Assembly (NCBI GenBank): GCA_022925895.1 | Contig: JAKSYS010000462.1 | Location: 1-50,706 of the forward strand | DNA length: 50,706 bases | Reading direction: 5' to 3' | From: Fragilaria crotonensis | Lineage: Eukaryota; Bacillariophyta; Fragilariophyceae; Fragilariales; Fragilariaceae | In this document: positions 1 through 50,706 of the stretch, piece after piece | How positions within the stretch are numbered: the stretch's first letter is position 1 | How the letters are laid out: every line of letters starts with the position of its first letter | Program-made: the position numbers and the translations under genes | The notes under the pieces: model-generated | The model's input: the letters and a program-made list of their open reading frames with translations, nothing else | Database searches by the model: none | What the model was told of the DNA's origin: nothing

Positions 1-1
1 G

Positions 2-1432
2 GAAAATCAGGCAGATAATCAGAATGAGCGTGAGCAGTATTTGTATGAGCTTGAGATCGATGAGAAACAGAATAACAAGGCCAAGGAACTCAGGATCATG
101 CACGGGTCGCGTCCGCACATGAGAGCCTTTCATTGCTCCTGGTGGTCGTTCTTTGTCACATTTTTCGTTTGGTTCGCCGCTACTCCACTCTTGCCGGACA
201 TTCAGAAGACTCTCCACTTGACAGACGAGCAGATTTGGAATTCCTCGATTGCTGGTGTGGGGGGTACGATTCTTGTAAGACTGATTGTTGGCCCGTTGTG
301 CGACATGTATGGAGCCAGGATACCCTTCGCGTTTATGTTGTGCATTTCGTCTATCCCGGCAGCATTGATTGGCGTCGTCAACAGTGCCACGGGGCTCACC
401 ATCGTCCGTTTCTTTATTGGGTTCGTTGGAGGAACCTTTGTGACATGCCAGTATTGGACAACCAGCATGTTCACGCTGGAGATTGTGGGGTTGGCAAACG
501 GTGTTGCTGCGGGATGGGGAAATCTAGGGGCTGGAGTTAGTCAGCTGGTTATTGGATTCATGCTGCTTCCCCTCTTCAAAACTATATTCGAAAGTGCCGA
601 TATGACCGACGAGGACGCAGCGGAACTGGCATGGAGAACTGTGTCCGTCATACCAGCCTCATTGCGCTGAATCACTGGCATTCTGATTTACTTCTACTCT
701 GATGATTCACCAAAAGGGAATTACGCAGAGTTGAAGAAGAGCGGGCTCCTGGATGGGGTATCGTACTTCGGTTCCTTTAGCCAAGCTGCAAGGCATCCGA
801 CTACGTGGATCATGGCCATACAGTATGCATGTTGCTTCGGCGTCGAGCTGACTATGAACAACGCTGTCGTCATGTACTTCAAGAGAGAATTCAGTCAGTC
901 AGCTGAAGTGGCGGCAGCCATTGCCGCCATCTTTGGCTGGATGAATTTGTTTGCGCGAGGCCTTGGGGGTTATTTATCAGACATGGCAATGGCCCACAAA
1001 GGAATGAGGGGCCGAATCATTGTACATTCTCTGTTTCTTTTCTCAGAAGGAGCTCTTGTCTTGATCTTTGCCAGTACAAAAGGACTCGGCTCTGCCACGT
1101 TTGTTATGGTGATTTTCTCAATTGCGGTCCAGGCTTCGGAGGGGACTACGTTGGGTATTGTCCCGTACATATCGCCAGCAGCCACTGGATCCGTCGTTGG
1201 AATAGTTGGCGCAGGTGGAAATGTGGGCGCTGTGCTCTTCGGCTTAGCATTCCGGCAATACCATTTCAGCCAAGCCTTTCTTATCATGGGTGGCGCTGTC
1301 TTGTGTTCGACATTGTTATCTGCATTCGTATTCATTAGCAAGGAGCATTCATCCTTGTTCTTCTCGGAAACGCAAGCCGGCGCCCCAGCGTTGCTGCGAA
1401 GGCGCGAAACGGAGCACAACAGAAATCTGTAA
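2..1432 (+). pseudogene. NRT2: NRT2-type nitrate/nitrite transporter (MFS), 5'-partial, broken by one in-frame stop
   Basis: High-affinity nitrate/nitrite importer of the major facilitator superfamily, expected in the plasma membrane. The frame is open from base 2, so the true start lies upstream of the window; the usual N-terminal length suggests little is missing. Conserved points are SWWSFFVTFFVWF in the first membrane helix, the nitrate signature GWGNLGAGVSQ in the N-terminal half and GAGGNVGAVLFG in the C-terminal half. A TGA at 668-670 interrupts the frame, yet translation in the same frame runs straight on (YFYSDDSPKGNY at about 683-718) to the stop at 1430-1432. The break is therefore a single nonsense codon, not a gene boundary or an intron. 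It splits the 12-helix bundle in two and would abolish function unless read through, spliced around or a sequencing error. About 476 codons are visible. Family assignment is firm; functional status is open. Confidence 0.88.
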
Positions 1433-2320
1433 CAGTTTGCATTAATACACTGTTGCAACGTTCTGCATGTTGAATTAGCTTGCTTCCAGCTGTTTCACTA
1501 TCGCGTACTCGGTGAAGTTGAATGGTGGCACTTGGTGGGCTCGGTGTTGGTATCCTATGCGAGCACCCATTTAAGCTGATACCCATCCACGAAATTCGGG
1601 ACGAGGTCCGGGGAACAAGATAACCCCTGACCTTTACGAGGTTGGAAACGCAGCAGAGACAAAATCATGAAGGTCGGTTTAATGTTCAATCCTCGTTGAG
1701 TGTGAAGGAAGCATTTCTCTTCGGGTTATCGACAGGATCTATTAATCCAGCTAAAGTGGCTGGGTATAACCTGGTTGCTCAATTCCGGAGTAATCCAATA
1801 GCGTTTCACAGGAACTCGTTAAGTTTTCCTTGAAATGAGGTCTCGTTTTTTTTGGCGAAGCCACCTATCACATCCCAGCGAAACAGGTTTAAACAGAATC
1901 GTGATCAACGCCCTTCGAGTTGCTCATAATTCTCATCACTTTGCTCATGGCGCCTTCTTGGTCAGGAACTCATTTGTCCTTTACATCTACCATTACTCTC
2001 TCATATTTGTCAACTATTCATGAGCCGCAGCCGCAGCTGGGTCAGGAGTCAGGAGTGATGATGAGATGATGCGGGATGCGTACATCTGATAAAATTTTCT
2101 TGGGATTTAAATTCTGGGAGCAACTCGAACATACTCGATGACCCAAACTACGTACAAGTACAGTACATATGGTATGTGTCGTGGTAGTGGTACTAGCTAG
2201 TACAGTACCTGGTACTTCATACTATTGCTCATGCAACTACAGTATGCATAGCTTATACAACGTACTTGTACTGTGCAAGTACCACAGATCTACTCTACAG
2301 GCACTGGAGTAGAAGTTCTC
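1433..2320. other. Intergenic, no gene recognised
   Basis: Only short ORFs without recognisable similarity. Near 2030-2075 there are short direct repeats (AGCCGC, GTCAGGA, GATGATGAGATGATG). From about 2140 to 2290 the sequence is rich in GTAC-containing words, as in most other gene-poor parts of the window. It probably includes the promoter of the LRR gene, but no specific element can be assigned. Confidence 0.5.
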
Positions 2321-3235
2321 ATGTTCTCAGTACAATACCGGTTGAGTGATTTGCGTTTCGCATTTGTTCCATTTGTGCTGGCAATGAATGCTGCCGTTGA
2401 CATCACCCCATCGATTCCTCCGTGGCTCGAAGAGATCTGCAGTCGTCTCCGCAGCAACGATGCATCTCTCACCAATTTGAATCTCAACATTCGCCGATTG
2501 ACCCCAGTATCATGTGCCTGCCTTTGGGACGCAATACGGCACAATTCCGTGCTGGCGACGCTCAACCTTACCAACAGTTTGGTCCCACCGATAGATTTAA
2601 GTCCATTGATGAGGGGGGTCGCTAATCATGCTTCTCTGAAAACTCTTCATTTGAGTTACAACAAGCTGGTAGATGTGGCGCTTGTGGCGGGTGCACTTAG
2701 ATCGAATACATCGTTGGAGCACATATTCGTCGATTACAATAGAATTCAAGATGATGCTGTCCTACTGGCGAATGCATTAAAGCACAACAAAACCTTAAAG
2801 ACACTTCATTTGGGAAAGAACCAAGTCGACGATAGGGGCGCCATAGCTCTCGCTGCCATGTTGACCGTAAATGAAACGCTGGAATGGATCAGTTTGTTGT
2901 CCAATTCGATCCAAGCTCCTGGACTGGCGGCACTGGAAAACGCCTTACAACAAAATGTGACCCTCAAATTCTTGGAAATAGACCAGAATCCTGGAATGAC
3001 TCTGGAAATCCACAACAGGGTCACCCAACTCGGACTTGCCAATGGCTATGGTCGGTATTTACTCAAGACGTCTGGAATACCTGACGGACTGTGGTCAAAC
3101 GTGTTGGCAGCATCCGGAGGGCCCGCAAACAAAGTGTATTTCTTTCTGAAGTCGATGCCAGAGTTGTGTCGAACTTGCCATGAGGATGGCGATGACGATG
3201 ATCAAAGTGAAATGCAGTTGACTGACAGCTTTTGA
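2321..3235 (+). CDS. Leucine-rich-repeat protein (ribonuclease-inhibitor-like LRRs)
   Basis: A protein of 304 aa if it starts at the ATG at 2321, or 283 aa from the ATG at 2384. The open frame extends to 2273, but only with non-ATG codons. It contains about six 28-residue repeats of the ribonuclease-inhibitor/NLRC type, seen as LATLNLTNSLV, LKTLHLSYNKLVD, LEHIFVDYNRIQD, LKTLHLGKNQVDDRGA and LEWISLLSNSIQ, each followed by a helix such as ALANALKHN. The C-terminus is acidic (EDGDDDDQSE). There is no signal peptide, membrane helix or enzymatic domain, so it is probably a cytosolic or nuclear protein-binding scaffold. Such stand-alone LRR proteins are numerous in diatoms and their partners are mostly unknown. 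No intron is needed. Confidence 0.85.
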   Translation: MFSVQYRLSDLRFAFVPFVLAMNAAVDITPSIPPWLEEICSRLRSNDASLTNLNLNIRRLTPVSCACLWDAIRHNSVLATLNLTNSLVPPIDLSPLMRGVANHASLKTLHLSYNKLVDVALVAGALRSNTSLEHIFVDYNRIQDDAVLLANALKHNKTLKTLHLGKNQVDDRGAIALAAMLTVNETLEWISLLSNSIQAPGLAALENALQQNVTLKFLEIDQNPGMTLEIHNRVTQLGLANGYGRYLLKTSGIPDGLWSNVLAASGGPANKVYFFLKSMPELCRTCHEDGDDDDQSEMQLTDSF

Positions 3236-3356
3236 CCCACAGGTGATCTGATCATTGGTGGGCCAACTATCGTATTTGATCAACTAACACGTCGGCTCGT
3301 CGCACTGAAATAAAACACCATTTCAGCTTCCGCTCTCCCGTAGATTCAAACTAGAC

Positions 3357-5293
3357 TTACCACCATGGTCGGCCGCGCTTATCGACGCCTGGCTTGTCGT
3401 TGCACGGAATGATGGACGGCTTGTCCATGTAGTGACACTCCATCAGTGCGTCGACGGAGCAACAACCCTCTCTAACATTGACGGGCATGTCACCCACTTT
3501 CTTGCCCACGCATTGTGGTTGCACATACCAATCGCCCATTTGCTGAAAGTATTTGCGTTTGTTTTCTTTGTTCGTAGTCCAACTCATGTGAAATATGTAG
3601 GGACTCACAGTCTTCGCAATCATCTTTTTCATGTAAGCCTTGTCTCGATGATAGTGATAACCACCGGGAAACTCATCTGTATCCCGAGAGAAGACCTTGA
3701 CTCGTAAGCCACGATATGACGCATGCTCATTCAGAAGACTGGTCAAGGAAGCCTGGTGCGAGCCGGATTGTTGAATCAAGTCACCGAGTTTAACGAAGCA
3801 GTTGAAAAGGTAGCGAGTCCGTTCTACGGCACGCACAAAGTAAAACCCCGTATTTGGTGAGTAAGGTGCGTACCGAACAGAATGAGCTCCGTCATCTTGA
3901 AAGTACATGTCGAAATCATCCGACAATTGAAGGAAAAAATCAACTGGATTGCGATACCAAACCACATCAGCATCTTGGAACAAGATATTATAGCCGAGCT
4001 GAGAAAGCAGGTGCACACAGAATACTTTCGCCATCATCATGCCCGCGAATTTGGCATCACCATATCTCGTAGCAGCTTGTTCGGACATGCGGGCAAAGAT
4101 CTGCGGTAAACGAATAGAAAGAATGAGCGAGACAATCGATGCACCCGCGCGCCCTCATCCTAAATCATAACAACGGCCCGACGTACCACACTGTCGTAAA
4201 ATGTCGCCACACCCAATGCCTCCGTGATCTTCTGGGTTTCCAGATCTGTTGCGAATACTAGCACATTGGACAAGTCGAGGCCTCTGGCTTTGGAACTGCA
4301 GATGAAATTCATCAGCAATTCAGATTGCCCTAGATTGCAAACGAGCACCACAATTGTCTTGTCTCGGGCGACTTTTGCGGCAATGGGCTTGAGCTTTGCA
4401 AGTGTTGACTTGAGGTTGCTCAGGTAAGGGACCAACACTTTTTGATCATAAGTGTCAACGTTGAAGGGCTTGGGAATGATTTGACTTTTGCCCTTGTTGG
4501 TGGAGTAAGTTCGTGCAACATTTCGAAGTGGTAACGTTTTGTCGACGCCGGTGCGAATGTTATCCGGCGGTAATCTCATGTATTTGTGAATGTGATACGA
4601 TTCCCATTGTCCGACAATCGCCAGACATTGACGAGGTTTATTTGGTTCAGTGAGGATAATTTTCAGAGTATCACAGTTGACAGTGGCATCTTCCACACTA
4701 AGAAGGGGCATTTGACCCTCGCGAGCGGCATCGCTTTGGGAAAGGTCAGGCAATGACTTTTGATGGTGATACAGGATAAGGGCTTCTTCATTCCCGGGAG
4801 TTGTATGGTCGAGGGGAACACCAAGGTCGAATCGCTCCAAAAACCGATCACGACTGATGCGTGCGGCTCCAGCAATCAGCTTCTCCATGGGCGCTCCGAA
4901 CCTCGATCCTGACGTGATGTCCTTTAAGTATCCGGTTACTGTGATGCAACTGTGAGATAGAGTGTCATCCGACGCATTGGCACACAGAATCAGACAACAG
5001 AACCGAACACGCCTATACAAATGTAGAGCGTACGTACCTGCTGAGAAGAAACTTGATGTTCCCGTGGTCGTTGTCGCCGTCGTTGTTTTCGAAGTGGAGG
5101 TGCGAAAGCCATCGTTTCTTTGACAGTCCAATTGGACTGAGTGATTCATCCCAAGCATTAATCCCACGTAAAACGACCCTAAACATGATATAACAAAAAG
5201 CAACATGACTTGAACTGACACACTCTGTTTTCTCAATGGTAGGGGTTGGCTACCAAAACCATTGGGATAGGACGATGAACGTGGGGCCGCCAT
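3357..5293 (-). CDS. Putative glycosyltransferase, nucleotide-diphospho-sugar transferase family (PF03407-like), copy A
   Basis: A likely Golgi type II membrane enzyme that transfers a sugar from an NDP-sugar. Proposed exons on the reverse strand are 5293-5038, 4908-4187 and 4100-3357. They are joined by GT-AG introns of 129 bp (donor GTACGT, acceptor CAG) and 86 bp (donor GTACGT, acceptor CAG), giving 573 aa. Residues 1-25 are cytosolic, about 27-49 form a signal-anchor helix (VMLLFVISCLGSFYVGL), then a Thr-rich stem. The catalytic part carries FQDADVVWYRNP, with the metal-binding DxD at about 369-371, then YFQDDG, SPNTGFYFVR and SPYIFHMSW, all typical of the family. The protein ends RPWW. 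The first intron has no stop in frame, so retention would add 43 residues. Copy B is a close duplicate and copy C a distant one. Family assignment is good; donor and acceptor sugars are unknown. Confidence 0.85.
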
Positions 5294-8200
5294 CTTGATA
5301 GTCGTATTGGTGGCAGTCTTAATGTGGTGTTATTCTGAGGTGCATTATCCGTTGGCCACATGCGGTTATGTTCGATGGGAGAAAACCACTCACGGTATAC
5401 GTGATACATAGTATTCAGTGTTTTACTGTATGATCGGTAACCGTACTTGTAGTTGTAACTGGTACTGTACTCGTTGCTTTCATCATAGTGTACATATCCT
5501 AATGTAGCAGGCGCTCAACTCCACCACGGTACAGGTACTGGTAGTACTGTCTCATGTTGTCAGGCGGGCGCTGGGGGGACCTCCGGCAAAATCACATCTT
5601 TCCTCTACTACAAACCTACTTGTAGTTGCTTCTACATAGAATGAATACAAAGCGCAGAGTTGCGGGGCCGTACATTCCTCCGGGTCTGTGGCTGTGTACT
5701 GGTACAAGTACGATGTACGACCATCATTGGCGAAGGTCCGCGCCAGATTTTTTTGGCTGTCATCACGTTCAGGGCTTCCGAGTACGTCCCTTTTTGGAGG
5801 GTAGTACACTATACTAACTTAGCATAGAAAGTCATGTACTTCGTATAAAATTTTGAACTTTGGACCTAATTCACCTAGTAGTAAAATGGTTCTGTCATGG
5901 TCATTGATGTGTTCAAGCAACTTGTGTGTTTTGGGTAGTAGGGGTGGTGCTTCATCATACATAACCAATTTAGGAGCAGCAGTGTGGCTGGGATGAGAAT
6001 ATCTCCACACCTTGTTTCCTCACCTACTGCAAAGTCAACAGGTTCAGGCTTGGCCAAGAAGGAGCTTGGTTCCATGCTGCTGAAAGATGCAGGATCATCA
6101 TTAGCAGCAATGGAATTCTATGCTGATTGGATTTACTGGTGCCTGTTTGTGGCTGTGCTCTGATCAAAGACACTGCATACCTAGCAGACGAGTCTGCGGT
6201 CAGACTTGGAGATGCGGAAGATGATCCTGCAAATGTTTCTTTCAGTTGCATTGGTGATGTTCATGACACCCTAGGATTTTTTGTAGTGAGCTTACTTATT
6301 GGCTGGTTGAATCACAAGTCAATGCACAAGCCCCAAATATACAAGGTGCGGGGTCCCCTTTGTATTGCAAAATCTGAGGGCTGCATTGGAGGTGCAGAAG
6401 AAATCTTCTGTCAAGGATTGTAAAGGGTGCATCAGAAATGCACTCTAGGATTGTTTAATGTGATTCACGTTAGTGCTTCTGGTATCAATTGTACGTTGTA
6501 CATTGTACACTCATGTACTCATGTAGAGCACCATGAATGGACTCGAAAAAATGTGACTCGTTCTTGCTACGCCACACCGTTTGTCGGTGGTGTACTGTAG
6601 TAGTGAACAGCTACACGCTTTGCAATGCTGCTCATTGCATGGCAGCAAATGGAGAAAATGATCCGTTTGTATACCTTGATGAGACAAATGAGTTGTTGGC
6701 CAACAAGCTGAACCCACTTTTGGGTAATTGTCTCACATTCAGTGAAGAGTTTGTGATGAAATGCAGCAAGAGCTACAGAACGTCCCCTGCATAAGCAAGA
6801 AAGAAGAAGGAGATTCCAAATAAGTGAAAGTGGCATGAACTTGTTTGTGAGTTGGCAACACAGCAAAGCTAGCAGTCAACAGCTTCCAAACTCACTACAT
6901 CAAGAAAGAACTCAGATTTTTTATTTCACTTGCACGAGACTTCTTGTCTCCCATAATGTGCCAGTAGTATGGAGGAAATGATTGTCCATTGAAACACGAC
7001 CACTACAATTGTCTAACCAAAGTCCTATGTCCCTCTAATTTCAAGAAAGGATGTTTGCAAGCATTGATCACCAGATGTGTTGAACATCACACCACAGTGT
7101 CCTCCTCCTCCCTCAAAGATTATATCTTCTTGCTCCAGGCACTTCACAAGTTAGAAAGTCTGGCTGGAGAGCCAACCAGCCAGGGCTTTGCTCATGTTTA
7201 ATGAGGTAGCAATTTGGACTGGAGAGACATGATAGCGCTAGGTGTTTCCCAGCATGGGTATCAGGATGAGTGAGTGCTTACTACGGACTCTGGCACTATA
7301 TAAGTATACAAGAGAGCTTTTAGGTTTTGCTTTTGCAACAATGACTAGCACTCCTGGCTTGCGGTATAGATGTTTGTCTGCACGCAGCAAGAAATAACAA
7401 TGAAAATTTGCATGACCAAATGAAGGGGAACCCTTGCAACATGAGTTACATTGCAAAAGATTATGGTGTTGCGTTGGAAGAATTTTCCATTGGAGAACAT
7501 GACGATGAAAGGTCATCAAGCACTGGAAAAGGCACCAACAACAAAGCAGACACAACTATGGTCATCAACAATGTTGATCAGCCAAAATCCACTTCACTAC
7601 CAGTAATATCTTCATTGCTCATTCTAGTATCAATGAGGGCACAAAAAGAAAGTGTTTGCTTAGGAGCAACAATCGTGGTTGGGGTCCATCTTGTCCTCCT
7701 TGAGGAAGCAAAAGGGAAGGACCACCACATTGGAGGTCACAACGTACAATTCATTCAATTTTCTGGGGGAATCCTCTGCACTTTGCACCTGGTAGAATCT
7801 CAAGGGAAACCTTTCTGCTTTGGTAAACACATGATTGATTTTGGATGTCAAAGCAAGTCTGAAGCATGTCTCCTATTGAAGTTTGCAAGAGTCCCTTCAT
7901 TGTAATGATTGATCATGTCTTCCTGACAAATGACTGTCACCAGGAGCTTGAAGGTAATGGCATCATCAGTGCTGCACCATCTAGTTGCAAATTTGTTACA
8001 CTACTTGGTGCAAGATGAGCGTGGAGAACGCTGATCTCATTACAAGTAAGCCATTAACCATTCACGAGGAGATAAAGCTTGTCCACAGAACCTTCCTTTA
8101 AGGGCATCTTAGATGGGAAGGTACATATTGATGCAATAGATTTCTTTGACTTTTTGCTTACAGAGACCACTCAGACCAGTCAGCATATCGCTTGTTGGTC

Positions 8201-8404
8201 GCCAGGCTGCGCGTTGGTAGCATCATCTGCAAATGTTCGATGTTACTTCTTGTTTGTTGGACAAGAGGTAGCAAGTTACCGGCGCATGACTTTGGGACAA
8301 TGGTCTATAGGTTGTCGGCAGCGTCTGGATGGTACGCAGAAAAAGATGCATTCCTTCGCTTGATGCTGCGGATCTGATGGCAAAGAAAAAGAGATGCAAC
8401 ATAT
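5294..8404. other. Gene-poor spacer between glycosyltransferase copies A and B; unidentified degraded coding-like sequence
   Basis: About 3.1 kb without a recognised gene. The first roughly 50 bp upstream of copy A resemble those upstream of copy B and then diverge. From 5400 to 5810 the sequence is rich in GTAC words. From about 5820 to 8380 there are several open stretches in changing frames, the longest 7408-7905 forward (165 aa) and others at 5819-6010 reverse and 8079-8363 forward. None shows a domain I recognise. The patchwork of broken frames resembles a decayed mobile element, but no reverse transcriptase, integrase or transposase motif is visible. Confidence 0.4.
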
Positions 8405-10340
8405 TTACCACCACGGTCGGCCGCGCTTATCGCGAAACGGTTTATTGTTGCACGGGATGATGGACGGCTTGTCTATGTAATGACACTCCATAAGTGCCTC
8501 GACGGAGCAACACCCCTCACTAACATTGACGGGCATGTCACCAACCTTCTTGCCCACGCATTGCGTGCCACATACCAATCTCCCATTTGTTGAAAGAATT
8601 TGCGTTTGTCTTCCTTACTTTCAGTCCAACTCATGTGGAAAATGTAGGGACTAATGGTCTTTGCAATCACCTTTTTCATGTACGCCTTATCTCGATGATA
8701 GTGAAAACCACCGGGAAACGTATCTGTATCTCTGGAGAAGACCTTGACTCGTAAGCCACGATACGACGCGTGTTCATTCAGAAGACTGGTCAAGGACGCT
8801 TGGTGAGAGTGGGACTGTTGAATCAAGTCACCGAGTTTGACGAAACAGTTGAAAAGGTAGCGAGTCCGTTCTACGGCACGAACAAAGTAAAAGCCCGTGT
8901 TGGGGGAGTATGTTGCGTAACGACCAGAACGACCACCGTCATCTTGAAAGTACATGTCGAAATCATCCGACAATTGAAGGAAAAAATCAACTGGATTGCG
9001 ATACCAAACCACATCAGCATCTTGGAACAAGATATTATAGCCGAGCTGAGAAAGCAGGTGCACACAAAACACTTTCGCCATCATCATGCCAGCAAATTTG
9101 GCATCACCATACTTCGCGGCAGCTTTTTCGGACATTCGAGCAAAGATCTGAGGTAAACGAATAGAAAGAATGCGTGAGTGAATTAATGAACACGCGCTCC
9201 CTCATCCAAAATCATATCATCGTCGCAACATACCACACTGTCGTAAAATGTTGCAACGCCCAATGCCTCTGCAATCTTTTGGGTTTCCAGATCCGTTGCG
9301 AATACTAGCACGTTGGACAAATCGAAGCCTCTGGCTTTGGAACTGCAGATGAAATTCATCAGCAATTCAGATTGTCCAAGATTGCACACGAGCACCACAA
9401 TTGTCTTGTCTCGGGCGACTTTCGCCGCAATGGGCTTGAGCTTTGCAAGTGTTGACTTGAGGTTGCTCAGGTACGGGACCAACACTTTTTGATCGTAAGC
9501 GTCAACGTTGAAGGGCTGAGGAATGACTTGCATGTTACCCTTATTGGCGGAGTGAGTTCGTGCGACATTGCGAAGTGGTAACGTTTTGTCGACGCCGGTA
9601 CGAATGTTATCCGGCGGTAATCTCATGTATTTGTGGATGTGATACGATTCCCATTGTCCGACAATCGCCAGACATTGACGAGGTTTATTTGGTTCAGTGA
9701 GGATAATTTTCAGAGTATCACAGTTGACAGTGGCATCTTCCACACTAAGAAGGGGTATTTGACCCTCGCGAGCGGCATCGACTTTGGAACGGTGAGGTAA
9801 AGATTGCTGATGGTGGTACAGGATAAGGGCATCTTCATTCCCGGGAGTTGTAGGGTCGAGGGGAACACCAAGGTCGAATCGCTCCAAAAACCGATCACGA
9901 CTGATGCGTGCGGCTCCAGCAATCAGCTTCTCCATGGGCGCTCCGAACCTCGATCCTGACGTGATGTACTTTGAGTATCCGGTTACTGTGATGCAACCGT
10001 GAGATGGAGTGTCATCCGACGCATTAGCACACAGAATCAGACAACAGAACCGAACACACCTATACAAATGCAGAACGTGCGTACCTGCTGAGAAGAAACT
10101 TGATGTTCCCGTGGTCGTTGTCGCCGTCGTTGTTTTCGCAGTGGAGGTGCGAAAGCCGTCGTTTCTTGGACAGCCCAACTGGGATGAATGACTCATCCCG
10201 AGCGTTAATCCCACGTAAAAAGAGCCTAAACATGAAATAACAAAAAGCAACATGACTTGAACTGGCACACTCTGTTTTCTTAATGGTAGGGGTTGACTAG
10301 CAAAACCATTGGGATAGGACGATGAACGTGGGGCCGCCAT
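8405..10340 (-). CDS. Putative glycosyltransferase (PF03407-like), copy B, with a 1-bp deletion frameshift near the 3' end
   Basis: A tandem paralogue of copy A with the same architecture: exons 10340-10085, 9955-9234 and 9147-8405, and introns of 129 and 86 bp, the same lengths as in A. Signal-anchor helix, Thr-rich stem, FQDADVVWY DxD motif and FHMSW are all kept. Near 8560 the sequence reads GCGTGCC where A has GTGGTTGC, one base shorter. As a result the reading frame leaves the family sequence after GDWYV and ends at 8473 with an unrelated tail. In the neighbouring frame the expected C-terminus (CVGKKVGDMPVNV to GRPWW) is intact down to the TAA at 8405-8407. The break removes about 55 conserved C-terminal residues, including the Cys-rich end, but leaves the DxD core. 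It could be a young pseudogene, a functional truncated form or a sequencing error. Introns and exons are both very similar to A, implying recent duplication. Confidence 0.82.
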
Positions 10341-11147
10341 CTTGATAATCGTCTTGGCGGCAGTTTGATTTCGACTTCATTTTTCTGAGCTGCTTGGGAT
10401 CATCCGACCGTTTATAAACACCTTTTTCGCTTCACAGTCGAAGTCCAGTGTACCAATACCAGCGTAGAGTACTACATATCACATATCACATGACAGATGC
10501 CAGATGCCTGTATGTGTTGTATGCATAGAGTAGTTTGAAAGTACTGGTAGTGTAGGCCATCGAGTTCCGAAAGACCAGTAGTCTACTACTCTAGTAGACC
10601 TACTCGTTGCTAGTAAAGTAGGGAGACGACAACAAACATGGCATTCTACAAAAACTAACTTGAATGATTTTTATCGACCCTACATAGCACTTATGCATCT
10701 CTTATACCTCTGAATCTATGTCTCATGTTTGAGATTGAGCACTGTGTATCGGTGGCTCCAGGGCGCCAGCATGTGATGACAGCGGGCAGCGGGGTACATG
10801 CACAAGTACCCTGTAGTTAGCTTACAACCTTATCTCTGACACTCCCTCTCTTCGTAATTGTACCTGGAACCTGGATTTCCACTGGTAGTTGGATACTAGA
10901 GTAGCTGGTTTATTGCTGGTATGATGCCAGGTACCATGGTAGCTAGGAACACCGAGTCCATAGCAAGTACAGTATTAGAAATACGAGGGTCGATCGCCAA
11001 GCAAATAACATGGTATCGTTCGCGAACTCAATGTGCTGACTTTCTTTTTGCCTACGCCTGATTCCCCGATGATTCTTCGCATCATATGATAGGCACTAGT
11101 GCAAGGCAAAAAGGCCAATCTTGGCCATTCGTTTTGTGAGACTATTG
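10341..11147. other. Intergenic between glycosyltransferase copies B and C
   Basis: No gene found. The stretch 10440-10990 is dense in GTAC, CTAGTAG and CCAGGTACC-like palindromic words. The upstream region of copy B resembles that of copy A only for the first ~50 bp. No promoter element can be named. Confidence 0.45.
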
Positions 11148-13285
11148 CTAGCTACTCCACCACGAAGGCTTCCCCTTATCTATCGGCGGACTGTCATGAC
11201 ATGGTATGATACTGGGTTTGTCTCGGTAATGGCACGACACGAGCGGTTCGACATGACAACACAGGCTACTCATGTCTCCAGGAGGACTGCCATTGCTCAC
11301 AAGAAAAATATCTTCCGCGTTCTTTTGAATGCACTTATCATCCAAGTACCATTCTCCTATTTGTCGGAAGTACAACAGTTTGTTGTCCTTGTTTAATGTC
11401 CAGGACATGTGGAAAATATATGGATGAAGCTCACCCCTGAAGAGGGCTCGCATATATTTCCCAGTCTTTTGATTGAATTGATACCCACCTGCAGGGAATA
11501 TTACGAAGATTTGGTATGAGCGTCGAACTGGGTCATCGCATTTACAGAAAATCACATTGCGGGAGTGCGCACAGCCAAAGGAATCAGCAGCGAATATCAC
11601 ACAAAGTACGCACCTGGAAACTCCTCCAGATCTCGAGACAACACTTTTGCCTTCAATCTGTACAGAGATGCGTGTTCTGAAAGGATGGCGACTAACGCTT
11701 GTTGATGAGAATCTGTCTTGATGACCAAATCACCAGCCATGAGAATGGACGTTAAAAAGAATTGGGTTCGATCATTGTGTCGCACATAGTAAAAGCCAGA
11801 GTTTGCAGAATATGGAGCGTATCGTGTCGAATGCGCCCCATCGTCTTGGAAGAATATATCAACGTCTGGCATTTGGTTAAAATACGCAAGAGGATCTTTG
11901 TACCAAATAATGTCAACATCTTGGAATAGAAAATCGAAGCCCAGCATGCTGATCATTTGAACACAGAACACCTTGGCCAACATCATAGCCACGAATCGTC
12001 GATCTCCGTATTGACGTGCGGCTTCCGAAGGCATGTTTGCGAAATTCTGTGATTATACGCAGTTATTGGATTGTTAGGAAACAAATGGAGACACACATTA
12101 ACAGATCCATTCTCGTCTCAGCCTGACCGGTAACGATCTTCATACTCACAATCTCATCAAAAAAGGCAGTCAAGCCCATGCCTTCCGCCAGAGCCTTGGT
12201 TTCCAAATCTGTGGCAAACACCAGCACATGTGAATAGTCCAAACCTCTCTTCTTGGCCGCGCAAACAAAATTCATGAGCAACTCTGATTGTCCCATATTG
12301 CATACCATGACAATCAATTGTTTGTCTGCTGTCGCAACTTTTTCTACCAAGGGCCTGAGCTTGTCCAACACTTCATCAATTGAGTTAATGTAGGGCGCCA
12401 ACATTGTCCAAAACAGTCGAGTATCAGTGGGTTCGGGAGGTAGGAACTTTTGCCTGCCATTGGATTGGTACCCCCGAGACACGTGTTTCAGCGTTTCCTT
12501 GTTATTCATGGGACCGCCATGGCCATCGACTCGCATCCATTTTTGAATATGAAAGGATTCGTACTGTGGAACCATTGCTATGCATTGTTTGCGCCGAGAG
12601 TGATCTGTCAAGATAATGTGCATTTCGTCACAATTGCGTGTGGCTTCGTGAACGTCCATCAGAGGGATTGGAGTGTTGAGAGAGGATACTTCCTTGTTGA
12701 ATCTGAGAGGAAGCGCCCGCGTGCTACTATACAGCATTAACACATCTTCGTCTCCAGGTTTGGATTGATCGAGCGGAACACCCATTTCGAAATGATTAGC
12801 GAAATCATTCTTGTTTATGCGGCTCATGCCGGTGGCATACCTCGCGACTGTCGGAGGGAATCTAGGTTCACCAGTTACAGGCGATTTGAGTTTGAGAGCT
12901 GGATTATTGTGCGAATCGTGTGGTATTGTGTTAGCGTGTGGAGTACTTGAAAATGACATGAAAGAATGACAAGTGTCAGGTAGATCAGGTACGAAGGAGG
13001 GAGTCGTTTGCTCCCGATCGCACGGACCGCCGAGTCCACACGGTCAACGTTGTCCACCATCCAACGACATGAAAAGAATAACAGCCACGCACCTTCCTCC
13101 ACTCGACTAGCCACCATTGCGTGAATCGCTGCTGTAGACGAGCATGGTTGTTCACCTCCAATCGAAGCCTGCAGCGAAAAAAGTGTTCCAGCGAAGAAGG
13201 ATGCGCAGCTAACGATAACCAAGATTAGTATATTTGGTGCTGCGCCACTCTGGGACGTTTTGCGGTTGTTGCGGGGTCGCAACAT
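11148..13285 (-). CDS. Putative glycosyltransferase (PF03407-like), divergent copy C, four exons
   Basis: Same family as copies A and B but strongly diverged. Proposed exons are 13285-13093, 12898-12150, 12046-11614 and 11488-11148, giving about 571 aa. Donors are GTGCGT, GTGAGT and GTGCGT, and all junctions keep frame. The first acceptor is uncertain: CCAG before 12898 makes PRF align with SRF of copy A, but GACAG before 12847 also keeps frame. The 5' open frame reaches 13312 only through a TTG, so I take the ATG at 13285. Features are a basic N-terminus, a signal-anchor helix (ILILVIVSCASFFAGTLF), MCNMGQSELLMNFVC, the metal-binding motif in FQDVDIIWYKDP (DVD instead of DAD), SANSGFYYVR and PYIFHMSW. 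The last intron (11489-11613) is absent from A and B, where the region is continuous. Probably an active Golgi enzyme; substrate unknown. Confidence 0.82.
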
Positions 13286-13967
13286 GCCGTTTCTGTTTTG
13301 CTTTCTTTCCAATGCGGATGCTGCGACTCCTGCAGGAAGCGGTTTGCGTCATTGTGTGACTGCAGGGCAGATATTCGAGCGACGCATGTCCTTCAATGAC
13401 TTCCACTACAAGTATGGGGGTTTACGCGGAATCGGGAGTCGACTTGACTCCTCTAGTACTTGTACTCCAGTGCTGTACTCCGTATTGATAATTACTCCGT
13501 ACAGTTCAAACAGGTATTTCCAGAAATCCCTTTACAATCACAGATATGTACATGCTCATGTATGCATATACGAGGGGCACGAACATCTATTATATTCGAA
13601 GAACTCGTAATCCTCATCTGCATATCATACTGTACTCCGTAGTCAAGTATTACAACATATTGGAATACTACAGTACGGAGTACTTGTACCTCTGAAACCC
13701 AGCAACGGTAAAACGAAGAGCCTAGAAAGTCTTCAAAGGTTTATCGTAAACATACATAAATATATATGAATATCTGTCTTCTTGGGTACTGGAGTTGGCA
13801 CTCCGGAGTCCGGACTCCGGACTTGTCGCTGGTCGCTGTCTACAATCTACTGGAGTACAACAGTCCTAGTACCGTAGTTGCGCAATCCAATCAATGCCAC
13901 CGATTCCGATCCCATGGCAAGGACTGTCTCGTGAGTGTTGTCGGTTGTCGGTGTGTTGTCACTGCTG
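13286..13967. other. Intergenic, divergent promoters
   Basis: This spacer separates the 5' ends of glycosyltransferase C (reverse) and the HD-domain gene (forward), so it should hold both promoters. From 13440 to 13690 it is rich in repeated ACTCCGTA, GGAGTAC and AGTACTTGTAC words. At 13797-13822 there is a run of ACTCCGGA repeats (CACTCCGGAGTCCGGACTCCGG). No further assignment can be made. Confidence 0.45.
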
Positions 13968-14813
13968 ATGATTTCGATCGTCGTACAACTATTTCCTCTG
14001 CTCCTCGCCATATCCTCTGCCTGGACGAACAACATGTCGTCCACTGCTACCGGTACAAAAACATCAGATTATGTCACATTCATTTCCGCCATTTGTGGCA
14101 AACTCAAGGATATCAAACGCACTGGATGGGTCCGCAGCGGCATCCCGTTCCCAGAGTCTGATGCGGATCACATGCACCGTTGTGCCATGTGTGCCATGAT
14201 TCTTTTTCAAGACTTTGATCATGATGATCATGACTATCATCCGTCCAAAGTCGACAAGAATAAATTGTTGAAAATGGCCCTGACACATGATTTGTGTGAA
14301 TCGTTGGCGGGGGACATTACACCACATTGCAATACCGAACTCCTCAAGACTAAGGAAGCCAAGGAACAGGCTGCCATGGAAGAAATTCGACAGCTTGTTG
14401 GCGATCCGCTAGGAAAGGAATTATTTGATTTGTGGCGTGAGTACGAGGATCAACAGAGCGTGGAGGCTATTTACTGCAAAGACATTGACAAGTTTGAAAT
14501 GGTCGTACAAGCATTCGAGTACGAAGAGAAGCACTTGCAACCACGAAACACAGAGGCTGTGGATCATGATGTATCGGTCGATGTCAGTGCGGAAACCATA
14601 GCAACACCAATGACGACGAATGTTGGTGGCGGTGCCCTTGAGGAACCGCTGCGGGGATTCTTTGCCTCCACAAACGCCTCAATAAAGACACCATTGTTTC
14701 GAAGGATGGATCGGGAAGTGCGTGATCGGAGAGAGATCCTTTTAAATGGACGAGGCTGGGACGTCATGGAGGACGAACGACAACGCGCTCCAGAAGAAGT
14801 TGACGAGGTATAA
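13968..14813 (+). CDS. HD-domain phosphohydrolase, HDDC2/YfbR-like 5'-deoxynucleotidase
   Basis: A metal-dependent HD-domain protein similar to HDDC2/YfbR, enzymes that dephosphorylate deoxyribonucleoside 5'-monophosphates. Motifs in order are LKDIKRTGWVRSGI, the first metal His in ESDADHMHR (H68), the HD doublet in ALTHDLCE (H107-D108) followed by GDITP, and the distal Asp in CKDIDKFEMVVQAFEYE (about D172-D174). The spacing fits the family. I start at the ATG at 13968 (281 aa). It gives a hydrophobic leader (MISIVVQLFPLLLAISSAW) that could be a signal peptide for the secretory pathway or plastid, although no clear plastid ASAF-type motif follows. The next ATG, at 14034, would give a cytosolic 259-aa form. 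A tail of about 80 residues beyond the HD core shows no known domain. Function is inferred from the family. Confidence 0.85.
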   Translation: MISIVVQLFPLLLAISSAWTNNMSSTATGTKTSDYVTFISAICGKLKDIKRTGWVRSGIPFPESDADHMHRCAMCAMILFQDFDHDDHDYHPSKVDKNKLLKMALTHDLCESLAGDITPHCNTELLKTKEAKEQAAMEEIRQLVGDPLGKELFDLWREYEDQQSVEAIYCKDIDKFEMVVQAFEYEEKHLQPRNTEAVDHDVSVDVSAETIATPMTTNVGGGALEEPLRGFFASTNASIKTPLFRRMDREVRDRREILLNGRGWDVMEDERQRAPEEVDEV

Positions 14814-15242
14814 GGTGTTCCGTCAAACTTCCGTGTTGGACTATCAGATAGCTGTTAAAGCATGACGATACCGAGAACTTGGTTGATATTGTTAGTACGT
14901 GCCATGCTCACTTGACCCCTGTCCACTTTATGGACAGAGAAAACATGATGTGATGCATTCAAGTTCGACGTCCATTTGTTTTACACACGGCGCACCAGGA
15001 AGACGTACTGTTGTATCATACTAATATGCATACTGTCATTTCCTTTTTGTACGACTATCGTCGCACAGCCAAATCTTTGAAAAAGGAGCGCAGGACACTG
15101 GAAATAGATATCGGACACACAGACACAAAAATGAGATTGGTTTGCAGCTTGATGAGACGAGTCGTACAATTCCATCTCTCACAACTTTGGAAAAAGTACA
15201 TCATTCAGGCAGTGATTGCTTTGGTAGCAACAAAGACTGAAG
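14814..15242. other. Spacer containing the presumed CDKA promoter and 5' UTR
   Basis: An open stretch of 177 codons (15011-15544) crosses this region, the short first CDKA exon and its intron. It has no recognisable domain and is judged accidental. No other gene is seen. Confidence 0.4.
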
Positions 15243-16514
15243 ATGGAACGGTGAGTTCAAGAGTGCATCGTTCCGTCCTTGCAAGGCGTGCTGATTGCGG
15301 AGTTGCACTTTGTCAAGCATTCAAGTCTCATGTTGGAGACGACATCATCGTGGTCCTGGGATGCGGTTTTGTCGTGGGGTTAATTTATTTTATTCATGTC
15401 TGTATATGTTTTGATTGGTGTCACATTTTAAATAGGCGGGTATTTTTGAATATAAACGACGGTTTCTGTGAAAACCTACAGGCACCTTGGATATGGCGTT
15501 ACCGTTGCCAAAATTTCAGCAACATCGAAGTCAGGGCAACTTGATGTGCTTAGCAACAGCGGGAATGTGATCCATTGACAATGAACGCACTTATCATTTG
15601 TTTTTCTAACACGGCGAACCAACAGTTATCAGAAGATTGAAAAGCCTGGGTCGAATCTCGGTGAGGGGACCTATGGTGTCGTATACAAAGCGCGAGATCG
15701 GCAGACCGATGAAATTGTGGCATTGAAGCGCATCCGACTGGAGGTGGAGGACGAAGGCATTCCATCAACAGCCCTTCGCGAGATCAGCTTGTTGCGGGAA
15801 TTGACTCACGAAAACGTTGTCGAGCTAAAGGATTGTGTTCAATCAGAGGGGAAGCTATACCTGGTCTTTGAGTTCCTTGACAAGGATTTGAAGAAATACA
15901 TGGAGTCTTGCTCTGGTCTTTTGTCGCCACTTCTGGTTAAATCTTACCTTTTTCAGTGTTGCCGAGGACTAGCTTTTTGCCATGCTCGCGGGGTTATGCA
16001 CCGTGATCTTAAGCCTCAGAATCTGCTTGTCTCTAGAGATGGGCGTTTGAAGTTGGCTGATTTCGGCCTTGCCAGGGCCTTTTGTCCACCGATCCGCCCA
16101 CTGACTCACGAAGTCGTGACCTTGTGGTATCGCCCTCCAGAAATTCTTCTTGGATCTCAAACTTACGCCCCTCCTGTTGATGTGTGGGCGATTGGTGCCA
16201 TTTTCGCTGAGATGGTTACGAAACGTCCCCTATTCCCCGGCGATTCCGAAATTGACCAGCTCTACAAGATCTTCCGTCAACTCGGAACCCCAAGTGAAAA
16301 CGTTTGGGCTGGGGTTACCAAGCTTCAAGACTGGAACGCAGCATTTCCAAAGTGGGTCAAGTCTCCGTACGCCAAGACCATAACGGACAATTTGGATAAC
16401 GCGGGTCTCGATTTGCTTGAACGCCTGTTGGCGTACGATCCGAAGGATCGCATCACTGCCAAGGATGCCTTGAACCACCCATACTTTGATGACCTTGACA
16501 AGGAGAATATCTAA
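15243..16514 (+). CDS. CDKA: Cyclin-dependent kinase, CDKA family, PSTALRE type
   Basis: A Ser/Thr kinase of the cell-cycle CDK1/CDKA family. Coding exon 1 is just 8 nt (15243-15250, ATGGAACG) followed by donor GTGAGT. The intron is 15251-15625 (acceptor CCAACAG) and exon 2 is 15626-16514. The join gives MERYQKIEK, the expected N-terminus, and 298 aa. Seen in order: glycine loop GEGTYGVV with the inhibitory Thr-Tyr pair, the VALK lysine, the cyclin-binding helix PSTALRE (variant of PSTAIRE), [18 protein letters not shown]-loop [17 protein letters not shown] (family APE changed to PPE), and [13 protein letters not shown] four-residue insertion ([13 protein letters not shown] instead of EK-x-GEGTYG) precedes the glycine loop. 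A PSTALRE CDKA is known from diatoms alongside a PSTAIRE one, from memory of the diatom literature. All catalytic residues are present, so it should be active when cyclin-bound. Confidence 0.92.
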
Positions 16515-17642
16515 GTTAATCGCATCAGCATCCACACGCCTCGTTAAGTCGATTCGTGGCGAGCATGCGCCCCTTTGAGTGGTTTTAGCGGCCCACTGGT
16601 TTGGAAATCTAGAATATCTATGATGTAACACTCCTCAATATTCTCTCTCCTCTAGAAATGTAGGAAAGAAATTGTGATGGAGCGGATCGTATTCCTCGAA
16701 TCAGTCAATAGAAAAGGCAAGAGATGGACAAAATGCTGCCGGACTTTGGTCAGGGAGACATGTCCCAACTCTGAATCTGATCAATCTTGGCATTGAGACA
16801 AATCACACTCCGGGTAAACTGGACTCGGAAGAGATGACTTCTATTTTGAGATGAAATATTATTGCAATGAACGACATTGGTGAAAAAAATTCCTGTCACA
16901 GGAGCTTTGGCAAGAAAGCGCAGGGAGTTGGACAAACACCGCCTCATTTTTCCTGAACACCTGATGATCCTCCATATTTTTGTTACCATCTTGATAACAT
17001 GACAACATGACAACATCAAAACCCACTAACTTATTCGCGGATGCGTCGGGAGTCAGGACGTCGTATAACGTATTCTTACCTGCAAGTCGGCCAACGTCAA
17101 GAACATTAACAGTCCCGAGTGACCCAGGGGGTCTGACGTCTGACGTGTTGCAAGTTGCAAAAGGATTGAGTCCTATGGGAAATTTTTCTGATCGGTGTCT
17201 GAATATCAATCCTAATTTAAGTGATCAGCCGTCTGAGGCACCATGACTTTGCCAGCTCAGATGCCAGAGATGGTGCACGGTTGTAACACGCATAGGGCCA
17301 GTTCGTTTGATACTCTTCACGCAGATATGCATACAATAAATATGGCAGCCGTTTTGGAAGGTTCGTAGTTTCTGCAGAGTACACGTGTAAGGTCATTACG
17401 ACAGGCCATGTGACCCTTCTGGACAATTCACAGAGGAGCAACTCATGACCAAGGTCCTAAGTACACGGTAGTTGGTATTGTATTGCATGACACACACAAA
17501 GTCAGTCATTCCGTTTCCGGATGTTTCCTACAGAAAACTCCCGTACTCCAGTATAGTTCGAAATTGCATTTCTAGTCTACTATCTCGATTATTGTGACCT
17601 CTACTGGATGATCGGACGGTCTCAGTTTGTAAACATGAAACG
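16515..17642. other. Intergenic; the right part is the duplicated promoter region of the ATPase gene
   Basis: No gene is recognised from 16515 to about 17177. From about 17178 to 17642 the sequence is clearly similar to 30998-31462, upstream of the second ATPase gene; for example, GATCAGCC..CTG.GGCA.CATGACTTTGCCA is shared. The duplicated block therefore includes promoter and 5' UTR. In this copy an out-of-frame ATG at 17608 opens a short upstream ORF; the matching position in the second copy is in frame with the protein. Confidence 0.6.
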
Positions 17643-20600
17643 ATGAATGACCGATTCCTTTCGAAAACTCGACGCACTCCGGTCGTTGTTGTTATTAGGA
17701 AGGACAGCCGATACAACAGACGACTTGTCTTGGGCAACGCTTCATCGATGACTCCTTTCCCTGCTGAAGATTGGTCTCCCCTGGATGTAATCCAAGAATG
17801 CGGTCACGACGAACACCGTATCGATCTTAGCCAAGTTAATTTGTACGGTCGATCAAGAGAAGTGAAAATGCTGCGTAGCTGCTTTCATAGAGCCTGTCGC
17901 GGCAGATCAGAACTTATCATCATCAAGGGACAACCAGGTGCTGGGAAGACAAGACTTGTTGAAGGTGCTTTGCGGCAATACGTTGCGGAACTTGAAGTGA
18001 ATAGAGGCTTCTTTGTGAGAGGAAAGTGCGAACGTTTCCAAAATGAACCATTTGCTGCGATAGTCTCAGCGGTTACTGATCTGGTTGATCTTATTCTAGA
18101 ATCCGAAGAGGTTGAACAAACGACGAACGATTTCAATGAGGCCTTTTCAGACGTGGAAATCAAGGAACTCGTTCAATTGATTCCAAAGCTTGCAGCAATG
18201 GCTCGACAGGTACCAGAAATGAGGATTCACAAGAACCCAACCTGGAGCGACGACTGCTCTCAAAGCGGATATGCACCCTTCATTTTTCTTTTCCGATCGT
18301 TGATAAAGTTTCTCGTGACATCGACACGACCCGTTGTTCTTTTCTTGGACGACATTCACTTTATCGATTCTGATTCGCTGAATCTTTTGAATTCTCTCGT
18401 GACCGACGAATCGTCTAAACATTTACTCCTTGTCTGCTCCACGGGAGACCTCACCGCTCCATTGAATTTTTGTAACGATGCACTACTACGAGTTTCGGAG
18501 CTCATCGTCGGTGATCTGACTTTGCCTCATGTCGCAGAGCTATTTTCCGATTTCTTTCAAGTGGAGGATGCAACTCCGCTGATGGAGTTGGTAATGAGCA
18601 AGACCTCAGCCAACATTCTCCACATCATCCAATTCCTTGAATTGATTCGGTTGCAGGGGTTCCTAAAACATGGGGAAGATGGGTGGATCTATGACTTGAA
18701 TGATATTCAAGAAAACGCGATATCTTTTGGAAGTCTCGACGACCTTTTGGATTACAAGATTCGACGACTTGACGGAGGTGTTATGCCCGTCATGAAGGTC
18801 GCATCCTTTCTGGGACCGCGGTTTCGTTTTGATACGCTGGTACATGTGTGTAGAGCACGGAACTATCAGTCCTGGCATGAAACTGCACGAAGTGTTAACG
18901 AAGCGTTGCAAACTGCCATGCGCCATGGCTATGTGGAACTACGTGAGGGTTTGTATTCGTTCGTCCATGAAAGTTTTCAGCTATGTTGGTACAATATGAT
19001 GAAGGAAGAACGCCCTCCTGCTTCGACGCACTTGCAGATTGGAATGGCGATTCACTCTCAGATGCTGATCGATCAAGACTCCTCGTTGCTCTTTTCTGCG
19101 GCAGACAATGTTTGGCGAGGTCAATCGAACGCTCACAGCCGTGCAACTGCTAAGCAAGCCTTGCGTTTGTTGCACGAAGCGTCCCAGTGCGCAGTTAGTC
19201 GGGGCATGTTCCATCAAGCAAAGTCGTTTGCTATGGCGGCTGTGCGTTTGTTGGAAGAGGATGTGGACCATTGGACGAATCAATACCGCATTTCTGTCGA
19301 TGTGTATTGCAACATGGTCAATGTCGAAGAGATGATTGGCAACTTTGAGAATGCTTACCGTGCAGCTAACGAAATCCTCGCGCACAGTGAGTGCTTCGAT
19401 GACTCCATCAGGGCGCGTCTCTTGCTAATACGATGCTTGGGAAGCGGTGGAAAGTACGAGGAAGCTAAAAGGCACGGTTTCGAAGCGTTGCGCGATCTCG
19501 GTGAACCGATACACCAGTCCAACGTATTGATTCATATCGCTCGCGAAGTTGCTAACATCACGAGAGCTCTGAGGAATAAGACGGACGACGACTTGCTCTC
19601 TGTACCATTGATGAAATGTACCACGAAGATAGCCGCCATGCGGATCTTGAGCTCTCTCGTTTCGGTTACGTACCTTAGTATCAAGTGCAAATCAGATCGG
19701 TTACGTTTCTGCGAGCTGGGTCTTCGAATGATGTCATTGTCACTCAATTATGGGGCTTGCGAAGATTCGTGCGTCGGCCTCGCATGCTATGGGGTCTTGC
19801 TATCTAGCAGGGGTGATCATGACGGTGCTCTCCGCTACGGAAGACTTGCATTGAGGCTGGTCAACAGGTTCGGCGCGAAACACGTGGAACCGTATGTTGT
19901 GTTCATCGCGCATGCGTTTTTACTTCACTACGAACAACCGCTTCTAGAGTGTCGTGGCGCGTTAAGGCTACAAACTTACCCTAAGACACTTGGGTTGGGC
20001 GACCTTGATACAGCATTTCATCAAGCAAGTTTGCTAGTTGTGGCTGCGGTTTTATCCGATGCTACGTTGTCATGCGTCGAGAAAGAAGTTGCACAGTACT
20101 GCAAGCTGATGAAACACTTTCGCAGAGATGCGGCCTTTAAACAATCTGTTTGTTCCTGGCAAAGAACGCAGAATTTGATGGGCCTTGTTGAGGACCCAGT
20201 CGTCCTGACAGGCGCAATAATGAACGAAGAAACAACTGTCTCACAGCTGAAAAGGGATAGTCACGGCACAGCTCTCGCAGCGCTCTACGCATCGAAACTC
20301 GGGCTAGCGCTTTTGTTCGAATCCTGGACTACTGTTGCCACTCTCATCCCGAATGTTGAGAAGAGTATCAGAAGTGTGAAGGGGCACATGTCACAATACA
20401 GCTGTTACTTCTATTTGGCGGCATCAAGTTGCGCTCTGTATCGCGTGACGCGCCATCGGAACCATCGACGATCGGCATCCCGAGCAACGAAGCAGCTGCG
20501 AAAATGGAAAGATGACGGCGTCGCAGTGTGTGCTTCCATGCTGATGTTCATCGAGGCTGAATGGGCTCTCACCGGTGGCTTGGATACGACGTGTATTCTT

Positions 20601-20912
20601 TTCTTGTCGGCTGCAGAACGATTCGCGTCATTGAAATGTTACGTGAATATCCAAGCCATGGCCTACGAACGAATAGGGTCCTACTACCTTTTGAAGGGCG
20701 ACCAGCAAACTTCAACGCAGTTCTATGCGAAAGCTTTGTCGAAATACGAAGATTGGCAGGCGATGGCCAAAACACCAGCTCTACGATTGCGTTTGTCTCT
20801 GAACAACTGTAAGAGGATTTCCAAGAGACCGGATCTCAAGACGGAGGGAAGTACCATCTCATTTTCGTGTGAAGGCGTGACTTTTCAGAGCGTTGAGCCT
20901 TTTCGTTCGTGA
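17643..20912 (+). CDS. AAA/STAND-type ATPase with helical (TPR-like) C-terminus, copy 1
   Basis: A 1,089-aa protein in one exon. After a variable 60 residues comes the family entry motif LYGRSREVKML, then Walker A GQPGAGKTR (96-104) and Walker B VVLFLDD (231-237) with IHFID, matching the AAA_16/STAND fold found in large signalling ATPases of diatoms and bacteria. Residues from about 440 to the end are helical repeats that look like degenerate TPRs (for example FENAYRAANEILAHSE). I see no attached kinase, cyclase or DNA-binding domain, so its output is unknown; it may be a regulatory scaffold. The ATG at 17643 matches the one conserved in copy 2. One extra base near 20873 relative to copy 2 moves the stop and adds about 11 residues. 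Long stretches are nucleotide-identical to copy 2, while others differ at many residues. Confidence 0.88.
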   Translation: MNDRFLSKTRRTPVVVVIRKDSRYNRRLVLGNASSMTPFPAEDWSPLDVIQECGHDEHRIDLSQVNLYGRSREVKMLRSCFHRACRGRSELIIIKGQPGAGKTRLVEGALRQYVAELEVNRGFFVRGKCERFQNEPFAAIVSAVTDLVDLILESEEVEQTTNDFNEAFSDVEIKELVQLIPKLAAMARQVPEMRIHKNPTWSDDCSQSGYAPFIFLFRSLIKFLVTSTRPVVLFLDDIHFIDSDSLNLLNSLVTDESSKHLLLVCSTGDLTAPLNFCNDALLRVSELIVGDLTLPHVAELFSDFFQVEDATPLMELVMSKTSANILHIIQFLELIRLQGFLKHGEDGWIYDLNDIQENAISFGSLDDLLDYKIRRLDGGVMPVMKVASFLGPRFRFDTLVHVCRARNYQSWHETARSVNEALQTAMRHGYVELREGLYSFVHESFQLCWYNMMKEERPPASTHLQIGMAIHSQMLIDQDSSLLFSAADNVWRGQSNAHSRATAKQALRLLHEASQCAVSRGMFHQAKSFAMAAVRLLEEDVDHWTNQYRISVDVYCNMVNVEEMIGNFENAYRAANEILAHSECFDDSIRARLLLIRCLGSGGKYEEAKRHGFEALRDLGEPIHQSNVLIHIAREVANITRALRNKTDDDLLSVPLMKCTTKIAAMRILSSLVSVTYLSIKCKSDRLRFCELGLRMMSLSLNYGACEDSCVGLACYGVLLSSRGDHDGALRYGRLALRLVNRFGAKHVEPYVVFIAHAFLLHYEQPLLECRGALRLQTYPKTLGLGDLDTAFHQASLLVVAAVLSDATLSCVEKEVAQYCKLMKHFRRDAAFKQSVCSWQRTQNLMGLVEDPVVLTGAIMNEETTVSQLKRDSHGTALAALYASKLGLALLFESWTTVATLIPNVEKSIRSVKGHMSQYSCYFYLAASSCALYRVTRHRNHRRSASRATKQLRKWKDDGVAVCASMLMFIEAEWALTGGLDTTCILFLSAAERFASLKCYVNIQAMAYERIGSYYLLKGDQQTSTQFYAKALSKYEDWQAMAKTPALRLRLSLNNCKRISKRPDLKTEGSTISFSCEGVTFQSVEPFRS

Positions 20913-21185
20913 TCCGCATTGTGAATCGGGTTCTACATTAGTAGTGAAACGGCTATAGGTCTGCAATTGATGCATTTAGTGCGAAAGCTACTGTGGGGAT
21001 TTCGCTCTGCTTCTCAATTAGTATTGGTGCCATGGAAACCGACTATATTTGAGTATGTGGCGGAAGACAAAAACAACAGTAACCGGCTGAACAAACTGTA
21101 TGAAGCTTCCGCATGTCGTGATCAGCACGGGGCGGTGGTGTGGTAAATTATATTCGTGTGAGCCGGTGACTGATGTACTCGTTTA

Positions 21186-21477
21186 TTGTCTCGTCGCGAT
21201 CCACTCAATGTTGATGATTTGCTGCTTTCGTCGTCCGCCGTGGAGGAAGGCTCCGCATTGCCTGGCAGCTCTGTTGATGAACTCGAAGTTCAATCGATTA
21301 CCATTTTGGCCGTCAGTTCATCTCGACAGAACTTTGCCGACCCCTCCCGTAGAGTGTGTGCCGCCTTGGCGTGTGCAAGGTCATCTCCAATATCATACCA
21401 TGTATCATCGGCCTCTTTCTTCAAGAATCGTCCATGTTGATCCCTAATCTTCTTGGCAAGTAATCTTGCAACATGTG
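21186..21477 (-). pseudogene. Truncated DUF6824 gene copy, 3' part only
   Basis: The reverse strand matches the 3' end of the intact DUF6824 gene at 35048-35335: HVAR..KKIRDQHGRFLKKEADDTWY, AKAAHTLREG and the Ser-rich tail are all readable. A TGA replaces the CGA codon after KMVID (near 21291), the original stop is lost (ACATGA became ACATTGA), and everything upstream of HVAR is missing because copia-like sequence begins at about 21478. It is therefore a dead remnant. It shows that the duplication originally carried both genes. Confidence 0.87.
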
Positions 21478-24400
21478 CATCATCTGCAGCAATGATGCGG
21501 TTGCTCCTGGCAATCTTGTTTGCAATGACTGGGAATCTGTTGATTACTCTGACGTGGTTACCACGTCAATCTTGGAGGGTGAAACCTTCTCGCGTGATTA
21601 CAAGAGAGTGTATGGTATCCTCATCAATCCATTTGTCATTGAGTGACCTGACTGGCCTTTCGTTCAACCCCTGAAAAGGAAGCGGGGTAAATGCTGCCTA
21701 TCAAGGTCTTGAAGCCCCAGGATGAGAAAAGATCTGCAATTGCCGCCTGGAAGGCCAGGGTGTATCCCATGGTAACTACCCCCATCTTCACTCCTGGGAA
21801 AGTAATGTTCTATTTTGACCAGTATGTGGGCAGGCACCAGCAGGAACATAATGAGTTGTTGCTCTTGGAGGACCCAGATGCAGACAATACCAAGACAGAT
21901 CCTGGTTTCCTTGCTTGCATTTGTGATCCAAAGTTAGAGACTGGCGCCTGCTTTCTGCCAACTTTGAGTTGTGTCAGCAGTACTTCAAGACTATTGTTGA
22001 GAACACCAAGGGCATAAGTTGCCCTCCAACATTTGAGAGATTTGCCAAGGTTGGAATTGTCAAAGATAAGAGGAAGGTCAAGCAGAAGAAAAACAAGTTG
22101 AGTGAGGATGACATGTTGCCTAGGGGAATTCTAATTCAGCACTCAGGGCAGTTTTTGACCAAAGATATTAACAAGAAGCTGAAGCCTTTGTTTGAAGAGG
22201 AGAAAGTCAAGCATCTCCGCAAGATGGCAAGAGGAAGGAGAAGCCTGAGGCCAGGAAAGTTGCAGCCGTCACTTCTCAGGAGGCAACTTCACCTGAAGAT
22301 GACGTAGATACAAAAACTCCTGTTCTCTCCAATGCTGGTGGCAAACAGTTGGCCGCACTGTTCATGGTGCCGAGCAGAAGCCAGCTTGACGATCCGAACC
22401 GGCTCTTGTTATGACCGACCTACGGTTAGGTGTTTCTTACATTTAGGAGGCTGGGTCACATCATTTCTGTTTCACTTCCCATTTTGAAAGATGTCTTTTG
22501 TGTCTCGGCATCCAAGCCATCTTGTGACAACAATGACATTAGAGCTGAACTCAATTCTCATGCCAATACATGAGGAGTTGCAGGCCACAATACTCTGCTT
22601 GTCTCTGACAAAGGTTATCAGGTCACTGTTCACCCATACAGTGGTAAATATGAACCCATAAAGAATGTTTCCATCACCACGGATGGGCCGATATGGATCC
22701 CCCCTCAGAATGGACAACAATTCACCCTCGCTCATTATCAATGAGGCATTGTACTCTGGGGACCAACTAGATATCACTCTGTTGAATCAAACCAATTACG
22801 CACAAGTTAGGTCACTGTTGAGGATGTTCCACGACAGCTTGATACTATTTCTTTTTGCCTTCTACTCACCATCCTGCCGCAAAGTTGCGGATTCAACATT
22901 TATCTTCTGGTCTTGCTTGTGAGTTGTACGCCCACCTGGACCGAGTGCAAACAATACCTTCACATGGAATCAACATCACCATTCTGATGGGATCCATCAT
23001 CTGACCGATTTGTCAACAAGGAGGAGACTTACGTTTTCAGCATGTGTTGCTGAAAAGTTGTTGGCAACTGATCATGCACTGAATGCTTCAAGGTTGGTTT
23101 CTACAGTGCAACCTTTAAGCTCAATGCACAGCTCCATTGGTTAGGATGATGGCCCTCTGACGGACTGCTTTGTGGATGCAGTCAATGTTGCAGCAGATGA
23201 CACTGTTGGAGACGGCTTGTCAAGAGATCAAAGCGACAGCAATGTTGATCCAATAGACGATGAAAGCTGAAAGCTATTTTCCCTCTCTACGAGTGAAAAC
23301 TATCAATTGTAAAACCCAAGATCATATCTCAGAGATGGAGAGATGGCCTTGACACTGCTAGAACAACCTTGCAAGTGACAAAGCAATCTTAAATCTAGAG
23401 GGGCTTGGCAAAAGGTGAAAGGAAAGCAAGGTAGAGGCTAGATCATTGTGCTTTCAAAAACTTGAGCTGTTAGCGGTATTCGGATACTATCTTTTCTATG
23501 ATGCAATCGGTCTGGGGACACATGGAGGCAGAGGTGTTTACAAATGGCTGGGGGGCCACCATTTCTACCCCTTGAAGCGTAAGGGGATGGCTTGTCCAAA
23601 TGCTTGAATGCCTTTTATTCAAGAGGTTGGGATTCCCCAGATGATTGTGATGGAAATTGCGTCAGAAGAGGTCCATGGGGAGATGGAAAGAGCTGTCGCC
23701 AGTTCTGAATTAGGCAAGAGCAAACTGTTCCTTTTAGCATATGGTCTAACCTTGCGGAGTCAACGATTCAAGAATTGAAAGTTGGAATCCGGAGAACGTT
23801 TGTCGGTTGGAGGCACCGAGATGCCTTTGGTGTTTCTGCGGTAAGTGGGTGGATGACATCAATTTGACAACCGACGGCGGTTGATATGCCGCAACTCCAA
23901 GGAAGAGCTCTCCATCAAGACATCCTGGGGTCTACACCACACACCTCCCAGTATGTTCTGTTTAAGTGGTGGTATGAGCCAGTCTTGTATTGGGATCCAG
24001 TTGGTACCTTCCTGCATGAGGTGTTGCCAAAGTCTCAACAGACCTGATGGCATTCTACCTTCTGACTCAGACTGGGAACACAACTGTCTGCTAGCTAGTA
24101 GGTTTATAGATGACTTTGCTAATCCTGTTGACTTAAAGATTTGGCTTGTGGTGTTGGATGAAGGCATTTGAGCCAAATTGGGGATGTTCTCCAGGAGGAG
24201 GACATTGACCCAGAAATGAAGGGTTCAATGCCGGAAGTATCAGATGATGTCTTTGATGATGAAGGCGCAAGTTGTATGGATGCAGTGGACATACCAAGTC
24301 CTGAGGATGGGACTGATAACCATACCCCTGACTCTCTGATCAATAGTTGACTGCCAAACCGTGATGGTCAACTGATTGGCAAGCGTCAAGCAAACACTTT

Positions 24401-25060
24401 GTTGGATACATCATGCCTACTAGTATATGAAATGGAATTGATTCCCTGATGGTATGACAGAGGCAAGTGCGGCTAATCTGATTGCGGAGAACAGCATGCT
24501 GCTGTCCTAAGTCAAGAATGACAAAGGACAAAGCTATTCTGTGTTGAGTGAGATCATCGGACACCGGACTAACGTCCATGCTATTTCAAAGGGTGATGGC
24601 TCTGTGGAAGACCGATATGGTAAACAACATATGTGGATCAATATGCAAGGTTGGGATTTGCAGTCGAGTGCTGGCGTGGTTTAACAACCTGCTGGGTACC
24701 ATTGTCAGAATGGAAAGAGTCGAACTCGGTGGGTGTGGCGGAGTACACTGTTGCCAACATGATTGCCGAAGAGTTGGCATTTGCTTGGCGGGTGCGCAAG
24801 TCTCTGCACAAGTGGGATCGGATCATAAAGAAAGCTGATGGCGGATGTTGGTCTAAGATGCATACATTTGGAATCAAACTGCCAATGACAGTGGCAAAGG
24901 CCCTCAAGTTTGACAAACAAATGGGCTCCAACTTTTGGAGAATGGCCATTGAACAATACCTGATGCACCTCATTGCCCCTGTCCTTCTTGCTTTTATTTG
25001 TTTCGGGTGATTTGACTTCCAGGCTACAATGATCTCCTTGGAACTTAACCATCATAAAGC
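21478..25060 (+). mobile_element. Degenerate Ty1/copia-type retrotransposon internal region
   Basis: Peptides of a copia polyprotein occur in the right order but in shifting frames and with stops. About 21478-22310 is gag-like (SILEGETFSRDYKRVYGIL, then a Lys-rich part). About 22540-22850 is a protease-like stretch reading AELNSHANT where active elements have the DSHADT-type motif; both aspartates are Asn and a TGA follows. It continues with EALYSGDQLDITLLN and VEDVPRQ. About 23500-23860 is the integrase core end (SEEVHGE, then WSNLAESTIQELKVGIRR). About 23880-24350 is an acidic linker. About 24550-25010 is the start of the reverse-transcriptase region (GHRTNVHAISK, ESNSVGVAEYTVANMI, HTFGIKLPMTVAKAL, FWRMAIEQ). 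The RT catalytic core and RNase H are not seen, and I found no LTRs. The element is dead and truncated. Confidence 0.8.
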
Positions 25061-26396
25061 CTTCACAGAGGTTATAGGGACTTCATTGCAATTTTCACTG
25101 AATTGCAAGTCCTGTAGAGTTTGCTTCCCCCACACCAACATTAAAGTTCACAAATTCTGATACACAGTCTTGTACTTGCTTGAATCATGACAATCCATTT
25201 GGGATTAGAGGAACGTGTGCCGCATCACATTTGGACATATCCTAAGGTGTTTGGGATGTCAAATTTCCATTGGGAGTTGCAATTAAAGATTCGAGAGCTG
25301 AGTGCAAGAAGAGTAGGTCTTCCTAATGGCGTTGTAAGCCATAACCGCCAGAATTTGTGCTTTAGCTACAGTAGTAATTACCACGATAAAAGCTAGGGAA
25401 TATAGTAGTTTTGAAAAGAAAAGGCACTCAAGACTAAAAAGAAGTGATATTCTATAGTAATTGTAAGTCATTGTACATCTTTGTTAAGTGGCGCATAAAG
25501 GTGTTCTTCTTAGAATATTCCTTTGGAGTAATTCTATATGCTGCTGAATACGTGAGTAGCGAGTAGTAGTACCAGGTGTGATTTATACCAGGTTACCGAG
25601 ACTCTGCGTCCTACTGTTTGGTACATTGTACAGGTTGATTCGTCCATCTATTGCACAGGTCTTGACGGGGTTTGAGTTAGTACCCAGGATGTTGTTGAAA
25701 TGGGCTATGTCCCCAGTCAGGTATTTCATGTCTAGTATGACACTGACTACTGCCTAGTACATCTACATCTGGTTCAGCATTAGCATACACTATCTACCAG
25801 TGTAGGGAATGATACATGTACCATCAGTCAGTCTATTGCTACCTACATAAATGTACAAGAAACTGCTGACAAGCATTGCTATTGCTTTGGGCATAGGTGG
25901 CACTGCTGTACAGTCTACTGATGTTTGTACACATAAGGTATGGTATGACATTGTTATAATGGCAGGTAACAATGCATCATGGTCAATCTGTACAAAAATG
26001 TGTGCAGTAAGCAAAAAGGTAGGTGGCACTAAAACATGTGAAATTTGACAATTGTGAGAGGTGCAGCAAAGAGAGGAGGGAGAAGTGAGGAGTTCTTCCA
26101 AAGAACAACACTCAGGAAGCAACTCTCCTCACATCTCTGACTTTCAGCAGCATATGGCTCCATTGTTTTGGTAAAGAAGGCATTGGGCATTGTTGAAAGT
26201 CAATGTACAAACTCAAGGAAGATGATGAACATGATTTGAATTGAGGTGAGTTTTGATTCCAGGTTCGCAGTGTCACAGTGTTGCTGGAGCACAGATGTAA
26301 TGTTTTACTGTGCACACGGGTGACAGTACTAGTATGTTTCAACAACATTTCAAGTATGACATACCGGTGGAATACTCAAGTACTCATGTACTCATA
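25061..26396. other. Intergenic, repeat-rich, no gene recognised
   Basis: Possibly includes further copia debris just after 25060. From about 25540 to 25870 the sequence is rich in GTAC and CAGTC words. ORFs such as 25851-26048 and 25790-26122 are short and show no family. Confidence 0.4.
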
Positions 26397-26404
26397 CCTC
26401 ATAC
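26397..26404. repeat. Left target-site duplication (CCTCATAC)
   Basis: Exact 8-bp direct repeat of 30481-30488, immediately outside the inverted terminus CAGGGATCGGG. Eight base pairs is the hallmark length for hAT transposons. Confidence 0.88.
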
Positions 26405-26816
26405 CAGGGATCGGGAAATAACTACTACCGGAACCGGATACCAAATACCACAGTTATTTTAGCGCTCCAATAACTGCGTTTGTGGCGATGAGCGTGTCCG
26501 GTCACCCGAGGTAATGCCTTACGGTTACTACGTACTGCTGTGAACTGGCTGGTATACCAAACCGCATACCGGATGGTGTGGTTATTAACTACTACCAGAG
26601 TTGGCGAAGTTACTTTCAGGTGGTTTTTTTTCAATGACCGCACGTATATGTATGTGCCCATACATGTATGATGAGATGATGAGTGACTGTAGAATTAAGA
26701 TCCGTATCCATTTTGTACGTACTCTCTCTACGTTGCAGTGCACTGTATATCATACAGTATCATGCTTTCAATGTTAGCGGTATATGACCGGAAAATCACG
26801 GTTATCCAAGACCAGT

Positions 26817-27376
26817 GGGGTTGCGGGAAACACCAATTTTTCAATACAGTTCCCTCAACCCCGAAAAATTCCGGCGTACAGTTCAGTACTGGTATTAGTA
26901 GAGCGTACTGGAATACAGAGTATGTATATGAGAATAGCAACAGGATACATATAGTACTACTCCGGATAAAATGAAATAATATATTTGACTACGTGTGCTG
27001 CTTCCTCCAAAAACCCAGTACGGTATCGTACTCTATCATACTAGAGAGAACACCATTTTCCCGGCGTCGTAACGGCGTCTTGGATCGCTTCCATTCGAAC
27101 AGCTCGCATAGCGTATGATATACGCATATATGTCATACCTATGAGTATGTACGAAACGCGAAGGACAAAGCCGGCAGCGTTTTTAAGGGGATGCGGGAAA
27201 CAGCTGGTATCGATTTGTTGTTTCGCACTATTATCGAAAAACGGAGCTCGACAAAAATGGCGTCTTTCAGAGAATTTTCGAGTTGTCCGGAGGATTTTCG
27301 AGTTGTCCTTCTGGATCACTTCTTAACCCTACTTTTGTGTAGCGTCTGAGATAAGTCTACAGGGAGGTGCGGGAAA
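26817..27376 (+). repeat. Left inverted arm of the hAT-like element
   Basis: Contains GGGGTTGCGGGAAACACC (26817-26834), AGGGGATGCGGGAAACAGC (27186-27204) and GGGAGGTGCGGGAAAG (27362-27377), each matched by an inverted counterpart in 29631-30310. The recurring core TGCGGGAAA is a candidate subterminal transposase-binding motif. Confidence 0.8.
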
Positions 27377-28234
27377 GTACTGAAATCTACGATGTTTGGT
27401 TGGAATAGTATTTTAAGTGTACACTGCCGCTAAACGGTGCTACTCGTACTGGTATACGGTATACACGCGTTTTGAAACTGTTTTGTCGAATGGACGATAC
27501 GCTCACTTCGTCGACGCGTGCGTCGATGGTCGACCGAAGCAACATTTGCATGGCCACCATTATACAATCTATGTACCAGGTACAAGTACTGGAGTACTCC
27601 CCTATAATAGAATGATATAGTACACTACCTTTTCAATTACTAATTCTTTAGAAGCATTGTACTGCCTGTAGACACTACCGGTAGTTGTACAAGGCCATGC
27701 AATCTGGCGCCAAGGGATTCAACGTGCCGTCGTTCATTCCCTCCATGATAATTTGCGCAGCTCCTTTCCCTCTTGTCCATCATGGTTCCACTTCCCCTGC
27801 TGGTGTTCTTACCTGCAGAAGCAGAAGAAGTTGCTACAATCATGATGGTGCCTTACTTTTGACGGAGGATACTGGTGTCTGAAATGTTGCCTTCCGTCAA
27901 TTTGAGGGAGATGAACGCTTGAGTTGCGAGTTGGGAATGGTTTTAAGAATTGTAATCGGCGGCGGATACATGACTGCGAAATTGTAAGTGATATTTTTCG
28001 ACGTGCCAATTCGATCCTGAAGTAGAAAGTGTCATACCTAAACTCCGTACAATTGTACGTGCATAATTCTGGTTGCCTCGCAACGTGTGCTTCTTTTGTT
28101 AGACCAAGTATCCACATTGAGCTCCACATTGAACGTACGAATGTGATGTACAATGTACATTGAGCTAAGTAAATTCTTGATAAGGTAAAAAACCGTTTCC
28201 TGCCTTGAACACACAGCTATATAGGGATCGTGAT

Positions 28235-28890
28235 AGTGTGCGAAAGTTAATCGGCTCAGTCACGAACACTAAATCGTTCAGTGTCGTCTCTGAACGTCGT
28301 TCAGTGTCGTCAATGAACCTGGCAAGACGGTCGAAAAAACACCGAAACTTCCCAAAAGTCAAACTTTAAATGCCCATAACTTGAGCAATAAAGGTGCTAC
28401 ATCAAAAAATGAGACTGATTTGAAAAGCTGTGAGTACGAGCTTTCCAAATCCGTGCTCCGATTGGTGGTATCTTGCTTTATCGATGAACGTTCGTCGATT
28501 GAAAATCGCATTTTGGGTGAAACGAGACAAGTGTGCGTGCTTATAACGTAACGAATATAACTCTAAAATATAAAAGTAAAACGGATTCAAATAGAAGAGA
28601 TCAAGGGCTTTCCAAATCATTCCGGTATTTGAATGTAGTACCTTTATTCGCCATGTTATGGGCTCTCAAAGTTTCGTAAAATCATTGACGGACGACACTA
28701 ACGTCATTGAACGTCGTCACTAACTCGACACAAACGTTAGTGAACGTGCGACACATGCTCCTCGAAAACTCGTTTTGAGTCCAATGCACGAAAAAACGCG
28801 CATGCGTCTACGACGCTCCTCGTACAACAAAAAAATTAGTGAACTTAGTGAACTTAGTGAACGACGACAGTGTCGTTAGTGACGTGACTC
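28235..28890. repeat. Cluster of short direct and inverted repeats inside the hAT-like element
   Basis: The words GTTCAGTGTCGTC, TTAGTGAAC and their complements (GACGACACTAACG, TTGAACGTCGTC) recur in both orientations. One spot has three tandem TTAGTGAAC units (about 28837-28862). No coding sequence is apparent. The cluster could form hairpins or bind a protein; function is unknown. Confidence 0.65.
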
Positions 28891-29020
28891 AACAAGAATT
28901 CACTATTTTACAGGTAGTTGACGGTTTTTAGTAACATGTGGTGCAAGAAAATACATAGGTACTCTGAGCATTTGTATAAGAATGGCCGAACGAAGTTTCA
29001 AACGACCTCAGCTGCGCATA

Positions 29021-29414
29021 TGACTGAACGCACACTTGTTTCTACATTAGTAGTAAACAAAATGTATATGTCATATGTAGGTTTGCATTGACTGAACGCA
29101 CGCTTCTTTCTACATTAGTTGTAATCAAAATGTATATGTCATATGTAGATTCGCATTGACTGAACGCACGCTTCTTTCTACATTAGTAGTAATCAAAATG
29201 TATATGTCATATGTAGATTCGCATTTGACTGAACGCACACTTCTATCTACATTTAGTAGTAAACAAAATGTATATGTCATATGTAGATTGGCATTTGACT
29301 TCCTTCTACATTAGTAGTAATCAAAATGTATATGTCATATGTAGATTCGCATTTGACTGAACGCACACTTCTTTCTACATTAGTAGTAAACAAAATGTAT
29401 ATGTCATATGTAGA
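29021..29414 (+). repeat. Tandem repeat, six copies of a ~68-bp unit
   Basis: Units start at about 29021, 29089, 29157, 29226, 29296 and 29354. Each contains TGACTGAACGCAC, CTACATTAGTAGTAA and AAAATGTATATGTCATATG. The fifth unit has lost GAACGCACAC and is about 58 bp. Copies differ by a few substitutions. Each unit contains the palindromic stretches CATATGACATAT-like and CTACATTAGTAG, so single strands could fold. Confidence 0.9.
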
Positions 29415-29630
29415 CATTGCAACTCGGAGTTCTTGCTACATACTGGAGTACATATCACATGTCGGTCTACGTTCTGTATAAGCTTTATGCAAGTTTTGCC
29501 ATAAAGATACAGCACCAGCAGCACTACCCGTGGCCCGTGGTACCCAGTACAATGGTACGAAATCCTTGTATCACTTACGATGGAGGCGTCAATACATAAT
29601 TTCGGTATTGCAAAAATCGTATCTTACGCT

Positions 29631-30310
29631 ACTTTCCCGCAGCTCCCAGGGATTAAAAAGGAGTGATCCCAATTCCGGATCATTCATTTCTTGAAACAAC
29701 TTTTCGGAGCAATTTGACTTTTTGAAACTCGTTTCAGAGCATGAAATATCTTTTACATGGACCACTCTACTGACACTCCTACACACCCTAGTACTCAGTA
29801 CCGCAATGCATTAGGGATACGCTCTCGGACAACTTCTCGGATCACTCGGACAACTTTGTAAATGCATCTCAAATCCGTGTCAAGTTCTCTCTGACGCAAT
29901 AACGTGACATCAGAGAATCAATTCCAGTCGGTTCCCGCAACCCCTAAAAAAGCTGCCGGCGTTGTCTTCGCGTTTCTTACATGCTCATCCTAGGTATGAC
30001 ATATATGCATATATCATACGCTAGCTATGTCATACGAGCTGTTCCATGGAAGCGATCAAAGATGCCGCTACGCAGCTGAGACAACGGTGTTCAGTACTCC
30101 AAGTACAATACTGGGTTTTTGGAGGAAGCAGCACACGTAATCAAATACATTATTTCATTTTATCCGTAGTATATGTATATCTATTGTTGATATACTCTAA
30201 TACATACTATGTATTCCAGTACTCTCTACTAATACCAGTACTGAACTGTAATCCGGAATTTTTCCGGGTTTCGGGAACTGTATTGAAAAATCGGTGTTTC
30301 CCGCAACCCC
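29631..30310 (-). repeat. Right inverted arm of the hAT-like element
   Basis: Reverse-complement counterpart of 26817-27376. CTTTCCCGCAGCTCCC (29632-29647), TTCCCGCAACCCCT (29932-29945) and GGTGTTTCCCGCAACCCC (30293-30310) mirror the three TGCGGGAAA sites of the left arm. The long matches near 30000-30130 (AGGTATGACATATATGCATATATCATACG, then GTTTTTGGAGGAAGCAGCACACG) also pair with the left arm. Confidence 0.8.
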
Positions 30311-30480
30311 AATACCGCAACCGAAAACTGGCCCGGAATAATAACTGAAATCCGACCCCAGCGTTTCAGAAAACCAGATAACCAACCTATGACGTACTGT
30401 GATACCAGGTCACTAACCATCTAACCATAGGTTTCAAATACCTAAAATAAAGGCGAGCGGTTGGTATTTCCCGATCCCTG

Positions 30481-30488
30481 CCTCATAC
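30481..30488. repeat. Right target-site duplication (CCTCATAC)
   Basis: Exact copy of 26397-26404, directly after the right terminus CCCGATCCCTG. Confidence 0.88.
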
Positions 30489-31462
30489 TAGCCATGCCAG
30501 GGTTCTGGAACCGTGCCTACCCAATATATGTACAGTAGAATGTAGTATGTGTATGGATATGTTATGGTCAAACTTGAACGTTATCTTATAATTCAGAACT
30601 TCAATTTCCTCCCGTCCGAATGGACACTCCTTGGACCAAGTGAAAATCCAACTCTAACCGAACTGCTAACTTCAGGGTCTCAAAAAGCGTACGGACACCC
30701 AACCCCGTCAATAATCAACGAACAATCGCATTCGCCGGTGCGTCAGGACTCAGGACTCGGGACAGGTTACGTAAAACGTAGCGACACGTTGGCGTACGTC
30801 ACACAAACGTACTGGGTACCCTGGATGTTCTGGAATTCTTGATCACCTGGTAATAAAATCGTGTAGAATATACTGAAACCCGAGTCAGAGTTCCGGAATC
30901 CCCATACCCTGGTGGGTTCCCGAGAGTGACACCGCAGTATTGTTACTTGTGTGCAAAAATTCATCGAATTATGTCTCCACACGTTTATCAAGTCCAAGGA
31001 AATTTTATAGTTGCTGTCTAAATATCAGTCGGAAATGATCAGCCATCTGGGGCATCATGACTTTGCCAACGCAGACGTCGGAGATGACATTCCGTTTTAA
31101 CACGCGTAGGGCCAGCTCCTTTGGTGCTCTGAGAAATACGCCGATCTTAATATCATATTTTATGGTTGGGTTTTCCGAAGGTTCGTGCTATATATATGTG
31201 CAATTGAGGTCATTGCGACGAGCCATGTGACTCTTGTGGACAAACTACTAGCGTGATTCAATCTTGAATGCGTGTCTCAAGCCCCAAGTGCAAGGCAGCC
31301 GGTACAGAATTATCACGTACCACAGCAGCCATTCGGTTTCGGGATGTTTCCTACAGAAAACCCTGGTACTTCAGAATAGTACAAATTCCATAATTAATTT
31401 TTTAAGAGGATTTTAGTGACCTCAACCGGATGATCGGATGGTCTCACGTTCCACATGAAACA
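30489..31462. other. Spacer; right part is the duplicated promoter region of ATPase copy 2
   Basis: 30489-30997 holds nothing recognisable. From about 30998 similarity to 17178-17642 begins and runs into the gene. An ATG at 31430 is in frame with the ATPase here and would add 11 residues, but it is not conserved in the other copy. Confidence 0.5.
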
Positions 31463-34400
31463 ATGAATGACCGCTTCCTTGCCTTTGAAACAGGCCGAAC
31501 ATCGGTCGTTGTTGTTGTTCGGAAGGACAGCAGATACAACAGACGACTTGTCTTGGGCAACGCTTCATCGATGACTCCTTTCCCTACGGTAGATTGTTCT
31601 CCCCTGGATGTAATCGCAGAATGCGGTCACGACGAACACCGTATCGATCTTAGCCAAGTTAAGTTGTACGGTCGATCAAGAGAAGTGAAAATGCTGCGTA
31701 GCGGCTTTCATAGAGCTTGTCACGGCAGATCAGAACTTATCATCATCAAGGGACAACCAGGTGCTGGGAAGACAAGACTTGTTGAAGGTGCTTTGCGGCA
31801 ATACGTTGCGGAACTTGAAGTGAATAGAGGCTTCTTTGTGAGAGGAAAGTGCGAACGTTTCCAAAATGAACCATTTGCTGCGATAGTCTCAGCGGTTACT
31901 GATCTGGTTGATCTTATTCTAGAATCCGAAGAGGTTGAACAAACGACGAACGATTTCAATGAGGCCTTTTCAGACGTGGAAATCAAGGAACTCGTTCAAT
32001 TGATTCCAAAGCTTGCAGCAATGGCTCGACAGGTACCAGAAATGAGGATTCACAAGAACCCAACCTGGAGCGACGACTGCTCTCAAAGCGGATATGCACC
32101 CTTCATTTTTCTTTTCCGATCGTTGATAAAGTTTCTCGTGACATCGACACGACCCGTTGTTCTTTTCTTGGACGACATTCACTTTATCGATTCTGATTCG
32201 CTGAATCTTTTGAATTCTCTCGTGACCGACGAATCGTCTAAACATTTACTCCTTGTCTGCTCCACGGGAGACCTCACCGCTCCTTTAACTTTTTGTAATG
32301 ATGCACTGCTACTGGTTTCGGAGCTCATCGTCGGTGATCTGACTTTGCCTCATGTCGCAGAGCTGTTTTCCGATTTCTTTCAAGTGGAGGATGCAACTCC
32401 GCTGATGGAGTTGGTAATGAGCAAGACCTCAGCCAACATTCTCCACATCATCCAATTCCTTGAATTGATTCGGTTACAAGGGTTCCTCAAACATGGGGAA
32501 GATGGGTGGATCTATGACTTGAATGATATTCAAGAAAACGCGATATCTTTTGGAAGTCTCGACGACCTTTTGGATTACAAGATTCGACGACTTGACGGAG
32601 GTGTTATGCCCGTCATGAAGGTCGCATCCTTCCTGGGACCGCGGTTTCGTTTTGATACGCTGGTACATGTGTGTAGAGCACGAAACTATCAGTCCTGGCA
32701 TGAAACTGCACGAAGTGTTAACGAAGCGTTGCAAACTGCCATGCGTCATGGCTATGTGGAACTACGTGAGGGTTTGTATTCGTTCGTCCATGAAAGTTTT
32801 CAGCTGTGTTGGTACAATATGATGAAAGAAGAACGCCCTCCTGCTTCGACGCACTTGCAGATTGGAATGGCGATTCACTCTCAGATGCTGATCGATCAAG
32901 ACTCCTCGTTGCTCTTTTCTGCGGCAGACAATGTTTGGCGAGGTCAATCGAACGCTCACAGCCGTGCAACTGCTAAGCAAGCCTTGCGTTTGTTGCACGA
33001 AGCGTCCCAGTGCGCAGTTAGTCGGGGCATGTTCCATCAAGCAAAGTCGTTTGCTATGGCGGCTGTGCGTTTGCTGGAAGAGGATGCGGACCATTGGACG
33101 AATCAATACCGCATGTCTGTCGATGTGTATTGCAACATGGTCAATGTCGAAGAGATGATTGGCAACTTTGAGAATGCTTACCATGCAGCTAGCGAAATCC
33201 TTGCCCACAGTGGGTGCTTTGATGACTCAATCAATGCGCGTCTCTTGCTAATACGATGCTTGGGAAGCGGCGGAAAGTACGAGGAAGCTAAAAGGCACGG
33301 TTTCGAAGCGTTGTGTGATCTAGGAGAACCGATACACCAGTCCAATATATTGATACATACCGCTCGCGAACTAGCACATGTCACGAAAGCCTTAAGGAAC
33401 AAGACTGACGAAGAGTTAGTCTCCTCACCGTTGATACAATGCGCCACGAAGGTCGCTGCCATGCGGATCATGAGCTCTCTATTATCGCTTACTTTCCTCA
33501 GTATCAAGAGCACATCAGATCGATTGCGTTTCGCCAATCTGAGTCTTCGAATGATGTCCGTTTCACTCACGTATGGAGTTTGCGAGGAATCGTGCGTCGG
33601 CTTCGCATCCTATGGGGTCTTGCTGTCTAACAGGGGAGATCATGACGGTGCTATCCGCTACGGAAGACTTGCATTGAGGCTGGTCAACAGGTTTGGCGCG
33701 AAACACGTGGAACCGTATGTAGTGTTCATCGCACATGCGTTTTTACTGCACTATGAACAACCGCTCCTGGAGTGTCGAGGCGCATTAAGGCTACAAACTT
33801 ACCCTAAGACACTTGGGTTGGGCGACCTTGATACAGCATTTCATCAAGGATCTTTGCTCGTTGCGGCAGCGGTTTTGTCGGATTCTTCGTTGTCTTCTGT
33901 TGAGAAAGAGATCGCACATTACTGCAAACTGATGAAACACTTTCGCAGAGAGGCGCCCTTCAACCTTTCTGTTTCTTCATGGCAAAGAACGCAGAATTTG
34001 ATGGGCCTCGCTAAGGACCCTATAATCCTGACTGGTGCAGTAATGAAGGAAGAAACAATTGTCTCGCAATTGAAGAGGGATAGTCACGGCACAGCCCTGG
34101 CAGTGCTCTACTTATCGAAAATCGGGCTAGCGCTTTTGTTCGAATCCTGGACTACCGTGGCCACTCTGATCCCGAATGTTGAGAAGAGTATCAGAAGTCT
34201 GAAGGGGCACCTGTCACAATACAGCTGTTACTTCTATCTGGCAGCATCAAGTTGCGCACTGTATCGCGTGACGCACCATCGGAACCATCGACGATCGGCG
34301 TCCCGAGCAACGAAGCAGCTCCGAAAATGGAAAGATGACGGCGTCGCAGTGTGCGCACCCATGCTGACGTTCATCGAGGCTGAATGGGCTCTCACCGGTG

Positions 34401-35335
34401 GCTTGGATACAACGTGTATTCTTTTCTTGTCGGCTGCAGAACGATTCGCGTCATTGAAATGCTACGTGAATATCCAAGCCATGGCCTACGAACGAATAGG
34501 GTCCTACTTCCTTTTGAAGGGCGACCAGCAAACTTCAGCACACTTCTACGCGAAAGCTTTATCGAAATACGAAGATTGGGAGGCAGTGGCCAAAATCCCA
34601 GCGTTGAAACTGCGTTTGTCTCTCAACAGCAGTAAGAATGTCATCAAGAAACCGGATCTCAAGACGGAGGGAAGTAAGATCTCCTTTTCGTGTCAAGCGT
34701 GAGCTTTCGGAGCTTGGAACCTTGCCGTTCTTGATCCGCAATGCAGAGCAACACGAGACTGTGAATCGGGTTCGATGTTAGTAGTGAAAGGGCTATAGGT
34801 CTGCAATTTATGTTTGACAATTCTGTGCAAAAGCTAGAGTGTGACCATTTCGCTCTTTTGCGAGATGACTTAGGTTCGATGAAAATCGACTATCATTTGA
34901 GTCTGTGATGGAAGCGAAAACGAATTGTATGACAGCTTCTACAGGTCGTGACCAGCAATGGTGGCTTTGGTGTGGTGACGTAGATTTATGTGCACCCCGA
35001 AAATGTCACATACTGATGTACTTGTTTGTTCTCTTGTCGCGATCCACTCATGTTGATGATTTGCTGCTTTCGTCGTCCGCCGTGGAGAAAGGCTCCGCAC
35101 TGGCTGGTAACTCAGTTGACGACATCGAAGTGCGATCGATTACCATTTTGGCCGTCATTTCTTCTCGATAGATCTTTGCCAACCCCTCTCGTAGAGTTTG
35201 TGCCGCCTTGGCGAGTGCAAGCTCATCTCCAATTTCATACCATGTATCATCGGCCTCTTTCTTCAAGAATCGTCCATGTTGATCCCTAATCTTCGTGACG
35301 AGATATCTTGCAACATGTGCTTTTCGGGATTTCTT
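30998..35335. repeat. Segmental duplication, second copy (partner 17178-21477)
   Basis: Direct-orientation partner of the first block, containing ATPase copy 2 and the 3' part of the intact DUF6824 gene. Beyond 35335 the DUF6824 gene continues here, while in the first block the sequence switches to copia-like DNA. This block therefore keeps the original right-hand context. Confidence 0.88.
31463..34702 (+). CDS. AAA/STAND-type ATPase with helical (TPR-like) C-terminus, copy 2
   Basis: A paralogue of the gene at 17643. It has 1,079 aa from the ATG at 31463, which aligns with the start of copy 1, or 1,090 aa from the ATG at 31430. Walker A GQPGAGKTR, Walker B VVLFLDD and the LYGRSREVKML entry motif are all kept. 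Residues 85-270 are coded by DNA identical or almost identical to copy 1, synonymous sites included. In contrast, the part around AREVANITRALRNKTDDDLL in copy 1 reads ARELAHVTKALRNKTDEELV here, with many other changes up to YGVLLS. Identity returns at RYGRLALRLVNRFGAKH and falls again after DTAFHQ. The protein ends SFSCQA, shorter than copy 1 because of a one-base difference. Both copies look functional. Role inferred only as a STAND-like signalling ATPase. Confidence 0.88.
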   Translation: MNDRFLAFETGRTSVVVVVRKDSRYNRRLVLGNASSMTPFPTVDCSPLDVIAECGHDEHRIDLSQVKLYGRSREVKMLRSGFHRACHGRSELIIIKGQPGAGKTRLVEGALRQYVAELEVNRGFFVRGKCERFQNEPFAAIVSAVTDLVDLILESEEVEQTTNDFNEAFSDVEIKELVQLIPKLAAMARQVPEMRIHKNPTWSDDCSQSGYAPFIFLFRSLIKFLVTSTRPVVLFLDDIHFIDSDSLNLLNSLVTDESSKHLLLVCSTGDLTAPLTFCNDALLLVSELIVGDLTLPHVAELFSDFFQVEDATPLMELVMSKTSANILHIIQFLELIRLQGFLKHGEDGWIYDLNDIQENAISFGSLDDLLDYKIRRLDGGVMPVMKVASFLGPRFRFDTLVHVCRARNYQSWHETARSVNEALQTAMRHGYVELREGLYSFVHESFQLCWYNMMKEERPPASTHLQIGMAIHSQMLIDQDSSLLFSAADNVWRGQSNAHSRATAKQALRLLHEASQCAVSRGMFHQAKSFAMAAVRLLEEDADHWTNQYRMSVDVYCNMVNVEEMIGNFENAYHAASEILAHSGCFDDSINARLLLIRCLGSGGKYEEAKRHGFEALCDLGEPIHQSNILIHTARELAHVTKALRNKTDEELVSSPLIQCATKVAAMRIMSSLLSLTFLSIKSTSDRLRFANLSLRMMSVSLTYGVCEESCVGFASYGVLLSNRGDHDGAIRYGRLALRLVNRFGAKHVEPYVVFIAHAFLLHYEQPLLECRGALRLQTYPKTLGLGDLDTAFHQGSLLVAAAVLSDSSLSSVEKEIAHYCKLMKHFRREAPFNLSVSSWQRTQNLMGLAKDPIILTGAVMKEETIVSQLKRDSHGTALAVLYLSKIGLALLFESWTTVATLIPNVEKSIRSLKGHLSQYSCYFYLAASSCALYRVTHHRNHRRSASRATKQLRKWKDDGVAVCAPMLTFIEAEWALTGGLDTTCILFLSAAERFASLKCYVNIQAMAYERIGSYFLLKGDQQTSAHFYAKALSKYEDWEAVAKIPALKLRLSLNSSKNVIKKPDLKTEGSKISFSCQA

Positions 35336-36316
35336 GACAGTTGCATAGTGCCAACGATACTGATTGGCCAAATTCCGAAATTGAATGTTCCCCTCGTGAG
35401 AATTGGTGACACCACCCCGACCACACAACACGTCCACGGCATTTATCTCCCGCGCCTTGAGTCCAAACCGTTTCTCAGCGTCTTCCTTGATGCGGGGGAA
35501 ATCAAATTCACTTAGAAATGAGTCGTCGAGTGGAGCCTTTAATATCACGGCCCCTTTGGTACATGTGCGACCATTTGTTGGCTTGCACTTGATAGTCGTT
35601 GTAGCGGGAGTAGCAGTAGCATCAGTAGCTTCTGGATCTTGAAAGAAACCAGTTTGGGGATGAAAATTGTGACTATACGGGATTCGCCATTCCTTGTCCA
35701 CCTCTACGGGTGGGTCGGATGCTGTTTGAGTGGTACCGGCAGTAGACGATTGCGGAGGCAGACGCTGATGTTGCTGTAAGTGTTGCTGGTGTTGTATCTG
35801 ATCAAGAGTGGGTGGAATTTGGTTCGTCATAGTTCGTTGCAGAAACTGCTGATGCATGTGGTGCATCATAGGATGCACCGTGGCAAGCATATGTGAGATG
35901 ACAAATGCCTGTTGCTGATGTTGCCACACTGCTGCCGCAGGATGCATAGGATGCGGCATCATCGGAACAGGGACGAAAGACACAGGCATCTGCATCATCG
36001 ATGGAATCATTGCTGGATGAGGCATAATGGGCACCGGGAGTTGTGACTGTGCTGTTGGTTTAGGTGTAGCTACAAGTGCAGGAACTGGTGCGGCAGAAAC
36101 AGCGAAAGGTAAGGATGCCAGAGGGGCATCACGAATCGGTGGTAGAACTGTTGCTTCTTGTGGAACTGCGATCGTAACGTCATCGTCGTTTGCGGTTGTC
36201 ATCTTCATTCGCTTCGGTACTATCACATCATCGTCGGGATCTTCGAATTGACCTGCAACCACGTTGCGTTTCAAACCACCAATCACTTGCACTCGCACTT
36301 GCTTCTCCATGATCAT
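35048..36316 (-). CDS. DUF6824-type protein with Met/His/Gln-rich N-terminal region
   Basis: A protein of 422 aa from the ATG at 36316; the frame extends to 36325 only through GTG. From about residue 293 it carries the conserved block DVLCGRGGVTNSHEGN, FRNLANQYRWHY, KSRKAHVARYLVTKI, and then GRFLKKEADDTWYEIGDELA. This pattern is common in stramenopile, especially diatom, proteins and is classed as DUF6824. The basic, Trp/Tyr-rich block and abundant low-complexity Met/His/Gln/Pro stretches upstream (MIPSMMQMPVSFVPVPMMPH, HQQHLQQHQR) suggest a nuclear regulatory protein, but that is inference. It converges on ATPase copy 2, with 345 bp between the stop codons. A dead 3' fragment of a second copy sits at 21186-21477. 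Confidence 0.83.
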   Translation of the reverse strand: MIMEKQVRVQVIGGLKRNVVAGQFEDPDDDVIVPKRMKMTTANDDDVTIAVPQEATVLPPIRDAPLASLPFAVSAAPVPALVATPKPTAQSQLPVPIMPHPAMIPSMMQMPVSFVPVPMMPHPMHPAAAVWQHQQQAFVISHMLATVHPMMHHMHQQFLQRTMTNQIPPTLDQIQHQQHLQQHQRLPPQSSTAGTTQTASDPPVEVDKEWRIPYSHNFHPQTGFFQDPEATDATATPATTTIKCKPTNGRTCTKGAVILKAPLDDSFLSEFDFPRIKEDAEKRFGLKAREINAVDVLCGRGGVTNSHEGNIQFRNLANQYRWHYATVKKSRKAHVARYLVTKIRDQHGRFLKKEADDTWYEIGDELALAKAAQTLREGLAKIYREEMTAKMVIDRTSMSSTELPASAEPFSTADDESSKSST

Positions 36317-37416
36317 TATTTCCACAGAGGCAAAAGCAGCAGCCCGAGTCGCCAGCGAAGGAATGTGTGAATGATGACCTTTGTTTTTGGTATAACCGAA
36401 TTAGTGTTGTACAAGTATGGGTCGAGCGGAGGTCCACCACTCCAGTCACACGTTCGTATCACTACAAGTACCTGGTACCTTGTACCAACGATATGACCGA
36501 AATTCTAGTCAAGCTTGACTAGAAAGGGCAGTATGAGACCCGAATGAATGCCGAATGATAGCACCACGACCTCTATGCTTGCACAGCTCAAAGCACTATA
36601 ATTGTACAGATGGCCAGCACCTAAGTCGATTTGATCAACACAATCAACAAGTGTTAATTCAATCGAAGCTTCTTATTGATGAGTGAAACTTCCTATTGAA
36701 CTCGCTTCGAGTGCGTCAGAGATGGGATTGCGTTTTGGTGCCATGCAGGTATGAAATATGAACACTAATTTCCTTCCTGATTGCCTGAGAAGTGAATGTA
36801 AGAACACTCCCAAGTGTATGTAAGCAATGACAAATCACATGTATGAATAGATAAACTGTAGAGTAGGCCGACCGGGGGAAGTCGGGCTCGGGAGTCGCGT
36901 GCGAGCGCGATTTGTATGAATTTGCGCATTCTGGAGCGCCAGCGTGGCGGTGAAAAGGTATGCGTATTCTCAGCAGAACAATGGCGCTATGCCTGACAAT
37001 TGAGTCAACAATGAGGATCAGTAAACGCTATCTGAGCTCGGCGGCCTCGCAGGCCTTTGTTATCATTATCACACATTTGATTATGTCATTACTACTACTT
37101 GTACCGGTAGCTACTATAGTGTCATCCTACTCTGAGTAATCCTCTTCTCCATACTATTGTAGCTATCATATGTACTCCTGGAGTATGTCATACTCGGAGG
37201 ACAGTAATTCAATGACCTATGATCTAATAACATGTACAGGAGGACTCAGAGTCCGAATGATCCCATCCTGCTACTACTTCCTACTACTATATTCGTACTT
37301 GGTGGGAATAATACTCATGTGTCATGTGTCGTTTGTATGTCAGATTTACACGGAAGGAGTTCGATTGAATATACTTACCAGGGTCGAAACGTCGCTAAAG
37401 CATTCCCTCGGAATGG
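36317..37416. other. Intergenic, no gene recognised
   Basis: Holds the upstream region of the DUF6824 gene (reverse) and the 3' side of the SET fusion gene (reverse). 36440-36490 and 37080-37260 are rich in GTAC and CTACT words. A short GC-rich patch (36865-36955) stands out against its surroundings. ORF 37170-37631 overlaps the SET gene and shows no family. Confidence 0.4.
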
Positions 37417-40400
37417 CTAGATCTTCGCTTTCTTGTGCTCAACGCCAATTGAGTCGCTGCGATCGAACATATCGTCCATGTCATACAGATCATCGTCAAT
37501 GTCATCATCAGCCCCAGCCGCGGCCTCCAGCATCGCCTTTCGCTTCAGAGTCTTGTCTGCTTGCTGAGCATCTTCCTTTTCCGCTCTACTGGAGTGCACG
37601 AGGTCTTTCTTCATGTCCATCCAATCGTTGACATACTGATCACGGAATGATTTGGTCTCGTGATGTTGATAGTAATCATGCATGTACTCGTGATTCAGTG
37701 CCTCTACGGCGGTAATGCGCTTGGTTGGGTCCAGGTGCAACATTTCTGCCATCAGATCAATCGCCTTTTTGTGCTTTGCAAAGTCTTCCTCCCTCATCAT
37801 TCTTTCAAATGCCCTTTCAACGCCCCTCTTGTACTTTTTTGCCGCCTTGACGGCAAATGGAAACTTGAATGCATCGGGGTAATTGTCCTTGCCAGGCGAG
37901 CCTACGATCTTGAACATGGACAACAATAGTGCTGATCGTTCCTTTCCAAGAAAGATGGGCTTGCCCAACAGCAAATGGGCCATCATACTACCGATCGCCC
38001 AAATGTCGGTTTCCTTCGTGTGCTTTAACGAACCCAACAGGAGCTCGGGCGCGGAATATGGGTTGACATCGTCTGCTTCATCATTCTTGTCCTTTCGCGA
38101 TTTAGTGCTTCTCAAGGGGTTCACTTGCTTGGTGCGCTCGCTAAGGGGCAGCACCGTGGCTCGATAGAATCCAGCCACTTTCGCCACTCCGCTGTGATCT
38201 ATCAAGATCTGATCCGTTTGGGCTGAGCGTAGAATCACATGGTTGGTATGACAGTGCACAAGTGCAGACAATAGGTCATGAAACCACGCAGAGAAAAGGA
38301 AAGGGCTGATTGTCCCTCCTTCCAACTCGTCGCGACGTTTCTTGCTAGATCGCTGTACAACGCGGGTGAGAAGGAAAGGGATGGGATCAAACACTAAATG
38401 AGGTCCCGACGACCTATCCCTCCTTTTCTTTTCCTTTCGAGCACTCCGCTCGTTCTCTTCACTTGAGCGAAAGAGCGAGAAGATGTCATCCACCTTTGTC
38501 TCTCCGAATTCTTCAGTATCTTTCGCCTCTCCATTGTCCTCGGCCACTTGTGGGAGTGAAACTGCAACGGGTAGCGTTAAGTTTGGATGCCCAGTAGGAG
38601 AAGGAATGAGAGAGTGCAACTGAGTGAGGAGCTGGAGTTCTTGCAGTGCTGCAGGTGAGAATCCTGTTGGAGGACTGTTGTTTTTATCCCTCTTCCCCTG
38701 CTCTTTGTTGTCGATCTTTTCAGGAGGCCAACGCTGCATAGAAACTGCGACAAACCGATCCTCATAATGTTGGCCGTCCTTGGATGATCGACAAAAGGTT
38801 GATAGCTTGGGAAACTTGTTGGCTAGTTCCTCTTCACCTACCAGGGCCATGCCTAAATTGGATAATTGAATCAGCTGACTGAAACGCTCCCTGTCCTTCG
38901 CCACACAAGTACGAACGCAGTGCATGTTGTACATACAACCTGATGGGCTCGGAGCATACATGGGTGGAATCCACCATCGAAGCCCAGCTTTTCGCATGTG
39001 GCTTTCTTGGATTCGCCCAGCCTCGCATGCCTTGCCTCCGACCTTCCGTCCAAAGGTTGGTTCGCCGGTTACTATTTTCGATTGGATTGTGCATTCCCAA
39101 CCGTCCGAAGTACAGATATCGTCCATTGTCATGAAACCGCTTCGAGACTTGGAATTTAGCTGGAAACTCGAATCGTCGGGCGGGGAGTCGACTGGTGATG
39201 GAAGAGTTCCACCGACCTGCGAACATGCAGCACTTAGGACGCGTTCGGCAATGGCCAGAGCTCTCCAACTTCCTTCAATGATAAGGTCTTCGTGTCCTGG
39301 GTGTTCACTTTCAGCTACAAATATTCGACATTTACTCTCGGCGCAGATTGCATCGATAATCGGCACAATACCCTCGCTGACCACACTTTCCGGGAGTTCC
39401 TTAAAAGCGTACCGGCGGTTGTCGCGTTGTCCAATCATTTGGTAGCGTACGCTACTTTGTCCAGCATCAATCAGCTTGTCGCGAGGTAATGCCGCAAAGT
39501 TTCTCATATTCCTCACGCAGACACTTTTGACGTTCACGAGATTGTTCAGGAATGACTCGATACCACCATTGAACATCGCCCTGGTCGATTTGCGGGAGTT
39601 TCCATTCGCTTCGACTGACTCGGCAATAATTTCGGCTGCTAGAGACACTTTGAGAGGCATTAATGACAGCGGCACAAAAAGTGGTTCAAGGTCGATTGCC
39701 AGAAACCCCATGATAGCGCCAAAAATATACTCTTCCCCGAACTTTAGCCACAGATCAGCCCCAGCTGCCAAGACGGGTCCGCTCAGGACCAGCTCGAGCG
39801 CATTTCGGGCCATTGGTCCTGATATCCGAGTGCTCTCCACGGCTGCCTCTGCCACCCATTCAACACCCTTCCAAAAGATATCGTAGTCTAGCATCTTCAG
39901 GACTTCGGATTCCGCTTGAATCACCTTCTTCTCGAAATTCACTGCGCCTTGATCTTCCCGATTGAATTTGCTTCCAGGAAAGAAGACAGGATACGCCGAT
40001 TCAAGCAAGACGTCAACCTTTTTCCATTTCATGACCTTCTGAGCTTTGTTTGCTAAGAAGATGCAGGCCATCAAAATGTCTCGGATTTTCAGTCCAGGAC
40101 AAGCATCATCATTTTCGCCGACAAGCTTGAGGAATCGATACATGATTACCGCAGCATGGCCCCCCACGCTGGCAATAAGGCCGGCCTTCTTGACTATCTC
40201 GGCGATTTCCAGGCAGGCATTGGCAACATTGCGTGGTTCAAACCGGTTTGATTTACCGGTCAACGTTCTGGGAGATTTGGGAGTTGACGGCTCTTCCTTG
40301 GCTGGCGCTCTGGGGATCGCAGCTAACGACCAATCACGTCCAAAGAGCCAACTTTGGACCCGTGTGCAATGATCTCGATAGAATTCAATCTGCAACAAAA

Positions 40401-42630
40401 TAAGTTCCTCCGCCAAAATCGCAATGTCTGACGGACTCAACGTTTGCTCGGAATCCCAATCCCCTACGACTAGATCTTCCGTGCCCCCATCAACTCGCAA
40501 GTGATCGCCTGTCATCGAGTCAATAGTGACTGTTGCACCCGTCACTTCCTTTACTGAAGTAAAGAACGTGCCGGCATCCTTCATCATAAACTTCTGATAC
40601 TGACGATCAGCCCCTAGGTGAAGGTATCGAATTCCGCGCAGATGGTCGTTGGCTCGTCGTTCGACTAGTTTCCAGAGCTTCGGAACTTCGCCAGGATCAC
40701 ATCCGAAGTACATCTTGCGAGGGGCATTAGGATCGAACTCAGCGATGATGCGATTGGAAGCATCAATACGACCCATGTCATTTTCTGACTGTACCCATAC
40801 AGTACAGTGTTGAGTACTTTCAAACGAAGCAAAGAAGGAAGACTGCCTCAAGTCTTCATTTGCTTCTTGATTGAGTCGATTTTTATCGGAGATGTTTACG
40901 AGCATTTGAAAGGCTTCACTACTGAGTTCTCCTCCAAAGAAGCCAAAATCCTTGTAAAAGCCAGAAGGGGCCTTTGGAGCATTTGTCTCTTCACATGATT
41001 TTAGAATCACGGACCAGAGCAAATCTTTTGCCGACTTGAGATCTGATACAAGTGTGGCGTCGAGCTGGATCTTTCCAAACTTCTTGCTTTTGCTTTCGGA
41101 GGGAGCAAAGGTAATGTTGACACTCTTGCAGCGATCGCGAACAGAGCCCAATTTTCTGTAGACACAATCCACCGTGCACCTTGGTATGATGACTTCTTCA
41201 TGGAGTGCCGCAGGGTCGATCGAAGGATCACACTGTGGATTCTGAAGGATTTTCTGGGAGAACTCTTGTGTCTGTTGTTGATGTCGTAGCTTGGCAATGT
41301 TCTTCTCGATGAAGCCATGTGCCTTTTCTACATTGACACCCGAAACAACGATTTTCCATTCCAAATTTTCATTCGAGTCAGCATGTGGGATGTCTTCCAC
41401 CTTGAGCTCACTCTTGACGATCCGCTCAACCTCAACTGAACAACCAAATCGAATCCTGACGTTGTCGATAAATCCCTTTCCATTGAGTTCATTCTTGATC
41501 GTGGTAGAAACGAAAAAGAAGTTTTGAAAGTGACGCATTTCCTCTTGTTGCTCCTCTTTGGTGATCCCCAATAAACTCTTCTCGACGATGTCTTTTTCTT
41601 GTTTTTGTTTCTTCCCGATGATAAAAATGGACGATGCCTCTTCATCCAAAAGCTGCCAATCTTCTTTGGCCAAGTCTTCCCATTCTTCTTCTAGGCTATT
41701 GCGATACATGACCAAGTGCTTTCCATTTTCATCATCATACTTGCAAATATCCGCGGAAAAGTATTCTCCATATTCCTGCGAGTAGATCCTAATGGTGCGA
41801 TTGATGATTTCTGCCCCCGCCTTGGCAGCAATTGGTTTGAGCCAATGCGCTTTCAATTGATGTTCCAATTCTTCTTCTTCCATACTCTTTGGCACTTCCA
41901 ATGTTCCTCTACAATTGGGCGATCCACAGTGACATTTGGTGGCAGCCCGCCCTCTCTTACGATCCCATTTATAATCAAAGGACAGTTCCTCCCCCTGTTT
42001 GATGTCGCGCGTCGCGAAAATACCAGCCCTAAGAACACCTCGTACATTCCATCGTTCGACGCGACAATTGGGATCGCAGGAATGATTAATGTAGCGGGCC
42101 TTCCCCCCGTAGGCACGGGCGTCAATGAAAATGTCACTGTCGAGTGCCATAATGTAGAGCATGCGCTCCGTTTTGTAGCGAGAGAACAATCGTTCGAGGT
42201 ATGCTTTGCGAATGGCTTTACCAACATATTCTAGAATGAAATCTCCCTTTTTTAGATCTTCCATGGTTTGCAGGCCCTTCCCTTTGGGACCCGCATCAAT
42301 GACTTGAACGGATCTCCATTGTTTGTTGGTAATGCGCTGATTTCCACATTGGGGCAAACATTCATGACATTCTTCTTGACAGGCAAAGAGGACACATGAT
42401 TCATCGGTGCATATTTGGTCGCAGTCATTTTCGCCAAAACATCCACACGCATCCGGTAGATCTCCACGAGGACGATGAGCCAATTCGTTCGACGCAAACT
42501 TGTCCGATGCATCAGCCCAAATCATTTCATCAATTAGTATAACATCGTCATCTGGAGTACCATTAACAGTACTAGTACTAGCACTAGTCACGTGCATGGG
42601 TGATGGACTCGAGATATCATCTGTCGACAT
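37417..42630 (-). CDS. SET-domain histone methyltransferase fused to a cyclin domain and a CDK-like pseudokinase (1,737 aa)
   Basis: One uninterrupted ORF. Residues 60-105 form a Cys-rich AWS zinc module. Residues 106-225 form a SET domain with GKGLQ, ARYINHSCDPNC (180-189) and ELSFDYKWD (215-223). Residues 233-240 are post-SET CHCGSPNC. This order is that of SETD2/Set2 and ASH1 H3K36 methyltransferases. Residues 370-750 have several KH-like alpha/beta segments (weak). Residues 798-1005 are a cyclin box of cyclin K/L/T type (KIRDILMACIFLANKAQKV, then ESEVLKMLDYDIFW). Residues 1083-1137 are another KH-like segment. Residues 1255-1660 are a CDK-like kinase fold that has lost catalysis: VAVS for VAxK, ILRSAQTDQIL for the HRDLKPxN loop, and AGF for DFG, while YSAPELLLGS and TDIWAIGSMMAHLL remain. 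The tail is acidic with KHKKAKI-type basic end. The methyltransferase looks active; the kinase part probably recruits or scaffolds. Confidence 0.9.
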   Translation of the reverse strand: MSTDDISSPSPMHVTSASTSTVNGTPDDDVILIDEMIWADASDKFASNELAHRPRGDLPDACGCFGENDCDQICTDESCVLFACQEECHECLPQCGNQRITNKQWRSVQVIDAGPKGKGLQTMEDLKKGDFILEYVGKAIRKAYLERLFSRYKTERMLYIMALDSDIFIDARAYGGKARYINHSCDPNCRVERWNVRGVLRAGIFATRDIKQGEELSFDYKWDRKRGRAATKCHCGSPNCRGTLEVPKSMEEEELEHQLKAHWLKPIAAKAGAEIINRTIRIYSQEYGEYFSADICKYDDENGKHLVMYRNSLEEEWEDLAKEDWQLLDEEASSIFIIGKKQKQEKDIVEKSLLGITKEEQQEEMRHFQNFFFVSTTIKNELNGKGFIDNVRIRFGCSVEVERIVKSELKVEDIPHADSNENLEWKIVVSGVNVEKAHGFIEKNIAKLRHQQQTQEFSQKILQNPQCDPSIDPAALHEEVIIPRCTVDCVYRKLGSVRDRCKSVNITFAPSESKSKKFGKIQLDATLVSDLKSAKDLLWSVILKSCEETNAPKAPSGFYKDFGFFGGELSSEAFQMLVNISDKNRLNQEANEDLRQSSFFASFESTQHCTVWVQSENDMGRIDASNRIIAEFDPNAPRKMYFGCDPGEVPKLWKLVERRANDHLRGIRYLHLGADRQYQKFMMKDAGTFFTSVKEVTGATVTIDSMTGDHLRVDGGTEDLVVGDWDSEQTLSPSDIAILAEELILLQIEFYRDHCTRVQSWLFGRDWSLAAIPRAPAKEEPSTPKSPRTLTGKSNRFEPRNVANACLEIAEIVKKAGLIASVGGHAAVIMYRFLKLVGENDDACPGLKIRDILMACIFLANKAQKVMKWKKVDVLLESAYPVFFPGSKFNREDQGAVNFEKKVIQAESEVLKMLDYDIFWKGVEWVAEAAVESTRISGPMARNALELVLSGPVLAAGADLWLKFGEEYIFGAIMGFLAIDLEPLFVPLSLMPLKVSLAAEIIAESVEANGNSRKSTRAMFNGGIESFLNNLVNVKSVCVRNMRNFAALPRDKLIDAGQSSVRYQMIGQRDNRRYAFKELPESVVSEGIVPIIDAICAESKCRIFVAESEHPGHEDLIIEGSWRALAIAERVLSAACSQVGGTLPSPVDSPPDDSSFQLNSKSRSGFMTMDDICTSDGWECTIQSKIVTGEPTFGRKVGGKACEAGRIQESHMRKAGLRWWIPPMYAPSPSGCMYNMHCVRTCVAKDRERFSQLIQLSNLGMALVGEEELANKFPKLSTFCRSSKDGQHYEDRFVAVSMQRWPPEKIDNKEQGKRDKNNSPPTGFSPAALQELQLLTQLHSLIPSPTGHPNLTLPVAVSLPQVAEDNGEAKDTEEFGETKVDDIFSLFRSSEENERSARKEKKRRDRSSGPHLVFDPIPFLLTRVVQRSSKKRRDELEGGTISPFLFSAWFHDLLSALVHCHTNHVILRSAQTDQILIDHSGVAKVAGFYRATVLPLSERTKQVNPLRSTKSRKDKNDEADDVNPYSAPELLLGSLKHTKETDIWAIGSMMAHLLLGKPIFLGKERSALLLSMFKIVGSPGKDNYPDAFKFPFAVKAAKKYKRGVERAFERMMREEDFAKHKKAIDLMAEMLHLDPTKRITAVEALNHEYMHDYYQHHETKSFRDQYVNDWMDMKKDLVHSSRAEKEDAQQADKTLKRKAMLEAAAGADDDIDDDLYDMDDMFDRSDSIGVEHKKAKI

Positions 42631-43866
42631 TGGTCACTTTTCTCGTAACTTGCAATTTCCCACAGTTGTAGAATGCTGTTGTGGAAGAGTGGATGGCATT
42701 TTGCACCAAACCAAACCACAGGGTTGACAAGCATTTCAGGATGTCAGGCATGGGGACGAGTTGTACTCAGCACTACTAGTACCTGCTATGTACCTGGTAC
42801 CTGGTACTGGAGTTCAAGTACCTGGTATTCCAGTACAAAAGTACTGCGATACTGTGTCTTGCTCTGAGTCTGTAGTCGTATGCATAACTTGTATGATAAA
42901 CTCGCATATAATATCATAGCAGGTACAAGGTACTGTACTACAGTACACTCGTACCGTAAATGGAACTCGGAGTACCAGAACGAGATATTCATAAATGAGT
43001 ACATCAGTACGGAGTACGGAGTACATGAGTGACAGTGATACGAGGGACTGCGAACTTCGACACGGTTGCCAACGGCTGCACCGTACTGACAAATTGATTT
43101 TGAACTTTCGAACTTGAATGTCAATCGCATCATCACTCTTGTTGTACCTGCTGCGGCGCGCTGCTTCAGTATGAACATACCGCTGTCGTTGACGAATGTT
43201 ACACAGTACCGAGTATTCGGTGCTCGGAGGACTCATGAGCTCCATACCAAGAAGGCGACGTGACCAAAGAGATGAGAGTTATGAGCGACTCGAAAGGGCT
43301 TTGATCAAGTCTCTCGAATTTGATTAATTCAAGGAAAACGTAAACTGTAAAATCGCAGACATGAATGCAGGCATGTGCTTGTTGGGATACGGCAAATGAA
43401 CCAACCAAGCTGATCGTTGGGGAAGCAAGACTGATCGGAAGCAATTACCAAGTGCTCTCACGGAAGCCACATCCGACACCTCCAAGGTCCGTTTCACGCT
43501 ACGAATCCCATTTCATCAACGCCGTGGTATTCTGCCAGCGACAGCCCGCAGCGGCTAGGCTGGTACTGCCAAACGTCATGAGCGGATATGGCGTGAATCC
43601 ATCGTATGCAATTGCATCGATAACGATCGCTCACCTTGAGGGCCGTAAGACTCGCAAGGAGAAACTTCAGTATGTGCTACGCTATTTTTGATTGTTCCGA
43701 TGGCCCCTTTGAGATTGCCTCGTCGACTTGTCCTCCTAGTCTTCTGAGTACGTTACTTGCCTGCACATCAGAGTTATCCAAACAAGGCAATCACATTATA
43801 TGTAGTCGTATGAATTAGTTCTCTGCTATCTCCGTGGACGTATTGTTTTCCCTTCCAAGTGGCAAT
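42631..43866. other. Intergenic, GTAC-rich, no gene recognised
   Basis: Upstream of the SET fusion gene and downstream of the CAP gene. 42770-43030 is among the densest GTAC tracts of the window (TACCTGGTACCTGGTACTGG and similar). ORFs 42786-43178 and 43365-43691 are in this low-complexity surrounding and have no family signature. Confidence 0.45.
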
Positions 43867-45058
43867 CTAGAAGCATCCCTCTGCTGGGCATTCAGGACCA
43901 CAGACAACTGTATCGGACAAAGTTTGCGCCACCCAGTTGTTTGCATTTATGTTGCAGTTTCCTGGGGCAAGGTAACGGCAAACTTGGATGAAACACTTGC
44001 CCCCTCCGTTCATTTGCTTCTCCGCGATACCACAACCTACGTAATGAGAGCTACGGTAGGCCACCTGTGTCGCGTGACCATTCTGACCGAATGGAAGATT
44101 GATTTCATTGTCGAACCACATGGTCAAGACTTGGTCTGGAGACAAGCCATTAGTGCCTCCGGAAATCATTGCCAGGTTCTCTCCACCATAACTATCTCCT
44201 TGGAATCCGTGCTCAATCTTACAGTCGTCACCGCCTCCAATTTGGAGCAATCTGTTTGCATAATTCTGAGCACTGTCTTTGAGGCTGTTGGACCACTTAA
44301 GATCCATAGGTCCCATTCCATTCTGTTCGTAATACCACGTTCTGCGACTGTTGTGCGCTTGGAGCCACTTGCCATCGATTCCACTTGGACCCTGACCTGG
44401 AGTTGGTGCGGGACCTGATGGAGTTGGTGCAGGACCTGATGGAGTGGGCGCGGGCGCCGATGAAGCAGCGCAACAAACCTTGGACACCTGCTTGGACAAG
44501 TTACCATCTAACGGAAGCCACTCGTCACCACAGTACTCTTGGGAGAGCTCGCCAGTCTCATCCTTCCAAACCTGGATGCAAGTGTTCGATGAAGATCGAA
44601 TGTACGTGATCCTGTCGTTCCACCAATTCCCGCCTAGATAGTAGCAGAATCCAACCAAAGGATCAAAGTACTGGTCTTCGGCAAAAATGCAGCATGATCC
44701 ATCGCCAAGATTCCGATGCTTGTCATTATCGCCCCCTGCCTTTTCAAGCGCTTCGATGTTATTGGATGGCAGGAAGACGGCCTTCGAAGGGTCCCCCTGC
44801 ATCATGCTTCCACGAAGCTGGCGAGGAACATGCTTCAGATTGACCGACGGATTCTTTAGTGGAGGAAGGCATGGAAGACAAGCGTCAGTAACATGTATCG
44901 ACGTGAATCATAGAGCTGACCATCCTTTACACAAGTTGGAGGCAGCCGCTAGTACAACATTCGGCAGCACTCACCTCGGTGTTGGCATTGTCTCCACCCA
45001 AGGCTAAGGTTGCGCCAACGACTAGGTGCATGATGAGAACGGCGGAGAAAGAAATCAT
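43867..45058 (-). CDS. Secreted CAP/SCP-domain (PR-1-like) protein
   Basis: Exons 45058-44975 and 44853-43867 with a 121-bp intron (donor GTGAGT, acceptor AAAG, the only AG that keeps frame after an upstream stop); 356 aa. Residues 1-21 are a signal peptide (MISFSAVLIMHLVVGATLALG). A Cys-containing N-terminal module follows (GSCCIFAEDQYFDPLVGFCY, later VSKVCC), then a proline-rich linker with three APTPSGP units encoded by a 21-bp repeat. The CAP domain fills the C-terminal half: WLQAHNSRR, DLKWSNSLKDSAQNYAN, HGFQGDSYGGENLAM, HATQVAYRSSHYVGCGIAE and FIQVCRYLAPGN. These include the conserved His/Glu cavity residues and the GENLA and CRY.PxGN signatures. CAP proteins are extracellular and bind lipids or act in cell-wall or defence contexts; a specific role cannot be given. 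It may act in the diatom cell surface. Confidence 0.87.
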
Positions 45059-45739
45059 TTTATGGTGTGTTATTGCTTGCTTGAGTTTTAATTTGTGAGA
45101 TGAAAAAGGGGACTTCCACGATCGACTCGCGTGCATCATGGATCAGTAAGTGTGACACGACTTGAATTCGCGCACGAGTCTTACAATGCTCTTGACGCGT
45201 GAGGAATGAGTCCCAATTAGATTATAGGCGCATGTAATTCTACCGGTACAGCCAAAACAGCAAGTACGATGTACTCCGTGCAAGTATCGTATGCATGTAT
45301 GAGCTCTCTATATACGACTTGTAGCTTGTAGCACCTACTAGCTAGAGTAGACTACACAGTACTCTAGACTCTAGACATGCGTTCCCCGACACCCCGACAC
45401 CCAACCCGGCAAAAGACGTAATGTACCGTACTCGGTACAAGTACTGGTACCAGTAGCACTCCGTACCCAGAATAATTGTCATCAACACACAACACTAAGA
45501 GTAGCGGTAGTACTCTGTACTGTAGAGCCTACAGCCAGATTGGACCAGTAGCCATTTTTTTTTACTACTGATGTAAGGACCGTTGTGTATGCTGGTACCA
45601 GTACTACTGGTAGTTGTCCGAAGTCCCTAACATACAGTGAATATCACACCGTCAGAGATTGTGTGAAGCCATCAGAACCCACCATCAGCACTCCTCATCC
45701 TCATGCTAATGCTCATTCTCATTCTCACTCTTGTTCAAC
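45059..45739. other. Intergenic, divergent promoters of the CAP and PIG-K genes
   Basis: The 5' ends of the CAP gene (reverse) and PIG-K (forward) face away from this spacer. 45240-45610 is rich in GTAC, CTAG and ACTCCGTA words (for example TACTCGGTACAAGTACTGG). A T-run at 45553-45562 and a CTCATTCTCATTCTCA run just before the PIG-K start are the only other notable features. Confidence 0.45.
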
Positions 45740-46774
45740 ATGCAGTCTCTGTGTCTATCTCGCACCCTTCTTTGGATGGCATTTCTGCTACAGTTACCTT
45801 CCTTGGCATTGTCAGTCCGTCAAGGTGTCGGTCTATATCAATCTAATCACACATCCAACCATGCAGTAATTCTCTCCTCATCTCGTTTCTGGTTCAACTA
45901 CCGTCATGCCATTAACGCCTTATCAATTTACAATCTTATAAAGAAAAATGGCATCCCGGACGAAAATATTGTCCTCATGCTGGCCGATGAATTTCCCGTC
46001 AATCCACGAAATCCATTAAAGAATCTAATGTATGATGGCAGCAGTCGGCGTGCTTCTCTCATTGATTCACAAACACAAATTGATTATCGTGGTGACGATG
46101 TCACCGTCGAAAATTTGCGACGAGTATTGTTGGGGAAACAATCTGGAACGAAAGGTCGGCGAGTGTTGCACACAGATGCGAATTCAAATGTCCTTTTATA
46201 TTGGACAGGTCACGGAGGTGATTCCTTCTTCAAGTTTCAAGATGTGGAAGAAATCACCTCCATGGACTTAAAGCTCATACTACAACAAATGCAATTCAAT
46301 TCGCTCCTATTTTTGGCAGATACGTGTCAGGCTTTCACACTGGGCAACCGGCTTGCCGATATTCCCAATGTCTACATGATTGGTTCCTCCCTGAAGAACG
46401 AAAATTCATATGCGCACCATGTCGACTCCGATCTTGGTCTCTCGGTTGTAGAACGATATACCTATCAATTTATGCAAGTCATTCAACAGCAACAAAAACA
46501 ACAACACGCGCGGCGCGGAGATGACCATTCTACTCTTTCCGAACTATCGTTGGAACAAGCCATGGTTCTTCCATTTGATTATCGTCTTCAAGGAGCTCAT
46601 GTCGGAGTTTCACGCAGTATTGGGACAAGACCGTTGGAAGAGGTACCGCTGAGCGATTTCTTTGCGGCAAAAAGGCCGCCGCCGCGCGAGAAAAGGAGTT
46701 TGGAATTGTTGGAAAAGCCTAATGTTGGGATAGACTGGACTTTAGCATTAAAGGCGTCGGCGTTGTCGTCATGA
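45740..46774 (+). CDS. PIGK: GPI-anchor transamidase catalytic subunit (PIG-K/GPI8), family C13 protease
   Basis: Catalytic subunit of the ER GPI transamidase, which cleaves the C-terminal signal of precursor proteins and attaches the GPI anchor. The first ATG in frame is at 45740 (344 aa); the longer frame at 45731 begins with TTG. Residues 1-26 are a signal peptide (LLWMAFLLQLPSLALS). The catalytic pair is seen in LLYWTGHGGDSFFKF (H158) and FLADTCQAFTL (C196), matching the human His/Cys spacing. Other family blocks are ILSSSRFWFNYRHA, NIVLMLADEFPVNPRNP, GDDVTVENLRRVLLG and MIGSSLKNENSYAHH. It lacks a clear C-terminal membrane helix, as some GPI8 proteins do. It converges with the M3 peptidase gene, 216 bp between their ends. 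Confidence 0.95.
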   Translation: MQSLCLSRTLLWMAFLLQLPSLALSVRQGVGLYQSNHTSNHAVILSSSRFWFNYRHAINALSIYNLIKKNGIPDENIVLMLADEFPVNPRNPLKNLMYDGSSRRASLIDSQTQIDYRGDDVTVENLRRVLLGKQSGTKGRRVLHTDANSNVLLYWTGHGGDSFFKFQDVEEITSMDLKLILQQMQFNSLLFLADTCQAFTLGNRLADIPNVYMIGSSLKNENSYAHHVDSDLGLSVVERYTYQFMQVIQQQQKQQHARRGDDHSTLSELSLEQAMVLPFDYRLQGAHVGVSRSIGTRPLEEVPLSDFFAAKRPPPREKRSLELLEKPNVGIDWTLALKASALSS

Positions 46775-46990
46775 TTGTGCCCTCCATAGCACGGTGGTTG
46801 CAACTACGTTACCCTCTTCAAGTATTGAGCAGTAGTGATGTTAACGTGATTTGCACGACGACTCTCTCATTGATATTACTGCGTACGACGGTGGGAGGTA
46901 CAAAACGTTCGTCACGTGTGATGGAAGCAGCATCTCACGATTCAGATCTAACTTCGGCACTACCGGCACTATACACCGTCAAACTTCCAA

Positions 46991-49240
46991 TTAGGGCGAC
47001 ATTTTCAGAACTCCCTTCAACCCCTGAAAAAGAGCCTCTTCGGACGGTTCTCGACCTAGCACCTCTTTCAGCATGCTTTGTGGGTCTCGAGCACCCCCGT
47101 GACCTAGCAAATCGTGCCACAAACGCTCACCTGACGATCGAGACAAACTGTTGTTGGCAAAACAGGTTTGCCAAATGTCACTTGCAAAGGCCTCTGAATA
47201 CAGATACCCATAATATCCAGCACCATACGTGACCAAATGACCGAATCGGGAGTGCCAATGAGTGCCATCGGCATACGGAACTCCGAGATCATGATAGAGA
47301 CTAGCGAAGATTACAGTGGATGACTTAGCAATCGGGGGACCAAACAAGTCCTGATCGAAGCGAGCATACAGAATCTGATTCTGCATGTCCAAGCTTTTGA
47401 ATTCGTGTCGAGATTGTTGCAATTGCGCAATCAGAGCATCAGGAATGACTTCGCCAGTCACGTAATGTCGAGCTATTCGCTTCAAAAAATTGGTGTCCCA
47501 GACAAAGTGCTCCAAGAGATGAGAAGGCGTTTCGACAAAATCCATGGCTGCTCGTGTCCCAGACATGTGTTGAAAGGTGGTCCGCGAAAGCAACGAGTGA
47601 AGCGCATGCCCAAATTCATGAAACAACGTTTCAACTTCGGAATGCGACACAAGCTTGTTGTCAATGTCAGACGACAAGTTGCAAACAAGGGCAATCACTG
47701 GGCGCTGAAAATCTGTGGCATCCACGGTTTCAGCACATCCACAAAGAACTGTGAAATGCGCAGCGTGAACATACTTTCCTTCCCGGGGATATAAATCCAG
47801 ATACATGATTCCCAAGTCGCCATCCTCTGACGAGAAAGCAAACTTGCGAACAGCCGATTCCCCTGACGTAGGCTCGTCCCAGATTTCTTCCGGCGACATG
47901 GCGGTTTCATTCATGGTAATTCCAAACAATTCCTTCACCAGCAGCTTCATTCCCTCAATGCAATTTGGGATAGTAAAATATGCCGCCACTTCGGATGCAT
48001 CAAAGCCATTTCGAGCCTTGAGAATGGCAGTGTAAAACGACAAGTCCCAAGGTTCGACTGCTCCACTGCCACTGCCTTCAATGTACTGTTTGGCACTTGC
48101 AATGGCCTCCATATCCCTGCGATACGGATCTCGAATACGCTCTTGCAAATTCTTTAAAAACACGGCGACGGTGGCCCGATTCTTTGCCATTTTATCGTGG
48201 AGCGCACGATCGGCGTACGATGCAAATCCCTGTGCCGTGGCCGCTTCGTGCCGCGCATTCCGCAACGCTTCCAACACTGGAAGATTTTCGGGACAAGCCG
48301 TTTGACTTTCCATCAAGACTTCTTTTCGGAGTTCGGGGTTGGTGGAGTAGCGTCCCAACGTATTGGCAATGTTGGCATCGGCAGATAAGGTAATCTTGCC
48401 GGGTGCACCAGATTGTTGGGGGACGTATGCTTCCACGATGTGGCGTGGTATGACTTGTTCCACCCAGGAGGCTTCCACGTCAAATAATTTGCGAGAATTT
48501 GTAATGTTTTCTTGAAAGAGAGTTTCTAGCTGAGTGAGGTGACTCTGTAGTCGTCTGACACGTTCACGCTCCGGATCCGGCAAGTGAATACCGTCTCGTT
48601 CAAACTCCGCCTTGAGAAGCACAGCAAAGCGCCGTTGTTCTTCAGAGAGGGATTGGAAAAGATGAGATTTTGTGATACTCGTCAGTGCTTGGTACAAGTT
48701 TGTATCGGCGTTGAGCTGTCCGATGTAATCGCTTAGGATAGCAAAAGCGTTTGATGCAGAATCGCGCCACCTGGGATTTGAGTGTACGCAGCGACAAAGT
48801 TCTGCAGCGTCAATAACATTACAAACATGCTTGCTGATTGAATCCAGAAGGAATAGTGTTTCCGACGCTTGATGTATCGTAGTGATAGGCGTGTCGATTT
48901 GCGATGCCAGCGTTTGACGAACTGAATTGCAAGTTGCCATTGCTTCTGAAGCCAGTTTGACAAAATCTGACGGTTGTTTCAAGTTTTCTATGGAAAAAAG
49001 ACCTGTAGAAGTACTGCTTCTTGTATCAGCGCTGAATGCTCGAGAATTCCATGAAGATGACGAGTCTGTGGCGCACTTAGAGCTTATACTTGAACTGATG
49101 CAACGACATGAAAACGATGAACGTGTGCTTGAAGAGCTACTGCGTTGCAACAGTCTCTCAATCGTTCGTCCTCTGAGTCGACCAAGAATCAGCTCCTGTC
49201 GAACAGCGTATGATGCTTCGCGGTGAATGTGCTTCAACAT
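46991..49240 (-). CDS. MIPEP: Mitochondrial intermediate peptidase-like M3 metallopeptidase
   Basis: A thimet-oligopeptidase-family (M3A) zinc peptidase. Mitochondrial intermediate peptidase removes an octapeptide from partly processed matrix proteins. I use the ATG at 49240 (749 aa); the open frame reaches 49267 only with ATT. The N-terminus MLKHIHREASYAVRQELILGRLRGR is Arg-rich and nearly free of acidic residues, as in matrix targeting peptides, followed by a Ser/Arg-rich stretch. The zinc site is LFHEFGHALHSLLS, with HEFGH at 541-545, and the downstream Glu lies in AAMDFVETPSHLLEHF. Other family features are HDKMAKNRATV, PWDLSFYTA, GIMYLDLYPREGKY and YGAGYYGYLYSEAFA. Length is close to the human enzyme (713 aa). 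No intron is needed. Confidence 0.93.
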   Translation of the reverse strand: MLKHIHREASYAVRQELILGRLRGRTIERLLQRSSSSSTRSSFSCRCISSSISSKCATDSSSSWNSRAFSADTRSSTSTGLFSIENLKQPSDFVKLASEAMATCNSVRQTLASQIDTPITTIHQASETLFLLDSISKHVCNVIDAAELCRCVHSNPRWRDSASNAFAILSDYIGQLNADTNLYQALTSITKSHLFQSLSEEQRRFAVLLKAEFERDGIHLPDPERERVRRLQSHLTQLETLFQENITNSRKLFDVEASWVEQVIPRHIVEAYVPQQSGAPGKITLSADANIANTLGRYSTNPELRKEVLMESQTACPENLPVLEALRNARHEAATAQGFASYADRALHDKMAKNRATVAVFLKNLQERIRDPYRRDMEAIASAKQYIEGSGSGAVEPWDLSFYTAILKARNGFDASEVAAYFTIPNCIEGMKLLVKELFGITMNETAMSPEEIWDEPTSGESAVRKFAFSSEDGDLGIMYLDLYPREGKYVHAAHFTVLCGCAETVDATDFQRPVIALVCNLSSDIDNKLVSHSEVETLFHEFGHALHSLLSRTTFQHMSGTRAAMDFVETPSHLLEHFVWDTNFLKRIARHYVTGEVIPDALIAQLQQSRHEFKSLDMQNQILYARFDQDLFGPPIAKSSTVIFASLYHDLGVPYADGTHWHSRFGHLVTYGAGYYGYLYSEAFASDIWQTCFANNSLSRSSGERLWHDLLGHGGARDPQSMLKEVLGREPSEEALFQGLKGVLKMSP

Positions 49241-49629
49241 CACAATCCCTCGAACGAATCCAATCAAGGGGACGCAGATCTCTGATTGTTAAATGTGTTG
49301 ATTGTTGATGTGAGTGAGAAATTCACCTGTCCTCTCGCCTTCTGCCACCAGCAACTGTATGATAACAGATCTTGTGACTACTCGAGTACTACTGTAGTGT
49401 AGAAGTGTTGTAGCGGTATGAAGTTCGAAGTACCGGTAGTATCGAAAATCCAAATATCCAAACATGCGTCTGTCATATGCATAACACACAGTACTCCGAG
49501 TACAGTACTAGTACCTGGTAGTAGTGTTTATCAAGCAACCCTGAACGGTGACCATTGACCTCGACGCCTTTTTATGCCCATCAATCATACTCTGTCGTCC
49601 CCTCCCCGACATTCGTCACCACATATAAA
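49241..49629. other. Intergenic, divergent promoters of the M3 peptidase and PhyH-like genes
   Basis: No gene. 49375-49530 contains GTAC-rich words (ACAGTACTCCGAGTACAGTACTAGTACC). Confidence 0.45.
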
Positions 49630-50686
49630 ATGACAGACATCCCGTCGATAACATACTTCGGTGCCTACTTTGCCATTCTTCCAGCGCTTCCCTCCATATC
49701 TCCTACGAAATTAAAGGAAGTATGTGAACGTTTGGAACTAGAAGGCTTGGAATCATGGACGCATGATCGAATCGCCTTGTTGCATCATCCACAGCTCAAG
49801 GATCCATTGCAGTATCTTGAAATATCAGCCAAAATTGCATCACAATCTCTCGCCAACGAGATTGTGGAAATACTACTGCTAGAAACTAGTATCATTGGCA
49901 ATGCGGAGGTTCTCTTGATTCTGCCGGACACTCCGATTCCGCTCATGCCAACGACCGACCTACCGACTGTCGCCACAGCGGACACCTTTCACCAGTATGG
50001 TCTAGTCGGAATGAAAGATGCGATGGACGACGTGGATGGATTGCACAGACATGCCATGCAAGAATTCGAACGTTTGTACGATGCACTTCAAAAACATGGT
50101 ATGACAAAGAAGCACTTTTCCCGAAATTATGGCACGGGATCACTTTCGATTTGACTTTCGACTAGATTTAGATGCTAATGGTGTGTGGCGAGAGTATGAA
50201 GAAACTGGACGCTGGAAACCATTGGTGAATGACATACTGGGACCGACGAATCGACTCGTCAAGTGTGGATGCGTCTTGTCGCTGCCGTCATGTGGCATGC
50301 AATACTGGCATTCTGATGGAGTGCATCGTGGGAAAAGCGCCGACTTTGATTCACAAGACGCTGCGCTGACCCATGCACTCTGTGTCTTTGTGCCTCTTAT
50401 AGACTTGACTGAGGCAACGGGATGCACTGAATTCTGGGCTGGATCTCATAAGTACTCAAAGTTGTTGCAAAAGGGAGGCGAACAATCCCTTCCAGGCGGA
50501 ACGATTGGTTTAATGAAGAAAGGCGACGCCTTGCGTTATGATTATCGCACCATTCATCGTGGAACTGCGAATTCGAGTCGATCCGCCAGGCCAGTCTGTT
50601 ACTTTTTGTACGCTAGAGAAGGATACGAAGATGTGGAAGATCAGAACTTTCGGAACGAAAGTGTCTTCGATGCATCTACTTCATAA
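49630..50686 (+). pseudogene. Phytanoyl-CoA dioxygenase-like 2OG-Fe(II) oxygenase, broken by a one-base frameshift
   Basis: Two overlapping frames make up one family-length protein of about 352 codons. The first starts at the ATG at 49630 and runs to a TGA at 50152. The second carries the family core from about 50105 to the stop at 50684-50686. Within TTTTCCC at about 50115-50121 the first frame reads HFSRNYGTG, whereas shifting by one base gives HFPEIMARDHFRFDFRLDL, the pattern expected in phytanoyl-CoA dioxygenases. The iron-binding triad sits wholly in the second frame: His and Asp of QYWHSDGVH (codons at 50309 and 50315), and distal His of YRTIHRGTANSS (codon at 50555), with a 2OG-binding Arg candidate in SARPVCYFLY. 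The first half alone cannot be an enzyme. Cause may be mutation or a homopolymer error. Substrate unknown. Confidence 0.8.
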
Positions 50687-50706
50687 CTTCCCTTGTCCTC
50701 GTTTTT

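Follow-up and report, generated by a model that had tools for sequence, protein, structure and literature searches.

A diatom reading frame that very probably joins an H3K36-class SET domain, a diverged cyclin box and a CDK-like pseudokinase in one chain

Introduction

Set2 and SETD2 reach the elongating polymerase when their SRI domain binds a CTD that has been phosphorylated by a CDK/cyclin pair. A long open reading frame in the window (the whole 50,706-nucleotide stretch of Fragilaria crotonensis DNA analysed here) raises the question of whether a methyltransferase of this class can hold a cyclin and a CDK-like kinase within its own chain and, if so, what they would do there. The initial annotation read the frame as such a fusion and proposed that it is a self-contained elongation factor. 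The question bears on how H3K36 methylation is coupled to transcription in diatoms and other stramenopiles: in the parts of PMC10421102 consulted, H3K36me3 of P. tricornutum increases past the start of active genes and tracks transcription, and SRI was not seen here. We conclude with high confidence that SET domain, cyclin box and CDK-like pseudokinase share one chain, and we put it at an even chance that the protein is a diatom methyltransferase in the SETD2 role that uses its built-in dead CDK/cyclin module for recruitment. If this is true, such a methyltransferase would be a direct answer to the coupling question, and a kinase-cyclin pair would have been turned into a structural part.

Results

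Integrity of the reading frame

The minus strand of 37417-42630 reads from ATG to stop without interruption for 1,737 codons, the length that had been reported, without a strand, in the initial annotation; the same reading of the plus strand meets many stops. At the base composition of the window, a frame would stay open for this length with a probability of about 10^-41. When all six frames are compared by a codon score that was trained on 13 other open frames in the window, this frame comes top in 30 of the 34 overlapping segments, each about 100 codons long (the four misses begin at codons 351, 401, 451 and 1401); the score falls to near zero in the 900 bases flanking the frame on both sides. 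The coding signal runs along most of the frame and is weak at about 451-550, 1151-1250 and 1401-1500. There is an in-frame stop two codons 5' of the ATG, and the genome, 62.1 Mb in 881 contigs, yielded one full-length copy of the gene. Twelve frame-keeping GT..AG intron candidates of 60-198 bases occur in the gene; half of them fall within 1224-1295, close to where the coding signal is weak, and judged from the DNA one or more small frame-keeping introns may be present.

Patterns made from the whole protein found no relatives in a collection of viral contigs. Searching with an alignment of two SET rows brought up 51 viral loci (25-49% identity) and one locus in a bacterial bin, and none of these 52 matched residues 250-1737 of the fusion protein at E<=0.01.

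Table 1. Features of the fusion gene, with residues of the protein and positions in the window
Feature	Residues	Positions	Strand	Basis
Whole ORF, 1,737 codons plus stop, single exon as read		37417..42630	-	ORF reading
AWS-SET-postSET, H3K36 class by sequence	60-245	41896..42453	-	Pfam, phmmer alignments, motifs
Agenet/Tudor-like segment (weak)	~265-335	41626..41838	-	Pfam Agenet, PDB match
Diverged cyclin box, transcription type by profile	787-921	39868..40272	-	Profile E 5.3e-6; Cyclin_N E 8.5e-4
KH-like domain without GXXG (weak)	~1073-1138	39217..39414	-	Model, Foldseek, Pfam
CDK-like pseudokinase	~1290-1655	37666..38763	-	Pkinase 1437-1650; N-lobe before 1437 by eye
Degenerate catalytic loop ILRSAQTDQ, HRD to LRS	1466-1474	38209..38235	-	HMMER alignments
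Degenerate magnesium loop VAGFY, DFG to GFY	1485-1489	38164..38178	-	HMMER alignments

The SET domain

Pfam recognises the SET domain with an E value of 8.6e-23, and phmmer against the PDB aligns residues 59-243 to ASH1L (E 1.3e-35) and residues 65-243 to SETD2 (E 3.6e-35), with NSD2 and NSD3 behind. NHSCDPNC occupies residues 182-189 and the catalytic tyrosine lies within SFDY (217-220). Inspection of the alignments by eye shows that the AWS cysteines, NHSC-PNC, the tyrosine of FDY and the post-SET CxC-C are all retained. By its sequence the domain is an H3K36-class methyltransferase with its zinc and catalytic residues in place, and the earlier assignment of an AWS-SET-postSET unit of H3K36 type to residues 60-245 stands. 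A tree of seven SET rows leaves SETD2, ASH1L and NSD2 unseparated, with no supported branch and a long branch for the window row.

The one other stretch of the genome that scores above 100 bits against the fusion protein is a second SET on contig C388, which reaches 112.7 bits and is 40% identical over 53-259. Some 520 bases upstream of that SET frame, on the same strand, is a frame with PHD fingers of NSD type (PHD_NSD, E 2.6e-12), and we infer that the two frames form one gene. If they do, the place of NSD is filled by that gene, which would make the gene of the window the better candidate for Set2/SETD2. By sequence, the fusion protein probably fills the Set2/SETD2 role in this diatom. Pfam finds no SRI in it at E<=1, a threshold that a diverged SRI could escape; a genome-wide search for SRI was likewise empty, as was its control, and the Pfam model of the CTD heptad gave no match with a control that was silent as well.

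Possible reader segments

For residues ~265-335 the best Pfam match is Agenet (E 0.0094, under the cut-off) and the best PDB match is 7de9 (E 0.15), an entry named 'Transcriptional regulator' that we take to be the Tudor of PDS5C. Agenet and Tudor are related. With the two libraries in agreement, a Tudor/Agenet-like reader after the SET domain is likely, if weakly marked in the sequence.

Structure models of residues 785-1200 and 250-780, made from single-sequence input, are poor overall (mean pLDDT 40.0 and 35.5). The model of 785-1200 does contain one usable block: residues 1073-1138 are predicted as strand-helix-strand-strand-helix, and within them the ten-residue pLDDT means reach 56-72 over 1075-1124. 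Foldseek matches this model best to one of the KH domains of FUBP1 (E 5.6e-3, probability 1.00), and KH domains make up 22 of the best 50 rows; a KH domain also heads the rows of the 250-780 model (E 0.10), and neither model has a match at E<=0.001. In VIA-align the KH rows score Z 6.1-7.4, level with the unrelated two-layer folds of PII-like and microcompartment shell proteins. Pfam KH_1 matches the segment at E 0.088, under the cut-off, and the GXXG loop, which is the KH motif, is absent from its sequence. A KH-like domain is likely in this position, after the cyclin box and before the pseudokinase, if weakly marked.

Three further segments that look KH-like by eye (362-455, 470-552 and 655-782) were rejected. 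Pfam KH has no match for any of them, and with leave-one-out KH profiles none of four segments, 1060-1150 included, beats its own 500 shuffles (places 370, 269, 93 and 92). Structure prediction, which had been proposed as a check on the fusion, yielded the KH-like block and no cyclin; neither a cyclin nor a docking geometry appears in the models or in the match rows shown, at a pLDDT too low to tell.

The cyclin box

Of the three domain claims that of the cyclin box was the weakest, and different searches disagree on it. Pfam Cyclin_N matches at E 0.0061 in the whole protein and at 8.5e-4 in a fragment, both below the curated cut-off, and phmmer finds no cyclin in the PDB at E<=1. Of the proposed HMM searches, those for SET and Pkinase are strong and the one for Cyclin_N is not. 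A transcription-type profile was built from cyclins L1, L2, K, CCL1 and H together with two cyclins of the same genome, a cyclin L (L034) and a cyclin H-like frame (L035), and was run against 1,491 targets, made up of the protein and its reverse, 1,000 shuffled versions of residues 780-1050 and 489 frames from 36 loci of the genome. It matches residues 787-921 with an E value of 5.3e-6 at rank 8; the seven targets above it are cyclins of the same genome, two of which belong to the profile, and the best of the 1,000 shuffles reaches E 5.7. A profile of L034, L035 and a third frame, L024, gives E 6.1e-4, against 0.29 for the best of 200 shuffles. The other three of the five profiles either missed the box or reached no better than E 0.49: that value comes from pooling the 23 cyclin frames examined in one profile, the protein is absent from the best 12 rows (E to 3.3) of a profile of cyclin L only, and a profile of the 20 frames that remain without L034, L035 and L024 does not pick it up at E<=10.

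The match stops at position 124 of 205 of the profile, that is, with the first cyclin fold. In the region of the second fold helices are predicted, at pLDDT below 50. We conclude from these profiles that residues 787-921 are a diverged cyclin box, closer to the transcription type. The box had been placed at 798-1005; its presence is upheld, its end at 1005 has no sequence support, and the match is weaker than had been implied.

The CDK-like pseudokinase

Pfam Pkinase covers residues 1437-1650 (E 2.6e-21), which bears out a CDK-like domain, put earlier at 1255-1660 and placed by us at about 1290-1655. The HMMER alignments show that the HRD site reads LRS (1467-1469), with serine for aspartate, and that the DFG site reads GFY (1487-1489); MAFFT has a gap at the latter, also without an aspartate. 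The N-lobe is harder to interpret and seems, by sequence, to be interrupted by inserts. By eye, VAVS (1294-1297) stands where VAxK is expected, MAFFT pairs the ATP lysine with another lysine past an insert, and a profile of intact CDKs leaves the strand of the ATP lysine unaligned and scores the PSTAIRE-like helix at -3.7 bits. Two features are retained, the APE motif (as SAPE) and the CDK/MAPK insert. We conclude from the alignments that the C-terminal domain is a dead CDK-like kinase without the HRD and DFG aspartates. The loss of both aspartates had been claimed correctly; the third loss of the earlier claim, that of the ATP lysine, is possible.

The rankings do not show a descent from a CTD kinase. 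In the PDB the CDC2 homologue 1v0o (presumably PfPK5), CDK1 and Fus3 lead, with CDK12/13 behind them and CDK2 below CDK12/13, and the best match within the genome itself is a PSTAIRE CDK.

Intact kinases and cyclins of the same genome

CDKs with intact HRD and DFG are encoded at 15585-16511 of the window and at five other loci of the genome (L004, L025, L027, L030 and L028); from their helix-C motifs we take L025 to be CDK7-like, L027 CDK11-like and L028 CDK9/12-like. The genome also encodes a cyclin L (E 5.4e-29) and a cyclin H-like/CCL1 protein (E 1.2e-15). With separate and intact CDKs and cyclins of transcription type available, phosphorylation of the CTD need not be carried out by the fusion chain, and the description of the protein as self-contained is not supported.

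Discussion

Comparison with known systems

The architecture had been thought undescribed. This is correct only in part, as a protein that combines a histone-lysine methyltransferase at its N terminus with an inactive CDK-like kinase was reported in 2010, PITG_14137 of Phytophthora infestans, with orthologues in two further species, P. ramorum and P. sojae, and in no others (Judelson and Ah-Fong, PMC3019232, in the parts consulted). Like the fusion protein, PITG_14137 has its methyltransferase at the N terminus, followed by the inactive kinase, in one stramenopile chain; the two are likened by description alone, and the parts of PMC3019232 consulted name no cyclin, Tudor or KH for PITG_14137. 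The same parts describe fusions of CDK and cyclin (PITG_21617 and others) in oomycetes, ciliates and Theileria that were not found in two diatoms. These resemble the fusion protein in combining a possibly inactive CDK-like kinase with a cyclin in one chain, but there the cyclin lies C-terminal to the kinase, the aspartate of subdomain VIb is asparagine and, in that text, no SET is mentioned, whereas here the cyclin precedes the kinase and the aspartate has become serine. The order SET, cyclin, pseudokinase was not recognised in any description among the literature matches listed. The cyclin part and the occurrence in a diatom go beyond the published Phytophthora pair, as far as the consulted parts of PMC3019232 describe it.

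Set2/SETD2 and the fusion protein share AWS-SET-postSET with its motifs and an H3K36-class SET domain; the fusion protein differs in having no recognisable SRI and, in its place, a cyclin box and a pseudokinase. With the CDK/cyclin pairs of transcription (CDK12/cyclin K, CDK9/cyclin T and CDK11/cyclin L) it has in common a CDK-like fold and a cyclin box nearer the transcription type, but its kinase is dead, is present in cis and is fused to a methyltransferase. A survey of diatom SETD2 (PMC10421102, in the parts consulted) describes AWS-SET-PS and, for some diatoms, additional conserved motifs numbered IV-VII. Neither 'kinase' nor 'cyclin' occurs in its main text as consulted; motifs IV-VII could be parts of the same architecture. 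PsKMT3 is given as an H3K36 methyltransferase of P. sojae in the consulted parts of PMC12825968 and PMC12781887, and those of a paper on brown-algal chromatin (PMC13076208) contain no occurrence of cyclin or SETD2.

A model for recruitment and its alternatives

We suggest that a dead CDK/cyclin-like module in cis would replace SRI in recruitment. The cyclin box and the pseudokinase may pack together, or may bind an elongation CDK/cyclin or the polymerase complex; the docked module would then deliver the SET domain to transcribed nucleosomes, with no phosphotransfer within the fusion chain, and the Tudor-like and KH-like parts could contribute further contacts. A docking role for cyclin and pseudokinase, taken by itself, we hold to be plausible at somewhat less than even confidence. 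The wider proposal is more tentative: that H3K36 methyltransferases of this type occur across the stramenopiles and arose before oomycetes and diatoms diverged, that a dead CDK/cyclin module within the chain has taken the place of the SRI link to polymerase II and reads the elongation machinery, and that the Tudor-like and KH-like parts would provide chromatin and nucleic-acid contacts. We regard this as rather doubtful. Were it shared with Phytophthora, a central chromatin pathway would have been rewired long ago and specifically in this lineage. The finding itself extends the oomycete fusion of SET and dead kinase (PMC3019232, in the parts consulted) to a diatom and adds to it a cyclin box and, possibly, two reader parts.

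The main alternative is that the cyclin box acts in trans, binding a separate active transcription CDK and so providing the methyltransferase with a CTD kinase; the pseudokinase would then only shape or cap the cyclin. The intact frames that we take by motif to be CDK9/12-like (L028) offer a partner, and the similarity of the box to cyclins of L, K and H type speaks for such a role, but the first cyclin fold alone is recognisable and the dead CDK, present in cis, is closer at hand as a partner; we give this reading a lesser chance than recruitment by the built-in module, yet a substantial one. That some kinases without the canonical residues are active, that the APE motif and the CDK-type insert are retained and that the ATP lysine is perhaps not lost would suit an unorthodox active kinase in which other residues substitute for the lost aspartates. 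The absence of the aspartates of both HRD and DFG speaks against it, and we consider activity most improbable.

The strong divergence of both cyclin and kinase and the missing GXXG of the KH-like part would agree with the C-terminal half being a decaying remnant, without function, that is retained since the SET domain is needed. We judge this unlikely: some 1,490 codons stay open past SET with a coding signal through most of them, and a comparable fusion is retained in three Phytophthora species (PMC3019232, in the parts consulted). An assembly join, or a wrong frame that links neighbouring genes, would draw on the gene being known from DNA alone and from a single genome, on the low coding signal at ~1151-1250 and on the six intron candidates at 1224-1295. 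The minute chance of an open frame of this length weighs against it and, as PMC3019232 describes in the parts consulted, the pairing of SET with an inactive CDK-like kinase is known from three Phytophthora species, which argues against a join; we give this explanation very little credence.

Other features of the window and the genome

Silicon transporters of the family searched mark diatoms. The genome gives 19 matches to it, 18 of them above the cut-off (best E 4e-193), while one of 14 control genomes matched, below the cut-off; there are also 61 matches to chlorophyll a/b-binding proteins, and by both families the genome is that of a diatom. On contig C97 (G000:C97:29749-33762, plus strand) three silicon-transporter domains lie in a single open frame of 1,456 aa, and on C771 two lie in a frame of 1,008 aa; by their open frames, both are fused silicon transporters.

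The kinase at 15585-16511 of the window (plus strand, with some 21 kb separating it from the fusion gene) is an intact CDKA-like protein with a PSTALRE-type helix and a Pkinase match at E 2.8e-71. Elsewhere, a frame at 2-1720 of locus L008 (G000:C108:466500-469000, plus strand) has an F-box-like start (E 1e-5), Cyclin_N (E 1.9e-19) and Cyclin_C (E 8.3e-4). Its stretch YFDAWAKPENIFM resembles a degenerate kinase by eye, where Pfam has no kinase; by sequence, it is possibly another cyclin joined to a dead kinase.

Equal or near-equal family scores mark four pairs of contigs (C200/C219, C256/C560, C49/C658 and C77/C86), which by these scores may be duplicated stretches or uncollapsed haplotypes; the fusion gene showed a single copy. 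Within the window, the plus-strand frames at 17598-20909 and 31406-34699, each of about 1,100 aa, carry AAA_16 over the same region and are probably paralogues, judging from that match; no frame of at least 140 aa lies between them. On the minus strand, 3360-5329 and 8476-10376 each hold a pair of neighbouring frames, one with Nucleotid_trans at near-equal scores and one without a family, an arrangement that looks like a tandem duplication.
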